Positions 1-64,000 of a stretch of 64,000 bases of DNA are shown piece after piece; position 1 is the stretch's first letter; the number at the start of each line of letters is the position of its first letter. Position numbers and translations under genes: made by a program. Origin of the DNA: a virus. The notes below the pieces were generated by a model. It saw only the letters and a program-made list of their open reading frames with translations, did no database searches and was not told the origin of the DNA. The stretch covers positions 43,448 to 107,447 of the IMG/VR virus record IMGVR_UViG_3300044613_002638. One strand, written 5' to 3'.

Positions 1-45
1 GACAATGTAGATTACTCAAAAAGAATAGCTGACAACATAGCTTAA
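1..45 (+). CDS. 3' end of an upstream gene (partial)
   Basis: Frame 1 is open from the window edge and ends with TAA at 43-45, giving a C-terminus DNVDYSKRIADNIA. It lies just before a late-promoter motif and the portal gene, so it is probably the tail of another late gene. Fourteen residues are too few to name a family. Confidence 0.5.
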   Translation, partial: DNVDYSKRIADNIA

Positions 46-51
46 ACACGG

Positions 52-57
52 TAAATA
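52..57 (+). promoter_or_regulatory. Late promoter motif TAAATA before portal gene
   Basis: GGTAAATACT lies 21 bases before the portal ATG. It matches the T4-type late -10 element (TATAAATA), which is read by a phage late sigma factor with no -35 box. The same core recurs before many starts in this window. Confidence 0.6.
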
Positions 58-78
58 CTATATTCATTGAGATAACAT

Positions 79-1791
79 ATGACTTGGCGTAAGTATTTTA
101 AAAGTAGCAATCTACCCAGTAACATTAGTCCTCTAGGCAGTGGTCGTATGCCAGATCCTGGTTACAGAAACTATCAGAGCAATCTTCCAGATGTGTATAT
201 AGGACACCCTAATCGTATTGAACGTTATAATCAATATGAACAAATGGACATGGATTCAGAAATTAATGCAGCTTTAGATATTTTATCTGAGTTTATGACT
301 CAGAAAAACGAAGCTAACAATACTCCATTTGACATTAAATTTAAAGATGATCCTACAGATAATGAAGTAAAAATTATAAAAGAACAACTTCAACAATGGG
401 TCAAATTAAACGAATTTAACAGCAGAATATTTAAAATAGTAAGAAATACCATAAAATACGGTGATCAAGTGTTTGTTCGTGATCCAGAAAACTTTAAATT
501 ATTCTGGGTAGAAATGAGTAAAGTGGTCAAGGTTATTGTTAATGAAAGTGAAGGCAAAAAACCTGAGCAGTATATTTTAAAAGACATTAATCCTAACTTT
601 GAAAATCTTACAGTCACAGCAGTGACTACGTCTGACCAATACATGAACCATCCACAAGTAGGCGGTCCAAGTGGTAGTTACATTCAACCTAGTGTACCAA
701 CAGGCGGTGGCGGCAGATTTACTCGTGCGCAAAATGAAGCAGCGATCAATTCTGAACATGTTGTGCATCTAAGTTTAACCGAAGGTTTAGATGTATATTG
801 GCCATTTGGCACAAGTGTACTAGAAAATGTTTTCAAAGTGTTTAAGCAAAAAGAATTACTAGAAGACGCAATTATTATCTATCGAGTGCAACGTGCTCCT
901 GAGCGTAGAGTATTTAAAATCGACGTGGGTAATATGCCCAGTCACATGGCTATGGCATTTGTTGAGCGTATCAAAAACGAAATCAGTCAGCGTAGAATTC
1001 CTACACAAACAGGCGGTGGTGCCAACATGATGGATGCCACTTACAATCCATTGGCACAAATGGAAGATTATTTTTTCCCTGTAACAGCCGAAGGTCGCGG
1101 ATCTAGTGTTGACACATTACAAGGCGCAAGTAACCTAGGAGAAATCACAGACTTACGCTATTTTACAAACAAATTATTCCGTGGCCTGCGTATTCCTAGC
1201 AGTTACTTGCCGGTTACCCTGGAAGACGGTACACAAGCATTCAATGACGGGCGTGTGGGTACAGCCTTGATTCAAGAATGGCGATTTAATCAATATTGCC
1301 AGAGACTACAAAGCAGTATTATTGAAACTCTAGATCAGGAGTTTAAACTGTTTATGCGTTGGCGCGGTGTAAACATTGATAGTCAGTTATTTGAATTAAT
1401 ATTTGAACCGCCACAGAACTTTGCACAGTATCGCCAGGCTGATGTTGACAGTGCTAGAATTGCTACATTCACTGCACTTGAGGCATATCCATACTTTAGT
1501 AAACGTTATCTAATGAAACGTTATTTGGGTATGAGTGAACAAGAAATGAGCGAAAATGAAACCATGTGGTCAGAAGAACAAGGTGATGTTGAGCTAGCCC
1601 CGGTCGAAGATCCCAATTTAAGAAGTGTAGGTATAAGTCCAGGTGGTATAGCTGGCGATTTAGAAAATGTTGCTCCGCCCACAGAAACTCCTCCAGAAGG
1701 TGAAGCCGGCGCACCAGGCGGAGCAGTACCAGCAGCAGGAGGACCAGTGGGCGTTCCTGCACAAACGGCACCCGCTGGTGCAACAATTTAA
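79..1791 (+). CDS. 20: Portal vertex protein (gp20-like)
   Basis: Portal protein of the T4 gp20 family. Twelve copies form the ring at the special head vertex through which DNA is packaged and to which the neck attaches. The 570 residues include the family block RAPERRVFKIDVGNMP near residue 275 and a later block around LQGASNLGEITDLRYF and LFRGLRIPSSYLP, both closely matching T4 gp20. T4 gp20 is 524 residues; the extra length here includes a Gly/Ser-rich insert near 200-215 and a Pro/Ala/Gly-rich C-terminal tail from about 530. ATG 79 is 21 bases after a TAAATA motif. The following genes continue the T4 head order, which supports the assignment. Confidence 0.95.
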   Translation: MTWRKYFKSSNLPSNISPLGSGRMPDPGYRNYQSNLPDVYIGHPNRIERYNQYEQMDMDSEINAALDILSEFMTQKNEANNTPFDIKFKDDPTDNEVKIIKEQLQQWVKLNEFNSRIFKIVRNTIKYGDQVFVRDPENFKLFWVEMSKVVKVIVNESEGKKPEQYILKDINPNFENLTVTAVTTSDQYMNHPQVGGPSGSYIQPSVPTGGGGRFTRAQNEAAINSEHVVHLSLTEGLDVYWPFGTSVLENVFKVFKQKELLEDAIIIYRVQRAPERRVFKIDVGNMPSHMAMAFVERIKNEISQRRIPTQTGGGANMMDATYNPLAQMEDYFFPVTAEGRGSSVDTLQGASNLGEITDLRYFTNKLFRGLRIPSSYLPVTLEDGTQAFNDGRVGTALIQEWRFNQYCQRLQSSIIETLDQEFKLFMRWRGVNIDSQLFELIFEPPQNFAQYRQADVDSARIATFTALEAYPYFSKRYLMKRYLGMSEQEMSENETMWSEEQGDVELAPVEDPNLRSVGISPGGIAGDLENVAPPTETPPEGEAGAPGGAVPAAGGPVGVPAQTAPAGATI

Positions 1792-1801
1792 CAGGTTTGA
1801 G

Positions 1802-1807
1802 TAAATA
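1802..1807 (+). promoter_or_regulatory. Late promoter-like TAAATA motif
   Basis: GTAAATAG lies only 5 bases before ATG 1813. Initiation here would give an essentially leaderless mRNA for that start, so it may be a chance match or may serve the genes further downstream. Confidence 0.35.
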
Positions 1808-1812
1808 GTATT

Positions 1813-2037
1813 ATGATTGTTACAGAATTATTTGACCCTGCTAAACCTGGATACGAAACTCCTAGCTTGGATAATACACCTCTTAAGCTGTCAGATCTAC
1901 GCAAAACTAGACTTACTCTAGCCGATCTAAGCAGACTGAGAATGGCCAATGATGTACGTAAAGTAGAACACGAAAAGAAATTAGAAAAAGTATCAAAACA
2001 GTATAAACCGCCTGCAGCAGCACCTGCACCGATGTAG
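1813..2037 (+). CDS. Small conserved head-cluster protein, unknown function
   Basis: A 74-residue basic protein with the block LRKTRLTLADLSRLRMANDV and a Pro/Ala-rich C-terminus. It sits between gp20 and the acidic prohead core protein, where T4 has small prohead core genes (67, 68). From memory, similar short proteins occupy this place in aquatic T4-like phages. It is probably a head-assembly component, but no domain is recognised. Confidence 0.7.
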   Translation: MIVTELFDPAKPGYETPSLDNTPLKLSDLRKTRLTLADLSRLRMANDVRKVEHEKKLEKVSKQYKPPAAAPAPM

Positions 2038-2092
2038 TCCGCCTAAATCCTTCAAAAAAACACCATTTAACCCCATTATCTAGGTATTTTAG

Positions 2093-2098
2093 TAAATA
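2093..2098 (+). promoter_or_regulatory. Late promoter motif TAAATA before prohead core gene
   Basis: AGTAAATAAAA lies 35 bases before ATG 2134, which also has a good ribosome-binding site (AAGGAG). It sits in the 97-base gap after the small gene. Confidence 0.6.
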
Positions 2099-2133
2099 AA
2101 ATACAGCCATATTATTATTTTAAGGAGTCCCTA

Positions 2134-3138
2134 ATGAACAAATATGAACAGCTAATTGAACACATTATCAACGACGAGGAAGACAAAGCTCGTGCGTTGT
2201 TTCACGAAATCGTGGTTGAAAAATCACGTGACATTTACGAAAGTCTAATGGATGAAGAGTATGCCGAAGAAGCAGTAGGCGGTGATCAAGTTGAGTCCAT
2301 GGTTGACGAAATCTCTATGGATGAAACAGACGGCATCGGTGAAGGCGACGACGAAGATGACGGCGAACTAGACATGGGCGACATGAGCAGCATGGATGAC
2401 TCAGGCGACGATCATCATGACGATGTAGGCGGCGACGAAAATCTAGAGCAAAAAGTTATGGATCTCGAGTCAGAATTAGAAGCATTGAAAGCAGAATTTG
2501 AACAACTGATGGGCGGCGACGACGACATGGGCGACGACATGGGCATGGATGACATGGGCATGGATGACATGGGAGACGACATGGGTGGCAACGGTGACGA
2601 ATTCAAGATGATGGAAGAGTCAGACGACGAAGAAGAAATGACCGAAGCCAAAGAAGAAGATGACGAAAAAGATGACGACGACAAAGTAGAAGAGTCTGTA
2701 TACGAGTCAAAGCGTCAGCCACTACAAAAGACCGCAGTAGATCTAATGCGTGAATATGTAGAAAAAATCAGCGCACCAAGCAACACAGAAGGTCAGCCAG
2801 CAGGTACTAGTACAGGCGGCGATCACGCAAATGTAAACACCCAGTCAACAGTAGCAGGTAAAAACGACATGGGCGGTACTGCTAAAAATTTAGTACAAGG
2901 TGGCACTGGTGCAGATGCTAATCCTGATGGCACAAGTCCAAAAGGTAAAGTTGATGGCAAACTAGTAAAGAATGTACAAGAGATTGACGTTGCTAAACGC
3001 AATGTAAATAAGCCCGGTGGTAACAAAGGTGCGCAGAATTTCTACAACACCAAAGCTGGTGCCAAAAAGGGCGAAGGGCAAACTACCGATGGCTCAGTAC
3101 CTGTCCAGAAGAAGAGTATTGAACCAGGTGGTAATTAA
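2134..3138 (+). CDS. Acidic prohead core protein (gp67/gp68-like N-terminus)
   Basis: A 334-residue, strongly acidic protein. Residues 1-45 (MNKYEQLIEHIINDEEDKA then ALFHEIVVEKSRDIYESL) resemble the short helical N-terminus of T4 prohead core proteins gp67/gp68. Residues about 60-195 are dominated by Asp, Glu, Gly and Met, with repeated DDMGMDDMG units. The C-terminal 130 residues are rich in Gly, Asn, Lys and Thr and look disordered. The position between gp20 and gp21 suggests an internal core protein cut by the prohead protease during maturation. The gp67 link rests on position and a short resemblance. Confidence 0.65.
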   Translation: MNKYEQLIEHIINDEEDKARALFHEIVVEKSRDIYESLMDEEYAEEAVGGDQVESMVDEISMDETDGIGEGDDEDDGELDMGDMSSMDDSGDDHHDDVGGDENLEQKVMDLESELEALKAEFEQLMGGDDDMGDDMGMDDMGMDDMGDDMGGNGDEFKMMEESDDEEEMTEAKEEDDEKDDDDKVEESVYESKRQPLQKTAVDLMREYVEKISAPSNTEGQPAGTSTGGDHANVNTQSTVAGKNDMGGTAKNLVQGGTGADANPDGTSPKGKVDGKLVKNVQEIDVAKRNVNKPGGNKGAQNFYNTKAGAKKGEGQTTDGSVPVQKKSIEPGGN

Positions 3139-3151
3139 TTAGGGCAATAAT

Positions 3152-3793
3152 ATGGCTTTGTACCTAAAAGAAGATCTTACTTTTGACCGTGCTCAGATAG
3201 AAGTCTTATCCGAAGATTCTACTAACGGTCAAGGTAAGAATCTGTATATGAAAGGGATATTCATTGAGGGCGGCGTGAAAAATGCTAACCAACGTGTTTA
3301 TCCCGTTCACGAAATTGAAAAAGCCGTTACGCAGATTAACGAACAAATCAAGAGCGGACACAGTGTTCTTGGTGAAGTTGATCACCCTGATGACCTAAAA
3401 ATTAATTTGGATCGTGTAAGTCACATGATTGAAGGCATGTGGATGGACGGTCCTTGCGGCCACGGTAAATTAAAAATCCTACCAACACCAATGGGCAAAC
3501 TAGTTGAAGCTATGTTGACTAGTGGTGTAAAGTTAGGCGTTAGTAGTCGTGGATCAGGTGAAGTAAATGAAAGTTCGGGACATGTCAGTGGTTTTGATAT
3601 TATTACTGTTGACATTGTAGCACAGCCTTCGGCTCCGCATGCATATCCTAAAGCAATCTATGAGGGCTTGATGAATATGCGTCATGGACACCGAGTGTTA
3701 GAAGTGGCTCGTGATGCCACACAAGATCAAAAAGTACAGAAGTACCTGAAAGAAGGCCTAACACGCCTAATCAATGACCTTAAGTTAAAATAG
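3152..3793 (+). CDS. 21: Prohead core protease (gp21-like)
   Basis: Serine protease of the T4 gp21 type that degrades the scaffold and trims head proteins during capsid maturation. It has 213 residues against 212 in T4. The likely catalytic His lies in GEVDHPDD (His78) and the Ser in LGVSSRGSG (Ser131/132); NANQRVYP near residue 45 is also typical. It sits 13 bases after the core protein gene and 10 bases before gp22. Confidence 0.92.
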   Translation: MALYLKEDLTFDRAQIEVLSEDSTNGQGKNLYMKGIFIEGGVKNANQRVYPVHEIEKAVTQINEQIKSGHSVLGEVDHPDDLKINLDRVSHMIEGMWMDGPCGHGKLKILPTPMGKLVEAMLTSGVKLGVSSRGSGEVNESSGHVSGFDIITVDIVAQPSAPHAYPKAIYEGLMNMRHGHRVLEVARDATQDQKVQKYLKEGLTRLINDLKLK

Positions 3794-3803
3794 GAGAAAC
3801 CTG

Positions 3804-4910
3804 ATGTTATTAGATGCTATCAAACCATTGGTAGACAGCGGCATCATAAACGAAGATACTAAGCAGGCAATTAGCGAAGCTTGGGAAGCAAAACTTCTCG
3901 AAGCTCGTGAAAGTGTTCGTGCAGAACTTCGCGAAGAATTCGCTCAAAGATACCAACATGACAAGCAAGTTATGGTTGAAGCTCTAGACAAAATGGTAAC
4001 TGAATCTCTACAAAACGAACTCGAAGAGTTTGCAGCAGAGAAACAAGCTCTAGCAGAAGATCGTGCGAAATTTAAAGTTCACATGGTCGAAAACAGTACT
4101 AAGTTTAATAATTTCATGGTTAGCAAACTAGCCGAAGAAATTAAAGAACTGCGCGAAGACCGTAAACAATATGAAAATAGTATTAGTAAGCTAGAATCAT
4201 TTGTTATCAAGTCTTTAGCAGAAGAAATTTCTGAGTTTGAGCAAGACAAGCAAGCAGTGGTTGAGACAAAAGTTCGTCTAATTGCTGGTGCTAAAGACAA
4301 GCTTGCTGAATTACAACAGAATTTTATTAGTCGTTCTGCAGAACTAGTTAAGGAATCAATTACCAAGAAACTAGAGTCAGAAATGACTCAACTCAAAGAA
4401 GACATCCAAATTGCTCGCGAGAACATGTTTGGTCGTCAACTCTTTGAAGCTTTTGCAAGTGAATTTGCAGTTACTCACTTAAATGAGAACAAAGAAATTC
4501 GCAAGCTACAGGCTGTCATTGCCACTAAAGAGCAAGCACTGCAAGAGGCACAAGCTCAAGCAGAACAAGCCGCAATGATTGTTGAATCAAAAGACAAAGA
4601 GATTAAGATTATTAAAGAATCAACAGAACGTAAGGAAATCCTTACTAATCTATTGAAAACTTTAAACAAGGAGAAAGCTGTAGTCATGAGCGAACTTCTT
4701 GAAAGTGTGCAAACTGCAAAGTTGCAGAGTGCATACGAAAAGTATCTACCAGCAGTACTAAACAACACAGCAGCACCTGCAGCAAAGCCAAAAACAATGC
4801 TCGCAGAAGGCCGTGTAGAAGTAACTGGTGATAAATCTGCTACAACACCTGCAGTCGAAGAAAACGTACATAATGTTTTTGAGATCAAGCGTTTAGCAGG
4901 GCTTAAGTAA
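3804..4910 (+). CDS. 22: Prohead scaffold protein (gp22-like)
   Basis: Major scaffolding core of the prohead, removed by gp21. The 368 residues are almost entirely predicted coiled coil: long runs rich in Glu, Lys, Gln and Ala from about 20 to 310, followed by an Ala/Pro-rich linker. The last residues, NVFEIKRLAGLK, look like a capsid-interaction or cleavage-site tail. T4 gp22 is 269 residues, so this is an enlarged form. Position between gp21 and gp23 makes the call secure despite low-complexity sequence. Confidence 0.88.
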   Translation: MLLDAIKPLVDSGIINEDTKQAISEAWEAKLLEARESVRAELREEFAQRYQHDKQVMVEALDKMVTESLQNELEEFAAEKQALAEDRAKFKVHMVENSTKFNNFMVSKLAEEIKELREDRKQYENSISKLESFVIKSLAEEISEFEQDKQAVVETKVRLIAGAKDKLAELQQNFISRSAELVKESITKKLESEMTQLKEDIQIARENMFGRQLFEAFASEFAVTHLNENKEIRKLQAVIATKEQALQEAQAQAEQAAMIVESKDKEIKIIKESTERKEILTNLLKTLNKEKAVVMSELLESVQTAKLQSAYEKYLPAVLNNTAAPAAKPKTMLAEGRVEVTGDKSATTPAVEENVHNVFEIKRLAGLK

Positions 4911-4914
4911 ACCC

Positions 4915-4920
4915 TAAATA
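4915..4920 (+). promoter_or_regulatory. Late promoter motif TAAATA before major capsid gene
   Basis: CCTAAATAGG lies 17 bases before the gp23 ATG and just after the gp22 stop. It is followed by a strong AGGAG/AAGG ribosome-binding region, suiting the most abundant virion protein. Confidence 0.65.
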
Positions 4921-4937
4921 GGAGAAAAGGAATAAAA

Positions 4938-6134
4938 ATGACACAAGCATTACTAGAAAGCCGTTGGGGCGAAACTAAAGACGCTCTGTTAGAAGGCTTA
5001 AACGGTTCTAAAAGAACCACAATGGGTGTAATCCTCGAGAACACTCGCAAGCACTTGATGGAAGCAGCTACAGCTGGTGCTACAGCCGCTTCAAACGTTG
5101 CAACACTAAATCGTGTAATTCTACCAGTTATTCGACGTGTGATGCCAACAGTTATTGCAAACGAAATCGTTGGTGTTCAGCCAATGACTGGACCTGTTGC
5201 ACAGATCCATACTCTACGTGTTCGTTATGCAGACAACACCACTGACACTGCTAGCCCATACGCTACTGGTACCACAGCTGGTGATGAAGCACTAAGTCCA
5301 TTTAAGATTGCTGTTGCTTACTCCGGTTTAACCGCAGGTGGTACAGCTACAACTGGTAAGGCAGCTACTACTTCTACTCTAGAAGGTGTACCTGGTAACC
5401 GTATCAACGTACAAATCTTAAAGCAAGTTGTTGAAGCGAAAACACGTAAGTTAAGTGCTCGCTGGACATTTGAAGCTGCTCAAGATGCACAAGCCATGCA
5501 TGGTTTGGATATTGAAGCAGAAATCATGGCAGCTCTAGCACAAGAAATCACTGTTGAAATTGACCAAGAAATTCTTGGTTCACTACGCAGTCTTTCTGCT
5601 ACTGAGTTTACATTTGACCAAGCTGCTGTAAGTGGTACTGCAACATTCGTTGGTGACGAACACGCTGCTTTAGCTGTTCTAATCAATCGTACAGCAAACC
5701 TAATCGCTTCACGTACACGTCGTGGTGCTGGTAACTGGGCAGTTGTTAGCCCAGCAGCTTTAACTGTACTACAAAGCGCAACAACTTCAGCATTTGCTCG
5801 TACAACTGAAGGTACCTTTGAAGCACCTACTAACACTAAGTTTGTTGGTACATTAAATGGCGCAATGCGTATCTATGTTGACAGCTATGCAAGCGATACA
5901 CAGGCAGTTTTAGTTGGTTATAAGGGTTCAAGCGAGGCTGATGCAGCCGCGTTCTACTGCCCATATATTCCTCTAATGAGTTCTGGTGTTGTTCTAGATC
6001 CAGCAACATTTGAACCAGTAGTTGGCTTTATGACACGTTACGGTTATGTTGAGTTGACAAACACAGCATCATCGTTCGGTAACGCAGCCGACTACCTAGG
6101 TGAGATTGCTGTTTCTAACCTATCGTTCCAGTAA
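4938..6134 (+). CDS. 23: Major capsid protein (gp23-like)
   Basis: T4-type major head protein. The 398-residue protein starts with LLESRWGETKDALLEGLN and a region near residue 40 rich in Arg and Ala, where gp21 would cleave the N-terminal segment. It contains HTLRVRYADN near residue 93 and a C-terminal block PATFEPVVGFMTRYGY typical of gp23. It is shorter than T4 gp23 (521 residues), which carries an extra insertion domain. Codon use looks more regular than in the fibre genes. A strong terminator follows directly. Confidence 0.95.
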   Translation: MTQALLESRWGETKDALLEGLNGSKRTTMGVILENTRKHLMEAATAGATAASNVATLNRVILPVIRRVMPTVIANEIVGVQPMTGPVAQIHTLRVRYADNTTDTASPYATGTTAGDEALSPFKIAVAYSGLTAGGTATTGKAATTSTLEGVPGNRINVQILKQVVEAKTRKLSARWTFEAAQDAQAMHGLDIEAEIMAALAQEITVEIDQEILGSLRSLSATEFTFDQAAVSGTATFVGDEHAALAVLINRTANLIASRTRRGAGNWAVVSPAALTVLQSATTSAFARTTEGTFEAPTNTKFVGTLNGAMRIYVDSYASDTQAVLVGYKGSSEADAAAFYCPYIPLMSSGVVLDPATFEPVVGFMTRYGYVELTNTASSFGNAADYLGEIAVSNLSFQ

Positions 6135-6160
6135 TTTTCCACTCGGGATGGGAAACATTA

Positions 6161-6182
6161 AAGGGCCGCAAGGCCCTTTTTT
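6161..6182 (+). terminator. Rho-independent terminator after gp23
   Basis: A perfect 7-bp stem AAGGGCC/GGCCCTT with a GCAA tetraloop, then a T-run. It would end the head transcript after the capsid gene. Confidence 0.9.
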
Positions 6183-6193
6183 GTTGGGTACAA

Positions 6194-6199
6194 TAAATA
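6194..6199 (+). promoter_or_regulatory. Late promoter motif TAAATA after the gp23 terminator
   Basis: CAATAAATATTATTG lies 70 bases before ATG 6270 and right after the terminator, so it can restart late transcription for the next gene. The long leader (6200-6269) shows no other clear signal. Confidence 0.55.
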
Positions 6200-6269
6200 T
6201 TATTGTTCACAAGAACTTATGCGGAGCCAACCGTGTAGGCCTAGAACGCCAACTTTAAGGAGAATAAAA

Positions 6270-6761
6270 ATGGCAAGAGGTTTAAAAATTAGTCATGAGC
6301 GTAGTGATGGTACTTTAGTTGATCAAGAAGTAAGTACAACAATAAGTTCAATTGGTGGTACAGGCGGTATACCCCAATGGATTACTGTACAAGGTGTAAA
6401 AACTGTTAAAGTTCAATTTAGAACTGATGCAGGTATTTTACATGCTAATGCTTATATCATTGCACAGAAAGGTGCTAAACAGTTTTTAGTTGCAAACGCC
6501 GTAGGCGCAGTAGGAAGTCACACACAATCAAATGCTAGCATTACTGTTGCAACATTGACAGCAGGTGCTGATGCAGCAAACGCCGAGCCAGCAAGTGGAT
6601 CAAGTACTATGACTGTTACAGGTTATAATACAAGCAATGTCCGTTTTTATGTAAAGCGTATTTCTAATAAATTTGTTTGGGATTTCAGTGATAATAGATA
6701 TCGCTGGAGAACTAGCGACAGTGTTGCTACTTCAACTTTTGCTAATGTTGAATGTCATTGA
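6270..6761 (+). CDS. Small structural protein, possible capsid-associated protein
   Basis: 163 residues, starting MARGLKISHERSDGTLVDQE. ATG 6270 is preferred over an in-frame upstream ATG at 6219 because TTTAAGGAGAATAAAA sits immediately before it. The middle is Ala/Thr/Gly/Asn-rich and probably beta-sheet; the C-terminus is aromatic (KFVWDFSDNRYRWRTSD). No family is recognised. It has its own late promoter and is bracketed by two terminators, so it is a single-gene unit right after the capsid gene. A head decoration or fibre role is possible but unproven. Confidence 0.75.
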   Translation: MARGLKISHERSDGTLVDQEVSTTISSIGGTGGIPQWITVQGVKTVKVQFRTDAGILHANAYIIAQKGAKQFLVANAVGAVGSHTQSNASITVATLTAGADAANAEPASGSSTMTVTGYNTSNVRFYVKRISNKFVWDFSDNRYRWRTSDSVATSTFANVECH

Positions 6762-6778
6762 CCTTCATCAAACGGTAG

Positions 6779-6802
6779 AAACCCGCTTCGGCGGGTTTTT
6801 TT
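6779..6802 (+). terminator. Rho-independent terminator
   Basis: Stem AAACCCGC/GCGGGTTT with a TTCG tetraloop, followed by a T-run. It separates the small structural gene from the fibre region. Confidence 0.9.
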
Positions 6803-6829
6803 ATTGGATCACTCAAACTTATATTAGCA

Positions 6830-6835
6830 TAAATA
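6830..6835 (+). promoter_or_regulatory. Late promoter motif TAAATA starting the fibre region
   Basis: GCATAAATATTATT lies 19 bases before ATG 6855 and just after a terminator, at the spacing seen for most TAAATA motifs here. Confidence 0.65.
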
Positions 6836-6854
6836 TTATTAATAAGGACATTAT

Positions 6855-7235
6855 ATGCCAGTAGTTAAAAGTTTAAATACTGATTACATCATTACCAATA
6901 AGTTAAAGGCTAATGCTAACATAACTTTATCTACAGATACAGTTTTTATTCAAGGTAACTTGTATGTTGGAGGAAATGCCACTGCCGTAACAAAAACTGA
7001 TTTAAATATCACTGATAACATAATTACACTTAACGCAGGGGAAACTGGCCCTGGCGTATCATTAATTACTTCTGGTATTAATGTTGATCGAGGCTCGTTA
7101 GCTAATGTAGCAGTATTATGGAATGAAACACTAGGCCAATGGACACTAACCAATGATGGTAGTACCTACGGTGTTATTCAAACAGTAACCGTGGGATCAG
7201 TGACATCACCACAAGTCTATGCCCTAGTATTATAA
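6855..7235 (+). CDS. Small fibre-like structural protein
   Basis: 126 residues. It contains KANANITLSTDTVFIQGNLY and TDLNITDNIITLNAGETGPG, a pattern common in fibre shafts that open with a 'what is observed' beta-repeat. It has no Cys and is rich in Asn, Thr and Val. It is the first gene after a terminator and late promoter and is followed at 9 bases by the next gene. It probably belongs to the first fibre or adhesin unit. No enzymatic motif is visible. Confidence 0.65.
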   Translation: MPVVKSLNTDYIITNKLKANANITLSTDTVFIQGNLYVGGNATAVTKTDLNITDNIITLNAGETGPGVSLITSGINVDRGSLANVAVLWNETLGQWTLTNDGSTYGVIQTVTVGSVTSPQVYALVL

Positions 7236-7244
7236 GGAATAAAA

Positions 7245-7568
7245 ATGGCAATTCACAGTACAGTTTTAGTAGATACAGGACAACAAGCAGCTAATGTGTT
7301 AGAATCATCAGGAGTCAGCGGCGTAGCTGTCACTACTATGTATTTTTGCAATACAAACACTGCTGCCACTGCGTTTACGTTGCATGTAGTTGGAGCAGGA
7401 TTTATTGCTAACGCAAACAACATTGTTTATAAAAATAAAGTAATTACAGCAGGTGACACTTATGTAGTTGATTGGGAAAAATTAGTTTTAGGACCCGGCG
7501 ACACTATAAGAGGTAACGCAAATGTGGGTAATTCTATTGTAGCTACAGTAAGCACTATAGGTGTATAA
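7245..7568 (+). CDS. Beta-rich small structural protein (adaptor-like)
   Basis: 107 residues with a pattern of alternating hydrophobic strands: VTTMYFCNTNTAATAFTLHV, then DTYVVDWEKLVLGPGDTI. The layout (N-terminal tag, CN- motif, charged turn, late GD turn) resembles the ~118-residue proteins that recur at 19782, 21789, 25460 and 27560, though similarity is weak. Its stop overlaps the next start (TAATG), which implies coupled translation. Confidence 0.65.
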   Translation: MAIHSTVLVDTGQQAANVLESSGVSGVAVTTMYFCNTNTAATAFTLHVVGAGFIANANNIVYKNKVITAGDTYVVDWEKLVLGPGDTIRGNANVGNSIVATVSTIGV

Positions 7569-7993
7569 TGGGACGTTATTTAAAAAATACACAACTGCAA
7601 GGAGGAAGTTATGCTATACAATTACCATTGGGTAGTAATAGCATTGGTCCTGACCAACCAGTTAATGGACAAATAAGATTTAATACTAGTAACAATCGTG
7701 TAGAATTATTTTTTGCTGGTGTATGGAATCAAGTTGCAAAAATTGGTTCTGTTAACATTACAGTAGACGAATTTACTGGAGACGGTGTAACAACCACATT
7801 TACCATGAGTCAGGCTGAAAGCAGTGAAAGTGCTATTTTAGTTTCAATTGGCGGTGTTTATCAACAACCTATTACAAATTATACTGTTGATGGTAGCACT
7901 ACAATTACTTTTACTAGTCCACCACCAGCCCCTGGTGTTAATCCTAACAAAATTGTTGTAGTGCATAATCTCAACAGCACTGATGCTGCATAA
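7568..7993 (+). CDS. Small fibre-like structural protein
   Basis: 141 residues. Residues 1-60 include PVNGQIRFNTSNNRVELFFA followed by GVWNQV, a motif also found inside the long fibres (for example AMIRFNTSN and WTNTG in the gene at 12209). The second half (DEFTGDGVTTTFTMSQ, then VSIGGVYQQPITNYTV) is the 'phage fibre beta-sandwich' repeat that recurs at about residue 420 of the next gene and near residue 1000 of the fibre at 12209. It looks like a free-standing copy of fibre modules. Confidence 0.65.
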   Translation: MGRYLKNTQLQGGSYAIQLPLGSNSIGPDQPVNGQIRFNTSNNRVELFFAGVWNQVAKIGSVNITVDEFTGDGVTTTFTMSQAESSESAILVSIGGVYQQPITNYTVDGSTTITFTSPPPAPGVNPNKIVVVHNLNSTDAA

Positions 7994-8002
7994 GGACCAG
8001 TA

Positions 8003-11000
8003 ATGGCCATTGGTAGAATTAGCGGCGCACTACTATTTTCCGACCTAGATCGACAAGGCACAGATCTTGCTTTTACCACCAATGGCCAGCCATTGGTTTA
8101 CATGGATTTTACCAACTTTAGACTAGGTATCAATACTAATTCTATTGTTGATACGTTTACAGTTGATGGAACTGCTAATGTTTCAGGCATAACAAAAATT
8201 TATGGAAATTTAGTTGCTGCATCTGGTGTTGAAGCATATGATGTTACTACGGGTGCATTCAATGTGGTTGGCGGTGCTGGTATCACTGGTAATTTATATG
8301 CAGGTAATTTATTTGCCAACAACTTCAGTGGTAATATCTCTAATGCCGGCGGCAGTTCTATTTTTGGTAATATCGCAGTCACCTATGCAGGAGTATTTGG
8401 ATCACTTAACACAGCGAATGCCGTAATCACTGGTGGCTATATAAATGACCTAGCCAATCTTACCGCTACTGCTGCTCAGTTTTCAAATTTTAGTTCAGGT
8501 AACATACTAGTTTCTGGCGGTTATATCTCATCGCTGTCAAATATTACAGCTACCACAGGCAATGTAGAAAGTTGGTATGCTACTGCACTTAATGCTACCA
8601 ATGGTAATATAACTACCCTTACTGTTACAAATTTTAGCACTGGTAATGCTGTTATTAGTGGTGGTTATATAACCAGTTTAAGTAATGCATATATCACAAC
8701 CAGTGATGTAACAAATTTTAGCACAGGCAACGCTGTTATAAGCGGTGGCTATATTGCTGGATTGGCAAATGCAACTATAACCACAGGTAATGTAGAAAGT
8801 TGGTATGCTACAGAATTAAATGGCACCAATGGTAATATCACTAATCTAACTGCTACAAACTTTAGTTCAGGCAACGTTCTAATTTCTGGCGGATATATTA
8901 GTCAACTTTCTAATATAACTGCGGTCACTGCTAATCTTGGTAATTTACAGATTGAAGATATTACATTATCTAGTTTAGTAGGTAATATAATCATCGAGCC
9001 CTTATTGAGTGATAGTAATGCTTTAACAATTATAAGTGGAACTAGCGCATTACAATTACCTTCTGGAACAACTGTACAACAACCCAGTAATGCTTATCCA
9101 GGTGCTATAAGATGGAACACTAGTATAAGCAGCATCGAAGTATATTCGGATCCAACTTGGATTCCTTTACTAAGCGAAATAAACAACCAAGTAATTACCC
9201 CAGACGGTGTGAGCAATAATTACGTATTGGATTATGTCAGCACTGCTGAAGGTATTATTGTCAGCATTAACGGAACATTACAGCAACCTGGAACAGCCTA
9301 TACAGTATCTGGATCTACTATTTCCTTTACAGAAGTTCCATTAGTATCAGATATTATATCTATTAGATTCATTTCTGCCGGTATTACTGAAAACAATGTT
9401 AATTTTGGAAACATTGCTGCTAATCTTATACCTTATGCTAATGTCACTTATGATTTAGGATCTACATCTAATAGATGGAGAGATTTATGGTTAGCAGGAA
9501 ACAGTATTCATCTGGGTGCAGCACTAATAACTAGTGTAGGCAATACAGTACAACTACCAGCCGGTTCTACTGTAGGAGGTGCCAATGTTGATATTACATC
9601 AATTGAATCTAATATTATTGTTTTAAATGCAAATGTAGAAGCAGCTAACGCAGCTATAATTACTGCAAACTCGGCAATGAAAACCTATGTTGACGTTAAC
9701 ATTGCCGATGCTATCTTCATCGCTGGAAGTTATGGCAATGCAGTTGTTGCAGAATATTTGTATTTTGACCCTTTAATATTATCTATTAGAGCCAACCTTG
9801 GTTCGACTCAAATTTGGGCTAATGCAAATATAGCTACCATTAATGCCAATTTGGGTTCATATCAAACATATGCCAATGCTAACGTTGTGGCTATACAGGA
9901 CAACTTAAGTGCATATCAAACATACGCTAATGCCAATGTTGTGGCTATCCAGGACAATTTAAGCGCATATCAAACATATGCCAATGCTAACGTTGTGGCT
10001 ATACAGGCCAATTTGGGTTCATATCAAACATATGCCAATGCTAATGTTGTAGCTATACAAGCCAATCTAGGTGCCTACCAAACGTATGCAAATGCCAATG
10101 TTGTTGCCACTCAGGCTAACTTAGGTTCTTTTCAGACATACGCTAATACCAAAATTGGAACTAATAGCAACAGCAATCTGGTGGTTGTAGCGACTACCGC
10201 TACAACTTCAACCACTACAGGTGCATTAATTGTTAGAGGCGGAACTGGAATAGCTGGTGCTGCTGTGGTTGCTGGTAATGTAACAATAGGCACCACAGCC
10301 CTTTCGTCACGAGCTAATTTATATCTTACAGGAGGAAATTTAGCAGCAGCTCCTGGTAGTTCACTTAAGATTGCAGAATTTCATTCAACAGTTACTAATG
10401 CTTCATATATTCAATTTTTAACACAAAGACACGCTCAAGGTGCAGATTGGACCACTGCTAACACTAGAATACAGCAAATGATTGATGTAACTCCGCAGGG
10501 TTACATTGAATTTAATCCCAATGGGGCACAGTATGGAGTGGCAATAGGGTCTCAAAATTTCCAGGATATTGCACGATTTCACGACAGTACTGGTAATGTG
10601 GTTATCAGATCAACTACCGCAACAACATCAACAACCACAGGTGCTTTAGTTGTTGCTGGTGGTGTTGGTGTGGGTGGTAGTATCAGAGTTAGTGGAAATG
10701 TAGGAATTGGAACGTCAACTCCGCAAACAGGAACTTTATTCAATGTAGCAGGAATTTCGGACCTTGGCAGAGATGGTTCGAATGGTTACATCCAAGTAGT
10801 TGGTGGTGGTGTAACTAATACAGGGTACATAGGATTTTATACCAGTGCCGATGTTCGACAAGCATATATCGGTTATATAGGTACTCCCAATGATGCGCTC
10901 AACATCGAAACTGATGCAGGATCAAATAAACCAATTCGATTTGCAACAAATGCTACACCTAGAATGACTATTGCCAGTAGTGGCAACGTAACGGTATCTA

Positions 11001-11854
11001 ACTACTTAACTGCAAACTTAACAACCACAACTAGCGGTCCATTTGATTCAGGTACAGGTGCTACGTGGACCAATCCTCGAACTACAGCAACTTGGGCTAA
11101 AATTGAAATCTGGGGTGGCGGTGGCGGTGGTGGTGGTTCCGCTTCTGGTGGTGCAGGAGGTGGTGGTGGCGGTGGTGCGTATTTTACTGTGACAGTCCCG
11201 TTTAATTATCTTGGCGCTACAGAAACTTACACCGTTGGCGGAGGCGGCGCAGGAGTAGCTTCTGCAACTAACGGAAGCGGTGGTGGAACTACTACGTTTA
11301 CTATTTCAAATTGGCCTGGCGGTGCAAGAACCATCTCTGCTTACGGTGGCGGTGGCGGAGGTGGCGCCGCATCTACTGTTGGTTATTCTGGTGGCGGTGG
11401 CGGAGGTGTTTTAGGAACGGGCGGTAGCGCAGCAGGCGGAACAATTGGGCAAGGAGGTGCTCCTATAGCCGGCGTACAGGCCAGTGGTGATGGTAACGAA
11501 GGTTATGGCGGAGGAGCCGGGTCCGGCGCAGTAGCAACACCAGGTGGTTTTGCCTACTACGGAGGTGGTGGTGGAGGTTGTGGCGAAAATGCTACTGGAA
11601 CAGGCGTTACTGGAATAGGTGGTAGTTCTGTGTATGGTGGAGGTGGTGGAGGTGGTGGTAACGACTCCGGCACTGTACGTTGCCCCGGTGGAACCTCTAC
11701 ATTTGGGGGTAAAGGCGGTGATGGTGGCTATGGAAATAATACCACTCCAGCGCAAGACGGCACAGTTCCCGGCGGTGGGGGAGGTGGTTCCGACTTAGGC
11801 ACAGCAGGTTCTGGTGCCGGCGCAGCAGGTAGATTGCTAATTACTATATGGTAA
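8003..11854 (+). CDS. Long tail fibre with glycine-rich adhesin tip
   Basis: 1283 residues, all fibre-like. Residues about 60-330 carry repeated FSTGNAVISGGYI-type units. Residues about 420-470 hold a VSINGTLQQPGTAYTV sandwich. Residues about 600-720 hold six 18-residue YQTYANANVVAIQ repeats. Two TTATTSTTTGAL/VxGG modules follow, near 740 and 880. The C-terminus from about 1030 is extremely Gly-rich, with many GGGGG runs between short strands, like glycine-rich receptor-binding tips of T4-like adhesins. It is probably a receptor-binding fibre. The small gene at 11859, 4 bases downstream, may assist its assembly. Confidence 0.85.
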   Translation: MAIGRISGALLFSDLDRQGTDLAFTTNGQPLVYMDFTNFRLGINTNSIVDTFTVDGTANVSGITKIYGNLVAASGVEAYDVTTGAFNVVGGAGITGNLYAGNLFANNFSGNISNAGGSSIFGNIAVTYAGVFGSLNTANAVITGGYINDLANLTATAAQFSNFSSGNILVSGGYISSLSNITATTGNVESWYATALNATNGNITTLTVTNFSTGNAVISGGYITSLSNAYITTSDVTNFSTGNAVISGGYIAGLANATITTGNVESWYATELNGTNGNITNLTATNFSSGNVLISGGYISQLSNITAVTANLGNLQIEDITLSSLVGNIIIEPLLSDSNALTIISGTSALQLPSGTTVQQPSNAYPGAIRWNTSISSIEVYSDPTWIPLLSEINNQVITPDGVSNNYVLDYVSTAEGIIVSINGTLQQPGTAYTVSGSTISFTEVPLVSDIISIRFISAGITENNVNFGNIAANLIPYANVTYDLGSTSNRWRDLWLAGNSIHLGAALITSVGNTVQLPAGSTVGGANVDITSIESNIIVLNANVEAANAAIITANSAMKTYVDVNIADAIFIAGSYGNAVVAEYLYFDPLILSIRANLGSTQIWANANIATINANLGSYQTYANANVVAIQDNLSAYQTYANANVVAIQDNLSAYQTYANANVVAIQANLGSYQTYANANVVAIQANLGAYQTYANANVVATQANLGSFQTYANTKIGTNSNSNLVVVATTATTSTTTGALIVRGGTGIAGAAVVAGNVTIGTTALSSRANLYLTGGNLAAAPGSSLKIAEFHSTVTNASYIQFLTQRHAQGADWTTANTRIQQMIDVTPQGYIEFNPNGAQYGVAIGSQNFQDIARFHDSTGNVVIRSTTATTSTTTGALVVAGGVGVGGSIRVSGNVGIGTSTPQTGTLFNVAGISDLGRDGSNGYIQVVGGGVTNTGYIGFYTSADVRQAYIGYIGTPNDALNIETDAGSNKPIRFATNATPRMTIASSGNVTVSNYLTANLTTTTSGPFDSGTGATWTNPRTTATWAKIEIWGGGGGGGGSASGGAGGGGGGGAYFTVTVPFNYLGATETYTVGGGGAGVASATNGSGGGTTTFTISNWPGGARTISAYGGGGGGGAASTVGYSGGGGGGVLGTGGSAAGGTIGQGGAPIAGVQASGDGNEGYGGGAGSGAVATPGGFAYYGGGGGGCGENATGTGVTGIGGSSVYGGGGGGGGNDSGTVRCPGGTSTFGGKGGDGGYGNNTTPAQDGTVPGGGGGGSDLGTAGSGAGAAGRLLITIW
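9806..10165 (+). repeat. Tandem 54-bp (18-codon) repeat in fibre gene
   Basis: The core TATCAAACATATGCCAATGC recurs at 9860, 9914, 9968, 10022, 10076 and 10130 with a strict 54-base period and small sequence changes. The translated unit is AYQTYANANVVAIQDNLS. The heptad-like spacing suggests a trimeric helical or beta shaft segment. Confidence 0.9.
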
Positions 11855-11858
11855 AATT

Positions 11859-12101
11859 ATGACTACTTTTGCAATTATTAATAGGAATACTTCTCGAGTT
11901 GAAAATATCAGTGAAGATCAGCGCAATGCTGAAGAAATAGTTCTTCCTGATCCATATTTTGTTGTACCCATAAAAGACACACCTTCACTTGTGTGGACGC
12001 ATGATGGCAACGAGTGGACTCAAATTTTGGGTTCAGGGATGGGCGGAATCGGCGACACATGGGACGGTGACAAATTTATCAGACCAAAACCTGTTGCATA
12101 A
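11859..12101 (+). CDS. Small fibre-associated protein (assembly-protein-like)
   Basis: 80 residues, following the Gly-rich fibre by 4 bases. It contains LVWTHDGNEWTQ and GDTWDGDKFIRPKPVA. The final part resembles the DRDAFVPPRPFASW segment of the assembly-type proteins at 21115 and 26821. Such small genes after Gly-rich adhesins often act as fibre assembly factors, but this is inferred from position and a short resemblance. A gene-free stretch of 107 bases follows with a T-run and a late promoter. Confidence 0.6.
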   Translation: MTTFAIINRNTSRVENISEDQRNAEEIVLPDPYFVVPIKDTPSLVWTHDGNEWTQILGSGMGGIGDTWDGDKFIRPKPVA

Positions 12102-12178
12102 TCTTGCAGCAATACATCAATAAAAATACACTTTTATTTTCATAGTTTTACACTTACGCAGCTGAATCTTTTTTTTGG

Positions 12179-12184
12179 TAAATA
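12179..12184 (+). promoter_or_regulatory. Late promoter motif TAAATA before second long fibre
   Basis: GGTAAATAGTAG lies 24 bases before ATG 12209, immediately after a T-run (12169-12176). Confidence 0.65.
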
Positions 12185-12208
12185 GTAGATATATCCTAAG
12201 GATTCATA

Positions 12209-15200
12209 ATGGCTGTCACACGAATTAAAAATAATCAGATCACTGACGCTACAATTACAGCAGCTAAAATTGCAAGTCAAACATTAGTTGGCAGTTTATT
12301 TGCTACAGATCTTACGCTAAACTCCAATTTAAGTATTATTGGTAATCTTACCATTACTGGAACATCCAGTAACATCAATGCTACCAATACGTTTATTTCT
12401 GATCCATTTGTAATTTTTAACAACGGTTACACAGGCTCGTTGACTAATTATACAATTGGTATGTTGTTAAATCGTAATCTTTCTAGCTTAGGGGATTTTG
12501 GCGCAGTAAACACAGCTTGGGTTTGGTCAGAAGCAGATGCAGCATTTACAGGTATAGCAACCACTGATACAGGTTCGGGTATCGTAAGCATTAATAATTC
12601 TGGTTACGCTAATATTAAAATAGGTAATTTACAAGCCGTTACTGCAATAAATGCTTCTAGCATTAGTGCTACTACAATTAGTTTCAATGACGCATCAGTA
12701 GCAAACTTAGTGGTAACAAATTTTAGTACCGGTAATGCAGTTATAAGTGGCGGTTATATTTCTGATTTAGCTAATGCCACTATAACAACTGGTAATGTAC
12801 AGAGTTGGTATGCAACAGACTTAAATTCTACCAATGGAAATATCACTACCCTTACAGCAACAACTGTTAATGCTGGTACAACAACATCAGCAACACTAAA
12901 TGCAACAACTGGTAATGTCACTACATTAGGTGCTATAGATACAACTACAGTAAATTTAAATGTTACCAGTGGTAATGTCACCACCTTAGGTGCTATAGAT
13001 ACAACTACAGTGAATCTAAATGCAACCAATGGAAATGTTACTACATTGGGCGTTGGAACTGCAACAGCCACTACACTTAACGCAACCAATGGTAATGTTA
13101 CCACATTAGGCGCTGTAGATACCACTACAGTGAATTTGAATGTAACCAGTGGTAATGTTACCACCTTAGGTGCTATAGATACAACTACTGTAAATTTAAA
13201 CGTTACTACTGGTAATATAACTACACTAGGTGCTGGAACTACAACTACCACTACACTTAATACAACTACTGCTAATATAACAAGCGGAGATGCTACTACT
13301 TTTGTAGCTGATAATTTTAGTTCTGGTAATGCTGTTATTACAGGCGGCAGCATAAACAGCAGTCCGGTAGGTAATTCTACACCATCAACTGGTGCGTTTA
13401 CTACTTTGTCGTCGAATGGTTTAACAACTTTCACTGATGCAACACAAAGCGATAACGCATCAACTGGTGCAGTTGTAGTTACTGGTGGTGTAGGTATTGG
13501 TGCTAATTTAAATGTAGCCGGAAATGTAACTATACTTGGTAATCTTCTAGTATTAGGAAATACTACAACACTTAACACTGAAACATTAAATGTAGAAGAT
13601 TTGAATATTACTGTAGCGGCCAATGCTACAAGTGGAGCTGAAGCTAATGGAGCCGGATTAACAGTAGCCGGAGCCAATGCCACCTTTACCTATTTAAATG
13701 CAGACGATAGCTGGAATCTGAATAAAAAATTAAACGGAACTAGTTTCAATGCAGCAGTAGCAAATATCACAAGTGCCAATATCACAACAATAGATGCAAG
13801 CACAACTACAACTGCAAATATAAATTCAACTACTGGTAATATTACTACACTTACATCGACCACAATCAACGCAGGAACAACTACGTCTGCTGTGTTAAAT
13901 GCTACTACAGGTAATATTACTACACTAGATTCAGGAACTACTACAACTGCTAATCTTAACACTAGCAATGCGAATATTACCTCTGGTTTTGCTACTACAT
14001 TGGTAGTCACTAATTTTAGTTCGCCTAACGCAGTAGTAACAGGCGGTTCTATCAACAATACTATTATTGGAAATTCCACGCCAGCTGCTGCTACGGTAAC
14101 TCTGCTATTGGCTGAAGGTAACATTGTTGCTAACTCGGGTACTTTAGCAACTAATTATACCACTGGTGCCATTGTGGTACCAAATGGCGGTGGTGTTGGT
14201 ATTACAGGCGATTTATGGGTTCAAGGGCCTAGCACATTTGCTGGTAATATTGTAGCAGGTAACATTCAGTTAAGCGGTAATATAAACGTACCAGTTGGCG
14301 GAACTTTCTCCAATACAGGTGTGTTCTTTGGTAATGCTGGAGGTATTGGTGCTTTGTATGCTGGTACTACCACATACACTGCCTTGCCTACTACTGTTTT
14401 ACAACTTAGTGGAAATGTAGACACTTACGCTCAGCTTAACTTTCAAAATATAAATTCTGGAAGTGCAGCTAGTACAGACTTTGTAGCAACAGCCGACAAC
14501 GGGTCAGACACAGACGGATATATCAACCTAGGTATAAACTCTAGCACATTTAATGTACCAGAATATCCTGGATATTATCCAAATGATGGTTATTTGATCT
14601 TGCATGGACTTGAACCAGGCACGGGTAATCTAAATATTCATTCGCATGCATCAACTTCAGTAATTAAATTTATTCAAGGTGAGTTTGATGATGGCAATAC
14701 AAAAGCAGCTATTACTTCCAACGGATTATTTGTAAATGCCACTACTGCCACTACATCAACCACTAGCGGTGCTTTCATTGTTACAGGCGGTGCTGCTTTT
14801 GGAAGTAATATTAATGCCGCTCAAGGCGCAGTGTTCAACGTGTCCAAAACTGCTAACTATGATTTTATTGTACGCGGTGACAACGACGATACATTGATTT
14901 GGGCCAGACCTAGTAGTGCATATGATTCAGTTGTAATTGGTAATAGTGCTACAACAAGCACATTGGTTGCAGGCGCTAAATTAATTATCAACACCACTGA
15001 TTCTATTTTAATTCCAGTTGGATCTACGGCACAAAGACCAGGGTCGACTGGCGGCACTGATACTGCTGGTATGATAAGATTTAATACCAGTAACGCACAA
15101 TTAGAATTTTATAATGGTTCAAGTTGGACTAATACTGGCACCAGTTTTACAGTTATTGCGTCTGAAACCTTTGATGGTGATGATCTGACAGTAAACTTTA

Positions 15201-15964
15201 CACTTGCTGCGTCGGCTACTACTGCCAGCGTTATTGTGAGCACAAACGGTGTTCTACAAATCCCAGGACTGGCTTATACAGTGAGTGGTACTACACTTAC
15301 TTTCACATCGGCACCGGCCACAGGTGACAAAATAGAAGTTCGTAGACTTGCAACTACAGCAACAGTATCAACATTAGAGTCATCAAATGGATTTGTATCT
15401 TTTGTAACAACTAATACTTTTGCCAACATCAATGCTGGTACAGGATCTGCTGTTACTAGAATGAGTTTCAACACCACTGGTAATGTTGCAGTTACTGGTA
15501 ATATAGCTCCTAGTGCAAACGTTGCTTATGATTTAGGTGATTCTACCAATTGGTTTAAAAATATTTTTGTAAATTCAACTATAACTGGTGGTGCTGATAT
15601 CGCAGAAAATTATATAGCTGACGCTGTTTATAACCCAGGTACAGTTGTTGAATTCGGAGGCGAAGCAGAAGTAACCGTTTCAATGACTGAAGGTAGCACC
15701 AAAATTGCCGGCGTAATAACTTCAAATCCTGCTCATGTCATGAATGGTGGTTTAAAAGGCAGTTCTATTGCTAGTGTGGCCTTATTGGGTCGTGTACCTG
15801 TAAATGTAATTGGACCAGTTTATAAAGGGGATATGTTGATTAGTGCGGGTTATGGATTCGCACGTGCCTGTTCAAATCCAATAATAGGATCAGTGATTGG
15901 CAAGGCATTGGCAAATTTTGATGGAGAAAAAGGTTCAGTCGAAGTGGTTGTTGGCAGGCTATAA
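12209..15964 (+). CDS. Long tail fibre with C-terminal autoproteolytic-chaperone-like domain
   Basis: 1251 residues. The N-terminus (TRIKNNQITDATITAAKIAS) is a common phage fibre attachment start. Residues about 210-370 are made of exact 20-residue units (NVTSGNVTTLGAIDTTTVNL), and a related repeat recurs near 520-600. A PGSTGGTDTAGMIRFNTSNA module and a VSTNGVLQIPGLAYTV sandwich lie near 950-1030. The last ~130 residues (ADIAENYIADAVYNPGTVVE, then SNPAHVMNG and VALLGRVPV) match the shared fibre end of the Peptidase_G2 type, in which the tip trimerises and may self-cleave. The same end occurs in the fibre at 16727. The cleavage call is from family memory. Confidence 0.85.
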   Translation: MAVTRIKNNQITDATITAAKIASQTLVGSLFATDLTLNSNLSIIGNLTITGTSSNINATNTFISDPFVIFNNGYTGSLTNYTIGMLLNRNLSSLGDFGAVNTAWVWSEADAAFTGIATTDTGSGIVSINNSGYANIKIGNLQAVTAINASSISATTISFNDASVANLVVTNFSTGNAVISGGYISDLANATITTGNVQSWYATDLNSTNGNITTLTATTVNAGTTTSATLNATTGNVTTLGAIDTTTVNLNVTSGNVTTLGAIDTTTVNLNATNGNVTTLGVGTATATTLNATNGNVTTLGAVDTTTVNLNVTSGNVTTLGAIDTTTVNLNVTTGNITTLGAGTTTTTTLNTTTANITSGDATTFVADNFSSGNAVITGGSINSSPVGNSTPSTGAFTTLSSNGLTTFTDATQSDNASTGAVVVTGGVGIGANLNVAGNVTILGNLLVLGNTTTLNTETLNVEDLNITVAANATSGAEANGAGLTVAGANATFTYLNADDSWNLNKKLNGTSFNAAVANITSANITTIDASTTTTANINSTTGNITTLTSTTINAGTTTSAVLNATTGNITTLDSGTTTTANLNTSNANITSGFATTLVVTNFSSPNAVVTGGSINNTIIGNSTPAAATVTLLLAEGNIVANSGTLATNYTTGAIVVPNGGGVGITGDLWVQGPSTFAGNIVAGNIQLSGNINVPVGGTFSNTGVFFGNAGGIGALYAGTTTYTALPTTVLQLSGNVDTYAQLNFQNINSGSAASTDFVATADNGSDTDGYINLGINSSTFNVPEYPGYYPNDGYLILHGLEPGTGNLNIHSHASTSVIKFIQGEFDDGNTKAAITSNGLFVNATTATTSTTSGAFIVTGGAAFGSNINAAQGAVFNVSKTANYDFIVRGDNDDTLIWARPSSAYDSVVIGNSATTSTLVAGAKLIINTTDSILIPVGSTAQRPGSTGGTDTAGMIRFNTSNAQLEFYNGSSWTNTGTSFTVIASETFDGDDLTVNFTLAASATTASVIVSTNGVLQIPGLAYTVSGTTLTFTSAPATGDKIEVRRLATTATVSTLESSNGFVSFVTTNTFANINAGTGSAVTRMSFNTTGNVAVTGNIAPSANVAYDLGDSTNWFKNIFVNSTITGGADIAENYIADAVYNPGTVVEFGGEAEVTVSMTEGSTKIAGVITSNPAHVMNGGLKGSSIASVALLGRVPVNVIGPVYKGDMLISAGYGFARACSNPIIGSVIGKALANFDGEKGSVEVVVGRL
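12831..13310 (+). repeat. Tandem 60-bp (20-codon) repeat in fibre gene
   Basis: GGTAATGTCACTAC-like cores recur at 12911, 12971, 13031, 13091, 13151, 13211 and, degenerate, 13271: an exact 60-base period. The unit ends TTTVNLN or TATTLN alternately, so at least two repeat types are mixed. The absence of stops on the opposite strand here follows from this composition. Confidence 0.92.
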
Positions 15965-15976
15965 AGGTTAACTAAA

Positions 15977-16690
15977 ATGGCTTTAACAAAACCCAAGCTT
16001 AGTCAGAATATCGACACCGATGTCTCAGTTTTTAGCGATCCAATATTAGTATTACATCAAGGATCAACATCTGCAAATTTAGATGTTGGTTTTTTAATGA
16101 ATCGTTCAAACGGTTTAACGTCCAATGCTGCGGTTATTTGGCAAGAAAGCACGAGAAGTTTTGTTTATATATTAACAAACGATAGTGGTGCATCAAATTC
16201 AAATCTTAATGTTTTATCATATGCCAACGTAACAGTAGGTAATATAACTTCCAACGTTTTATACACTTACGAAGGTATTCGTTGGGCAGGTAATGGTAAC
16301 GTTTTTGCGTCTGGCGGCGGTGGGGGCATAACTTACACAGCAAGTGCAACGGCTCCGTTGTCTCCTACAATTGGCGATCAATGGTATGATACCGGAACAG
16401 ATATATTATTTGAATATATTGACGATGGGGATGATGTTTATTGGGTAGATATCAATTCGCCTACACTGTATACAAATAATATTGTAACTGGTACAAGTTT
16501 ATCAATAACAGGTAATGCAACTGTAAACGATACTATGACTGCAGGCAATATTAGAACCAATGGAATATATTGGTCGGCAAATGGAATACCAATTACAAGC
16601 ACTACCGGCGGATTGCCAATTGATTTTGGTTTTGTAACTGATCCAGTGGCTTCATTAAACAGTCAAATTAATTTTGGTACTGTTATATAA
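15977..16690 (+). CDS. Short tail-fibre protein
   Basis: 237 residues. The N-terminal part (VFSDPILVLHQGSTSANLDV then GFLMNRSNG) resembles the TFISDPFVIFNNG start of other fibres. It then has WAGNGNVFASGGGGG and the module GDQWYDTGTDILFEYIDDGD ending in YWVDI, shared with the fibres at 18036, 24805 and 27251. The C-terminus DFGFVTDPV and INFGTVI is a known phage fibre end. It follows the long fibre by 12 bases and probably forms part of the same fibre or an accessory segment. Confidence 0.75.
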   Translation: MALTKPKLSQNIDTDVSVFSDPILVLHQGSTSANLDVGFLMNRSNGLTSNAAVIWQESTRSFVYILTNDSGASNSNLNVLSYANVTVGNITSNVLYTYEGIRWAGNGNVFASGGGGGITYTASATAPLSPTIGDQWYDTGTDILFEYIDDGDDVYWVDINSPTLYTNNIVTGTSLSITGNATVNDTMTAGNIRTNGIYWSANGIPITSTTGGLPIDFGFVTDPVASLNSQINFGTVI

Positions 16691-16701
16691 AACCAGGCAA
16701 A

Positions 16702-16707
16702 TAAATA
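16702..16707 (+). promoter_or_regulatory. Late promoter motif TAAATA
   Basis: CAAATAAATATAAAG lies 19 bases before ATG 16727, in the 36-base gap after the short fibre gene. Confidence 0.65.
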
Positions 16708-16726
16708 TAAAGATAAAGGTTTAGAA

Positions 16727-18034
16727 ATGAGTACACAAGTACAATGGCGAAGAGGAACCGACAGCGAGATTGCTGCATTTACTGGTGCTGACGGCGAAAT
16801 CACTGTTAACACCACTAATTACACATTAAATGTTCACGATGGTGTAACTGCCGGTGGCTTTGCTATTGTGGGCACGACAGCTACTCAAGCTCTTTCTAAC
16901 AAAACTTTGAGCGGCAACACTACAATTAGCGGTAATTTAATTCCTGGTGCAAATATTACTTACAGTTTAGGCACAAGCACAGCTAGGTTTAAAGATTTAT
17001 GGTTAGCTGGAAATACAATCTATTTAGATGGTGCCAATATTAGTGTAGTCAATGGTAACATTGTGTTTTATAATACCCAAGGTGCATCTGTTGATATTGG
17101 GTCATTGGATTCAACTTCAACTGCTTTTCAAACTTATGCAAATACAAAAATTGGAACAAACTCTAATAGTAATTTAGTTGTGCTGAGTACAACAGCTACA
17201 ACTTCTGCTACCACTGGTGCACTAGTAGTGAGAGGCGGAGTTGGTATAGCTGGTAATGTTATAGTAGGCGGAACTGGTGCGAGTTCTCTAAGAGCAGGTG
17301 CATTTGTCACTGATGTTCTTAATCTTGATCCTGGCACAAGTAATATAGCTTCGAGATTTGGAAAAGGGGCCATAGCATCAGGCACAGGCATAATAGGATG
17401 GAATCGCAGTGCCGGTCGTGGCGAAATGTCTTTCGTACAAAACAAAAACGGCGGATCCCAAGGCGGATTTGTATTTTATGATTGGGCCAACACAGCAGTT
17501 AACACAACCACAGAGATTTTCGCTATAACAGAAACTGGAAATATAAGTGTGTTTGGTAATATTACACCAAATGCAAACGTGATTTACGATATAGGTAGTC
17601 CTACGTCTTGGTTTAATACATTTTATGGAGTATCAACTCAAGCTAGATACGCCGACTTGGCAGAAAACTATCAAGCAGACGATGACTATGAACCAGGTGC
17701 TGTGTTGGTATTTGGTGGTACACACGAAGTTACTATATCAACACAATCTCATGACACCACAGTGGCAGGTGTTGTATCTACTAGCCCTGCACATTTAATG
17801 AATGGAGCATTGCAAGGGCACAATGTTGTAGCATTGGCATTGCAGGGACGAGTACCTTGCCGTGTGCAAGGGCCTGTGAACAAAGGCACTGTATTAGTTT
17901 CAAGTTCAATACCAGGAACTGCTGAAGCAATTGATTATACATATTATCAACCAGGCTCAATTTTAGGAAAAAGCTTAGAACAAATTGAAGATAACAGTAT
18001 TAGAACAATAGAAATAGTTGTAGGAAGATTCTAA
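16727..18034 (+). CDS. Tail fibre with Mtd-like N-terminus and autoproteolytic-type C-terminus
   Basis: 435 residues. Residues 1-50 (VQWRRGTDSEIAAFTGADGE, then LNVHDGVTAGG) match the N-terminal domain first described in the major tropism determinant family, used to attach fibres. NLIPGANITYSLGTSTARFK and QTYANTKIGTNSNSNLV follow. The C-terminal ~130 residues (ADLAENYQADDDYEPGAVLV, STSPAHLMNG, VALQGRVPC) are a second copy of the G2-type fibre end of the gene at 12209. No reverse transcriptase or template repeat was seen, so there is no support for diversity generation. Confidence 0.8.
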   Translation: MSTQVQWRRGTDSEIAAFTGADGEITVNTTNYTLNVHDGVTAGGFAIVGTTATQALSNKTLSGNTTISGNLIPGANITYSLGTSTARFKDLWLAGNTIYLDGANISVVNGNIVFYNTQGASVDIGSLDSTSTAFQTYANTKIGTNSNSNLVVLSTTATTSATTGALVVRGGVGIAGNVIVGGTGASSLRAGAFVTDVLNLDPGTSNIASRFGKGAIASGTGIIGWNRSAGRGEMSFVQNKNGGSQGGFVFYDWANTAVNTTTEIFAITETGNISVFGNITPNANVIYDIGSPTSWFNTFYGVSTQARYADLAENYQADDDYEPGAVLVFGGTHEVTISTQSHDTTVAGVVSTSPAHLMNGALQGHNVVALALQGRVPCRVQGPVNKGTVLVSSSIPGTAEAIDYTYYQPGSILGKSLEQIEDNSIRTIEIVVGRF

Positions 18035-18035
18035 C

Positions 18036-19778
18036 ATGGGATTTCCTAGCAGTCCAACAAACGGTCAACAGGTAGTAGTCAACAATATTACCTACATCTA
18101 TAACAGTTCTAAAACTGCGTGGTTGAGATTAAGTACTCCTGGTGTACCCTTAAGTGCCAATAGTTTAGTTTTAACTAGTCCTAATGTGTCAATCAGTACC
18201 ACTTCTGGTGCACTTATAGTTACTGGCGGTGCTGGTATTGGTGGCAACTTACACGCTGACAGGTACTATACTCACAACGGTCTTTATTGGGCTAATAATA
18301 ACGAAAGCATCCTCGGTGGCCTAAACTATGGTAACACTGAAGTAGCAGCATACCTTGATTCGCAAAAAATTACAAGTGCAAATATTGGTGGTAGTCAAAT
18401 ATTTGCTAATGCAAATGCTGCTGTGCAGGCAACATCAATAAATTCTATTAATGCAAATATAGGATCATTTCAGACCTACGCCAATTCTAAAATTGGCACA
18501 AACACTAATAGCAATTTAGTAGTTGTATCTACTACAAGTTCAACATCAAACGTTACAGGTGCCTTAGTGGTAGCCGGGGGCGCCGGGATAGCAGGTAACG
18601 TTTATGCAGGAAAAATTTATACCTCAGAAGGCTTATATTGGGCAGGCAACGGCAACGTTATAGTAACAGGAGGCGGCGGTGGCGGAGTATTTACAGCTAG
18701 CAACACAGCACCTGTTGCGCCAAATGAAAGTGATTTTTGGTATAAAATCTCATCTGACATATTATTACAATATATTACTGATGGCACTAGTAGTTACTGG
18801 GTAGATGTACAAAGTCAAACTTTGTTTGCTAATACTGCCGGCACTATCACTGAACTAGGTGAAACTACTATCACTGGCAATCTTATACCTTCGGCCAACA
18901 TTACATACAATCTTGGTAGTAGTACATCAAGATTCAAAGATATATTTTTAAGCGGTAACACGATTGATCTAGGCGGCGCCACTATTAAAACACACAGTGA
19001 CAGTGGTGCAATAGCTTTTATTCCATCTATCACTGCGACTAATCCCAATCCAAGTGCTGTGGTAATCACACCAGCTGGAACTATTACCTCAGTTGAAACT
19101 GTTGGCGGTGTGGTATCAGACGCAAATATTGGTGCTGCATCTAATGCGGCATCAGAATCTGGTACTACTATTTTTGGTAACATTACGGTTACTGGTAACG
19201 TCATTGCTGCAAATATAACCGCCAATTCTAATATAGTTGCTAACAAAATTACAACCACTGTGGGAATTTTTTGGTCTAACGGTAATGCTTTTATATCAGG
19301 AAGTGGTGGCAGTGGAATAACCTACACAGCAAATACTGCTCCACCAACCACAGGCAACATTTCAGGTGATAAATGGTACAACACCAACAATGATGTGTTG
19401 TACGAATATCTAGATGATGGAACAACATCATACTGGATTGATATTCAAAGTCAAACTTTAGCAGCTAACACCTCTACGCAAGAAACATCAATAGCCACGA
19501 TTAATGCGAATATTGGTGCATTTCAAAACTATGCTAACACAAAAATTGGAACAAACACAAATGGTAATTTAGTAGTTCAAACAACAACTAGTTCAATATC
19601 AACTACTACAGGCGCATTGGTTGTAGTAGGCGGCGTAGGGGTGGCCGGTAATGTAACTGCAGATAGATTTGCAACCACAACTGGTTTATTTTGGGCAAAC
19701 GGAACAGCTTTCAGTTCGGGACTGAGCTCGGCACAAGTTAATGCTCGTATTTGGGCACAAAATGTATTTTGGGGATAA
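18036..19778 (+). CDS. Tail fibre, cassette 1 shaft
   Basis: 580 residues starting MGFPSSPTNGQQVVVNNITY, the N-terminal signature shared with genes at 21506, 24805, 27251 and 31830. Two copies of a ~200-residue block follow: IGTNTNSNLVV, TGALVVAGGAGIAGNV, GLYWAGNGNV, GGGGG and a WYxxxxDxLxxYxxDG module. It ends ARIWAQNVFWG, a short C-terminal tag. It starts one base after the previous gene and is followed at 3 bases by the adaptor gene. It is probably an adhesin shaft to which the next two proteins attach. Confidence 0.75.
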   Translation: MGFPSSPTNGQQVVVNNITYIYNSSKTAWLRLSTPGVPLSANSLVLTSPNVSISTTSGALIVTGGAGIGGNLHADRYYTHNGLYWANNNESILGGLNYGNTEVAAYLDSQKITSANIGGSQIFANANAAVQATSINSINANIGSFQTYANSKIGTNTNSNLVVVSTTSSTSNVTGALVVAGGAGIAGNVYAGKIYTSEGLYWAGNGNVIVTGGGGGGVFTASNTAPVAPNESDFWYKISSDILLQYITDGTSSYWVDVQSQTLFANTAGTITELGETTITGNLIPSANITYNLGSSTSRFKDIFLSGNTIDLGGATIKTHSDSGAIAFIPSITATNPNPSAVVITPAGTITSVETVGGVVSDANIGAASNAASESGTTIFGNITVTGNVIAANITANSNIVANKITTTVGIFWSNGNAFISGSGGSGITYTANTAPPTTGNISGDKWYNTNNDVLYEYLDDGTTSYWIDIQSQTLAANTSTQETSIATINANIGAFQNYANTKIGTNTNGNLVVQTTTSSISTTTGALVVVGGVGVAGNVTADRFATTTGLFWANGTAFSSGLSSAQVNARIWAQNVFWG

Positions 19779-19781
19779 AAA

Positions 19782-20138
19782 ATGGCAGCACCAAACTTAA
19801 TTAATTCAACTACAGTATTAGGCAAACGAGCTTATGCCATATTAACAACATCAATGGCTAATGTAATTACAAATGGCTCTACATCAGGTAATCTTATTAA
19901 GATTAGTGAAATGTCAATTTCTAATATTTCTTCATTGGCAATTCTTACTAATGTTGCAGTTGGTAGAGGTACAACACTATATTATTTGGCAGGAAATATT
20001 TCTGTGCCAGCTAATTCTATTTTAACGCTTGTATCAAGAGACAGTGCTTTTTATATGGAAGAAGGAGATTATCTACAGGCCAATTCAAGTTCTGCTACAG
20101 CCGGGCATGTATCTGTATCTCATGAGGTAACATCGTAA
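19782..20138 (+). CDS. Fibre adaptor protein, cassette 1
   Basis: 118 residues, one of three clear paralogues (with 21789 and 25460). Shared features: MAAPN start, LTT near residue 25, NGSTSGN near 33, VGRGTTLYYLAGN near 65 and YMEEGDYLQANSSS near 90. It is all-beta by pattern, with no Cys. It always lies between an FPxxPxNG fibre protein and a variable adhesin, so a connector or adaptor role is likely. The stop overlaps the next ATG (TAATG). Confidence 0.75.
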   Translation: MAAPNLINSTTVLGKRAYAILTTSMANVITNGSTSGNLIKISEMSISNISSLAILTNVAVGRGTTLYYLAGNISVPANSILTLVSRDSAFYMEEGDYLQANSSSATAGHVSVSHEVTS

Positions 20139-21103
20139 TGCCCTTGATTAAAAGCAATTATGGTATCATTGGTAATACTGTAACTGTAAGTGATTCAACA
20201 TCTGGTTTTTCTTCCAGTAGAATGGATCAACAGTTGTTGATTGCTGCAGGTAAATGGCCTAAATGGAAAGTTCCTGCACCACTGGTTGAGTATCTTGTTG
20301 TAGCAGGCGGTGGCGGTGGTGGACATGGTGGTGCTGGTGCCGGTGGATTATTGACAAGTAGTTTTAGCGCCGCGGCAGGAACAACATATACTGTAACAAT
20401 TGGCGGTGGTGGTAACGGTGATTCTTCTCCTTACCCTGGTCCATACACAGCTACAAATGGAACAGCGTCGTCGCTTGGTTCAATTACGGCCATTGGAGGT
20501 GGTAGAGGAGCTAGTTTTTCTCAAGGATCGCCGTACTCTGGGTGGCAAGGGGGTTCGGGCAGTGGAGGAACTTATGGAGGTAGTGGCGCCGATGGCACAG
20601 CAGGACAAGGTAATGCAGGAGGTAATGGACCATTTAACTCAGGTTATGGAATAGGAGGCGGAGGCGGTGGGGCAGTATCTGTAGGTCTTGCGGGCGCAGC
20701 TGACGGTAGCGGCGGTGCAGGTGGTAATGGTGGGGCAGGTTTGTATTCATCTATATCCGGAGCAAATGTAGCATATGCAGGAGGCGGTGGCGGGTCGTTA
20801 GACGGTAGGATGACCGGCACGAAAATAGCAGGTCAAGGAGGAGTAGGAGGTGGTGCTACAGCAGTTTTTGGCGACGGAGCGACTCCAAATTCTGGTAATG
20901 CGAATACTGGCGGCGGCGGTGGTGGAAATTATTTTGGTGTAGCAATTAATAACGGAGCAGGCGGTAACGGAGGATCAGGAATAGTAATTTTGAGATATTT
21001 GGACACATTTGCCAATGCTACTACCACAGGATCGCCTCAATTAACAATATCTGGCGGCTACAGAATATATAGATTCACCGGTGACGGATCTATTACTTTT
21101 TAA
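20138..21103 (+). CDS. Glycine-rich adhesin, cassette 1
   Basis: 321 residues. Residues 1-40 (MPLIKSNYGIIGNTVTVSDS then MDQQLLIAAGKWP) form a short N-terminal adaptor-binding region similar to those at 22145 and 25818. From residue 48 (VEYLVVAGGGGGGHGGAGAG) to about 285 it is a glycine-rich domain with repeated GGGGG turns. The final 35 residues (GYRIYRFTGDGSITF) are a typical C-terminal closing strand. This architecture is that of glycine-rich phage receptor-binding tips. Confidence 0.8.
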   Translation: MPLIKSNYGIIGNTVTVSDSTSGFSSSRMDQQLLIAAGKWPKWKVPAPLVEYLVVAGGGGGGHGGAGAGGLLTSSFSAAAGTTYTVTIGGGGNGDSSPYPGPYTATNGTASSLGSITAIGGGRGASFSQGSPYSGWQGGSGSGGTYGGSGADGTAGQGNAGGNGPFNSGYGIGGGGGGAVSVGLAGAADGSGGAGGNGGAGLYSSISGANVAYAGGGGGSLDGRMTGTKIAGQGGVGGGATAVFGDGATPNSGNANTGGGGGGNYFGVAINNGAGGNGGSGIVILRYLDTFANATTTGSPQLTISGGYRIYRFTGDGSITF

Positions 21104-21114
21104 CATAATTTGAT

Positions 21115-21483
21115 ATGGCACATTTTGCAAAATTAGACGAAAATAATCAAGTGTTAGCGGTTCATGTAGTTAATAATGAAGTACTACTAGATTCTAATGG
21201 AACAGAGAGAGAAGAACTTGGCGTGGCTTTTTTAATTTCATGGTCGGGCGGCCATCCGTATTGGAAGCAAACCAGTTATAACAGCAATTTTAGGAAAAAT
21301 TATGCTGGCTTTGGCTTTACTTACGATAGCGACAGAGATGCCTTTGTTCCGCCACGCCCGTTTGCAAGTTGGACATTAGATGAAACAACTTGTCAATGGA
21401 TTTCGCCTGTGCCACATCCAGCAGATGGTGATCGGTATATATGGAACGAGGATACTGTAAGTTGGGAACTGTTTAACCCATAA
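21115..21483 (+). CDS. Adhesin assembly/accessory protein, cassette 1
   Basis: 122 residues with AKLDENNQVLAVHVV at the start, FGFTYDSDRDAFVPPRPF near 75 and the C-terminal motif PVPHPADGDRYIWNEDTVSW followed by ELFNP. The same C-terminus is found in the gene at 26821. From memory, this family is common in aquatic T4-like phages next to fibre genes, with unknown exact role; an assembly-factor role is inferred from position. The TAA stop forms the start of a late promoter motif. Confidence 0.75.
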   Translation: MAHFAKLDENNQVLAVHVVNNEVLLDSNGTEREELGVAFLISWSGGHPYWKQTSYNSNFRKNYAGFGFTYDSDRDAFVPPRPFASWTLDETTCQWISPVPHPADGDRYIWNEDTVSWELFNP

Positions 21484-21499
21484 ATATGAAATCATAGGA
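21460..21499 (+). repeat. Dispersed 40-bp repeat, copy 1
   Basis: These 40 bases match 27205-27244 with only three differences. They cover the last codons of the cassette's fourth gene, its stop, the TAAATA promoter and the next leader. This marks cassette boundaries as recently duplicated or recombined. Confidence 0.85.
21481..21486 (+). promoter_or_regulatory. Late promoter motif overlapping a stop codon
   Basis: CATAAATATGAAA; the TAA is the stop of the preceding gene, and the next ATG is 19 bases downstream. Confidence 0.65.
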
Positions 21500-21505
21500 A
21501 AATAG

Positions 21506-21787
21506 ATGACATTTCCAGTTGCTCCAATAAACGGCGATACAACCACAGTCAATGGTATAAGCTATGTCTATGATTCCTCATTGCGGAGTTGGACTAGAGT
21601 AACCTCTACCTTGGGCAACATAACAGTTTCAAATAATGCCAACATTACAGGTAATTTGACTGTAGGCGGTAATGTCACAGCAGACAGATTTACAACTACC
21701 GCAGGCGTATTTTACGCAAACAACACATCATATAATTCAGACGTAGCTTCGTTATCAGTGGCCATGTCAATTATATACGGAGGATAA
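21506..21787 (+). CDS. Short fibre protein, cassette 2
   Basis: 93 residues: the shared N-terminus MTFPVAPINGDTTTVNGISY, then NANITGNLTVGGNVTADRFT and the C-terminal tag AMSIIYGG. It is a minimal version of the fibre that opens each cassette: the N- and C-terminal ends are kept and the shaft repeats are missing. It is followed at one base by the adaptor gene. Confidence 0.72.
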   Translation: MTFPVAPINGDTTTVNGISYVYDSSLRSWTRVTSTLGNITVSNNANITGNLTVGGNVTADRFTTTAGVFYANNTSYNSDVASLSVAMSIIYGG

Positions 21788-21788
21788 C

Positions 21789-22145
21789 ATGGCAGCACCC
21801 AACATAAGAAACGTATCAACAATTATTGGCAAGTCAATTTATGCAAATTTAACTACGGTATATTCTAATGTAATTACCAATGGATCAACATCAGGCAACG
21901 TGTTAAAGGTAAATGAAATTACTGTGAGCAATTATACTGGTACAGGAGTAAGTTGTAACGTACAAGTGGGTAGAGGATCATCATTGTTTTTTATTGTAGG
22001 CAACATATCAGTTCCGGCGTCTAGTACACTGGTAGTAGTGGCCAAAGATACCAACTTGTATTTAGAAGAAGGTGATTACATACAGGCCAATGCCACTGCC
22101 AATGTAACAGCACACTTAATTGCAAGCTATGAGGTTATTTCTTAA
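21789..22145 (+). CDS. Fibre adaptor protein, cassette 2
   Basis: 118 residues, paralogue of 19782 and 25460 (MAAPNIRNVSTIIGKSIYAN, NGSTSGNVLKV, VGRGSSLFFIVGN, YLEEGDYIQANATA). The ATG overlaps no stop but follows the previous gene by one base; its own stop overlaps the ATG of the LamG adhesin. The order fibre tag, adaptor, adhesin is the same as in cassettes 1 and 3. Confidence 0.75.
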   Translation: MAAPNIRNVSTIIGKSIYANLTTVYSNVITNGSTSGNVLKVNEITVSNYTGTGVSCNVQVGRGSSLFFIVGNISVPASSTLVVVAKDTNLYLEEGDYIQANATANVTAHLIASYEVIS

Positions 22146-24322
22146 TGCCACGTACAAGATTTAACAATGGTGTTCTTGGGCCAAGACAGACTACCACTGC
22201 TAGCGCAGCAGCTGGTTTGTTTGGCCTAGTAGATCATCAGGTGTTAACTGGTGGGGGACTGTTTCCACGTAGTCCTTTGCCGTTGACTGGAGATGAATTT
22301 TTTCCGTATGTGCCATTATTGATAAATGCCGATAGTACCAATGGAGCCACTAATAACACTTTTCTTGACTCGAGTCAGAATAACACAACCTTAACACCTT
22401 TTGGTACCATGTCTCAAGGATCCTTTTCGCCTTTTGGAGACAATTGGTCAAATTATTTTGACGGTACAGGTGATTATCTTAGTATAGCTGATAATGCTGC
22501 ATTTGAATTAGGCAGTAACGATTTTACAATTGAAATGTGGATACATACAACATCCACAAATCAATATCAAACTTTTGTAGGTAAAGATTCTGCTGCCGGG
22601 ACTCGCGGATTTATATTAACTTCAGATACCCGCTCTTTAATTTTTGCAGTTGCAGGGGCAGCATCAGTAACCACTACAGGAAAATTTGATGTAGCAAAAT
22701 GGAATTTACTTACAATAACTCGGTCAGGAAATACTATCTATCTTGGTATAAATGGAACAGTTGAGAGCTTTTCATGGACCGCAGCTATTCCTGACGCATC
22801 TTCGCCATTGACTATTGCTTCACAACTTACGCCAGGCAGTGTTTACGTAAACTATTTTTCAGGGTACATATCTAACTTACGAATAGTAAATGGATCATCT
22901 GTGGCCACATATAGATCAAATTTTAGTGTACCAACCGCGCCGTTGACTGCTATCGCTAATACCTCACTGCTCACTTGTCAAAGTAATCGTTTTAGAGATA
23001 ATAGCACAAATAATTTTGCAATTACTGTGGCTGGAGATGTGTCTGTACAAAGATTTTCACCATTTAGTCCTGCAACTAGCTATTCAACTAGTACCATCAG
23101 CGGTGGCCTGGGTAAATTTGTTGGCAGCAATTATATTACTTTGCCAAGTAGTAATTTTGCATTTGGAACTGCCAGCTTCACAGTTGAACTATGGTTGTAT
23201 TATATTCCTGCCGAAACCGTGGCATCATACGGATGTTTTTTTGATAACGGTTCGCAAGGAGTATTTTTATCATTTGGTACCAGTAAAAATAATTTATTAT
23301 TTTATGGCACTGCCAATAACGATACAACAGGATTTCCACATGGCATGGCCGGAAATACTTGGAATCATCTCGCATTTGTAAGAAACGGTACAACAATGAC
23401 CATATATGTTAATGGATCGTCAATTGGATCATGGTCTGGCATTACAGGATCAAGTAGTCCTGGCAGTGCAACAGCATTTGTAGGAACTTATTCATTGGCG
23501 CCTGTTAGCTATCCTTGCGGAGGTTACATTGCAAATATGCGAGTAGTTAACGGTGTAGCAGTATACACTGGTAATTTTACACCGCCAATAGCACCGTTAA
23601 CTACTGCTGGTGCTAGTTCTGCAGCCTGTTATCCAAGCACAACAAATGTTAATATTTCTTTTGCTGCGTCTAGTACCAGCTTGTTATTAAATGGAGCCAA
23701 TTCGAATATCGTAGATCAAGCCGCTATGAATTTGTTAGGCACTATAGGTCAAGCTCAAGTGAGCACAGCGCAAAGTAAATTTGGTGGCAGTTCTATACTA
23801 TTTGACGGCGACCAAGACTATATACGAATGCCATCAAGTCCCATGATATCAAATTGGTTTTTGGGTGATTACACAATAGAGTATTGGATATATCCTAATG
23901 CATTCAATTCAAGCACAAATGGCGGATCAAATGTTTTCAGTCAGGCAACACCAGCCAGCACCGGAGAATATTTTTCTTTTGGTCCAAGAGCCAGTGGAGT
24001 TGTTGTTTTTTATTATTATAATGGTGCCGCTCAAACAATTACTTCGGGAAGTATCAGTACAGGAACCTGGACCCATTTAGCAGCCACATATGAAAAATCA
24101 TCGAACACACTTAGGATTTTTATTAACGGAACACTCACAACTTCTACTACAATTTCCGGAACACCTTTATTGGGACCTGCAGATGCAACTGCTCCAATTT
24201 TGGTAGGAGCCAGTGCAAACGCACAATTTAACGGATACATTGACGATTTAAGGATAACATCTGGCATAGCAAGATACACTAGCACTTTTACACCACCAAC
24301 CACGAATTTCGCATTAAGATAG
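22145..24322 (+). CDS. Triple LamG/concanavalin-like adhesin, cassette 2
   Basis: 725 residues. Residues 1-50 are an adaptor-binding start related to those of the Gly-rich adhesins. Then come three lectin-like LamG_3 domains, each opening with a strand such as [14 protein letters not shown] and FTIEMWIHT (near 105), then FTVELWLYY (near 345) and ILFDGDQDYIRMPSS with YTIEYWIYP (near 550). The closing strands GYISNLRIVNG, GYIANMRVVNG and [11 protein letters not shown] recur. Linkers carry [12 protein letters not shown]. Such domains bind carbohydrates in many secreted proteins, so this is a likely glycan-binding receptor protein. Confidence 0.85.
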   Translation: MPRTRFNNGVLGPRQTTTASAAAGLFGLVDHQVLTGGGLFPRSPLPLTGDEFFPYVPLLINADSTNGATNNTFLDSSQNNTTLTPFGTMSQGSFSPFGDNWSNYFDGTGDYLSIADNAAFELGSNDFTIEMWIHTTSTNQYQTFVGKDSAAGTRGFILTSDTRSLIFAVAGAASVTTTGKFDVAKWNLLTITRSGNTIYLGINGTVESFSWTAAIPDASSPLTIASQLTPGSVYVNYFSGYISNLRIVNGSSVATYRSNFSVPTAPLTAIANTSLLTCQSNRFRDNSTNNFAITVAGDVSVQRFSPFSPATSYSTSTISGGLGKFVGSNYITLPSSNFAFGTASFTVELWLYYIPAETVASYGCFFDNGSQGVFLSFGTSKNNLLFYGTANNDTTGFPHGMAGNTWNHLAFVRNGTTMTIYVNGSSIGSWSGITGSSSPGSATAFVGTYSLAPVSYPCGGYIANMRVVNGVAVYTGNFTPPIAPLTTAGASSAACYPSTTNVNISFAASSTSLLLNGANSNIVDQAAMNLLGTIGQAQVSTAQSKFGGSSILFDGDQDYIRMPSSPMISNWFLGDYTIEYWIYPNAFNSSTNGGSNVFSQATPASTGEYFSFGPRASGVVVFYYYNGAAQTITSGSISTGTWTHLAATYEKSSNTLRIFINGTLTTSTTISGTPLLGPADATAPILVGASANAQFNGYIDDLRITSGIARYTSTFTPPTTNFALR

Positions 24323-24330
24323 GATAAAAA

Positions 24331-24783
24331 ATGTTCATAGCAAAAATACTAAACGGACAAGTTGTACAAGTAGTAGATTCAAGAGAAGTGTTTGCGACTA
24401 CAGCTCCAACCGCACAACAACTAGTTGAAAACAGTTACATGCAGGTTAATCTATTTAGACCGCATGATAGATTGACTGAAAAACTAGTCACATGTGAACC
24501 AGTAATTGAAGGGGCGTGGGTATATACAGTAGAGGTACAGCCAATGACTGATCAAGAAATTCAAGCAGCCAAAGATTCTGCTATGGCACAGATTAGAGCA
24601 CAAAGAAACGCTTTATTAAAACAATCAGATTATACACAAATTGCCGACAATCCTGATCCCAAGAAAGCAGAATGGGCCGCGTATAGACAAACCCTAAGAG
24701 ATTTACCCGCTAATATCACAGGTGATCCAAGAACGTTTACAGACTGGCCCACTGACCCAGATTGGCAACCCATGGGTCAATAA
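24331..24783 (+). CDS. Tail-fibre assembly chaperone-like protein, cassette 2
   Basis: 150 residues. The C-terminal half has the clear fibre-assembly-chaperone pattern: RNALLKQSDYTQIADNP, then EWAAYRQTLRDLPANIT, DPRTFTDWPTDPDW. This family is related to phage tail assembly chaperones and is usually encoded right after the fibre it folds or attaches. Here it is 8 bases after the LamG adhesin, replacing the 122/135-residue gene used in cassettes 1 and 3. Its stop is part of the next TAAATA. Confidence 0.82.
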   Translation: MFIAKILNGQVVQVVDSREVFATTAPTAQQLVENSYMQVNLFRPHDRLTEKLVTCEPVIEGAWVYTVEVQPMTDQEIQAAKDSAMAQIRAQRNALLKQSDYTQIADNPDPKKAEWAAYRQTLRDLPANITGDPRTFTDWPTDPDWQPMGQ

Positions 24784-24786
24784 ATA
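24781..24786 (+). promoter_or_regulatory. Late promoter motif overlapping a stop codon
   Basis: CAATAAATAGATTA; the stop TAA of the chaperone gene forms its first bases, and ATG 24805 follows 18 bases later. Confidence 0.65.
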
Positions 24787-24804
24787 GATTAATTAGGATA
24801 ATAA

Positions 24805-25458
24805 ATGACATTTCCAGTCGCACCAACAAACGGTCAATCCGCAACAGTAAATGGTATTAGGTACATCTACAACAGTACCGACAATGCTTGGTACAGGCAG
24901 ACCAGCCCTGTTGCTAATTTAACTGTTTCTGGAAATATTGTCACAAATAAATTATTCACCGCCCAAGGTCTATTCTGGGCCGGCAATGGACAAGTAATTG
25001 CAACTGGCGGTGGCGGTGGCGGAGGTTTAACATTCACTGCAGATACTGCTCCGCCAACCAGCGGTAACATCAGCGGAGATCAATGGTATAACACCACAAC
25101 TGATATTTTATATGAATATATCAATGACGGCACAACAAGTTACTGGATTGATACACAGAGTCTAGGTCAAGTTGGAAATATTACAACTATAGCAGATGCT
25201 ACCTTGCAAGGTAATCTAGTGGTAGGTTTGGGAAATGTTTACAGCATTGGTGCCAGTAATGGTTTTGTTAAAAATATTTTTTCTCACAGCATTACGGCTA
25301 ATATTGTAACTGTACAAGGTAATATTACTGCTGCCAATGTTACTACATCGGGAAATATACAGGCAAGTTTTGTTCATGGTGATGGATCAAAATTAACAAA
25401 TTTAAATGCGGCAAGCACAGGAAAGGCTATCGCAATGTCGATAGTGTTCGGAGGATAA
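24805..25458 (+). CDS. Fibre protein, cassette 3
   Basis: 217 residues: the shared start MTFPVAPTNGQSATVNGIRY, GLFWAGNGQVIATGGGGGGG, and one GDQWYNTTTDILYEYINDGT module, then NATVQGN-like strands, SFVHGDGSKLTNLNA (a classic phage fibre motif) and the end AMSIVFGG. The C-terminus matches the tag of the cassette 2 fibre (AMSIIYGG). It is followed at one base by the adaptor. Confidence 0.75.
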   Translation: MTFPVAPTNGQSATVNGIRYIYNSTDNAWYRQTSPVANLTVSGNIVTNKLFTAQGLFWAGNGQVIATGGGGGGGLTFTADTAPPTSGNISGDQWYNTTTDILYEYINDGTTSYWIDTQSLGQVGNITTIADATLQGNLVVGLGNVYSIGASNGFVKNIFSHSITANIVTVQGNITAANVTTSGNIQASFVHGDGSKLTNLNAASTGKAIAMSIVFGG

Positions 25459-25459
25459 C

Positions 25460-25816
25460 ATGGCAGCACCTAACATAGTAAATGTGACTACAATTTTTGG
25501 AAAAACAAACGTTGCAGTTTTAAACACTACGCTATCTAATGTTTTAGTAAATTCTAGCACATCAGGTAATGTAATTAAAGTCAACGATATTACAATTAGC
25601 AATTTCACTGGCAGTGCAATGTATGCAAATTTAACTTTTGGAAGAGGTAGTTCGCTTTACTTTATTGCAGGTACACTAACTTTGCCTGCTTATTCCACAG
25701 TAGCCGCTATTGGTAAAGATACCACTATATACTTAGAAGAAGGCGATTATTTGCAGGCAAATACATCGTCGGCTACAGGATCGCACCTAATAGTGTCATA
25801 TGAATCTATAAATTAA
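25460..25816 (+). CDS. Fibre adaptor protein, cassette 3
   Basis: 118 residues, third clear paralogue of the adaptor family (MAAPNIVNVTTIFGKTNVAV, NSSTSGNVIKV, FGRGSSLYFIAGT, YLEEGDYLQANTSS). It has the same length and order as 19782 and 21789, and one base separates its stop from the next ATG. Confidence 0.75.
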   Translation: MAAPNIVNVTTIFGKTNVAVLNTTLSNVLVNSSTSGNVIKVNDITISNFTGSAMYANLTFGRGSSLYFIAGTLTLPAYSTVAAIGKDTTIYLEEGDYLQANTSSATGSHLIVSYESIN

Positions 25817-25817
25817 A

Positions 25818-26819
25818 ATGCCTAGAGTAAGATCAAATTATTCAATATTAGGTAATGCCGTACCTACTTCAAATTCTACAGTAGGAAGAATGGCATCACT
25901 AGCCGACGTAAGAAATCTACAAAGCGAGGGATACTGGTATCAAAGTGTTCCTTCACAAAGTGTGTATACAACTCCTGGTACCTATACTTGGACAGCACCT
26001 CCGGGAGTAACAAGTGTATGTGCTGTGGTAGTTGGCGGTGGTGGCTGCGGAGATAATGGAAACAGCGGCGATGGCGGTGGAGGCGGCGGAGCCGGGGGTG
26101 CTCTAGCATATGCTAACAATATTACAGTGATACCAGGTAACAATTATACCGTTGTTGTAGGAGCAGGGGGTAGCGACGCAAATGGGTTTGGAGTAAGAGC
26201 ACAATCAGGCGGAAATTCAAGTGTTACATTTAGTACTTTTGTAATGACTGCACAAGGTGGCCAAGGAGGTGATCCATATAGTGCAGATCCCGGAGCACCG
26301 GCCAGCGTGTTTAGTTTTACAAATACGCCAGTGGGTGTAACCACTGACGGTGGTCAAGGTGGCGGCGGTGGTGCTGGTTGGAATGGAGGCGGCGGGGGAG
26401 GCGGAGCTGGTGGATATGGAAACCGTGGCGGTAACGGTAGTCGATCATCTACCAGCCGTACTAATTTCACAACTGTAAATGCATTAGGCACCGGTGCTGG
26501 CGGTGGCGGTGGCGCTCAAACTGCTGCTGGCACCGGTCTTAGCGGTGGGGGCAATGGCGGAACTGGGGGCGATGATCTGACAGGTGGCGGTGGCGGAGGA
26601 GCCACAATTTTTAGCAATACGAACCCTGTAAGCAACGGTGGTAACGGAAATAATTTAACTTCTGCTGGATCAAAAGGAGGCAATGGCGGAAATTGGGGTG
26701 GTGGCGGCGGAGGCTCATATGATAATGGCACAGGAATCGCCGCTGCAGGTGCTAGTGGAGCAGTTAAAATTTTGTGGGGTGCCGGTAGATCTTTTCCAAC
26801 TAATGCTTGGGATGTATAG
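25818..26819 (+). CDS. Glycine-rich adhesin, cassette 3
   Basis: 333 residues. It starts MPRVRSNYSILGNAVPTSNS, similar to the adhesin at 20138. A strand block VYTTPGTYTWTAPPGVTSVC opens a glycine-rich region from about 75 to 315, dense with GGGGGG turns. It ends GASGAVKILWGAGRSFPTNA. VYTTPGTYTW is the hallmark start of phage Gly-rich tip domains. It differs in detail from the tip at 20138, so the two would probably recognise different receptors. Confidence 0.8.
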   Translation: MPRVRSNYSILGNAVPTSNSTVGRMASLADVRNLQSEGYWYQSVPSQSVYTTPGTYTWTAPPGVTSVCAVVVGGGGCGDNGNSGDGGGGGGAGGALAYANNITVIPGNNYTVVVGAGGSDANGFGVRAQSGGNSSVTFSTFVMTAQGGQGGDPYSADPGAPASVFSFTNTPVGVTTDGGQGGGGGAGWNGGGGGGGAGGYGNRGGNGSRSSTSRTNFTTVNALGTGAGGGGGAQTAAGTGLSGGGNGGTGGDDLTGGGGGGATIFSNTNPVSNGGNGNNLTSAGSKGGNGGNWGGGGGGSYDNGTGIAAAGASGAVKILWGAGRSFPTNAWDV

Positions 26820-26820
26820 T

Positions 26821-27228
26821 ATGAATTTATATATTAGAATTGTAGACGGACAAATAACAGATCATCCTATATTAGAAAGCAATCTATTACAAGCCTATCC
26901 TGGTATTGATCTAAATAACTCTCAAGAATATGTTAAGTTTACGAGAATTCCTAAAGATGTGTCTGAAGGTACTTATGAAATCGCCTATTACACCTACGAA
27001 TGGGATGGTGATACAGTTCGAGATGCATGGCATACGAGACCAATGACCACCGCGGAAAGATTGGCAAAACAAGAAACGACAAAACAAGACTGGCAAACTT
27101 ATGGTTATCCAAGTTGGCAATTCAACGAAACAACTTGCAGTTTTGAAGCACCTGTGCCTCATCCCAATGACGGAAACAAATACAGGTGGAGCGAAGCAAC
27201 ACTGAGTTGGGAACTGTTTACCCCATAA
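26821..27228 (+). CDS. Adhesin assembly/accessory protein, cassette 3
   Basis: 135 residues from ATG 26821 (MNLYIRIVDGQITDHPILES). An in-frame ATG at 26683 would overlap the Gly-rich gene by 137 bases and is rejected. The C-terminus (TTCSFEAPVPHPNDGNKYRW, then SWELFTP) matches the cassette 1 gene at 21115. A middle part (RPMTTAERLAKQETTKQDW) is different from that gene. It starts one base after the adhesin stop. Its stop is part of a TAAATA promoter. Confidence 0.75.
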   Translation: MNLYIRIVDGQITDHPILESNLLQAYPGIDLNNSQEYVKFTRIPKDVSEGTYEIAYYTYEWDGDTVRDAWHTRPMTTAERLAKQETTKQDWQTYGYPSWQFNETTCSFEAPVPHPNDGNKYRWSEATLSWELFTP

Positions 27229-27244
27229 ATATGAAACTATAGGA
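27205..27244 (+). repeat. Dispersed 40-bp repeat, copy 2
   Basis: Nearly identical to 21460-21499 (three differences). It covers the end of the accessory gene, the TAAATA promoter and the leader. Confidence 0.85.
27226..27231 (+). promoter_or_regulatory. Late promoter motif overlapping a stop codon
   Basis: CATAAATATGAAAC, 19 bases before ATG 27251. Its flanks match those at 21481 and 41495. Confidence 0.65.
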
Positions 27245-27250
27245 TAAAAA

Positions 27251-27550
27251 ATGAGCTTTCCGGTCTCACCAGTTAACGGTCAAATTACTACTGTAAACGG
27301 AATTAGATACAGTTTTAATTCCACTGTAAATAGCTGGACTAGAATAAGTCCTGGTAGATATACCGCGTCTGCCACTGGTCCTACCAATGCTTCTACTGGT
27401 GATCATTGGTACGACACAAATGAAGATGTACTTTATGAATGGACATTTGATGGCACAAGTTACTACTGGGTGGATATATCTTCAGGACTGGTAGCAGGCA
27501 CCACCACTACCGTGTTGCCATTTCATCCATTTTTATTATCAGGAATGTAA
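27251..27550 (+). CDS. Short fibre protein, cassette 4
   Basis: 99 residues: the shared start MSFPVSPVNGQITTVNGIRY, then one GDHWYDTNEDVLYEWTFDGT module with YYWVDI, and the end LPFHPFLLSGM. It is a very short member of the fibre family opening each cassette. It is followed at 9 bases by the adaptor. Confidence 0.72.
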   Translation: MSFPVSPVNGQITTVNGIRYSFNSTVNSWTRISPGRYTASATGPTNASTGDHWYDTNEDVLYEWTFDGTSYYWVDISSGLVAGTTTTVLPFHPFLLSGM

Positions 27551-27559
27551 GGATACCGT

Positions 27560-27889
27560 ATGCCAACAGTTTATAAAGTTTTAGGACAAGTTAATCCCAG
27601 TGCAACCACCGACACAACATTGTACACAGTGCCTGCAGGCAATAGCACTGTGGTATCAACTTTAACTGTGTGTAATCAAATTGGCACAGCAGCAAATTTT
27701 AGAGTAGCTGTCAGGCCCGCTGGCGAAGCATTATCTAATAAACATTATTTAAATTTTGATACACAGATTCCTGCCAATGATCAAATTGCTCTTACTCTTG
27801 GTATTACACTAGCAGCTACCGATGTAGTCACAGTGTATGCCAACACAGCAACAATGTCATTTAATCTTTTTGGCACTGAGATGTTCTAA
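27560..27889 (+). CDS. Beta-sandwich adaptor protein, cassette 4
   Basis: 109 residues, of a widespread phage structural family: [55 protein letters not shown] and the end FNLFGTEMF. It is distinct from the MAAPN adaptors but occupies the same cassette slot, so it is probably an analogous connector. Its stop overlaps the next ATG (TAATG). Confidence 0.75.
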
Positions 27890-30800
27890 TGGGCATTAGA
27901 AAAGCATCAGCTCAGACCGCAGTAAACCGTGGTACTCTAGCAGCAGCAGCCGTTACTGTGAATCAGATCACTATTGCTCCTGCCACAGCCACTTCAGTTG
28001 CCGGCGGCGGGTCGCTAGGCGGAGTAACAATAAGCAATGTTGCTATCACCGATTCCACATTTGCCAATGTGCTCAGTGGTGATACAGCAATCAGTTCTGC
28101 AGGTGGATTTGTTCGTGTCACTGGCACAGGATTCAAAACCAATGCCAATGTGTTTTTTGGCAACACGCTTTGTGCAAATACATTTATAAATTCCACACAG
28201 ATAAATGCCAACATACCTGCTAGTTCTAATGGAAGCTATCAATTTACCGTGTTTAATACCGACGGCACAGGCGGCATATGGGTGCCAGGACTGGCAGTGT
28301 CTGGACCACCCGCATGGACGCAAACCACATATTCAGCAACTTCATTGACATTAAACATTCAATTGTTAGCATCAGGCGACGCACCACTGACATATTACAT
28401 ACAACCAGGCAGCGCAAATCCGCAGAATTTGGCTGTGAGCACGTCGGGCTTGCTAACCGGCACGGTGCCAACTGATGGCAGCTATGACCTTACTGTAATT
28501 GTAGATGATGCACAAGCACAATCAGTGCAGGCCACTATCAGTATCGCAGTCAGTACATTTGATACATATTTTAATTTAACCACACTAGCATTGCCAGCAG
28601 ATACTGGTGCCAATGTATGGATTCGCGATTCAAGTACCAATGATTTTAATTTAACTGTGAATGGCGATGCTAGGCCCTCGAAGGTTAGTCCTTATCTTGC
28701 CAACTGGAGTAACTTCTTTGATGGCAATGGTGACAGAATACAAATTGCCAATACCTCCGCGCTGGATTTTGGAACTGGGGATTTCACAATTGAATGCTGG
28801 GTTTACAGCGTAGCTTCGTTAACAAGTTATAGCCTAGAATATGCGCACCTATTGGGAAAAGGTAATGGCAACGGAGGCGGAACCTACGCATTAAGTTTTT
28901 ATCAATCAAAGATATATTTCGCCGGTATACCATTACAAGGAGCTACAACTTTATCTGCTGGAGTGTGGTATCATTTTGCAGCCACAAGGAGTGGATCAAC
29001 CTTCAGACTTTTTGTGAACGGTGTGCAGGATGCCACAACAACAAACTCAACCAATTTTACAAGTTCAGAATCTTTCAATATTGGCGATCGCCGAAACGGC
29101 GACCCTAGTGCCAATTATCCTTTCAATGGTTACATATCTAATGTTCGTGTAGTCAAGGGCACGGCACTTTATACAAGTAACTTTACTCCTTCGACTACAC
29201 CATTAACTGCGGTGGCAAATACACAACTTTTAACGTGTCAAAGCAATAGGTTCAGAGATAATAGCACAAATGCTTTTGCTGTTACAGTAGAAGGTAATAC
29301 CACTGTACAAACGTTCGCTCCATTTATAGAAACTGACCAAAATATAGGTAGCGGTTATTTTGATGGCACAGGAGACTTTATATCGCTGACAAATAGCGCA
29401 CCTGTGAATTTTGGGTCTAGCAATTTTACTGTGGAATTTTGGGTATATCCAACTAAGTTGGGTGCTGCGATGGTATTTTTCTCTACTAAAGCTGACAGTA
29501 CGCAGACTGGAGATGTTGATATCAGAACTGACTACATTGGCGCAACCACTACAACATTTTATGTTTCCGGCGGCGGCGGTTCAATAACCACAACGTTTAC
29601 TGGTTGTTTTATTAATCAGTGGACACATATTGCATTGGCCAGAAACGGCGCTACAGTTACTCTTTATTTTAATGGCACGGTAGCTGCATCAACTAGTGGA
29701 GGTACTCAAGGAACTAGCAACTTGGCTGGTATACGTATAGGTGGAGGGTCAGGATTGCCTGCTGCAGGGTATGAAAGTACCACCGGATACATCGCTGATT
29801 TTCGTATCATAAACGGATCTACTGCATATACAGGGGCATTTACTCCGCCTAGTATAAGTCTTACTGCTGTAGCTAATACTAGTTTCTTATCGCTGCAATA
29901 TCCACAAGGTGAAAACAATCAGAGATTTGTAGATCAAAGCACAAATAGATTTGTGATCAATCGTAACGGTAGTAATACCACGCAAGGTACATTCAGCCCG
30001 TTTAGCCAGACGGGGTGGAGTAATTTCTTTGATGGAAGTGGGGATTTCTTAAGTTGGAACTCTGGTAGTTCTGTTGCTTTTGGTACTGGAGATTTTACCG
30101 TAGAGGCATTTGTTTATGTCACCAGTACGCCAAACACAAAATATATTATTGATGCGCGGGATTCATCAAATACGGGCGCATGGGCATTTGCGTTTGGATT
30201 AGGCGGTATTGGTTACAAGTTGGGATTCTTTGACGGCACAACTACGATTGAAGAAGCCACAGCATCAATACCAAATAACTCTTGGCAACATTGTGTTGCT
30301 GTTCGTTCTGGAACAACATTATCTGTTTACTTGAACGGTAGTAGAGTTGCTACTGCAACAAACTCAAAGAACCTAAATGTTTCCCCGACCACTAGTTATA
30401 TTGGAACTAGATATACAGGTTCCGGTTATGACCTAGAAGGATACATTTCTAACGTAAGAATAATAAAAGGTACTGCTGCTTATGACCCAACACAAACAAC
30501 TATTACAGTACCTACTGCACAACTTACAGATGTAACAAATACTGTATTACTGACTTGTGCAAGCAATAGGTTCTTTGACAAAAATACGCAAGCAACTGCA
30601 AAGACAATTACAGTTGCTGGCGGCACCCCGTCCGTCCAAGCCTTCAGCCCATTCGCTTCCGCTGCCGAATATAACGCAGCAGCCGTAGGTGGTAGTGGTT
30701 ATTTTAATGGCATCGATTCCAATGAATTATGGGTATCAAATAATACAGGCCTCAACTTGGCCAGTGCGGCATGGACTGCGGAATGCTGGGTGTATTTAAT

Positions 30801-31809
30801 AGGAAATTACGTCGACTACCACGCATTGTTTGCAAAAAGAGTATCTAATTCAGGTACAACCAGCTACGAAGGCTTCATAAACATAACCACTGGCGCATTA
30901 GCATATTACAACGGCACTATCTACGCCTCTTCTGGTATAGTTCCTCGTTTTGCGTGGTCGCATTGTGCGTGGTCTCATAACGGAACAACGCTTAAAATGT
31001 TCCTTAATGGTGCCGAAGTGTTTAGCCAAAATATTGCTGTTGTTGAACAAAATGTACCGTTGTATATTGGTGGACTTTTGGGCTATGCAGGAGAAAATTT
31101 CAACGGATATATGGCAGATTTCAGGATAGTTAAAGGTACTGCCGTCTATACCTCCTCTTTTACTCCACCAACTGCGCCATTGACTAACATCGCTAACACT
31201 CAACTTCTCTTAAACTTTACTAATGCCGGAATTGTGGACGTCACCGCCAAGAATGCACTTGAGGCAGTAGGGGGTGCAAGAGTTTCTAGAGTACAAAGCA
31301 AATTTGGTGGTAGTTCATTGGCGTTTGATGGAACGGGGGATTACCTAGCGTTGCCTAACTCTGTCAACCTAGATCAAACAGGTGATTTCACTCAAGAGTG
31401 CTGGTATTACAGAAGTGGCGCAGGAGATGGCAACTTAGATGTCATATTCATTAAGAACGTTACAAACTACCTATATCTTGCCGTTGATAGAAACAGCTTA
31501 AACAAAGTCGTTGTCAACCAACACAATGTTGGTAGCTTAATAACCGGCACAACGCAAACGGTAACTAATACTTGGTATCACTTGGCGGTCACAAGAAGTG
31601 GGAGCAGCGTCAGGCTATTTGTGAATGGTACTCAAGAAGGATCAACAACAACCTATTCAACCAATACAAGTGGTAGTGCTGCTTCTTATGCTGGCGGCTT
31701 CCCTGCTGCTCATGGTCTTAACGGTTACATAGACGACCTACGCATCACCCGTTTCGCCCGTTACACCGCTAACTTTACACCACCCACAGCTACTTTCAAA
31801 TTAAGATAA
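27889..31809 (+). CDS. Giant adhesin with five LamG domains, cassette 4
   Basis: 1306 residues. Residues about 60-125 resemble an IPT/TIG Ig-like fold ([20 protein letters not shown]). Residues about 130-225 resemble a putative Ig/cadherin-like domain ([20 protein letters not shown] then [14 protein letters not shown]). Five LamG_3 lectin domains follow, opening near 280 ([15 protein letters not shown]), 485, 715, 945 and 1145 ([14 protein letters not shown]), each closing with [10 protein letters not shown]-like strands. Linkers repeat [17 protein letters not shown]. It is a probable multivalent glycan-binding adhesin; no catalytic motif is visible. Confidence 0.87.
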
Positions 31810-31829
31810 GTATGTAAAAAGGTCAAACG

Positions 31830-32360
31830 ATGTCATTTCCAACCAATCCTGCTAACGGCCAAACCACTACAGTAAATGGTATCACTTACATTTACAATCA
31901 AACAAATAATGCTTGGAAGAGACAAACATTAACAGATATTGTTACCACTGGTAATATCACTGCGTCATATTTCACCCTTCTTTCGGGTATTAATTTTTCT
32001 GACAACAGCACAATTACATCTGCTGCTGTGTATGATCTTGACGAAATCTATCCTGATGGTACAATTAATACATTCGTTCCTAGGTATAATCAAAGTCAGG
32101 TCACATTAACCAGTCCTTGGAATTTACTGGTAACAATAAACGGCATTTTTCAGCCGGCGTTTGCTGAAAACTCGGATACGGTTTGGTTGAGCTCAACACT
32201 TTGCGCCAGTAGGGGCTATACCATATCCTCGGGCAATATAAAATTTGCAGATTCACCCCCGGCTGGAACTGTAGTTAATGCCCGGACTCAACCAGGCTCT
32301 AGTAATCCTACCCTAAAAATATACCCATTCAAACCAGTTGATATTGTGTTGGGTATGTAA
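31830..32360 (+). CDS. Fibre protein, cassette 5
   Basis: 176 residues. The shared start MSFPTNPANGQTTTVNGITY is followed by a short NITASYF strand and a unique domain (YDLDEIYPDGTINTFVPRYN, then WNLLVTINGIFQPAFAENSD), which is a variant of the VSINGxxQ sandwich of other fibres. It ends YPFKPVDIVLGM, comparable to LPFHPFLLSGM of cassette 4. The LamG gene ends 20 bases upstream. No MAAPN-type adaptor follows here; a much larger protein does. Confidence 0.72.
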   Translation: MSFPTNPANGQTTTVNGITYIYNQTNNAWKRQTLTDIVTTGNITASYFTLLSGINFSDNSTITSAAVYDLDEIYPDGTINTFVPRYNQSQVTLTSPWNLLVTINGIFQPAFAENSDTVWLSSTLCASRGYTISSGNIKFADSPPAGTVVNARTQPGSSNPTLKIYPFKPVDIVLGM

Positions 32361-32364
32361 CAGC

Positions 32365-32370
32365 TAAATA
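32365..32370 (+). promoter_or_regulatory. Late promoter motif TAAATA
   Basis: CAGCTAAATAAGG lies 20 bases before ATG 32391. Confidence 0.65.
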
Positions 32371-32390
32371 AGGTATATATCGGAGCAACC

Positions 32391-35300
32391 ATGGCTAGAA
32401 AAGCGATTTTAGACACTTATTATACATTTATACCAAGTACAAGAACTATTATTATACCTAGATCTTTACCTAGAGAGCGTTTTGTACTGATTACCAATGT
32501 AACTACAAATCAAGTAATTTTTAATTTTTCAGATGCTAGTTTAACAATTACCGGTCATAGCATTACTACTGATGCTGTGAACAATACCATAACCACTATT
32601 GTGTTGGCATATAACACTAGCGGCATGACCAGCACCGACAAACTGCAAATTATCATTGACGAATTTGACGAAAGTTTTAAACCTTCAGAATTATACACAG
32701 ATCCTGTAAACAAATTTAGAACAAGTACACCGCAGGCATTAATTGATACTGACTTTGAATATAGCACACAAGCTACTAAATGGGAAAGTCTTGGTTTAAC
32801 TAACAATCGTCCGTTTGCATCATGGAATACAAATAACCCAATTACCATCACTGGTGTTAATGTTACCAATGGTTCTAGAACAGTCACAGTACTAACTTCC
32901 AGTCCACCGGCTGCAGGAACACCAGTTTTTATTGTTGACACACTATTCGCAGGTGCAGATGGTTTATACATCATTGACAGTATTAGTGCTGGAACCAGTT
33001 TTTCATACACAGCTCGCAGTGCATTCACTGGTGTGACTGGTTCAATTTTTGTCAGCGGTGTCACTGCTGCATACAGCGGAACTTTGTTTAGTAATGCCGC
33101 TATCACTTTTAGCAGCATTGGGTTTAGTGGTAACTTGGTTAACGTAGTGACATCAGTGCCACATGGTTTAGCAGTTGGCAACGAAATAGCAGTGTCTGGC
33201 ACCAACCAGACTAACGCAAACGGATCATGGGTTGTATCAGGTGTAGGAAATAGTTTTTCTTTCAGTTATTATACAGTCAACGCTCCGGCTGGTAATCCCA
33301 CTGGTGGCAATGTTTATGTAAGACCCCAAGGTGCTTTCCAACATCGCGCCTATGACGGCGGTGTACAATTCAGTACATTTACCTCAAGTCATAACGAACA
33401 AATTATTAGACAAACTCGTAGATACTTCCGTTACCAGTCAGGTAAAGGTTTGCAAATGAGCACTGGCTCTACAATGAAGCCTAGTATTCAAGTTGACAGT
33501 ATTACAAGCAGCGGTACCACAGTCACAGTGATAACCAAACAAGCTCAGTTTGTACAACCAGGTTTAAACATAATTATAGCTGGCTGCAATGAAACAGCTT
33601 ACAATGGCAGTTTCACAGTGGTGCAAAGCTTAGATAGATATAGATTTACATATACTGCTGCAAGTACGCCAAGCAGCGCCATCGCTACTGGTTTTCCGCA
33701 ATTGACTGTGAATAATTGGGTAGGAGCAAGTATTAGACTAGGAATGTTTGACGATCAAAACGGATTGTTCTTTGAATTTGATGGTCAGCAATTATACGCA
33801 GTCAAAAGAAGCTCTACGTATCAAATTGGTTCATTGGGGAATGTGGCAGTAGGAGGTGCAGTGGTATCTGCAGCTACTAACAATGGTGCTACCCCCATTT
33901 TTGCTAAACAGCTGAGTCCAAATGACTTCATTAATATCAAAGGTATGACCTATCGTGTGGTTGATATTACATCAGATTCCAGTTTTACAATCACACCACC
34001 ATATCGTGGTTTGATAGCAGCTAACAATGCAGTAATTACAAAAACTATAGATCAAAGAATCTCACAAAGTCAATGGAACATTGATCGAGTTGATGGTACT
34101 GGGCCTAGCGGATACAGATTAGATCTAGGTCGTATGCAGATGTTTTATATTGATTATTCCTGGTACGGTGCAGGATTTATCCGTTGGGGTTTCCGTGGCA
34201 CCAATGGAGATATCATATACTGCCACAAACAAGCCAATAACAATATAAACTATGAAGCTTACATGCGTTCAGGTAACTTGCCAGGTAGATATGAAGTCAA
34301 TACCCTAAGTAAGTATACAATATTGTCTTCTAGTCTAGGAACTGGCGATGCTACTATAAATGTAGCAGATCATTTAGAGTTTCCTGCTGCAGGCACCTTA
34401 TGGGTGCATAACCAGACCGCAAGTGAATTTGTTACATATACAGGAAAAAGTGGTGCAGCATTATTAAGTTTTAATCTTACTTCAGGCAGTACCACAATAA
34501 CTGGCACTAATACTACCGGAATTTCTACAGGACAATATGTAGTTGCCAATGGTATCCCGTCGGGAACTACTGTGCAAAGTGTGGTAACAAACACGTCAGT
34601 GACACTGAGTCAACCTGCCACATTTACCTCTACACAAACAGTTACATTTGGTCCAACCTTCACTGGATTAACTAGAGGCAGTCCAGGTGTAACACAAACT
34701 GTAGTTCAAACTGCCAACAGCGCAGTTGTGACAGCAAGTAACACAATTAATGTAAGAGTTGGACAGTATGTAGTAGGTACTGGTATTCCTGCAGACACGT
34801 TTGTAGCTAGTGTTTCCACAAACACAAGTGTCACATTGACCGAGGCAGCAACTTCGTCGACTACGCAAGCAATGATTTTTAGCACAATGGGAACCGGTGG
34901 TCCACAGAGCTTTACCTATAGTAACACAGCTCCGGTGGCAGTAGAACTACACAGTCCCAGCTTTAGTCCTACTATCAGTCACTGGGGTACTAGTGTTATC
35001 ATGGACGGCCGTTATGATGATGATAAATCATTTGTGTTTACCCAAGGTATGACGTCTACCCTTGCCATTGCGTCAGGAGCTACGAATGCTTTACTAAGCT
35101 TTAGAATTGCTCCTAGTGTGAGTAATGGTTTGGCCGGTGGCACACTAGGTTCTAGAGAACTTATAAATCGTATGCAGATGGTTTTACGACAGTTGGACTT
35201 TACAAGCACTGGCCAATTCTTGGTGACACTTGTTCTAAATGGCTTTGCAGGCAATGGCTCGGTCAGCTGGCAGTCAGTGGGTGGTTCTAGCTTGGCCCAA

Positions 35301-35576
35301 TATGTGCCTCATCAAGGAGGCACAACCCTAACCGGCGGTGAAACAATTTATGGATTTTATCTAAATACAGCCGGTGGTTCTAACTTTACAACTACACAGC
35401 AAGAATTAGAGTTGGTAAGAGATATGGGATCAAGCATACTAGGTGGTGGAGAATCTAGGAGCAATACTGCGTTTTACCCCAATGGTCCAGATATCATTAC
35501 CATCATGGTTCGTAATATTGGATCATCAACCGCGTCATGTGCGTGTCGACTGTCATGGACTGAGGCGCAAGCATAA
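32391..35576 (+). CDS. Large conserved virion structural protein
   Basis: 1061 residues. A block FRTSTPQALIDTDFEYSTQA near residue 110, TKWESLGLTNNRPFASW, and a later region (RVDGTGPSGYRLDLGRMQMF, then WYGAGFIRWGFRG) are, from memory, conserved in large structural proteins of aquatic T4-like phages. Residues about 150-480 and 690-830 hold repeated Ser/Thr-rich beta-sandwich units (TSGTTVTVITK, GIPSGTTVQSVVTNTSVTLS and GIPADTFVASVSTNTSVTLT, a duplicated pair). It has no adhesin tip. It may be a baseplate-associated fibre or whisker; the exact role is unknown. Confidence 0.75.
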   Translation: MARKAILDTYYTFIPSTRTIIIPRSLPRERFVLITNVTTNQVIFNFSDASLTITGHSITTDAVNNTITTIVLAYNTSGMTSTDKLQIIIDEFDESFKPSELYTDPVNKFRTSTPQALIDTDFEYSTQATKWESLGLTNNRPFASWNTNNPITITGVNVTNGSRTVTVLTSSPPAAGTPVFIVDTLFAGADGLYIIDSISAGTSFSYTARSAFTGVTGSIFVSGVTAAYSGTLFSNAAITFSSIGFSGNLVNVVTSVPHGLAVGNEIAVSGTNQTNANGSWVVSGVGNSFSFSYYTVNAPAGNPTGGNVYVRPQGAFQHRAYDGGVQFSTFTSSHNEQIIRQTRRYFRYQSGKGLQMSTGSTMKPSIQVDSITSSGTTVTVITKQAQFVQPGLNIIIAGCNETAYNGSFTVVQSLDRYRFTYTAASTPSSAIATGFPQLTVNNWVGASIRLGMFDDQNGLFFEFDGQQLYAVKRSSTYQIGSLGNVAVGGAVVSAATNNGATPIFAKQLSPNDFINIKGMTYRVVDITSDSSFTITPPYRGLIAANNAVITKTIDQRISQSQWNIDRVDGTGPSGYRLDLGRMQMFYIDYSWYGAGFIRWGFRGTNGDIIYCHKQANNNINYEAYMRSGNLPGRYEVNTLSKYTILSSSLGTGDATINVADHLEFPAAGTLWVHNQTASEFVTYTGKSGAALLSFNLTSGSTTITGTNTTGISTGQYVVANGIPSGTTVQSVVTNTSVTLSQPATFTSTQTVTFGPTFTGLTRGSPGVTQTVVQTANSAVVTASNTINVRVGQYVVGTGIPADTFVASVSTNTSVTLTEAATSSTTQAMIFSTMGTGGPQSFTYSNTAPVAVELHSPSFSPTISHWGTSVIMDGRYDDDKSFVFTQGMTSTLAIASGATNALLSFRIAPSVSNGLAGGTLGSRELINRMQMVLRQLDFTSTGQFLVTLVLNGFAGNGSVSWQSVGGSSLAQYVPHQGGTTLTGGETIYGFYLNTAGGSNFTTTQQELELVRDMGSSILGGGESRSNTAFYPNGPDIITIMVRNIGSSTASCACRLSWTEAQA

Positions 35577-36187
35577 TGCTTAATTCGCAGTCTTTTCCGA
35601 TCCTGCCAATTGGGACTGAATCGACAAATTATTACCTATCATTGCAACCTAGTATATCGGGGAGAAGCACAAATCAATATGTTTCAAGTGCGCTCTCCTT
35701 CGTTCCTGGTTCTGGCACCTTTACGGCGCCAACAGTTAATATACTTTCTCAAACTATCAGTATCAATAGTAATACCGGGGCGTTGGTAGTCAAGGGCGGA
35801 GTTGGCATAAATGGAAATCTAAATTTAACAGGAACTGCTTTTATAGGTAATGTGTCTGCTACAAATACTGTGGTGTTTCCTACTGAATTCAATAACAGCA
35901 TTTCAGGACCTGTGTTTACTATTGATTGGCGAAATAGACAAAAACAAAATCTAACCCTTACTGCAAACTGTGTTTTATCATACACTGCTCCAATTGGTGT
36001 AGGTAATTTTATTTTAAAATTAATTCAAGATGGTACCGGAGGTAGATTTGTAACCTGGCCCACAGGAACACGCTGGCCAGGGGCAGTGGCACCAACACTA
36101 ACTACAACACCAAATGCTGTAGATATTGTGAGCATTTATTATGATGGCACAAACTATTATTCTCAATTTGGTTTAAACTTTGGTTAA
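35576..36187 (+). CDS. Fibre protein with conserved C-terminal domain
   Basis: 203 residues. Residues 60-105 contain TGALVVKGGVGINGNLNLTG, the common fibre module. From about 110, NNSISGPVFTIDWRNRQKQN, LTANCVLSYTAPIGVGNF, GRFVTWPTGTRWPGAV and IYYDGTNYYSQFGLNFG form a C-terminal domain seen in many phage fibres. The ATG overlaps the previous stop (TAATG), so it is probably a partner of the large structural protein. Confidence 0.78.
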   Translation: MLNSQSFPILPIGTESTNYYLSLQPSISGRSTNQYVSSALSFVPGSGTFTAPTVNILSQTISINSNTGALVVKGGVGINGNLNLTGTAFIGNVSATNTVVFPTEFNNSISGPVFTIDWRNRQKQNLTLTANCVLSYTAPIGVGNFILKLIQDGTGGRFVTWPTGTRWPGAVAPTLTTTPNAVDIVSIYYDGTNYYSQFGLNFG

Positions 36188-36730
36188 ATGTCCTATCGCA
36201 CCTTACCAGACAGTCTTGTTGTAGATCCAATAACCTCAAATAGCTATGTGCTCACCTACGGATTTTATAACACATCCACTGACGTAAGCACACTAGTTGC
36301 CAATATCACAGCAACTATTAATGAATATATATTTGCAAACAGTTCTGCCAACGTGCGAGTTTACTCTGTTTTACAAATATCCCGATTTGCAACAATAGGA
36401 GATGCACAAGAAGGGCCACCGCCTACATATACCTATCAACTTACTCCTAACATTTCATTGAATTTTGGCGCTACTTCTGTTTCGCTATATAATTCGTTGT
36501 CTTCTACTATAGTGGCCGGCGGGGCCAGTGGCGTGTACAGCAATGGATCAATAGTGGTTGATACTTTTGTTAGCACCACTTTGCCGCTTGGTTTTAGATA
36601 TAATACTTGGGCATTGACTGCAACCATAACAACGGCAATAGTAGAACCTGTGCAGACTTTTGCTAACACTGCCACAAGATTAGTGAATTTACAAGGACCC
36701 AACGCAATTTATTTTGGCATGAATTTCTAA
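36188..36730 (+). CDS. Structural protein of unknown function
   Basis: 180 residues, starting directly after the preceding stop. The pattern is all-beta and Ser/Thr/Asn/Val-rich with a GGASGVYSNGS turn near 118. It ends NLQGPNAIYFGMNF, similar to YYSQFGLNFG of the preceding protein, suggesting a shared C-terminal tag. It is the last gene of the fibre region. Confidence 0.65.
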   Translation: MSYRTLPDSLVVDPITSNSYVLTYGFYNTSTDVSTLVANITATINEYIFANSSANVRVYSVLQISRFATIGDAQEGPPPTYTYQLTPNISLNFGATSVSLYNSLSSTIVAGGASGVYSNGSIVVDTFVSTTLPLGFRYNTWALTATITTAIVEPVQTFANTATRLVNLQGPNAIYFGMNF

Positions 36731-36735
36731 AACAA

Positions 36736-37767
36736 ATGGACCCAACCACCAAAGTTTATACACTTTACGAAAAAGAAACACTACGCATTTTACAATTTTT
36801 TCAACCTAATGTCCCTCCTGTAACACCTGAGCAATATTTTGAGGAAAGATTACGTTGCGATCCAGAATGTATAGGACGACCTGCAGATCAATTTGATGTC
36901 ATTGTAGATGAACGATCGGCGTTTGAATCTGCAATGAAGGAAGCAGAAAATTATATTATAAGTGTTGATCCTGGTAAAAAAAGATTAGTATATAATCTAT
37001 TCAAACTAGTAATTAAAAATAAAACCTATAATACCCAAAGTATTAAACGAATGTTTTCATTTGAAGAAATTAAAAAAATGTATTACGAAGACTATATAAA
37101 TTTTAATATGAAAAATTTTATTCGGTCAAAAAATCTTGTGGTTAAGTTTAATTATCTATCAGATTTGAAATTGCGTAGTCATATGTTCAACAAAAATTGG
37201 AAATATTTTCATTATGATCCGTTTTTGGTAGATTCTCACAGCGATAAAACTGTACTGGGTCGGGATATTTTACAAAATGGTACATACTATCCATTAGTAG
37301 TTGGACCCTTAATTGAAGATAAACCAAATGAGAAATATGTGTTTGAAGGTAATCATAGAGCTGCCTCGTTGAAGTTGCTTCAAATGGAAGGTCTGGTACC
37401 GGAAGATTATAAAATCTGTTGTATAGAATACAAACAAAATTATGAAATGACACAGCACAGAATGCGTTATCAAAGTTTACAAACTCCGTTTCAAATTCGT
37501 GGAATAATAGAATTAGTGTACGGTAATGTGATTTTAGTTGACGACTTAAAATATCAAGCAGCTTTGAAATCTTTGCAAGAGGATGGAGGGCGAATGGTTG
37601 ATGATTACACTATAGAATGGACCGGTTGCACTTATGATGATATTTTGTTTGCTTGTCAAACTTATCCTCATTGGCTACGAGATTTATTGTATCCGTATAA
37701 ATCTAGCATTTTACCTAGCCCAGTATTCAATAACGAGAACGCATTCAATGAGTGGATAAATGAATGA
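36736..37767 (+). CDS. ParB/sulfiredoxin-like fold protein
   Basis: 343 residues. A ParB-N/sulfiredoxin-type motif lies near residue 204 (VFEGNHRAASLKLLQ), preceded by NGTYYPLVVGP. In this fold the (D/E)GNHR stretch is the nucleotide-handling site; members act as DNA-partitioning CTPases, nucleases or regulatory ATP-using proteins. The N-terminal 150 residues are unlike known ParB. It opens a tightly overlapped gene run (overlaps of 8, 4, 4 and 11 bases). No helix-turn-helix was recognised. Its role in the island is unknown. Confidence 0.6.
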   Translation: MDPTTKVYTLYEKETLRILQFFQPNVPPVTPEQYFEERLRCDPECIGRPADQFDVIVDERSAFESAMKEAENYIISVDPGKKRLVYNLFKLVIKNKTYNTQSIKRMFSFEEIKKMYYEDYINFNMKNFIRSKNLVVKFNYLSDLKLRSHMFNKNWKYFHYDPFLVDSHSDKTVLGRDILQNGTYYPLVVGPLIEDKPNEKYVFEGNHRAASLKLLQMEGLVPEDYKICCIEYKQNYEMTQHRMRYQSLQTPFQIRGIIELVYGNVILVDDLKYQAALKSLQEDGGRMVDDYTIEWTGCTYDDILFACQTYPHWLRDLLYPYKSSILPSPVFNNENAFNEWINE

Positions 37768-38755
37768 GCTCAGACACATAAGGCGAGTAGACATAGAATT
37801 ACATAGTTTTTGTAATAGAACTTGTGATTGGTGTCCTAACAAAACCTATTTACGAAACAAACAAGTTGTAATGGAAGATTGGTTGTTCTCTAAAATTCTT
37901 AGAGAACTAAACGAGTTTGGGTTTGGTCAGGATAGACAATTCGTCAACCGTAGAACAAGTGCTAGTACATTCAAAAATTATTATAGAGATTTTACAGAAA
38001 ATCAACCAGTAGTTAGCTTCTTGGGTTATATGGAGCCAATGAGCGATATTAAACTACTAAAAAAAAGAGTCAATGAAGCAAGTGAAACTTTAAATAATTT
38101 TGTTGAATTGGTATCAAACACTAGCGGCGATTATATTTCTAAAAAAAACTTAGACGGATTACTCTTGACTACTTTAAACATTATGGACTACGATTGCCAA
38201 GGCAGAGAATTTTGGGAACATAAGTTAAAAGAAGCAGGTTGTCTGATTATAGATGACGAAAATATAGGGTATAACGGAGTGATAGCTTTACATAAAACAA
38301 TTGGCAATATTAGAGTTCAACTTGATTGGCCAAAAAATTGGCTCCTGGAAAATAGAGGTGGTGCAATTTCACGCGACGAACAATCATTGGTACAAATGAA
38401 TTGGAAAAATAATGCGGTTGAAAGAAAAGTACCATGCGTAGAACCTAGTTATTTTATAAACATTACATATGATGGTAACGTAATGCCATGTTGCCATCTA
38501 AGATCTGACATTCCAATGCATAAAGATTATATTCTAGGTAATCTTAGAGATCAAACTTTGAATGAAATATTTTATGGCGAGAAAGCAGTGTCTTTTAGAG
38601 AGTCGTTGACTAAAGAAAACGGGTTTTATCCTAAACCATGTACAAACTGCCAGAAAATAAGAAACGGAGTTTGCACAGGATCGCCCAATGGCTTTGACTA
38701 TATAGGTCAAAGATACGCTAATAATGAAATAAATGAAAACATTTTTTTTACATGA
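37760..38755 (+). CDS. Radical SAM/SPASM enzyme 1
   Basis: 331 residues. The radical-SAM iron-sulfur motif CxxxCxxC is at residues 18-25 (CNRTCDWC). Auxiliary-cluster cysteines are in the C-terminal SPASM-like region: PCVEPS near 228, GNVMPCCHLRS near 245, and PCTNCQK with VCTG near 297-310. The core is split by an unusual insert around residues 45-80. A shared block MDYDCQGREFWEHKLK near 140 is mirrored in the next gene as MDYAGKGKEWWKRKVK. SPASM enzymes modify peptides or sugars by radical chemistry; the substrate here is not known. Confidence 0.85.
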   Translation: MNELRHIRRVDIELHSFCNRTCDWCPNKTYLRNKQVVMEDWLFSKILRELNEFGFGQDRQFVNRRTSASTFKNYYRDFTENQPVVSFLGYMEPMSDIKLLKKRVNEASETLNNFVELVSNTSGDYISKKNLDGLLLTTLNIMDYDCQGREFWEHKLKEAGCLIIDDENIGYNGVIALHKTIGNIRVQLDWPKNWLLENRGGAISRDEQSLVQMNWKNNAVERKVPCVEPSYFINITYDGNVMPCCHLRSDIPMHKDYILGNLRDQTLNEIFYGEKAVSFRESLTKENGFYPKPCTNCQKIRNGVCTGSPNGFDYIGQRYANNEINENIFFT

Positions 38756-39594
38756 TTAAATTAATAGAAATAGAAGTATACAATTACTGTAACAGGAAAT
38801 GTTCTTTTTGTCCTAATTCTTTACAGTCTAGTAGGCAAGATAGAAAAAATGTAAAAATTTTAGATTATTACAAATTTACTTCTTTGATAGATCAACTAAA
38901 AGAAATAAATTATTCCAACACAATCTCTTTTTCTAGATATAACGAACCCTTGGCTTTTTATGATTTAACAAAAAAATATGTTGACTATATCAAACAGAAT
39001 CTTGATTGTAAAATTGTGTCAAATACAAATGGAGATTATTTAAACATAGAAAATATTGAACTTTTTGATGAACTTACTATAATGGACTACGCAGGCAAAG
39101 GCAAGGAATGGTGGAAAAGAAAAGTAAAAAACTTGAATTTAAATTTTGTTGACAGCAAAAGCAGTGCTGAATTTTTATATTTTGAAACAATTAGCAAAAA
39201 AAATATTTTGATTTTCTTAAATTTTAAAAATAATGCCACTATAGAAGATAGAGGCGGAGTAATAAAATTAAATTCTCTCAAATATAAAAATAACGGCGAT
39301 CTTAGAACTAGACCTTGTTTTGAACCAAAAAAATTTTTAGGTATAGACTATGACGGATCGGTTATGATTTGTTGTAATATGAATAGCGAATTTCATAATG
39401 ATTATTCTATTGGAAATATATATAACATTACGCTAAATGAAATCTTAAACAGCGACAAAAGAAAACATTTTATAGATATTATGTCTAATGAAAATTATCA
39501 TAATTATTTGAATCCATGTAAAAATTGTCAAAAAGATCCAGGCAGATATACTAGAGATACCCCAGGGATTTTTTATCAAGGCGAAAGAAAATGA
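38752..39594 (+). CDS. Radical SAM/SPASM enzyme 2
   Basis: 280 residues. CxxxCxxC is at 13-20 (CNRKCSFC). The C-terminus has RPCFEPKKFLGIDYDG, VMICCNMNS and PCKNCQK, parallel to enzyme 1, plus EDRGGVI matching ENRGGAI there. So it is a diverged tandem paralogue. It is more A+T-rich than the virion genes. ATG 38752 overlaps the previous stop by four bases. Two SPASM enzymes side by side suggest either a heterodimer or two successive steps. Confidence 0.85.
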   Translation: MIKLIEIEVYNYCNRKCSFCPNSLQSSRQDRKNVKILDYYKFTSLIDQLKEINYSNTISFSRYNEPLAFYDLTKKYVDYIKQNLDCKIVSNTNGDYLNIENIELFDELTIMDYAGKGKEWWKRKVKNLNLNFVDSKSSAEFLYFETISKKNILIFLNFKNNATIEDRGGVIKLNSLKYKNNGDLRTRPCFEPKKFLGIDYDGSVMICCNMNSEFHNDYSIGNIYNITLNEILNSDKRKHFIDIMSNENYHNYLNPCKNCQKDPGRYTRDTPGIFYQGERK

Positions 39595-40244
39595 AACAAA
39601 TTGGAGTGTTTATTCCAGGTAGGTTAAGCAGCGAACGTTTACCTAATAAATTAATTTTACCGCTAGACAACACAAATTTATGGGAAATAGCCTGTGACAA
39701 GCTTAACAATCTTCCAACTCAATATAATAAATATGTTTTATGTTATGAAACAGAATTAATTAATATAGCGAAAAATTTTAAAAACATCAAGATTATAAAA
39801 AGAAGTAAGAAGACTGCCGAAGTTGATGGTCCGTTGACCTATATTTTTAAAGATTTAAAAACTACACAAGATTCACATTTAATGTTTCTAAACCCATGTT
39901 TGAGCCTACTTAAATTAGAAACCATACACCATGCTTTAGATGATTTTCGTGAATCACAATTTGATTATGCAACAAGTGTTAAAACTTATAAAAATTGGTT
40001 GTGGAATGTAAACAAAAAAATATTAACTGACATAGATTATAAAACGTTAAACACAAAATTAATAGGCGATTATTACCAAGCAGCTCATTGTTTTCATATC
40101 TTTAATAAAACTAAATTTTTTAAAACTGGAAAAATGCTGAGAAAAAATTTGCAACTCATTGAAGTGCAAGATAGTGAAACAATAGACGTAGACACAAATG
40201 AAGATTACCTCTACGTAAAATGGAGATTTACCAATGGGAAATAA
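39591..40244 (+). CDS. CMP-nonulosonate cytidylyltransferase-like (NeuA-like)
   Basis: 217 residues. The N-terminus VFIPGRLSSERLPNKLILPL matches the nucleotide-binding loop of CMP-sialate/CMP-KDO-type cytidylyltransferases (usual form IPARxGSxRxPxKN). MFLNPCLSLLKLETI near 100 resembles the QPTSPL block, and ETIDVDTNEDYLYVKW near 195 the closing D(I/V)DT motif. These enzymes activate a nonulosonic acid with CTP. The first arm lacks one usual Arg-Gly pair, so the exact sugar is uncertain. The NeuB-type gene 1.3 kb downstream supports the role. Confidence 0.7.
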   Translation: MKQIGVFIPGRLSSERLPNKLILPLDNTNLWEIACDKLNNLPTQYNKYVLCYETELINIAKNFKNIKIIKRSKKTAEVDGPLTYIFKDLKTTQDSHLMFLNPCLSLLKLETIHHALDDFRESQFDYATSVKTYKNWLWNVNKKILTDIDYKTLNTKLIGDYYQAAHCFHIFNKTKFFKTGKMLRKNLQLIEVQDSETIDVDTNEDYLYVKWRFTNGK

Positions 40245-40932
40245 ACAAGAAATATTAGCACAGTACGAGAGTAATAGAATAGAGTTTACTAATGTAGAAC
40301 TAACAAAACCATACCCTGCAATTTTTACAGATAATAATAGTTTACCTATAAAAAACTTTGGAACGCAATTCAGTGATGTAATTGAACCTTATGCTGAAGA
40401 AATACAAAATCAACTCAATGATCCTACAAAAGTTGTAATTAGACAGTTTTATGATAATAATGTTGTAAGGGCAACACTCAAAGATAATACCATAGTTAAT
40501 CCAATAGTAAATTACTTTGAAGAACTTTTTGGACGAAAAGCCAATAAAATATTAGTAAACAGAGGATACCCGTCGAGTGTGCCAAGTTATCAATCACTCA
40601 ATGATTGTGATCAAAATAATTATTGGTTAAGTCAATATTGGCATATAGCTAACTTTCCAAATGAATCATTATCTTTAGGCATTTATCTCAACGATGTTGA
40701 CATTGATGGCGGTCAAATTGAACATATTAAAAATCCAAATTATTATTTTTACAATCGATTTGTTGAAGGTAGAAGTTTAAGTAGAATTAGTAATTTAATA
40801 TTAGACGAAGATGATATAATATCAATTGTAGGACCAAAATTTACCACCTTTGCATTTGTGGCTAATTTTATACACCGAGGAACTTTTCCTCGCAATGGGC
40901 TAAGAGATTTTATTAGAATTAGATTTGATTAA
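40234..40932 (+). CDS. PhyH/2-oxoglutarate-oxygenase-like protein, active site possibly degenerate
   Basis: 232 residues. Residues 135-165 (YWHIANFPNESLSLGIYLND then GGQIEHI) and the C-terminus FIHRGTFPRNGLRDFIRIRF resemble the double-stranded beta-helix of PhyH-type iron/2-oxoglutarate oxygenases. His137, His214 and Arg224 fit two metal ligands and the 2OG-binding Arg. The usual acidic ligand (HxD/E) is Ala here (HIA), so activity is doubtful or altered. A hydroxylase acting on a sugar or peptide is possible, as is a non-enzymatic role. It overlaps the previous gene by 11 bases and the convergent gene by four. Confidence 0.5.
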   Translation: MGNKQEILAQYESNRIEFTNVELTKPYPAIFTDNNSLPIKNFGTQFSDVIEPYAEEIQNQLNDPTKVVIRQFYDNNVVRATLKDNTIVNPIVNYFEELFGRKANKILVNRGYPSSVPSYQSLNDCDQNNYWLSQYWHIANFPNESLSLGIYLNDVDIDGGQIEHIKNPNYYFYNRFVEGRSLSRISNLILDEDDIISIVGPKFTTFAFVANFIHRGTFPRNGLRDFIRIRFD

Positions 40933-41528
40933 AAACGGTATCCAAATTCTTCTATGACATTTGAAAACGATTTTTCAATCTTACTTTTAGTTTCATTTGT
41001 GTAAAGTTCTTGATAGTTTTTTACTTGCCTATACCCACTTTTTAAAAAAATTTCAAGCAATTCGTTATTGTATGGAACAGGAATATTTTGAAAATCCTCA
41101 TGCAATGATTCGTATTTTATAATTTTATCTACTATAATGTTGTCATGTAATGTGTATCTGTGCCAATCATTGAACTTGTTCAAATCTATGCAATTTAAAA
41201 AATGTTCAAAACTATGTTTGGCTATGATAGCATTTCGAGCAATTTTGTACCAAAAGTAAAAACTAACCATGGTGTCCCAAGGATTACGTACAATAGCAAA
41301 TTTAAAGTAATTCTTCCATTCAATAGGATAATTTTCAGCTACCCAACTGGCACCTATATGGTTACCGTTTTTAATAAATGTTCCAAGTCGCGGCGTGTTA
41401 TCAAAATTTGACCCTGTACAAATATCAGTAGTGGGGTCTAAATAATTGACTAAGTACTTTTCAACACTGGATCCAGCAGTTTTTTTTGTCTTAATAAATA
41501 TGAAACTGTGTTTTCTTGAAATTATCAT
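40929..41528 (-). CDS. Sulfotransferase-family protein
   Basis: 199 residues from ATG at 41528-41526. A longer frame opens with TTG at 41579 but would overlap the divergent gene and is less likely. The N-terminal SFIFIKTKKTAGSSVEKYL matches the 5'-phosphosulfate-binding loop of PAPS-dependent sulfotransferases (usual form HxPKTGGTS), and AIVRNPWDTMVSFYFWY at about 79-95 matches the 3'-phosphate-binding motif. It would transfer sulfate to a sugar or other acceptor. It is on the opposite strand to the surrounding glycan genes, with its start ten bases from the NeuB start. Confidence 0.78.
   Translation of the reverse strand: MIISRKHSFIFIKTKKTAGSSVEKYLVNYLDPTTDICTGSNFDNTPRLGTFIKNGNHIGASWVAENYPIEWKNYFKFAIVRNPWDTMVSFYFWYKIARNAIIAKHSFEHFLNCIDLNKFNDWHRYTLHDNIIVDKIIKYESLHEDFQNIPVPYNNELLEIFLKSGYRQVKNYQELYTNETKSKIEKSFSNVIEEFGYRF
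41495..41500 (+). promoter_or_regulatory. Late promoter motif inside opposite-strand gene
   Basis: TTAATAAATATGAAACTG has the same ATAAATATGAAA core as the motifs at 21481 and 27226. It lies 38 bases before the NeuB-type ATG, inside the start of the sulfotransferase gene. Confidence 0.5.
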
Positions 41529-41538
41529 GTAATTATAT

Positions 41539-42417
41539 ATGACTAACAAAATATTTTTTATAGCTGAAATTGGGATCAATCATAATGGATCCATAAAAAC
41601 AGCACTACGACTAATTAGAGAGTGCAAAGCAGCTGGAGTTAACCTAGTTAAATTTCAAAAAAGAACACCTGCTATATGCGTACCTTTGGATCAACGAAAT
41701 CAAAAAAGACAAACTCCTTGGGGCATATTAACTTATTATGATTACAAAAACAAGATTGAATTCGAAAAAAAGCACTACGACATAATTGATCGCTACTGTA
41801 AAAAAATTGGAATTCTGTGGACCGCTAGTGTGTGGGATATACCTAGTTTTAATTTTATTCAAAATTATAATGTACCATTTGTCAAAATTCCCAGTGCCTT
41901 AATTACTAATGTTAAGTTGCTAGAAGAAGTTGCTATGTTTGCTACATGTCCAGTTATTATTTCTGTAGGAATGAGCACAATAAATGAAGTAGATAGAGCT
42001 GTTAGCATATTGTCAGACAAGTTATATGCTATTCTACATTGTAACAGTTCATACCCATCAAAATACAATGAAATAGATATACGTGTTATAGAAACTTTGA
42101 AGTTAAAATATCCAAATTTAACAATTGGTTATAGCGGACACGAAAAAGACATTTTACCAAGTATAGTTGCAGCAAGTTTTGGTGCAGAGATAATCGAAAG
42201 ACATGTAACTCTTAATAAAAATATGTGGGGTACAGATCACTCTGCTAGTCTTGACATCACAGAATTAAACTTATTATTGCAAACTTTGCAAAACATAGAA
42301 ATTATTTTAGGAAAAAAGGAACTAACTGTTTACCCAAGTGAAACAGCAGCAATGCAACGTCTAAGGATTGACAGCAACTTTTTGGTAAATACTGAGTCTG
42401 GTGCTCATGGAACTTAA
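41539..42417 (+). CDS. neuB: N-acetylneuraminate synthase family (NeuB-like) enzyme
   Basis: 292 residues forming the TIM-barrel of NeuB-type synthases, which join phosphoenolpyruvate to a six-carbon amino sugar to make a nonulosonic acid (sialic, legionaminic or pseudaminic type). Clear motifs: FIAEIGINHNGSI (8-20), LVKFQKRT, TASVWD (near 95), VKIPSALITN, VGMST, LHCNSSYPS (near 170), IGYSGHE and ERHVTLNKNMWGTDHSASL (near 220). Usual NeuB proteins have a C-terminal antifreeze-like domain to about residue 340-350; this one ends near 292 and lacks most of it. The sugar made cannot be read from sequence alone. Confidence 0.9.
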   Translation: MTNKIFFIAEIGINHNGSIKTALRLIRECKAAGVNLVKFQKRTPAICVPLDQRNQKRQTPWGILTYYDYKNKIEFEKKHYDIIDRYCKKIGILWTASVWDIPSFNFIQNYNVPFVKIPSALITNVKLLEEVAMFATCPVIISVGMSTINEVDRAVSILSDKLYAILHCNSSYPSKYNEIDIRVIETLKLKYPNLTIGYSGHEKDILPSIVAASFGAEIIERHVTLNKNMWGTDHSASLDITELNLLLQTLQNIEIILGKKELTVYPSETAAMQRLRIDSNFLVNTESGAHGT

Positions 42418-42419
42418 TA

Positions 42420-43133
42420 ATGCAAAGCATTAAAAAACTATTTAGAAATATCTATTATGAAGAAGATATTTACACCCTTGCTTCTTATACAAACGGCCAA
42501 TGGAATTACGAATTAGAAAATGTTCCTAAAACTATTAACAATGTCCGTCACGGGCAAACTGCTATAGTTATAGGTAACGGATTAGATAGATTAACATTTG
42601 ATTTAAAATACTTAAAAAAAAGCAAACTGCAAACTTACGGGTGTAATGCTCTTTATAGAGATTTTAACCCAGATTTTTTGATAGCTGTAGGCACTGAAAT
42701 GTGTAATGAAATCGCAACAAGTGGTTATTGCGATAATCATGTAGTATATGCCTATGCTAGTGAAATTGTTCGGCAACCAAAGAAATTTCACTTGATTCCA
42801 CAAAACCCAACTTGGAACGCAGGATCTTTAGCAGCCTATCTGGCTTGTTTTGATGGACACACCAAAGTCTATCTACTAGGTTTTGATGGCAACGATACTC
42901 CGGGATATAGCAATAATATTTACAATAACACCCCAGGATATTACTCAGACTTCAAAGATCAAAATGACCTGTATTGGAGTCTTACAATGACACAGGTCTT
43001 TAAAACATACCTTTTTGTTGATTTTGTGTTAGTTAATAGTACTGGCAGAGGTTATATGCCTACAGCATGGCAAAATGTACCTAATTTAAGAAGAATTAGT
43101 TATAGAGATCTAGTGCTCGAGTGCGATCTCTAA
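42420..43133 (+). CDS. GT42/Maf-like putative nonulosonate glycosyltransferase
   Basis: 237 residues. TAIVIGNGLDRLTFDLKYL (47-65), TYGCNALYRDF (72-82), NPTWNAGSLAAYLACFDG (129-146) and KVYLLGFDGND (149-159) match the layout of GT42 sialyltransferases and Maf/DUF115-type proteins, which transfer sialic-type sugars (Maf proteins act on flagellins). Placed two bases after the NeuB-type gene with a cytidylyltransferase nearby, it is a good candidate for the transferase step. Similarity is by motif pattern, and a catalytic His was not identified. The 3' end overlaps the convergent Nudix gene by 24 bases. Confidence 0.6.
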   Translation: MQSIKKLFRNIYYEEDIYTLASYTNGQWNYELENVPKTINNVRHGQTAIVIGNGLDRLTFDLKYLKKSKLQTYGCNALYRDFNPDFLIAVGTEMCNEIATSGYCDNHVVYAYASEIVRQPKKFHLIPQNPTWNAGSLAAYLACFDGHTKVYLLGFDGNDTPGYSNNIYNNTPGYYSDFKDQNDLYWSLTMTQVFKTYLFVDFVLVNSTGRGYMPTAWQNVPNLRRISYRDLVLECDL

Positions 43134-43550
43134 AGCTGATTCAAATGTTTTTATTTTGTCAATAATACAATTAAAACTAAAAGTTCTCCATACACCAGGG
43201 TGAAGTGGTTTAGGACAATCGTTGATAGTAGTCCATGCATAACCTCGATGTTCAGAGTTTAGTTGTGGTATAAATTCATCATCAACTGTTATTAAATAGG
43301 TATGATATTCAAAACTGGTGTTTTCTGCTGTAAATTTTTCTAAAGGTATTATTTTTAAAATTTCAATGTCGCCAATTTCTTCGTTGATTTCTCTTCTTAG
43401 TGCATTTATGGGAGTTTCGTTTTGCTCAACACCACCGCCAACCAAACCCCATGATCCTGAATGTTTTTTTTGATTTCTTAACAAAAACAAATATCGATGA
43501 GTTTTTTTACTATAAATTAAAGCACCACATCCTATATTACTATTGACCAT
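43110..43550 (-). CDS. Nudix hydrolase
   Basis: 146 residues with a full Nudix box at 39-61: GGVEQNETP, then REINEEIGD (G-x5-E-x7-RE-U-x-EE-x-G-U). These enzymes hydrolyse nucleoside diphosphates linked to another group, such as nucleotide sugars or damaged nucleotides. GxW before the box (SGSWGLVGGGVE) resembles the GDP-mannose/NTP-type subgroup, but the substrate is open. It starts inside the end of gp15 on the same strand (19-base overlap), so it is translationally coupled to a structural gene, and it converges on the glycan genes. Confidence 0.88.
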   Translation of the reverse strand: MVNSNIGCGALIYSKKTHRYLFLLRNQKKHSGSWGLVGGGVEQNETPINALRREINEEIGDIEILKIIPLEKFTAENTSFEYHTYLITVDDEFIPQLNSEHRGYAWTTINDCPKPLHPGVWRTFSFNCIIDKIKTFESALEIALEH

Positions 43551-44890
43551 TCGCCGCCTCGATATACACCTTCTACACTTTTAACCCATTCACTACCAGT
43601 CCATCTGTACTGTATACCAGTAAGATTATTAAGTATATATTCCATTGAAGTTTCAGTGTCGCTATCAAATACAACTTGCCACGATGATCCATTGTATTGA
43701 ATAATATCGTTAGCATTTGCCACCAGGTCCCCCCATACTACGCTACCATCTAGGTTACTGAGACTGCCAATATCGTCGGTCAATAAATATCTAGTATTTG
43801 CACTTGGTGCCAATAAGTTGCTATCAACTTTTACATTTTGAGGATTAATAATTGCATCAACTGGCATTAATGTATTTGACGGAAGTGTGTCTTCAAACGG
43901 ATCATATAGTAGAATGTATGGATCGGTGGGATGATATGCTATTGTGCCGATTAACTCTGCTCCAGTAGGCAAAGCTAATCTAATTTCTGTTGTACCTGTT
44001 ACTAGAGTTCCATAAATTTCTATTACCGATTTCCAGGTTACCGGTGGTTGCACATTTATGATATTATTGTTATCATCGACAACTTCTTGATATTTTAATA
44101 ACTGTAGTTGGTTGCCAGTGTATAATATTCCATAATCCAATGGGGTTACATATCTTCTAGATACTAAGTTAGTTAATAAAGTATTTTCATTGAGCATGCC
44201 TTGTTCGTCGTATATGCTGCCTATAAATTTTTGAATTACGCCCAAGCGTTTTACTTTAGCAGGTGCGCTTATCCAAATTGGCATTGTAAATGTTAGTGTA
44301 GCAACATCAATGGGTTCTTCTGTTCCAGCTGGTATTACTCTAGATGTCCACAACACACTTGTTAGCTGTACATAGCTCAAACTGGCCCAATCAATGTAAT
44401 TGTCAGTGCTTTGAATTTCAAATGAAGGATTAAACAATACAGCCAATTGTTCAATCAATTGCATTTTTTGTTCGGTATTACTAGTCCATATATCTAATTT
44501 GACTTCGAGATTATAAGGAACTGGCATTAATCGTTCAATGGTATAACTGTCGCCTTGTTGATTTGAATAAAGTCCTGTTTCTGGATCGTATTGCCGTTCT
44601 CGTAACTGCATTTTACTTACAAAATAAGGCTCTTGGACTCTAGTTTGATCGTAAGTAAAACCACTGATATAGGCACTCATTGCCGGTACTGCATTCATTA
44701 TATTTTCGCTGTTTTGTTTAAGTATTGTGGCTGCTTGTCTGCTAGGGTCACCATAATAAACAGGAACTCTTTGTAACGTTCTTACACCATCTCGGTCCTT
44801 GCCAAATTCTACGTCAAAGTTACTTACGATTCTTATAAATTGAATTAAGAATCTTCTTATTTGCGCATCGTAAAAGAATTGTTGAGCCAT
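43532..44890 (-). CDS. 15: Tail completion/sheath stabiliser (gp15-like)
   Basis: 452 residues. The N-terminal 260 residues match T4 gp15, which caps the tail tube and sheath: FYDAQIRRFLIQFIRIVSNF near the start, LQRVPVYYGD near 40 and MPVPYNLEVKLDIWTSN near 135. T4 gp15 is 272 residues. The extra ~180 residues include two small WxxGSxW-type motifs (IQYNGSSWQVV, YRWTGSEWVKS), similar to modules in gp14, gp18 and the fibres. It is minus-strand, with one base of overlap with gp14. Confidence 0.75.
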   Translation of the reverse strand: MAQQFFYDAQIRRFLIQFIRIVSNFDVEFGKDRDGVRTLQRVPVYYGDPSRQAATILKQNSENIMNAVPAMSAYISGFTYDQTRVQEPYFVSKMQLRERQYDPETGLYSNQQGDSYTIERLMPVPYNLEVKLDIWTSNTEQKMQLIEQLAVLFNPSFEIQSTDNYIDWASLSYVQLTSVLWTSRVIPAGTEEPIDVATLTFTMPIWISAPAKVKRLGVIQKFIGSIYDEQGMLNENTLLTNLVSRRYVTPLDYGILYTGNQLQLLKYQEVVDDNNNIINVQPPVTWKSVIEIYGTLVTGTTEIRLALPTGAELIGTIAYHPTDPYILLYDPFEDTLPSNTLMPVDAIINPQNVKVDSNLLAPSANTRYLLTDDIGSLSNLDGSVVWGDLVANANDIIQYNGSSWQVVFDSDTETSMEYILNNLTGIQYRWTGSEWVKSVEGVYRGGEWSIVI

Positions 44891-46275
44891 TAATTATCTG
44901 CCTTGGGTCTTAAAGCCTGGCTTAAACTTTGCCTACTAGTGACTTCGCCAGTGTTGTTTACAAATGTACTGGTGTTATTAATAAAGTAACTACGTAATGT
45001 AGTGTTATCAGGACCTTGAGTTAGTGTAGTCCTTACATTATCTTCTATTTTTACCCAGCGTCTGCCGTCCCATCTAAATAACCTATTAGGCAGATAATCA
45101 GTGCGTAAAGCATAATCGCCTACTAGCGGATTATTAGGAAATGCTATTCCAGAAAATACTGGTAAACCATTTGGTGCTGAGCCTGTGCCGGTTAAGTAAC
45201 CTTGAACAGTAGCATCAGGACTTTCAATGCCGCTGTCGGCATCTACTGTAACATTATCTCCTGTTGAAATATTGTTATCAGCCGAAACACCTGATGGGTC
45301 TCCTGGACTACCATCGGGTTGGGTAGGTTTGATGTATAAAGTGCTAATGTCATAACCACTAAACGGAACATTAGTTTCTGCTTCACGTAATATCGCATCA
45401 TTAATTTCTATGTACTTGTTTACAATGCTAGATACAGATCCCAATGATACATTGCCTGTATTTCCTGTTATTGGATCAATATCAACTTTTATTTGATTTA
45501 AAATATCTTTATATTCTTGACTATCTGTAAGTGGATTTATTTTAACACGCCATAAATGCGGCCACCATGTTGCAGAATATCCTTCTGCAGCATTATTACA
45601 ATCACTAATTACATAGTATCTTTTTAGAGCCACTGGTATGCTATCATCAAGGGGGTAGTAATCTTTAAGATGCATGAGTTCAATGACATCACCTGGCATT
45701 AATTTTCTGCCTAAACTAGCAACTAAGTCATTAATATGAAACACCATGAATAAAGTTCCAGTTTGCAGGAACATGCCAAATTGGCTGAGATCAAATGTTA
45801 CGTCTTGTGTTTGATATATCCCTCGCAATGAATAAACATTAGGATCATATTTTCTATCACGATTTTCTAAAAACAAAAGATCTTGTATGTTAAGAGCAGA
45901 TTCATTAATATAGCTAGGCTTGGCTGCATCAGTATAAAATTTTACAGTTGCGCCTGATGACAATGCACTTGTAGTACTAGCGGTAAGTGTTATTGTATTT
46001 GCTGTTTTAGCAGATACCTGGGTACCTGTAGCGATACCAGTAGCAGTTACAAACATACCTAGATCAATGTCTGATGTTGAAGAAAACGAAAGTATGTTGC
46101 CTGCAACGGGCTGGGCCGAACTTGTTGTTTTTGTTAAATTTTGCTCAGTTGTACCAAGATATTTGTGTACCAAGATGCCAGTTCCGCCAACAGTGAACAT
46201 TTCACTGATATTGCGGTCAATGTATTTGTAGTCGTTACTATGAGCTCCGTCTTTCCAAAGCGATAATCTTGGCAC
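44890..46275 (-). CDS. 14: Neck protein (gp14-like)
   Basis: 461 residues starting with GTG at 46275 (MPRLSLWKDGAHSNDYKYID), with AACAGGAAACAATT before it as a ribosome-binding region. The core FLENRDRKYDPNVY near 130, then GMFLQTGTLFMVFHINDLVA and LMPGDVIELMHLKDYYPLDD, is what I recall of gp14-like neck proteins in aquatic T4-like phages; similarity to T4 gp14 itself is low. It has an inserted Thr/Ala-rich segment near 50-110 and an LFRWDGRRWVKIED module near 400. Pairing with gp15 supports the call. It joins the head to the tail. Confidence 0.62.
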   Translation of the reverse strand: MPRLSLWKDGAHSNDYKYIDRNISEMFTVGGTGILVHKYLGTTEQNLTKTTSSAQPVAGNILSFSSTSDIDLGMFVTATGIATGTQVSAKTANTITLTASTTSALSSGATVKFYTDAAKPSYINESALNIQDLLFLENRDRKYDPNVYSLRGIYQTQDVTFDLSQFGMFLQTGTLFMVFHINDLVASLGRKLMPGDVIELMHLKDYYPLDDSIPVALKRYYVISDCNNAAEGYSATWWPHLWRVKINPLTDSQEYKDILNQIKVDIDPITGNTGNVSLGSVSSIVNKYIEINDAILREAETNVPFSGYDISTLYIKPTQPDGSPGDPSGVSADNNISTGDNVTVDADSGIESPDATVQGYLTGTGSAPNGLPVFSGIAFPNNPLVGDYALRTDYLPNRLFRWDGRRWVKIEDNVRTTLTQGPDNTTLRSYFINNTSTFVNNTGEVTSRQSLSQALRPKADN

Positions 46276-46295
46276 AATTGTTTCCTGTTATCTAG

Positions 46296-46301
46296 TATTT
46301 A
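46296..46301 (-). promoter_or_regulatory. Late promoter motif TAAATA on the minus strand before gp14
   Basis: The minus strand reads CGCTAAATACTAG, 20 bases before the GTG of gp14. This is the usual spacing, showing that gp14-gp15-Nudix is a leftward late unit. Confidence 0.65.
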
Positions 46302-46314
46302 GCGGACACCAAAA

Positions 46315-46343
46315 TTGACACAAATTAGGCAATGCTATATACT
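46315..46343 (+). promoter_or_regulatory. Near-consensus sigma70-type promoter
   Basis: TTGACA (46315-46320), 17 bases, TATACT (46338-46343). This is a host-type promoter in a late region. The predicted start of transcription is at or next to ATG 46349, so the mRNA may be leaderless. Confidence 0.75.
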
Positions 46344-46348
46344 ATATT

Positions 46349-46630
46349 ATGAGTGATTTTAATTCTCTCGACGACTGGCCGGCTATAGATAGCCAAATTA
46401 GACGCAATCTATGGGCCATGTACAACTTGGCAAACAAACGTCAGCTGGAGCGTATGTACAGAAATTTGGAGGCAAGTGTAAATGAACTTAGCCGGTTAAA
46501 TGTTGATAGACGTAGGTACGGACACTCTGTACGCTATGACGAACAGTTAACAAAAGTGCAACAAGAGTTGCAAGAATTGCAAGGTTGGCTAATGTTTGGT
46601 GCCCTACTTGACCAAAAACCCAAAGAGTAG
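46349..46630 (+). CDS. Small unknown protein behind a sigma70-type promoter
   Basis: 93 residues: MSDFNSLDDWPAIDSQIRRN, then a long charged amphipathic helix (RQLERMYRNLEASVNELSRL and QLTKVQQELQELQG). No domain is recognised. ATG 46349 lacks any ribosome-binding site and begins at the expected transcription start; an internal ATG at 46418 (MYNLANK) is an alternative start. The divergent gene is gp14. The promoter suggests early expression. Confidence 0.65.
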   Translation: MSDFNSLDDWPAIDSQIRRNLWAMYNLANKRQLERMYRNLEASVNELSRLNVDRRRYGHSVRYDEQLTKVQQELQELQGWLMFGALLDQKPKE

Positions 46631-46636
46631 TATAAT
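46608..46636 (+). promoter_or_regulatory. Sigma70-type promoter
   Basis: TTGACC (46608-46613), 17 bases, TATAAT (46631-46636), straddling the end of the small gene and serving ATG 46666. Confidence 0.72.
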
Positions 46637-46665
46637 TATATTTTATACAACTCAAGGAGTTTGTA

Positions 46666-47835
46666 ATGGCACTTGCACAGTCTATCAAAGCACCCAAAAA
46701 AGCCCCACCAAAAAAGCGTGATCCACTGTTCGCTGATGAGAAGCACACAGGACGTGAACCAGTGTGGGATACTGAACGAGCACTTGCAATGACGCAAGAA
46801 GAATTCGATCATCACTTGCGTAAAAGTTTTTTCTACTACAATTATTTTTATAGTACCAAAGACCTAAAAAAATATGTAGTAGATTGGATGAAGGATCATT
46901 ATAGCAAAGTAGATGTCAGTCGCTTTATTCGTAGTAGCGATCGACTACTTCCTATCACTGTTTGTAGTTTGATTAAAGCACACAAACAAGGCATGCCGTT
47001 GCGTGACAAAGAATTGAACTACGTTCGGGACCGCATAGACGAAATCTTGGGCAGTGATATTCCAGAAGAAGTTGTACAAAATACCGCAGTGGTTGCACCT
47101 GCTGCTGTAAAAACTATCCAAGATCGTCTTAATGAAAAAACCAGCGAACATCTAGGACACTTTGAAGGCTTGTATGACGAAGTAGTGGCAGGTGGCACAG
47201 TTGACCCAAAAGCTTACGACTATCTAGTAAGCAATGCAGTGCCGCAAAGTCAAATTAAAAAGTTTGAAGATTTGTTCTTAGCTCGCAAAACTGAACTAGG
47301 CGAAGCACTAGGTCGGGCTGACGAACAAATAGCCGAAGCATATCGTCACTACAAGGCTTCTGACTATAAGCGCCATCATGCGTTTATTCAAAGTATATTA
47401 GACGCACTAGACCAGTATCGTAATGTCAAGAAAGCAACTAAAAAAGCTCGTGTCAAACGGGCACCTAATAAAGAAAAGGTTGTTAGCAAGCTCAAGTATT
47501 TAAAAGAAGAAAAGACACTAAAATTGGTGTCTATAAATCCGGTAGATATTATTGGTGCACAAGAATTATGGTGTTATAACACTAAAACTCGTAAATTATA
47601 CAAGTATGTTGCTGATAGTGTAACTGGACCTTTGGGCATCAAAGGTACTTCACTGACTGGCTACAATGAATCTTCAAGCATTGGCAAAACACTTAGAAAG
47701 CCCGAAGAAAAGCTAAAAGAGTTCTTCAAAGCTACCAAAGTGCAATTGCGTAAATTCTTAGAAGATATCAAAGCCACAGAAACGCTAGGCAATGGACGTT
47801 TAAATTCAGATACCATTCTCCTTAAAGTGCAATAA
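46666..47835 (+). CDS. Basic conserved phage protein, unknown function
   Basis: 389 residues, lysine-rich, starting MALAQSIKAPKKAPPKKRDP after a strong AAGGAG six bases upstream. A helical middle (LRKSFFYYNYFYSTKDLKKY, DYKRHHAFIQSILDALDQYR) is followed by a KKATKKARVKRAPNKEK basic stretch. The C-terminal part (ELWCYNTKTRKLYKYVADS then GTSLTGYNESSSIGKTLRKP) looks like a folded domain. From memory, similar proteins occur near gp13 in aquatic T4-like phages. The basic content suggests nucleic-acid binding, which is inference. A sigma70-type promoter lies upstream. Confidence 0.72.
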   Translation: MALAQSIKAPKKAPPKKRDPLFADEKHTGREPVWDTERALAMTQEEFDHHLRKSFFYYNYFYSTKDLKKYVVDWMKDHYSKVDVSRFIRSSDRLLPITVCSLIKAHKQGMPLRDKELNYVRDRIDEILGSDIPEEVVQNTAVVAPAAVKTIQDRLNEKTSEHLGHFEGLYDEVVAGGTVDPKAYDYLVSNAVPQSQIKKFEDLFLARKTELGEALGRADEQIAEAYRHYKASDYKRHHAFIQSILDALDQYRNVKKATKKARVKRAPNKEKVVSKLKYLKEEKTLKLVSINPVDIIGAQELWCYNTKTRKLYKYVADSVTGPLGIKGTSLTGYNESSSIGKTLRKPEEKLKEFFKATKVQLRKFLEDIKATETLGNGRLNSDTILLKVQ

Positions 47836-47838
47836 ATA
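47833..47838 (+). promoter_or_regulatory. Late promoter motif overlapping a stop codon
   Basis: CAATAAATACG; TAA is the stop of the basic protein and gp13 begins 22 bases downstream. Early and late units meet here. Confidence 0.65.
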
Positions 47839-47860
47839 CGTTGTACTTTAGGATATATGG

Positions 47861-48781
47861 ATGTCTAACCCTTTTACTGGTAATGTAGTTCCTGATACAA
47901 CTTATTTTTACGCCAATGGCGTGTTGAAATCAGATAGTCTTTATAACCCTGCTACTGGATCTGGTGTAGGGCATATTGAGTTTGACGAAAACGCAGAATG
48001 GTTAGACTCGCTTAACAAGCGTCGAGCCGCAATTACAGACTACATCAGGATGAGGCTCGGCGATGGTATTGTTGATGTAGAACTCGACAAGGAGCATTAC
48101 GAAATGTCCATTGATCAGGCTTTGCTAAAATATAGACAGCGAGCTGGGAATAGTCAAGAAGAAAGCTATGCATTCTTAAAATTATTTCCTGAAACACAGG
48201 AAATCATACTGCCTAGTGTTGTTATGGATGTTAGAGCTGCATATAGACGCGGCATTGGGTCAGTTTCGGGCACAACTGCTAGTCAATTTGAACCATTTGC
48301 ATCAGGTTATTTAAATACCTATATGCTAGTGGCAGGGCGTGTGGGCGGATTGCTGAATTACGAATTGTTTGTTGATTATCAAAAACTAGCCATGCGTATG
48401 TTTGGCGGTTATTTAAACTATACATTTAACAAAACAACTAAAAAACTTACACTGATTAGAAAAATTCCTTTTGCAGGAGCTAATTCTAATCCCAATGATT
48501 TTGAAGATGTATTACTGCACTTGTATAACTACAAGCCAGATAGTATGTTATTAAACGACTATCAGGCATTTCCTTGGATACAAGAATATGCCTATAGTTT
48601 TGCCAAACGAATAGTAGGCGAAGCTAGAGAAAAATTTGCTAGTATTGCAGGACCACAAGGTGGTACGCAACTAAACGGTGCCACACTTAAAGGTGAAGCT
48701 ACCGCTGAAATGGAAAAGTTGGAACAAGAATTGAAAGATTATGTTGATGGTTCTTATCCAATGACATGGGTGATAGGCTAA
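47861..48781 (+). CDS. 13: Neck protein (gp13-like)
   Basis: 306 residues, against 309 in T4. It joins the head to the tail via the neck. The block RRAAITDYIRMRLGDGIVDV then EHYEMSIDQALLKYRQRAGN (about 50-95) is the typical gp13 start, preceded here by a ~45-residue extension. QEIILPSVVMDVRAAYRRGI and the later WIQEYAYSFAKRIVGEAREK also fit. It is on the plus strand although gp14 and gp15 are on the minus strand. Confidence 0.85.
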   Translation: MSNPFTGNVVPDTTYFYANGVLKSDSLYNPATGSGVGHIEFDENAEWLDSLNKRRAAITDYIRMRLGDGIVDVELDKEHYEMSIDQALLKYRQRAGNSQEESYAFLKLFPETQEIILPSVVMDVRAAYRRGIGSVSGTTASQFEPFASGYLNTYMLVAGRVGGLLNYELFVDYQKLAMRMFGGYLNYTFNKTTKKLTLIRKIPFAGANSNPNDFEDVLLHLYNYKPDSMLLNDYQAFPWIQEYAYSFAKRIVGEAREKFASIAGPQGGTQLNGATLKGEATAEMEKLEQELKDYVDGSYPMTWVIG

Positions 48782-49155
48782 TGAAAATTAAAGATATTAT
48801 TGTTGAAACGGCAGGAGAATTAAGTAAGCGTCAACGTTTTGCAATGCGCGGACTCAATCGATTTACAGATGGTAAAAAATGGAACAGCGATTATACACTC
48901 TATCGCTTAGGACTTGCATTAGCAGCCACTGATGGTAAAACTATGCCGCCGGTGGATGAAGAATCCTGGTTAGGTAAGTGGAAAGCTACCGCCCCATACA
49001 GCAAAGAAGAACAAGATATGTTGAAATTAGCGTACAAACAGGTACATGCTAACTACGAAGACATGAACAATGGTGATATGCGTAGTCAGGAGGGACCGAC
49101 GATTAACAAAAGCAGTCCGGTACCAAAAAAAATAAAAAACAAATATGGTGTTTGA
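48781..49155 (+). CDS. Small virion-cluster protein, unknown function
   Basis: 124 residues from ATG 48781, which directly overlaps the gp13 stop (CTAATG). A longer in-frame start at 48766 overlaps gp13 and is less likely. MKIKDIIVE at the start is a short N-terminal tag seen on several virion genes of aquatic T4-like phages. NSDYTLYRLGLALAATDGKT near 32 is the most conserved-looking part. The C-terminus is basic. No function is known. Confidence 0.68.
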   Translation: MKIKDIIVETAGELSKRQRFAMRGLNRFTDGKKWNSDYTLYRLGLALAATDGKTMPPVDEESWLGKWKATAPYSKEEQDMLKLAYKQVHANYEDMNNGDMRSQEGPTINKSSPVPKKIKNKYGV

Positions 49156-49179
49156 CTTGCACTTACACTGTAGTATAAT
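49152..49179 (+). promoter_or_regulatory. Sigma70-type promoter before dNMP kinase
   Basis: TTGACT (49152-49157), 16 bases, TATAAT (49174-49179), overlapping the stop of the preceding gene. The predicted start is near 49186, inside the first arm of the following hairpin. Confidence 0.75.
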
Positions 49180-49180
49180 A

Positions 49181-49202
49181 TGCTCCTTAGGGGGCATTTT
49201 TT
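49181..49202 (+). promoter_or_regulatory. Hairpin over the dNMP kinase ribosome-binding site
   Basis: TGCTCC/GGGGCA (one G-U pair, extendable by one A-U) with a TTAG loop, then six T. It may act as a terminator for upstream read-through. It also covers the GGGGG ribosome-binding stretch eight bases before ATG 49203. Transcripts from the 49152 promoter would lack the 5' arm. Confidence 0.6.
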
Positions 49203-49862
49203 ATGATTATAGGCATCACAGGATTTATTTCAAGTGGCAAGGACACCGTAGCCAATTATCTAGTGGCAAAACACGGATTTGTAAGAGATAGCTTTGCAGG
49301 AACTCTTAAAGACGCTGTAGCTAAAGTATTTGGATGGGACAGAGAGCTGCTAGAAGGTTTGACCCCCGAAGCTAGAGAATGGCGAGAACAAGTTGATCCA
49401 TGGTGGAGCAAACGTCTGAACATGCCCCGACTTACTCCAAGATTAATGCTCCAACTATGGGGCACTGAAGTCTGTAGGAGCGGATTTCATGATGACATAT
49501 GGATAGCCAGCTTAGAAAACAGGTTGCGTAAAACCACTGAAGACATTGTAATTAGTGATGTAAGATTCCCTAACGAAATAGCAGCAATAAGAAAACACGG
49601 TGGCATATGTATATGGGTAAAACGAGGCCCACTACCAGAGTGGTATGAGTGTGCATTACGAGAAAATACTACCCGTGAAGATAGGCAATGGCTGTTAGAG
49701 GATGCAGGGCAATTAATGCCGCAACGTTACCCTCTAGTGCATGCTAGTGAATGGGCTTGGATTGGGCAGACTTTTAACTACGAAATAGAAAATAACGGCT
49801 CAATCGAGGAACTATATCTAAAAGTCAATAATCTGCTACTAGCGGACTCTCACGCCAGGTAG
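49203..49862 (+). CDS. Deoxynucleoside monophosphate kinase (T4 gene 1-like)
   Basis: 219 residues. The P-loop GFISSGKDT is at 7-15, followed by VANYLVAKHGFVRDSFAGTL and VFGWDRELLEGLTPEAREWR, typical of T4-type dNMP kinase. TPRLMLQLWGTEVCRSGFHD near 78 and ISDVRFPNEIAAIRKHGG near 118 are substrate and lid regions. It phosphorylates dNMPs to supply phage DNA synthesis. It is an early-type metabolic gene inside the late region and has its own sigma70-type promoter. Its 3' end overlaps the convergent gene by 38 bases. Confidence 0.9.
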   Translation: MIIGITGFISSGKDTVANYLVAKHGFVRDSFAGTLKDAVAKVFGWDRELLEGLTPEAREWREQVDPWWSKRLNMPRLTPRLMLQLWGTEVCRSGFHDDIWIASLENRLRKTTEDIVISDVRFPNEIAAIRKHGGICIWVKRGPLPEWYECALRENTTREDRQWLLEDAGQLMPQRYPLVHASEWAWIGQTFNYEIENNGSIEELYLKVNNLLLADSHAR

Positions 49863-50169
49863 TCTTAGTAAGATTTAGTTCTATTCTACAATTGGCGCAA
49901 ATACTTCGCAAATTTAACCAATTGTTATTTTTTAAATTACCGTCAATATAAAATACAAATATTTGATTTGAGATTTTAGCACTAAAGTTACATCTTTCAC
50001 AAACCAACTTTTTTTTATATCCGGTTTTAGTCCACCCTGGTTGTTCTTTAGTTCGTTTGGTTTTTCTAGCACAACTAGCACAAATTTTTCTGTAATAAAT
50101 TTTATTACCGGCTTTATAATTTACAGCGGCAAAATTTCCTTTACAAATAGTACATAGAGGTCTAAGCAT
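49825..50169 (-). CDS. HNH-like zinc-binding protein
   Basis: 114 residues with four CxxC pairs (6/9, 30/33, 57/60, 91/94), enough for two zinc sites. The C-terminal FYIDGNLKNNNWLNLRSICANC resembles the last part of HNH endonuclease domains (usual form DGNxxNNxxxNLxxLCxxCH), but the leading His is Tyr, so nuclease activity is uncertain. Similar small proteins are scattered in aquatic T4-like phages. It is on the minus strand between two plus-strand genes. Confidence 0.65.
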   Translation of the reverse strand: MLRPLCTICKGNFAAVNYKAGNKIYYRKICASCARKTKRTKEQPGWTKTGYKKKLVCERCNFSAKISNQIFVFYIDGNLKNNNWLNLRSICANCRIELNLTKTTWRESPLVADY

Positions 50170-50175
50170 ACTAGG

Positions 50176-50181
50176 TATTTA
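50176..50181 (-). promoter_or_regulatory. Late-like TATAAATA motif on the minus strand
   Basis: The minus strand reads CATATAAATACC, a full T4 late consensus TATAAATA, six bases before the ATG of the HNH-like gene. The short spacing means a very short leader. Confidence 0.45.
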
Positions 50182-50235
50182 TATGTAAAACCTTTCAAAG
50201 GCACCTTATATCTGGTTAAAATAATATCCTTTTAA

Positions 50236-50241
50236 TAAATA
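50236..50241 (+). promoter_or_regulatory. Late promoter motif TAAATA before tail sheath
   Basis: TTAATAAATACTTG lies 30 bases before ATG 50272, with AAAGGAAA as the ribosome-binding site. Confidence 0.62.
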
Positions 50242-50271
50242 CTTGAAAATGTTTTGTTAAAGGAAAAAAAC

Positions 50272-53200
50272 ATGGCACTAGTATCTCCAGGTTTAGAAAT
50301 TACCGTTACCGACGAAAGTCAATATGTTCCAGGCGCTGTAGGAACAGTTCCCTTAATTATTATGGCTACCGCTCAGGATAAGTCTAATCCATCAGGTGGA
50401 TCCGCTACGGATACTACCGCAGCTAGAGCAGGTAAATTGTTGTCATATTCAAGTCAACGTGAATTGATAGCATCTATGGGTTATCCAAGCTTTAAACAAA
50501 GCGCGGCAGGAACTCCGCTACATGGCGATGAAAGAAATGAATATGGATTAATGACAGCCTACAATGTGTTAGGTAATGTCAATAGAATTTATGCTATCCG
50601 TGCAGATGTAGATTTGGATGCATTAGAAGCTACAACTGTAAGACCTGTTGGCTCTGTTGCTGATGGAACTCATTGGATGGATCTTACTGAAAGTGTTTGG
50701 GGTATTAACGAATGGGATGCAATTAATAGTGTATTCACATTGAAGACACCTTTGTTGATTACAACGACCACTAATCAGACATTATCAGGTGGCATTTATG
50801 TTCCTAACAGCAGTGTTGGACAAATTGGTAGTTATGCAGTGTCGTTTGGTACTGGTAGTAATGCAATTTTGTTCTATAAAAATAGAAACAATACCTGGGT
50901 AAGGATTGGAACAGATGCGTGGGCTCAGAGTTGGCCAACAATTAAAGGCACAGTGACATTTGCAACAAGTGCCACTACAGCTATTCCAGCTAGCACTCCG
51001 GCTGCTGCACTGACAATTAACGGAACAGTTGTAACCGTTGGTAATACAGGTTCGCCAAGAACTATTGCACAAGTGGTTGCTGCAATAAATGGTGCTGGTA
51101 TTACCGGTGTTTCTGCAGCCTATATTGAAAGTAAATTAGAAATTTATGCCACTGACAGTGCTGCCAGCGACGGTGTTACAGCCGACGGCGAAATAACAAT
51201 ATCTAATTCAGCAGGCACTCCAATGGCCAGTTTAGGATTAGGCACTTCTGGTAATACATATGCAAATCCTTTATTAACTTTTGGAACTTTTGCCGGCATT
51301 CCAAATTGGCGTAGTACAGATACTGTACCACGTCCAAGCGGTAGTATCTTTATGAAACTTGGTGCCACTGGTAGTGGAGCAGATATAGTTATTAAAAAGT
51401 ATAGTAGCACTTCTTCGTCGTTCTCGGCTTTAGCTGCACCATTTTACAATAGAGCCGAAGATGCACTTTTTGGTTTAGATCCAGCTGGCGGCGGCAATGG
51501 TATAGTTGCTGGTACAATTTGGATAGCATGGGATCCGTTACGTGATGATACAAACGGTTTTAAACCTTTCCGTAGAAGAGTAACAGGAGCAACATCCGTA
51601 AGCGGAAGTATACTTGGTGCTAACCCATTTACAAACGGCGAACAAATCAAAATTGGTGTAACATCAATCGGAACTGATACAATTACAGAATATACTATTA
51701 CTCTTACAGGAACGACACCTACAAGTTTTGTATCTGATATATTAGCAGTAGATATTCCAGAATTAAATGTAAGTGTAACAAACAACATTATTACGTTCAC
51801 GCACATTTATGGCGGAGACATTTATCTAACTGATGTTAGTGGTACTCCTACTGCCGATGCAGGATTTACAAGTAATACAACTGGTACAATTGCATATGGT
51901 TCAGTTTTAGCGTTAACTAATTGGCAATCACTGACCTACACTTACAGCACTACAGAACCATACCAGGCACCCGATGATGGTACTCTATGGTATTACAGCG
52001 ACCCTGCTAGCGTTGATATTATGATCAATGACATTGGCGGATGGAGAGGTTATAGAAGTTCTTACTGGTCAGGTAAAACTGATGCAAGAGGTTATGAACT
52101 AGAAAATACTGATCCAGAAGGCGTGATTGTTAGTGCTAGCCAACCAGAATATCAAAGCGATGGTGTTACTGCTCTTGTAGCAGGAGATCTTTGGTTAGAT
52201 AGTGGAGATTTAGAAAATTATCCAGTTATATATCGTTATGATGGCACAGAATGGGTATTAATTGATAATACAGATCAAGTTGGCCAAAATGGTATTTTGT
52301 TTGCTGATGCACGTTGGGATACTGATGGCACAACAGATATTATTACAGGGTCATTGCCAGCTATTACAGATTTATTGGCCAGTGACTACATTGACCAAGA
52401 TGCGCCGGACTACAGATTATATCCGCGAGGAATGTTATTGTTTAATCTAAGACGTAGCGGGTATAATGTTAAACAGTTTGTGAGTAACAAATTTAATGCT
52501 CAAGCCTATCCTGAATTGCCAACTGTACCTGGTGCCGGCGGATCGTTACCTACTGTAAAAGACACATGGCAAACGGCTAGCGGATTGAAAAATAACGGTA
52601 GTCCATACATGGGTAGACAAGCGCAAAGACGCATGGTTACAGCAGCAATGCAGGCAGCTATACTAGCTAATACTGAAGTGAGAGAAGATCAGTTTCAGTT
52701 TAACATTATTGCGTGTCCGGGATATCCAGAAGTCATTGATGAAATGATTGCACTTAACAACGATCGTGCCCAAACTGCTTTCGTCATCGGCGACACTCCT
52801 ATGCGACTTGCACCAAACGCAATTGACATTGCAAATTGGAGCAACAACACCAATGGTGATGGACTTGCTACTGCATCTCCATATTTAGGAGTTTATTATC
52901 CTAGTGGATTGTCAAGCGATTTACAAGGCAACGATATTGTTGTGCCAGCAAGTCATTTAGCACTACGAACTATGATTTTTAACGACAATGTTAGTTATCA
53001 ATGGTTCGCTCCGGCAGGTACACGTCGTGGTTTAGTGGACAATGCTAGTAGCATCGGATATATTGATGCAGCCAGTGGCGAATTTGTCTTTGAAGGAGTT
53101 CGTCAAGGTTTACGTGATACCTTATACGAAAATAAAATTAATCCAATTACTAATCTACCAGGTGTAGGCTTAGTAGTTTGGGGACAAAAAACTCGTAACC

Positions 53201-53538
53201 CAACTACAAGCAGTCTTGACAGAATCAATGTAGCTAGATTGGTGAATTATCTACGTACTATTCTGGCATCTGCAGGTAATGCTTTCTTGTTTGAACCAAA
53301 TGATAAAATCACTAGAGATCAAATCAAGAATATTATCAGTAGCGCAATTAACGATTTGATTGCAAAACGTGGTATTTACGATTACGTAGTAGTGTGTGAT
53401 GATACTAATAATACTCCGGCACGTATTGCACGTAACGAACTATATGTTGACATTGCAATAGAACCAATGAAAGATGTTGAATTTATTTACATCCCGATTC
53501 GTTTAAAGAATCCAGGTGACATTGCAGCAGGAGTATAA
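50272..53538 (+). CDS. 18: Tail sheath protein (gp18-like), expanded
   Basis: 1088 residues from ATG 50272, chosen over 50254 because TTAAAGGAAAAAAAC lies just before it. T4 gp18 has 659 residues. The start MALVSPGLEITVTDESQYVP and the C-terminal third (GGSLPTVKDTWQTASGLKNN, FNIIACPGYPEVIDEMI, YQWFAPAGTRRGLVDNASSI, VVWGQKTR) are classic sheath blocks. The extra length sits in the middle: two related ~100-residue inserts near 228-326 and 440-543, and a WxxYDGTEW-type module near 638-666. It forms the contractile sheath; the inserts probably project from it. Confidence 0.93.
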   Translation: MALVSPGLEITVTDESQYVPGAVGTVPLIIMATAQDKSNPSGGSATDTTAARAGKLLSYSSQRELIASMGYPSFKQSAAGTPLHGDERNEYGLMTAYNVLGNVNRIYAIRADVDLDALEATTVRPVGSVADGTHWMDLTESVWGINEWDAINSVFTLKTPLLITTTTNQTLSGGIYVPNSSVGQIGSYAVSFGTGSNAILFYKNRNNTWVRIGTDAWAQSWPTIKGTVTFATSATTAIPASTPAAALTINGTVVTVGNTGSPRTIAQVVAAINGAGITGVSAAYIESKLEIYATDSAASDGVTADGEITISNSAGTPMASLGLGTSGNTYANPLLTFGTFAGIPNWRSTDTVPRPSGSIFMKLGATGSGADIVIKKYSSTSSSFSALAAPFYNRAEDALFGLDPAGGGNGIVAGTIWIAWDPLRDDTNGFKPFRRRVTGATSVSGSILGANPFTNGEQIKIGVTSIGTDTITEYTITLTGTTPTSFVSDILAVDIPELNVSVTNNIITFTHIYGGDIYLTDVSGTPTADAGFTSNTTGTIAYGSVLALTNWQSLTYTYSTTEPYQAPDDGTLWYYSDPASVDIMINDIGGWRGYRSSYWSGKTDARGYELENTDPEGVIVSASQPEYQSDGVTALVAGDLWLDSGDLENYPVIYRYDGTEWVLIDNTDQVGQNGILFADARWDTDGTTDIITGSLPAITDLLASDYIDQDAPDYRLYPRGMLLFNLRRSGYNVKQFVSNKFNAQAYPELPTVPGAGGSLPTVKDTWQTASGLKNNGSPYMGRQAQRRMVTAAMQAAILANTEVREDQFQFNIIACPGYPEVIDEMIALNNDRAQTAFVIGDTPMRLAPNAIDIANWSNNTNGDGLATASPYLGVYYPSGLSSDLQGNDIVVPASHLALRTMIFNDNVSYQWFAPAGTRRGLVDNASSIGYIDAASGEFVFEGVRQGLRDTLYENKINPITNLPGVGLVVWGQKTRNPTTSSLDRINVARLVNYLRTILASAGNAFLFEPNDKITRDQIKNIISSAINDLIAKRGIYDYVVVCDDTNNTPARIARNELYVDIAIEPMKDVEFIYIPIRLKNPGDIAAGV

Positions 53539-53550
53539 TGTGGGTATATA

Positions 53551-53571
53551 TTGGAGCCCCCGAGGCTCCAA
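53551..53571 (+). terminator. Hairpin between sheath and tube genes
   Basis: A perfect 8-bp stem TTGGAGCC/GGCTCCAA with a five-base loop. There is no immediate T-run, so it may stabilise the 3' end or slow polymerase between gp18 and gp19 instead of fully terminating. Confidence 0.5.
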
Positions 53572-53592
53572 TAGATTCCAATAAATTTTTGG

Positions 53593-53598
53593 TAAATA
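53593..53598 (+). promoter_or_regulatory. Late promoter motif TAAATA before tail tube
   Basis: GGTAAATACC lies 19 bases before ATG 53618, with AGGAG upstream of the start. Confidence 0.65.
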
Positions 53599-53617
53599 CC
53601 TATAACAGGAGAATAAA

Positions 53618-54265
53618 ATGGCAATTGCCTCGTTAAAAAATTTTACAGTTCCGTTGGCATCAAACCAAAGTGCTACCACACAAGGTTTATTGATGCCAAA
53701 ATTAAAATATCGCTTTCGTGCGATATTTGAAAATTTTGGTTTGTCTGGTTCCAATCTCGTCGAACTGACCAAACAGGTTGATAGTATTAGCCGACCAAAT
53801 TTGAACATGAACCCATTCACTATTGATGTTTACAACTCTAAAGTTAATTTAGTAGGCAAACCAACTTGGGAGCCAGTGAATGTTCAATTACGCGACGATG
53901 CCGGTGGCAATGTAAGTAAATTAATTGGGCAACAGATTCAGAAACAATTTGATTTTGTAGAACAAAGCTCGGCAGCAGCAGGAATTGATTATAAGTTTAC
54001 ACTTAAATTTGAAATGCTTGATGGTGGTAATGGAGCATTTAGTCCTACTAATACTTCTGGTGTATTAGAGACATGGGAACTTAATGGAGCTTTAATTTCA
54101 CAGGTGAATTATGGTGAAATGGCCTACGCTACCAGTGAGGCAGCTACAATAGCATTAACCATAATGTATGACAATGCTGTGCAATCTCCAATTGGTTCAG
54201 GAATTGGTAGCCTGGTAGGAAGAAGAGCTGCTACATTAGCAAATCCTGGTACTATTACGCTATAA
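53618..54265 (+). CDS. 19: Tail tube protein (gp19-like)
   Basis: 215 residues; T4 gp19 has 163. LKYRFRAIFENFGLSG then LTKQVDSISRPNLNMNPFTI near 30-70 and the next block KVNLVGKPTWEPVNVQLRDD are the tube fold. It follows gp18 as in T4 and forms the inner tube of the tail. A strong terminator follows. A sequence-related larger protein is encoded at 54338. Confidence 0.92.
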   Translation: MAIASLKNFTVPLASNQSATTQGLLMPKLKYRFRAIFENFGLSGSNLVELTKQVDSISRPNLNMNPFTIDVYNSKVNLVGKPTWEPVNVQLRDDAGGNVSKLIGQQIQKQFDFVEQSSAAAGIDYKFTLKFEMLDGGNGAFSPTNTSGVLETWELNGALISQVNYGEMAYATSEAATIALTIMYDNAVQSPIGSGIGSLVGRRAATLANPGTITL

Positions 54266-54283
54266 TTTTTGTAATGTTTTGAC

Positions 54284-54311
54284 AAGCCCGGAATATTCCG
54301 GGCTTTTTTTT
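54284..54311 (+). terminator. Rho-independent terminator after tail tube
   Basis: Stem AAGCCCGGA/TCCGGGCTT with a short AT loop, followed by eight T. It ends the sheath-tube transcript. Confidence 0.93.
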
Positions 54312-54315
54312 GAAC

Positions 54316-54321
54316 TAAATA
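54316..54321 (+). promoter_or_regulatory. Late promoter motif TAAATA after the tube terminator
   Basis: GAACTAAATAATATAAAAG lies 16 bases before ATG 54338, right behind the terminator. Confidence 0.62.
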
Positions 54322-54337
54322 ATATAAAAGAGTTAAT

Positions 54338-55948
54338 ATGGCTAATATTTTTGATGGTTTTTTAACACAACTTGCTACTGGCGACACGATTAAAGATTAT
54401 GCACACGCCAGTAGACTTTTTGTCACTAGCAATTATGAAAGGGCACCAAAATATACTTGGCTATTTCATGTATTTTTTGATTTGAATCCAGAATTATCTT
54501 CAGTGAATCAACGCAATCAAATTGAAGCAGGACTGTTAGTTAAATCAGCAGACCTTCCAAAATTTAGAGTAGATACAAAAACATTTAATAATTATAACAG
54601 ACCTTCTATTGTACAAAGCAAAGTTAGATATGAAGACATTAATATTACCTTTCATGACGATGCTGCTAACATAGTAAGAAAACTTTGGTTTGACTATTAC
54701 AATTATTATTACAGAGACATGGACAATAACTATGGTGATGCTACAGGTTCTCTGAATCCAATTTATCTAAGAAATACCAAACAGATACTTGGGCAAAGAA
54801 ACTTGTTAAACAAATTTGGATACAGTCCTAGAAAAGATAGTAGTATTTCCACACAGTATATTCAGGCTATAAGAATCTATAGTTTGCATCAAAAAAGATT
54901 TAGTGAATATACACTTATTAATCCTGTAATAACATCGTACAGACACGGTACACACCAAAATGGTCAAGACGGCACCTTAGAAAATGTTATGACTATTTCT
55001 TATGAAACAGTGTTGTATGCCAGTGGTGCAGCTAGAGTGGCCAGAGGATTCGCTGATTTACATTATGATAAATCACCTAGTCCACTTACAGTAGCCGGCG
55101 GAGGAACAAACACAATTTTAGGTCCAGGTGGCGTAGTTAATGCTTTAGACGAAATAATTAGAGATGGAGGCAACGGAAGCTGGGGAAGCTCGGCATTTAA
55201 GGCTGTTAGAGCATATCAAACAAACAAAAATATAGATTTTGTAAATTTAGCTAAAGGCGAATTAATTCAAGGATTTACAAATGCACTACGAGGAGGCAAT
55301 GTAGGTAGTGCGTTAAACCAAACATATATTCCTTATAGAACCGAAACAGCTCCTGCGTTCCAGTCATCATTACCACTGCAAACCACTGCTGGATTTGGCA
55401 GTGTATCTAGCAATGGATTCAACATTACTTCTGCAGCTACAGCTATCACTGGAATAACGTCTGCATTAAGAGGAAATCCTGGAGTATCTGGTGCGTCAAA
55501 TTTATCTGGAATATTTACTAATTCGTCTCAACAGGTCACAGGAGGTGGACTTAACCATATTCTATCTGTTGCAAAAGGGCCATCGAACAGCTTAATTGGT
55601 ATAGCATCACAACCAATACCTGTAAATCAATTTAACTCTGCTACACAAGCTGCTACAGACAAAATTAGGTCAGTGGCGTCGGCTGAAAATTTAAAAACAC
55701 TTCAAGAACAGTTTGGAAGATCTGCTGCATTTTTATCAACTAATTTACAAAACTCTGCAACGACATTTCAGACTGGCACTAGCACTGTTGTACAACAAGC
55801 ATCTAGTGCATTAAGCAACACGCCATGGAATAATTTACAGATTCCAAGCACTGCTGAGGTATCTAATAGATTAGCTCTAACAAATTTAAATGCCCCTACT
55901 TCGGCTAATTATACCGGACAAACATCCACAAATCCTATAAACTTATGA
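54338..55948 (+). CDS. Tube-like structural protein, possible baseplate tube initiator
   Basis: 536 residues. The N-terminal 250 residues have the tube-protein pattern: KYTWLFHVFFDLNPELSS, LLVKSADLPKFRVDTKTFNN, SKVRYEDINITFHDDAANIV, then LWFDYYNYYYRDMDNNYGD. The remainder is low-complexity Ser/Thr/Asn/Ala and probably extended. T4 gp54 and gp48 are tube-related baseplate proteins, so a tube-initiator or cap role is possible; I cannot tell which. It follows gp19 directly. Confidence 0.6.
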   Translation: MANIFDGFLTQLATGDTIKDYAHASRLFVTSNYERAPKYTWLFHVFFDLNPELSSVNQRNQIEAGLLVKSADLPKFRVDTKTFNNYNRPSIVQSKVRYEDINITFHDDAANIVRKLWFDYYNYYYRDMDNNYGDATGSLNPIYLRNTKQILGQRNLLNKFGYSPRKDSSISTQYIQAIRIYSLHQKRFSEYTLINPVITSYRHGTHQNGQDGTLENVMTISYETVLYASGAARVARGFADLHYDKSPSPLTVAGGGTNTILGPGGVVNALDEIIRDGGNGSWGSSAFKAVRAYQTNKNIDFVNLAKGELIQGFTNALRGGNVGSALNQTYIPYRTETAPAFQSSLPLQTTAGFGSVSSNGFNITSAATAITGITSALRGNPGVSGASNLSGIFTNSSQQVTGGGLNHILSVAKGPSNSLIGIASQPIPVNQFNSATQAATDKIRSVASAENLKTLQEQFGRSAAFLSTNLQNSATTFQTGTSTVVQQASSALSNTPWNNLQIPSTAEVSNRLALTNLNAPTSANYTGQTSTNPINL

Positions 55949-56130
55949 TACAGTCAAACAGTAAAATATTTACAACTACATTATTTGGAGTTGGCAGCGA
56001 CGAGAGTAGTATGGCATTAATTGAAAAAAATCTTGATACCATTGAAACTTATTTAGGATCGGCCGGTATTTCAAATCTTGGTACAAAACAACCACGTTTA
56101 CCATCTAATCAAAGAATAGCAAAGGATTAA
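55945..56130 (+). CDS. Small protein, unknown function
   Basis: 61 residues overlapping the previous stop by four bases (ATGA). It has no recognisable domain; the middle is acidic (GSDESSMALIEKNLDTIETY). It lies in a compact virion cluster and the next ATG follows after one base, so it is probably expressed. Confidence 0.55.
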   Translation: MIQSNSKIFTTTLFGVGSDESSMALIEKNLDTIETYLGSAGISNLGTKQPRLPSNQRIAKD

Positions 56131-56131
56131 C

Positions 56132-56533
56132 ATGGTCACTACAACTTACCCAGAGACACCTTATCCTACTAATCTGTCTGGAATTAATACAAATGCTATA
56201 AATCCACCAGACGCAGACAAGTTTTTTAATAATTTTTTTGAATTTCCAATTGAGGTTAGTTCTAATGTTGATGCGGCTATTATTGCACACTTTGAGCAAA
56301 TTGCAGAAACAAAGGAAGCTGCTAGAGCATTGGCCAGTGCAGTAATTTATACTGCAATAAAATTAGGATCTAATCCAATGAAAGTTTTAGATGAATTCAA
56401 AAAAATTCCATTAGGTGATTTGAATACATATACAGCTTACTTTCTAAACAACGAACGTAAAGGTACAAGTTTTTTAGGACTTGTTAATCAACCTGTTCAG
56501 AACAAATATGTTACTAGAGCTATACTACCATAA
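56132..56533 (+). CDS. Conserved virion-cluster protein, unknown function
   Basis: 133 residues: a polar N-terminus (YPTNLSGINTNAINPPDADK), a helical core (AIIAHFEQIAETKEAARALA, GSNPMKVLDEFKKIP) and the end NERKGTSFLGLVNQPVQNKY. From memory, it resembles a conserved small protein of aquatic T4-like phages next to gp4. Its stop overlaps the gp4 ATG (TAATG), so the two are probably made together. Confidence 0.65.
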   Translation: MVTTTYPETPYPTNLSGINTNAINPPDADKFFNNFFEFPIEVSSNVDAAIIAHFEQIAETKEAARALASAVIYTAIKLGSNPMKVLDEFKKIPLGDLNTYTAYFLNNERKGTSFLGLVNQPVQNKYVTRAILP

Positions 56534-56970
56534 TGAAATATGCGAATGGATTTTACGAAATTCTCAATCCTGACAAATATGTAGGAAAAAAAGTTCCGCA
56601 TTACAGAAGCAGTTGGGAACACAGTTTTATGAGATTCTGCGATAACAACCCAGCAGTAATTCATTGGGCCAGTGAATCAGTACATATTCCTTATCGCAAT
56701 CCATTTACCAACCGTAATACGATATATGTGCCAGATTTTTTAATAGTCTATCAAAACAAAGCCGGCGAACGCATTGGTGAATTGATAGAAATCAAACCAG
56801 GTAAACAAACCACACTGGAAGCAGCAGGTAACAGTCCTAGAGATCAAGCAGCGGCAGTACTTAACATGTATAAATGGCAAGCAGCCAACGCCTGGGCCAA
56901 GGATCAAGGATTGCGTTTTAGAGTAGTAACCGAATCAGATATGTTTCATCAAGGCAAACGAGCTCGGTAA
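56533..56970 (+). CDS. 4: Head completion protein (gp4-like)
   Basis: 145 residues, close to T4 gp4 (about 150). YRSSWEHSFMRFCDNN near 24, IHWASESVHIPY near 42, VPDFLIVYQNKAGE near 66 and GELIEIKPGKQT near 80 follow the T4 gp4 pattern, which resembles a TnsA/PD-(D/E)xK nuclease fold. It is needed to finish DNA-filled heads before tail joining. Its stop TAA is part of a TAAATA motif. Confidence 0.9.
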   Translation: MKYANGFYEILNPDKYVGKKVPHYRSSWEHSFMRFCDNNPAVIHWASESVHIPYRNPFTNRNTIYVPDFLIVYQNKAGERIGELIEIKPGKQTTLEAAGNSPRDQAAAVLNMYKWQAANAWAKDQGLRFRVVTESDMFHQGKRAR

Positions 56971-56973
56971 ATA
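56968..56973 (+). promoter_or_regulatory. Late promoter motif overlapping the gp4 stop
   Basis: CGGTAAATACGAGC, six bases before the relic ATG at 56979. It probably once served the small terminase gene before the endonuclease insertion. A second TAAATA follows at 57005. Confidence 0.6.
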
Positions 56974-56978
56974 CGAGC

Positions 56979-57029
56979 ATGACCAAAAAAATAGCAGATT
57001 TGCATAAATATATGCATGTATCTTACTAA
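56979..57029 (+). pseudogene. Relic 5' end of small terminase gene
   Basis: A 16-codon frame MTKKIADLHKYMHVSY then TAA. Its first eight residues, MTKKIADL, line up with ITKKLSEL at the start of the gp16 reading frame at 57791. It sits right after gp4 and its promoter, where gp16 would begin without the endonuclease gene. It overlaps the start of that gene in another frame. Confidence 0.5.
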
Positions 57030-57789
57030 CAAATATACTCGTTGGTATTATTTTATAATAGATAATGCTAAAACAAGAGAAACAAATATCTTAGCTTACC
57101 ACGAAACGCATCATATTGTTCCAAGATCAATTGGCGGCGATGATTCTGCAGACAATTTAGTTAATCTTACCGCTCGAGAACACTATATATGCCATGCATT
57201 GCTACCTAGAATGTTAACAGGTGCAAACAAACAGAAAATGTTGTTTGCGTATAATATGATGTGTATATGTAAGAGTGGAAATCAAAATAGAGATTATAAA
57301 ATTAACAGCAGAGTTTTTGAAGCTTATAAAACACAAAGAAAACACACAGATGAAACTAAGATAAAATTAAGTCAGTCACACAAGGGACTTAAACAAACCG
57401 CAGAAACTATTGAAAAACGAGTATCAAAATTTAGAGGTAAAGAATCAAAAATAAAAGGTGAAAAAACACATTCTGATGACTCAAAAGCGAAAATCGCAAA
57501 CGCAGTAAAACTTCGGTATAAATTGATGTCTGCAGAAGAAAGATCAGAATTAGCCAAAACAACATTTAGTTCTCCGGAATCGTGGACTGCCGAAAGAAAA
57601 GACAAAATAAGTAAAAAATTAACCGGGATAGTTCGTTCGGAGGAAACTAGAAATAAAATGTCACAGTCAAAGAAAACTATTTTAAATAATATGACTCCTG
57701 AAGAAAAAAAGAAATATGGGGATGCTCATAGGGGAAAGCCATGGTCGCCAGCCCGGCGTGCCGCATATAACTTAAAAAAGGGGAAATAA
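57016..57789 (+). mobile_element. HNH/NUMOD3 homing endonuclease gene
   Basis: 257 residues. The HNH motif lies at 30-60: YHETHHIVPRSIGGDDSADN, then LTAREHYICH, with His32-33, the Asn/Asp turn and His56/60. The C-terminal half has NUMOD3-type DNA-binding repeats: HKGLKQTAETIEKRVSKFRG, then LTGIVRSEETRNKMSQSKK and RGKPWSPARRAAY. It is a GIY/HNH-style free-standing homing gene that copies itself into phages lacking it. It sits between gp4 and gp16 and displaced the gp16 start. Confidence 0.88.
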
Positions 57790-57790
57790 A

Positions 57791-58285
57791 ATTACTAAGA
57801 AATTGTCAGAACTATTCGACTTACCAGATATCCCTTCAACAGAATCAGCTGACAACTCTGAAGTGTTACAAACCATAGCGGAAAATCGAGAAGTAATCGC
57901 ACAAGTAGATGATGCTATTGATAAAATTGATATCGCACTTCCTACAGTCCGAGATTTAGAAACAAGCGACCAGGAACTTGACGAATTAGCAGAATTAGCA
58001 AAATCCAGCGCACAGGATCTACTCGATCTTGGTATGAATATGGATCCTAGATTTGGTGGTGTAGTATTCCAAACAGCAGGCACACTACTAGGACATGCTA
58101 TTACAGCCAAAACAGCTAAAATGGACAAAAAGCTCCGTATGGTACAACTACAGCTCCAGAAGGCTAGATTAGATCACCAGATGTCAAAAGACAATCCAGA
58201 TGATCAACCCATTACAGGCCAGGGTGTAGTGCTAGATAGAAACGAACTACTTAACCAGATTCTCCAAAAGAACAAAAACAAATAA
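57791..58285 (+). CDS. 16: Small terminase subunit (gp16-like), probable ATT start
   Basis: 164 residues if read from ATT 57791 (ITKKLSELFDLPDIPSTESA), 160 from TTG 57803. ATT is favoured because GGGG lies seven bases before it, and phage starts of the form MTKKLSELFDL are expected; the TTG has no ribosome-binding site. A helical core (AKSSAQDLLDLGMNMDPRFG, TAKTAKMDKKLRMVQLQLQK) and the end VVLDRNELLNQILQKNKNK parallel T4 gp16 (164 residues), which regulates packaging by the large terminase. The homology is by pattern and position. Confidence 0.7.
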   Translation: MTKKLSELFDLPDIPSTESADNSEVLQTIAENREVIAQVDDAIDKIDIALPTVRDLETSDQELDELAELAKSSAQDLLDLGMNMDPRFGGVVFQTAGTLLGHAITAKTAKMDKKLRMVQLQLQKARLDHQMSKDNPDDQPITGQGVVLDRNELLNQILQKNKNK

Positions 58286-58288
58286 ATA
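58283..58288 (+). promoter_or_regulatory. Late promoter motif overlapping the gp16 stop
   Basis: AAATAAATACTCTATAAAC; the TAA is the gp16 stop and ATG 58312 follows 23 bases later. Confidence 0.65.
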
Positions 58289-58311
58289 CTCTATAAACAG
58301 GATGATCACCT

Positions 58312-58941
58312 ATGAAAAGTCTTACCGAATATATTGCAGCACGAAATCAACCGTATGATTTTCGTATCAAGATCGCAAAGATCGAACCCAAGGGCGAGAT
58401 CATGGAGCGTATCAAAAATGCACTAAATGCATACGAGCTAGTAAGTGTTACACCTGCCAAAAGTTTGCCTATTCAAGAGCACAGAGAGTTTCCCAAGTGG
58501 GGTGCTTGCGAGTGTTGGCAATTTGAAGCAAGTGTAGCTTACCCCACTATTAATACACAGATTAGACAGCTTATTGTTGAGCGAGCTGCCATTAATCCAG
58601 AGTGGGTTTGTGTGTATGGCAAGCAACAGGCCGACGACAATGATGCGTTTGAAGCCTATGGCAAAGACCACGAAGGTTCATTGTTATTAAACAGCGAATT
58701 GCAAGATGTGCCTGGTGGACAGGAACTTGTTGCAGAAAAGCGCAAAGATAGTTTATTAAAAGAATTAGAAAAACAAAGTCCAAAAATGGTTGCATTAGAA
58801 TCAGATGCCGACTTAGTGAGTATGAGAAGTTCAGAAAGAACCAAGCCGGCAGCTACAACTAATCAACTACCTCAAGGTACCAAGAGCCCAGTAGGAAGCC
58901 AACAAAACAAATTACCACCCACAAAAGGAAAGAACAAATGA
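58312..58941 (+). CDS. Virion-associated protein, unknown function
   Basis: 209 residues. MKSLTEYIAARNQPYDFRIK is a start type repeated in this cluster. The first 120 residues (KWGACECWQFEASVAYPTIN then IRQLIVERAAINPEW) look folded and, from memory, recur in aquatic T4-like phages. The C-terminal 60 are charged and Pro/Thr/Gln-rich. ATG of the next gene overlaps its stop. It is probably a head-internal or neck-associated protein, by position only. Confidence 0.65.
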   Translation: MKSLTEYIAARNQPYDFRIKIAKIEPKGEIMERIKNALNAYELVSVTPAKSLPIQEHREFPKWGACECWQFEASVAYPTINTQIRQLIVERAAINPEWVCVYGKQQADDNDAFEAYGKDHEGSLLLNSELQDVPGGQELVAEKRKDSLLKELEKQSPKMVALESDADLVSMRSSERTKPAATTNQLPQGTKSPVGSQQNKLPPTKGKNK

Positions 58942-59747
58942 GCAACAATATCTATGATATCCTAAAGAAAATTGAAAGCCTTGAGGCTCCAAAGAAAACT
59001 CTTACAGAAAGTAAGAGTATGACGACAGTTAAGGAACTGCACAATGAAAGCAAGAAGGAAAAACAGACTCATAAAGGCACGATTGCTGAAGCAGTTGCGC
59101 AAGTCGAAAAACAGTTAAGCGAAAAGTTTCATGACCATAAAAAGTCAATGGAAGAAAGTGGTCTACAGGCATACCTAGGCAAAAAGAAATACGGCGAGAC
59201 AGGTATGAAGGCATTACAGAAGGCCGGCAGAGAAAGGGCTAGCAAAGAGAAGATGGCCATGATTCGTGCCAAGCATGACAAGATGGACGAAGGCAGCTAC
59301 AACGAAGACATGTTATCAGCAAAACAAAAAGAGTTCGCTGCATTGGCTGAACCTAAAGACAAAATCACCTACGCCGATAAAATTGCTGGTGCCAAGAAAG
59401 GCAAGAAGGACGAGAGCAATAAGTTCATTGGTAATCTAATGAAAGCTAGAGCACAAGGTCAAGATGAAGCGGATCTTGATGGCGATGGCGACATGGAAAA
59501 AGTTAGTAAGGGTGTTAGCACTATGCGTGAAGGCTGGGAAGAGATGCAAAAGTATCTTGAGAAGAAAAAAGGCCCACAAAGCAAAGGCGGCGAAGGCAAG
59601 AAGGCTGGTACACGCTACGGCGGTTCTGCACAAAAAGATGATGACGAGGATACTGATGGCGAAGGCAAACCAGTAGAAAAGAAAAAAGGTCGTCCCAAGG
59701 GCACCGGCGGCGGAGCTAAGTTTAGTTTTAAAAAGCCCAAAGACTAA
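58938..59747 (+). CDS. Highly charged virion-cluster protein, unknown function
   Basis: 269 residues, very rich in Lys and Glu. A motif ESGLQAYLGKKKYGETGMKA then LQKAGRERASKEKM (about 70-110) appears structured; an EADLDGDGDMEKV segment near 178 resembles an EF-hand-like DGDGD loop. The tail (KKGRPKGTGGGAKFSFKKPKD) is an AT-hook-like basic stretch. It could be an injected or DNA-associated internal protein, which is inferred. It overlaps its upstream neighbour and abuts the next gene by one base. Confidence 0.62.
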   Translation: MSNNIYDILKKIESLEAPKKTLTESKSMTTVKELHNESKKEKQTHKGTIAEAVAQVEKQLSEKFHDHKKSMEESGLQAYLGKKKYGETGMKALQKAGRERASKEKMAMIRAKHDKMDEGSYNEDMLSAKQKEFAALAEPKDKITYADKIAGAKKGKKDESNKFIGNLMKARAQGQDEADLDGDGDMEKVSKGVSTMREGWEEMQKYLEKKKGPQSKGGEGKKAGTRYGGSAQKDDDEDTDGEGKPVEKKKGRPKGTGGGAKFSFKKPKD

Positions 59748-59748
59748 A

Positions 59749-60522
59749 ATGCCCAAGCGTAGTCTCCTGCAAATACAAGAAGGCCTCCGCAAGAAATTAG
59801 CGGAGGCTGATCCTTTGGATCCCTTAGGGGACATAGGAAGAACCAGTCCTCACAGAGGCGATCCTGTTATGTCACCTGAACTAGGTGGCGGTCAAGGTCC
59901 TGGCGGTGCCGGAGGCGGCGGCGCACGAGTATGGCGAGTTCCTGGTAAACCAACTAGCCAAACCTCACCAAGGATTGATAAAGAGATTGCTTCTGGCAAG
60001 GCAAGAGAAAAAGAGTTAGGTCCTGTTAAAGATCCTGTTGATGCAACGGCTAGAATAATAGCACAGCAAAGAGCAGCAGCAGGACGGCCACCTAGAGAAC
60101 CAAGTGCAGACAAGCCATCACTAGCACCACAGCCACAAACCCCAACGGAAAAACTAATAGCACAGGCACAACAACAAGCAAAACAAACTGGAGAGCCAAC
60201 CGTAGCAATAACTGAACCTAGGGTAGCAAAAATACTAGATAGACTTTTTCCTGAACCAAAAACTACTGCAAAAGTTGAACCAACATTGCGGCCACCCAGT
60301 AAAGAAGCAGAAAGACAAGAAAAATTACAACAACTTAGACAGCGAGAAGCCGAGCGTCAACAACAAAAACAAGCCGATCAACAACCACAACCTGCTGCAC
60401 CAGCTCCTGCTGAAAAACCGTTAAGCAAACAAGATCAAAAAAATCTTGACAAATATGGAACTACAGATCAAGAAAAAATTGCCAATATTAAAAAACTTGA
60501 TGCAGAAAGACGCAAAGTCTAA
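59749..60522 (+). CDS. N-terminal part of a split lytic transglycosylase protein
   Basis: 257 residues: SLLQIQEGLRKKLAEADPLD, a Gly-rich loop, then Pro/Gln-rich disordered sequence and a short coiled region (EAERQEKLQQLRQREAERQQ). It ends at TAA 60520-60522. The reading frame stays open past the stop to 61701, where a transglycosylase domain follows. So this is probably the first half of a 650-codon gene, either broken by one nonsense change or read through. Confidence 0.65.
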   Translation: MPKRSLLQIQEGLRKKLAEADPLDPLGDIGRTSPHRGDPVMSPELGGGQGPGGAGGGGARVWRVPGKPTSQTSPRIDKEIASGKAREKELGPVKDPVDATARIIAQQRAAAGRPPREPSADKPSLAPQPQTPTEKLIAQAQQQAKQTGEPTVAITEPRVAKILDRLFPEPKTTAKVEPTLRPPSKEAERQEKLQQLRQREAERQQQKQADQQPQPAAPAPAEKPLSKQDQKNLDKYGTTDQEKIANIKKLDAERRKV

Positions 60523-61701
60523 AAAGAAACGCCAATACTAGGTCCATATGGTCGAGCAGCAGTCAAAACTGGTACAGCCGGAGCTCTTGGATATGGTGCA
60601 TATGAACTTTTCAAACCAGACGAACAAAAGCCAGAAGAAGAAAAACCAGCAGATACAGACACTAAAACAGATCAGGCAGTTGATCGACCCCCTGCCGTAG
60701 CCGTTGATAAAACTCCACCAGCTCCACCAAAGCCTGACGCCAGAAGTCAAAGCGATCAAAGCGAACTACCTCAAGATGATGTAGATAGTTCAGCGCAGAT
60801 AGTAAAACCACAAACAGATGAACCGGTAAAGACACCGCCACCTAACAAACCTTATCCTCCAGGAACAAAATTCTCATCTGATGAAATATTAGAAACTTAT
60901 AATCGTGTGTTAAACAGATATAGAAATTTCCTATATGAAGAGACCGATGAAGAACGTAAACAGGCCGAAAAGTTAAAAGCAATTCAGCGTAGTATATATG
61001 GCATGGAAAGTGAGTATGGTAAGGCCAAAACTGATCGACCTAACTATGCAGGCGCTAGAGGACCCATGCAAATCATGCCCGGCACATTTCAATGGATGAA
61101 GGAAAAAAATATTATTCCCAAAGACTTTGATATAAAAAATCCCGAACAAAATAAGCAAGCTGGTAATGCGTTAATAGGACACTACTTTCAAAAATATCAA
61201 GGCGATCCTGCAAAAGTATACGCAGCATATTATGCTGGCCCAGGGGCGATAAGAAAAGACGGATCAATTAATACTCATTGGCGCGACCGTAAAAATCCTA
61301 AAGCTCCCAACGTTGGAAACTACATTGATGCAGGTTTAGCAAGAGCTGGATTGTCAGATGTCAAATATGTTGCAGCTAAACCTTCAACTACGACTACCGC
61401 AGCAGTGCAATCAGCACCTGTTAAACCACCACCAGATACCACAATATCTGTTGCAAAAGTGGACGCCGCACCAAAACCAGAGCAACCTAAATTGGACACC
61501 GTGGTAGATAAACCATTGGAACCTACCAGTGTCGCAGCTAAAGAACCCGAGTTTAAAGATCTATTTGATTACGACGCATTTCAAAAAGCTGCAAAAGCTG
61601 GAAAAGATTTGTCAGATATTTCAAAATTTATGAAATCAGCAAAGACAACCGCAGATCTATCTGAAAGATACATGCGGTATAAAATGACAGAAACAAGATA
61701 A
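60523..61701 (+). CDS. C-terminal lytic transglycosylase part, same frame after stop
   Basis: 392 codons directly in frame after the TAA. It begins KETPILGPYGRAAVKTGTAG, contains a short hydrophobic Gly/Ala stretch, a Pro-rich linker, then an SLT-type transglycosylase domain: GMESEYG with catalytic Glu at 61006-61008, GARGPMQIMPGTFQWM and YAAYYAGPGAI. Such domains cut peptidoglycan during DNA entry. A GTG at 60907 could restart translation, but no ribosome-binding site precedes it. Readthrough, suppression, or loss of function are all possible. Confidence 0.7.
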   Translation, partial: KETPILGPYGRAAVKTGTAGALGYGAYELFKPDEQKPEEEKPADTDTKTDQAVDRPPAVAVDKTPPAPPKPDARSQSDQSELPQDDVDSSAQIVKPQTDEPVKTPPPNKPYPPGTKFSSDEILETYNRVLNRYRNFLYEETDEERKQAEKLKAIQRSIYGMESEYGKAKTDRPNYAGARGPMQIMPGTFQWMKEKNIIPKDFDIKNPEQNKQAGNALIGHYFQKYQGDPAKVYAAYYAGPGAIRKDGSINTHWRDRKNPKAPNVGNYIDAGLARAGLSDVKYVAAKPSTTTTAAVQSAPVKPPPDTTISVAKVDAAPKPEQPKLDTVVDKPLEPTSVAAKEPEFKDLFDYDAFQKAAKAGKDLSDISKFMKSAKTTADLSERYMRYKMTETR

Positions 61702-61721
61702 CCATTATCTTTAAAAAGGTT

Positions 61722-61727
61722 TAAATA
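61722..61727 (+). promoter_or_regulatory. Late promoter motif TAAATA
   Basis: GGTTTAAATAGTATAAAC lies 19 bases before ATG 61747, after the transglycosylase gene. Confidence 0.65.
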
Positions 61728-61746
61728 GTATAAACAAGGAACAAAA

Positions 61747-63705
61747 ATGGATCCAAAATTATTAAGAATGTATAGCAACATGTTAGGCGAGCAAGCAGCA
61801 ACACCGGTAAACACTTCCAAGAATCAATCAACTAATACCGGATATGGACCTGCTACCAATACAAGCAGTTATACTAGCTCAAAAGGCGCACAGATGGGTA
61901 AAACAAACCTGGCCCAAGTAACACCTAAACCAAAACCTGCTGCACCTAAACCTGCTTCAACATCGGCTGACATTAAGGCAGCTGGAGCGGCGTTTGCTTC
62001 GCAACAGCCTGCACAAACTACTCCCGGTGGTGGACCAACTAATCAATCACAGTTAGCAGCAAAATTAGGTCAAACAGCTCCTGGACCAAGTACCCCTACT
62101 GCGCCAGACGCAATGGCCGGTGCAGATGCCACTGCTGCGCAAACTCAGTCTAGCAGTTACACTGGACAAGATGTAAGAACAGCTAATGCAAGAGATGCTG
62201 CTGCTGCTCCTCCAACACAAGGCTTTGCAGGAAGTTCTGCCCCTGCTGCACCAGCAGCCGCACCAGCACCAGCTGGAGTGTTTAGTGGTAAAGGAGATTT
62301 GACAGGAGGAGCCGGAAGACCAGTTCCTACTCCTACAGCATCAGCAGATCAAAAAACTTATGGCGGTGGGTATGATCCTAGTAAAGCTCAGATGGCATAT
62401 TCAGGCGGTCAAGCAACCTCTACACCAGATTTCCAACCAGTTGCTGGTACATCAAATGTGGTTAGTAGAACGCCAGACAAAATCGCAGCAGATACAAAAA
62501 AAGGTCCTCTTGGCGGCATGTTACCGGCCAATTTTGAAGAAAGCCAGGAAGAGCTCGAAGAAGACTCAGACGAATCCTTGGAAGAAGAATTAGAAGAAGC
62601 ATTTAACGAAATGCTAAGATTAAGCGGAATCCAATTAAATGAAAAAGCACCTCCGGGCGCCAAAGCAGAACGCATGGTAAAACATATCAAAAAAGGCTAT
62701 GCAAAAGATGGCAAAATAACTCCTAAAGAAAAATCAATTGCATATGCTACTGCATGGAAAGCCAAGAAAGCTGGTAAACTAGACGAAGGTTTGAATTTGA
62801 TGTTGGACGAAGGCGGTCAAGCATTAGATCATATTGCTAATAGGTTCAAGTACGAAGTTAAGATGTTTATGAAGACAGGTATTATGGATAATGACTTGTA
62901 CGAAGCCTTAGCAGACTATTATGTAGCTCGCGGCGAAGTTCCTTATGGAGTAGTAAAAGGAAAGCCAGGATTTCCAGATCAGACACAATGGGTTGAAAAA
63001 AGATTTGCCGACGACATGAGTAATGGGATGAATGAAGCACCTGTGTACGAGGTCGCAGCTGATGGCACATTAAATGAACTAGCTAGACTAGCAGGCCTAA
63101 GTGAAAGTCGTGTAGACGAATGCGGAGACATGGGCATGGATATGGAAGACAGATTGAATGTCAGTACCAACATGAGCAGTGATGGCACCAAGAGCGTTAA
63201 TATTAGTGCCCAAGGTGATAAGGCAGAAGAACTGCTATCTATGTTAAAGCTGGCAGGCATGGGTGATTCAGATCGTCCAGTAGTGGCCATGATTGATCGT
63301 GACGAGGAAATGATGGAGGCGGATCGTGAAACAGAATACGCCAACACTCCTAAAGAAGAATACGAAACAGTAGCAGCAATTACTCGTCAAGGCAATGATC
63401 TGAATCGCGAGAAGAAGCAGTTTGCAAACATGCCCAAGGCCGGTGATAATCCAATGGCAACTGATTACATGCTAGACGAAGAACTATCAGCACTGTTAGA
63501 CAGCGTATTGGTGAGAGAAGTGGATCCTCAAAGACCAAAAGGCGACACTGGTATTGCTGATATCTATACAGCAGATAAAGGCCAACCGCCCAGTCCAGAT
63601 GAAGGTCCAGTTGGTAAGGCAGCTTCACCCAAAGCTCCTGCACCAGCCAAGCAGACGCCGCAGACGCCTAAGCCAATGGCATCAACTTCAGGAACAAAGC
63701 GATGA
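61747..63705 (+). CDS. Large multi-part virion-associated protein
   Basis: 652 residues. Residues 1-260 are Ala/Pro/Ser/Thr/Gln-rich and disordered. Residues about 258-285 are very acidic (LEEDSDESLEEELEEAFNEM). From about 300, APPGAKAERMVKHIKKGYAK then EKSIAYATAWKAKKAGKLDE is, from memory, a short domain common in aquatic T4-like phages. Residues about 435-455 (LARLAGLSESRVDECGD) and the block NVSTNMSSDGTKSVNISAQG follow. It may be a head-internal or injected protein. The last base pair region overlaps the next ATG. Confidence 0.68.
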   Translation: MDPKLLRMYSNMLGEQAATPVNTSKNQSTNTGYGPATNTSSYTSSKGAQMGKTNLAQVTPKPKPAAPKPASTSADIKAAGAAFASQQPAQTTPGGGPTNQSQLAAKLGQTAPGPSTPTAPDAMAGADATAAQTQSSSYTGQDVRTANARDAAAAPPTQGFAGSSAPAAPAAAPAPAGVFSGKGDLTGGAGRPVPTPTASADQKTYGGGYDPSKAQMAYSGGQATSTPDFQPVAGTSNVVSRTPDKIAADTKKGPLGGMLPANFEESQEELEEDSDESLEEELEEAFNEMLRLSGIQLNEKAPPGAKAERMVKHIKKGYAKDGKITPKEKSIAYATAWKAKKAGKLDEGLNLMLDEGGQALDHIANRFKYEVKMFMKTGIMDNDLYEALADYYVARGEVPYGVVKGKPGFPDQTQWVEKRFADDMSNGMNEAPVYEVAADGTLNELARLAGLSESRVDECGDMGMDMEDRLNVSTNMSSDGTKSVNISAQGDKAEELLSMLKLAGMGDSDRPVVAMIDRDEEMMEADRETEYANTPKEEYETVAAITRQGNDLNREKKQFANMPKAGDNPMATDYMLDEELSALLDSVLVREVDPQRPKGDTGIADIYTADKGQPPSPDEGPVGKAASPKAPAPAKQTPQTPKPMASTSGTKR

Positions 63706-64000
63706 AAACTTTAAGAGAATATATCGAGCAAGTTGAAGAGTCATATGAGGCACCTGGCGTAGGTGATTATTTTGATTTAGAAATAGCTAGAGATGAAACT
63801 CTAGTAGAAACTTATGTTGTTGATGTTGTAGAAGATGGTATCGTAATCGAAGCAGATGACACTATTTTACAGATTTTAAGACATGTAGGATACCTCATTG
63901 AGGATTCAAACATGCCCCCTGCTCAAGATTCTACCAGTCCTATCAACGGCAAAAAAGATGCTCGTAGCCACAACTTTGAAACATCTCCAGACAATGATCT
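63702..64000 (+). CDS. Virion-cluster protein, 5' part only
   Basis: ATG 63702 overlaps the previous stop (GATGA). The frame is open to the window edge for 99 codons. MKTLREYIEQVEESYEAPGV resembles the MKSLTEYIA start at 58312, suggesting a shared N-terminal tag. The rest (YVVDVVEDGIVIEADDTILQ) is acidic. The gene continues outside the window. Confidence 0.65.
   Translation, partial: MKTLREYIEQVEESYEAPGVGDYFDLEIARDETLVETYVVDVVEDGIVIEADDTILQILRHVGYLIEDSNMPPAQDSTSPINGKKDARSHNFETSPDND

Follow-up and report, generated by a model that had tools for sequence, protein, structure and literature searches.

The CMP-KDN pathway described in Bacteroides thetaiotaomicron and Prymnesium parvum, which starts from mannose-6-phosphate (PMC6200933), has a NeuB-type synthase and a cytidylyltransferase in common with the phage genes analysed here; phage cassettes differ in their extra radical SAM enzymes and ParB-fold protein, and relatives of our cassette add a HAD-type hydrolase and a PF01050 cupin. 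For phage particles, a mycobacteriophage announcement inferred capsid glycosylation from two putative glycosyltransferases (PMC11256854). The idea of phage enzymes decorating their own particle is common to both cases, but the mycobacteriophage enzymes are glycosyltransferases using host sugars, whereas here a set for sugar-acid synthesis and activation lies with fibre genes.

An inserted block between fibre genes and a core gene

We analysed a window of 64,000 nucleotides (positions 43,448 to 107,447 of the IMG/VR record IMGVR_UViG_3300044613_002638), in which genes are named by their lowest coordinate. Blastn comparison with the relative L009 revealed a clean empty site: 6.85 kb of the window (35577-42428) were absent between the fibre gene and gene 42420. 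The alignment ran to position 35576, with window 31720-35576 corresponding to L009 715-4573 (76.7%), and resumed from 42429, with window 42429-44715 corresponding to L009 4594-6880 (77.9%). The block comprised two fibre-like genes (35576 and 36188), a ParB/sulfiredoxin-fold gene (36736), two BtrN-like radical SAM genes (37760 and 38752), a cytidylyltransferase (39591), a putative 2OG oxygenase (40234), a sulfotransferase and a one-domain NeuB.

The first-pass annotation had drawn a functional unit from 39591 to 43133 with three named genes (39591, 41539 and 42420). All three open reading frames were present at those positions, and the bounds of the unit gave way to those of the inserted block, which holds five enzyme-like genes left unnamed there and excludes nearly all of 42420.

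Features of the inserted block and its right flank (window coordinates)
Feature	Position	Strand	Evidence or remark
Inserted block	35577..42428	.	DNA without counterpart in relative L009
Small tail-fibre protein	35576..36187	+	PHROG tail fiber
Small fibre-like protein accompanying the cassette	36188..36730	+	Family distribution; candidate acceptor or adhesin tip
ParB/sulfiredoxin-fold protein, nucleotide-binding GNHR motif	36736..37767	+	AlphaFold pLDDT 88; Foldseek
Radical SAM/twitch enzyme, BtrN-like alcohol dehydrogenase	37760..38755	+	SPASM E 1.6e-13
Second radical SAM/twitch enzyme, BtrN-like	38752..39594	+	Radical_SAM E 2e-8, SPASM E 1.8e-13
CMP-nonulosonate cytidylyltransferase, mainly phage subfamily (motif LMFLNPCL)	39591..40244	+	Pfam CTP_transf_3 E 1.9e-10
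Putative 2OG-Fe(II) oxygenase	40234..40932	+	Alignment; HxA in window, HxD in relatives
Sulfotransferase, convergent strand, outside conserved cassette	40929..41579	-	Sulfotransfer_2 E 1.2e-8
NeuB nonulosonate synthase, TIM barrel only, without SAF	41539..42417	+	Pfam NeuB E 4.9e-66
MptE/DUF115/GT42-superfamily protein, core gene of phage lineage, outside cassette	42420..43133	+	Family profile, AlphaFold/Foldseek
NUDIX hydrolase, conserved 42420 neighbour	43110..43550	-	NUDIX E 6.6e-18; 32/80 retrieved loci
Tail sheath stabilizer-like structural protein, conserved 42420 neighbour	43532..44890	-	PHROG tail sheath/tail sheath stabilizer; 34/80 loci

The comparison supports the view that window 35577-42428 is a horizontally moving cassette, with 32391, the last large virion gene, on its left and the core gene 42420 on its right. 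A host-derived enzyme block that lodged in a recombination hotspot and plays no part in fibre biology might look similar, as the insertion falls exactly in an intergenic gap and such gaps are hotspots. We regard such passive cargo as very unlikely: dN/dS values of 0.03-0.15 support purifying selection on all seven cassette genes tested, the gene set recurs across distant phages, and a single scan of bacterial genomes with the cytidylyltransferase returned 3 loci only, 2 of them phage DNA.

Enzymes and fibre-like proteins of the cassette

The product of 41539 matched the NeuB TIM-barrel domain with 223 bits (Pfam cut-off 22.1), and the catalytic and metal residues were kept: E25, K129, H215, H236 and D247 of meningococcal NeuB align with E10, K116, H201, H222 and D233. 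It shares the TIM barrel, the catalytic Lys/Glu/Asp and two metal-binding His with described NeuB synthases (PF03102; N. meningitidis NeuB 1xuu, Leptospira 6ncs), but differs from them in scoring under the NCBIfam equivalog cut-offs and in lacking a C-terminal SAF domain. We found no match to this antifreeze-like domain in the 41539 product, which stops at 292 aa; its related ORFs had a median length of 278 aa (n=124), and its dN/dS was 0.07. Since the SAF domain is absent, so is the Arg that it contributes, R314 in the meningococcal enzyme.

The cytidylyltransferase-like product of 39591 reached 41.3 bits for its family domain (PF02348; cut-off 22.6), and both the N-terminal CTP motif GRLxSxRLPxK and DxD were invariant in its family. 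The subfamily profile reached the CMP-Neu5Ac synthetase 6ifd (E 0.0019). The nearest NCBIfam model was PseF, which we rejected as a decisive identity given 30.3 bits against an equivalog cut-off of 205.7. Both assignments of the first-pass annotation, a NeuB-type synthase and a cytidylyltransferase, were thus confirmed, and the predicted sugar-acid synthesis (NeuB) and CMP activation (39591) by the cassette are well supported by homology.

For the radical SAM family, the best solved relative in sequence-profile comparison was BtrN (E 2.1e-37), followed by the peptide epimerase YydG (1.6e-5). The CxxxCxxC motif, the auxiliary-cluster Cys of the twitch domain and the catalytic Arg were present in 37760 and 38752 (in 37760, cluster Cys 18/22/25 and 226/244/294/297). 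Compared with BtrN, a radical SAM 2-deoxy-scyllo-inosamine dehydrogenase (4m7s), the domain order, CxxxCxxC and the NRGG Arg were equal and four auxiliary-cluster Cys stood at matching alignment places, but the phage has two tandem copies and no cyclitol pathway. Enzymes of the SPASM type might instead modify 36188 or 35576 directly, in a RiPP-like manner, with NeuB and 39591 supplying something else; many peptide maturases have SPASM domains, several such families appeared in the NCBIfam search, and a small protein does accompany the enzymes. Such peptide modification is improbable, as BtrN is a small-molecule cyclitol dehydrogenase, YydG is a far weaker match and no leader-peptide-like gene was recognised.

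The assignment of 36736 rests on its fold, because a PDB profile search returned no match. Foldseek with the predicted structure recovered sulfiredoxin and ParB-CDP (prob 1.00), and E204, G205, H207 and R208 were invariant in the family, so the model combines the ParB/sulfiredoxin fold with the GxxR nucleotide motif. The 40234 product had no match in Pfam or PDB profile searches, and it is kept as a putative oxygenase because of the empty PDB search. The L001 copy of the sulfotransferase gene contained an in-frame stop.

Regarding the two fibre-like proteins, the C-terminal domain of 35576 is common to the cassette phages L089 and L092 (48-58%, blastp). The 36188 family occurred in 20 of 45 cassette loci and 0 of 153 others, a link drawn from loci that other queries had retrieved; a direct scan of low sensitivity recovered only the window's virus and L001. 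The family was found with about 6 of some 15 cassette lineages only, and its relative in L187 bears a Cna_B adhesin domain.

Gene 42420 and the question of transfer

Gene 42420 alone matched 0 Pfam families, CST-I included, and CST-I was found weakly in 6 of its 47 relatives. Its family profile retrieved GT42 sialyltransferases from the PDB (CstI, E 4.4e-5), and its AlphaFold model (pLDDT 92) resembled MptE/HPPK and GT29 sialyltransferases in Foldseek, with TM at most 0.40. The gene has DUF115 relatives, and an MptE-like/DUF115 domain was weakly detected. In profile and fold it is therefore like the GT42 sialyltransferases, MptE-DUF115 and Maf proteins, but it differs from them in having no Pfam match of its own, no GT42 catalytic His found and no NeuB linkage. 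Sequence alignment showed no conserved His downstream of GFD in the family; His147 is 89% conserved but lies before GFD. The GT42/MptE-like superfamily is right, according to these profile and model comparisons, and glycosyltransferase activity is putative.

The first-pass annotation had read 42420 as a Maf-like transferase that moves the CMP-ulosonate to Ser/Thr of the fibres. Besides the superfamily, the position of the gene favours this: it begins 3 bases past the NeuB stop codon, so the two are probably co-transcribed, and in dozens of relatives a member of its family follows the last fibre gene. Against it, NeuB or NeuA lay near 42420 family members in 0 of 80 retrieved viral loci, NeuB was found in 0 of 29 whole records holding the family (two of them of 141 kb and 355 kb), roughly a dozen further lineages carry the cassette without 42420, and no conserved His aligned with the catalytic His of GT42. 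We consider this version unlikely. We rejected 42420 as a dedicated NeuB partner on the locus counts and the lineages without it; for a Maf flagellin glycosyltransferase, the genetic link to a CMP-nonulosonate pathway was missing in 80/80 loci. From the proposed three-gene pathway, synthesis and activation were retained, while transfer by 42420 as a dedicated step was not. We could recognise no dedicated glycosyltransferase among the cassette genes, and searches of the 107-kb record for GT2 and GT4 families came back empty.

Recurrence beside fibre genes and the proposed product

Roughly a dozen further phage lineages have the core of the cassette (ParB-like, radical SAM, cytidylyltransferase and NeuB), placed behind their fibre genes or among them. 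Loci with the NeuA subfamily (n=45) contained radical SAM in 41, NeuB in 41 and ParB in 38 cases, compared with 3, 71 and 2 of the 153 other loci. Five of the six enzymes were 43-68% identical to those of L089/L092 (2OG oxygenase, 28-48%), while sheath and neck genes matched in short stretches only (33-37%); in L187, L122 and L168 the cassette genes alone matched the window. In the NeuB tree, cassette NeuBs grouped on one side, with a weakly supported base (75/87). This side also held the NeuBs of L091, where the cassette is cut, and of L125, which has ParB-like and NeuB genes among structural and fibre-like genes. We obtained no match in 50,697 GenBank phage records by tblastn of 39591, 37760, 36736 and 36188, and nothing by megablast of window 36736-46275 against GenBank phages. 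No earlier description of the cassette was found in the open-licence literature, which is not proof of absence.

A fibre-like ORF lay within 300 bp of 7 of 16 cassette representatives and 1 of 63 other phage NeuB loci (Fisher p 2.8e-5). PHROG tail or fibre genes adjoin the cassette in L092, L122, L168, L169 and L187; L094-type loci and L170 carry it without recognised fibres alongside. L168 and L169 are MAG contigs from Clostridia and Bacteroides, which suggests culturable groups. In the window, the proteins encoded upstream are fibres and virion structural proteins rich in Ser, Thr and Asn, as had been noted at first. The suggested fibre link is strengthened by the adjoining fibre genes in several unrelated phages and the accompanying 36188; that the phage's own fibres and not the host are the target we keep conditional. 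Position alone does not prove fibre modification, since phages often carry cargo in a hotspot behind their fibre genes.

Phages are well known to convert the host surface. The CMP-sugar might be fed to host transferases, recoating LPS, capsule or teichoic acid after infection and so blocking superinfection or helping release. Since the cassette has no transferase, host enzymes could serve for transfer, and most other phage NeuB genes lie in polysaccharide-type clusters (e.g. L005, and L006 with its GT29 sialyltransferases). We give this a real but minor chance: unlike other NeuB loci, the cassette lies by fibre genes across many unrelated phages, a fibre-like protein accompanies it, and it has none of the epimerases, aminotransferases or transferases that mark surface-polysaccharide clusters.

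We tentatively favour, at somewhat less than an even chance, a mobile cassette whose product is a nonulosonic acid, possibly of the KDN type, that is modified by radical SAM enzymes and activated with CMP; it would most likely decorate the phage's own fibres. The enzyme classes (NeuB, cytidylyltransferase, radical SAM), the ParB fold, mobility, fibre linkage and purifying selection are supported by sequence comparison; product, substrates, step order, transferase and acceptor we infer. NeuB would condense phosphoenolpyruvate with a hexose, free or phosphorylated, and the resulting ulosonic acid would be activated with CTP by 39591; the two BtrN-like enzymes would oxidise a hydroxyl, either on the sugar itself or on its precursor. 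In the window's phage, the 2OG oxygenase and the sulfotransferase may further tailor the sugar, and 36736 may serve as an accessory enzyme that binds nucleotides, perhaps as a kinase. The backbone is probably KDN-type and not Neu5Ac, because other members carry, between cytidylyltransferase and NeuB, a HAD-type hydrolase (weak matches) and a mannose-6-phosphate-isomerase-like cupin (PF01050); no HAD hydrolase (PF00702) was found in the window's record. The route would then run from mannose-6-P through KDN-9-P and KDN to CMP-KDN. The fibre tip would most likely be decorated, with 35576 and 36188 as candidate acceptors.

A bolder and rather doubtful proposal is that a widespread, unrecognised class of phages makes a new radical-SAM-oxidised nonulosonic acid by a pathway of their own and attaches it to a co-travelling fibre-tip protein. 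A sugar made by the phage would then form part of the surface that binds the receptor, and its chemistry, in addition to the protein sequence, would set host range or hide the fibre; 36736, a member of a fold that binds CTP/CDP, would take the cytidine-linked sugar as its substrate and could be the missing transferase.

The cassette is a ready source of small radical SAM sugar oxidases and one-domain NeuB enzymes. Phage sugar genes are commonly read as host-altering tools. Here, a compact cassette predicted to make and activate a sugar acid often touches fibre genes and moves between unrelated phages along with a fibre-like protein, which suggests that some phages equip their own attachment organelle with a glycan made for it. 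If true, host-range evolution would gain a chemical dimension that comparing fibre sequences alone does not reveal.

Extent of the block and its two sugar enzymes

The virus record is 107,447 bp long, and the window covers 64 kb of it. Tail sheath, sheath stabilizer, head-tail adaptor, baseplate wedge and virion structural families were recognised, which identifies the virus, from its predicted genes, as a T4-like contractile-tail phage. A tRNA search of the window found none. Another IMG/VR record (L002) carries near-identical DNA (100%) and a relative (L001) is 83% identical.

The first-pass annotation had joined 39591, 41539 and 42420 into one fibre-associated unit for nonulosonate activation, synthesis and transfer. 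The two enzymes and the fibre association stood, but the unit had been drawn wrongly and corresponds to the block 35577-42428. The DNA of a compared locus (L009) aligned with the window from 31720 to 35576 and again from 42429; thus, 6.85 kb of the window are missing from L009, in which the counterparts of 32391 (88% identity; 1061 aa) and 42420 (72%) are adjacent. The block begins where 32391 ends and stops where 42420 starts. Several neighbouring block genes overlap by 4–11 bases, a pattern as would be seen in a translationally coupled operon, and dN/dS against L001 was 0.03–0.15 for the seven cassette genes tested, indicating that they are maintained.

Coordinates of the block genes, their neighbours and related loci
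Locus	Position	Strand	Assignment or content
Window	32391		structural gene
Window	35576		small fibre-like
Window	36188		small fibre-like
Window	36736		ParB/sulfiredoxin fold (predicted)
Window	37760		radical SAM
Window	38752		radical SAM
Window	39591		putative cytidylyltransferase
Window	40234-40932		2OG-Fe(II) oxygenase-like
Window	40929	minus	sulfotransferase
Window	41539		predicted NeuB
Window	42420		outside the cassette
Window	43110-43550		NUDIX hydrolase, convergent with 42420
L001	5257-5907	minus	sulfotransferase with in-frame stop; intact in window
L005 (Marine virus AG-345-L05)	6361-10816		NeuB cluster
L006 (LR756508, 484-kb phage)	8262-8894; 10993-11676		GT29 sialyltransferases
L007 (Pelagibacter phage HTVC008M)	1306-4983		distant 42420 homologue next to 2OG oxygenases and a Nod-like carbamoyltransferase; again glycan-type surroundings, no NeuB
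L174	8178-9663		tandem array (same contig as L195)
L195	8027-12387		tandem array
L176	2-9642		cytidylyltransferase and NeuB, preceded by multiple radical SAM and ParB-like genes, a GT4 glycosyltransferase and a U32-peptidase-like protein

By sequence, the product of 41539 is beyond doubt a NeuB synthase, as had been proposed (Pfam E 4.9e-66): the catalytic Glu, Lys and Asp and both metal-binding His are identical in alignment with N. meningitidis NeuB; the SAF domain is absent, the protein ending after the barrel. The assignment of 39591 as a putative cytidylyltransferase was likewise borne out by a Pfam match (E 1.9e-10) and an intact GRLxSxRLPxK motif and DxD. Its subfamily occurred in 21 viral loci versus only 3 bacterial-genome loci, two of them phage DNA. 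In a tree of 62 phage NeuBs, the cassette NeuBs fell on one side with weak basal support (75/87), together with those of L091, a cut cassette, and L125, which has ParB-like and NeuB genes among structural and fibre-like genes.

Distribution of the cassette and its link to fibres

The 39591 subfamily was present in 45 loci, or about 16 distinct lineages once near-copies were removed. Radical SAM, NeuB and ParB-like genes were found in 41, 41 and 38 of these loci, versus 3, 71 and 2 of the 153 others; for NeuA and NeuB the counts are biased by the queries used to retrieve the loci, a bias from which the radical SAM and ParB counts are free wherever the locus was retrieved with NeuB. The order 35576 domain, 36188, ParB, radical SAM, radical SAM, cytidylyltransferase, 2OG, NeuB was conserved throughout in L089 and L092, where five of the six enzymes were 43–68% identical to the window and the 2OG protein 28–48%, while neck and sheath proteins matched only in short stretches (33–37%). 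Only cassette genes matched in L122, L168 and L187, which indicates horizontal transfer between unrelated phages. At tblastn sensitivity, 39591, 37760, 36736 and 36188 had no match in 50,697 GenBank phage records. On the contig shared by L195 and L174, two ParB-like and three BtrN-like radical SAM genes form a tandem row immediately behind very long fibre-like proteins; other pieces of the cassette lie elsewhere on this contig.

The proposed association with fibres was supported by two results. By a composition proxy, 7 of the 16 cassette representatives had a fibre-like ORF no more than 300 bp away, against 1 of the 63 other phage NeuB loci (Fisher p 2.8e-5, optimistic given relatedness among rows; the proxy misses some PHROG-supported cases). 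In L092, L122, L168, L169 and L187, proteins adjoining the cassette matched families of tail-fibre, tail-fibre-assembly or minor tail proteins. Family 36188 was present in 20/45 cassette loci versus 0/153 others, lying directly before ParB in L184 (E 1e-9) and directly after NeuB in L187 (E 1e-8); the L187 member has a Cna_B adhesin domain.

Gene 42420 outside the cassette

The 42420 sequence alone gave no match, a profile of 47 relatives matched CstI/CstII, and the confident predicted model (pLDDT 92) resembled MptE/HPPK and GT29 sialyltransferases, although the TM-scores were low. Its viral-library matches were uncharacterised phage proteins, one DUF115 protein and one MptE-like protein. The suggestion that 42420 forms one set with NeuB, as its dedicated partner, was rejected: NeuB, NeuA, radical SAM and ParB-like genes were found in 0/80 loci retrieved with its family, and NeuB in none of 29 of these records that were searched over their full length (141 kb and 355 kb ones included). 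The pattern is uniform, even if many records are fragments, for any one of which absence proves nothing. Among L009-L042 and L045, nearly all loci on sufficiently long contigs have the same NUDIX and structural genes after the 42420 homologue, on the other strand; in the 13 loci drawn, it nearly always follows a fibre or structural gene. NUDIX adjoins 42420 in 32/80 retrieved loci.

Elsewhere, in L006, a phage NeuB lies between the two GT29 genes (Pfam E 1.6e-26 and 7.9e-32), and more ORFs like these follow; by gene content, L006 would illustrate three-step phage sialylation better than the window does. In L005, NeuB is clustered with SDR, cytidylyltransferase-like, aminotransferase-like, HAD-like and GT42-like-looking ORFs, all except NeuB judged by eye.

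Predicted chemistry

The two radical SAM proteins matched BtrN by profile (E 2.1e-37; next PDB match 1.6e-5). Their three radical-SAM Cys were invariant in 19/19 sequences, the auxiliary-cluster Cys were kept in 18 or 19 of 19, and the NRGG Arg, which is catalytic in BtrN, in 19/19. BtrN oxidises a cyclitol hydroxyl by two electrons (PMC9012708), and this likeness favours sugar rather than peptide chemistry for the pair. The predicted fold of 36736 (pLDDT 88) best matched sulfiredoxin and CDP-bound ParB, with the EGxHR motif kept. By motif, 40234 is a putative 2OG-Fe(II) oxygenase; its residue 139 lies in HxA in the window versus HxD in most relatives, L001, L089, L091 and L093 among them. An HxA motif is typical of 2OG halogenases, but loss of function is as likely here. 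The sulfotransferase lies outside the conserved core.

Several cassettes have a small HAD-like hydrolase (weak matches) between cytidylyltransferase and NeuB, and L104/L122 a PF01050 mannose-6-P-isomerase-like cupin. A set of isomerase, synthase, phosphatase and CMP-transferase corresponds to the KDN route (PMC6200933), and from the weak HAD matches we infer a KDN-type route. No PF00702 hydrolase was found for the window virus, for which host enzymes could serve, and inspection of the cassette by eye showed no precursor genes of the usual NeuC or Pse/Leg types. As read from its genes, the unit is a mobile cassette linked to fibres, and its predicted product is an ulosonic acid that is activated with CMP and probably oxidised.
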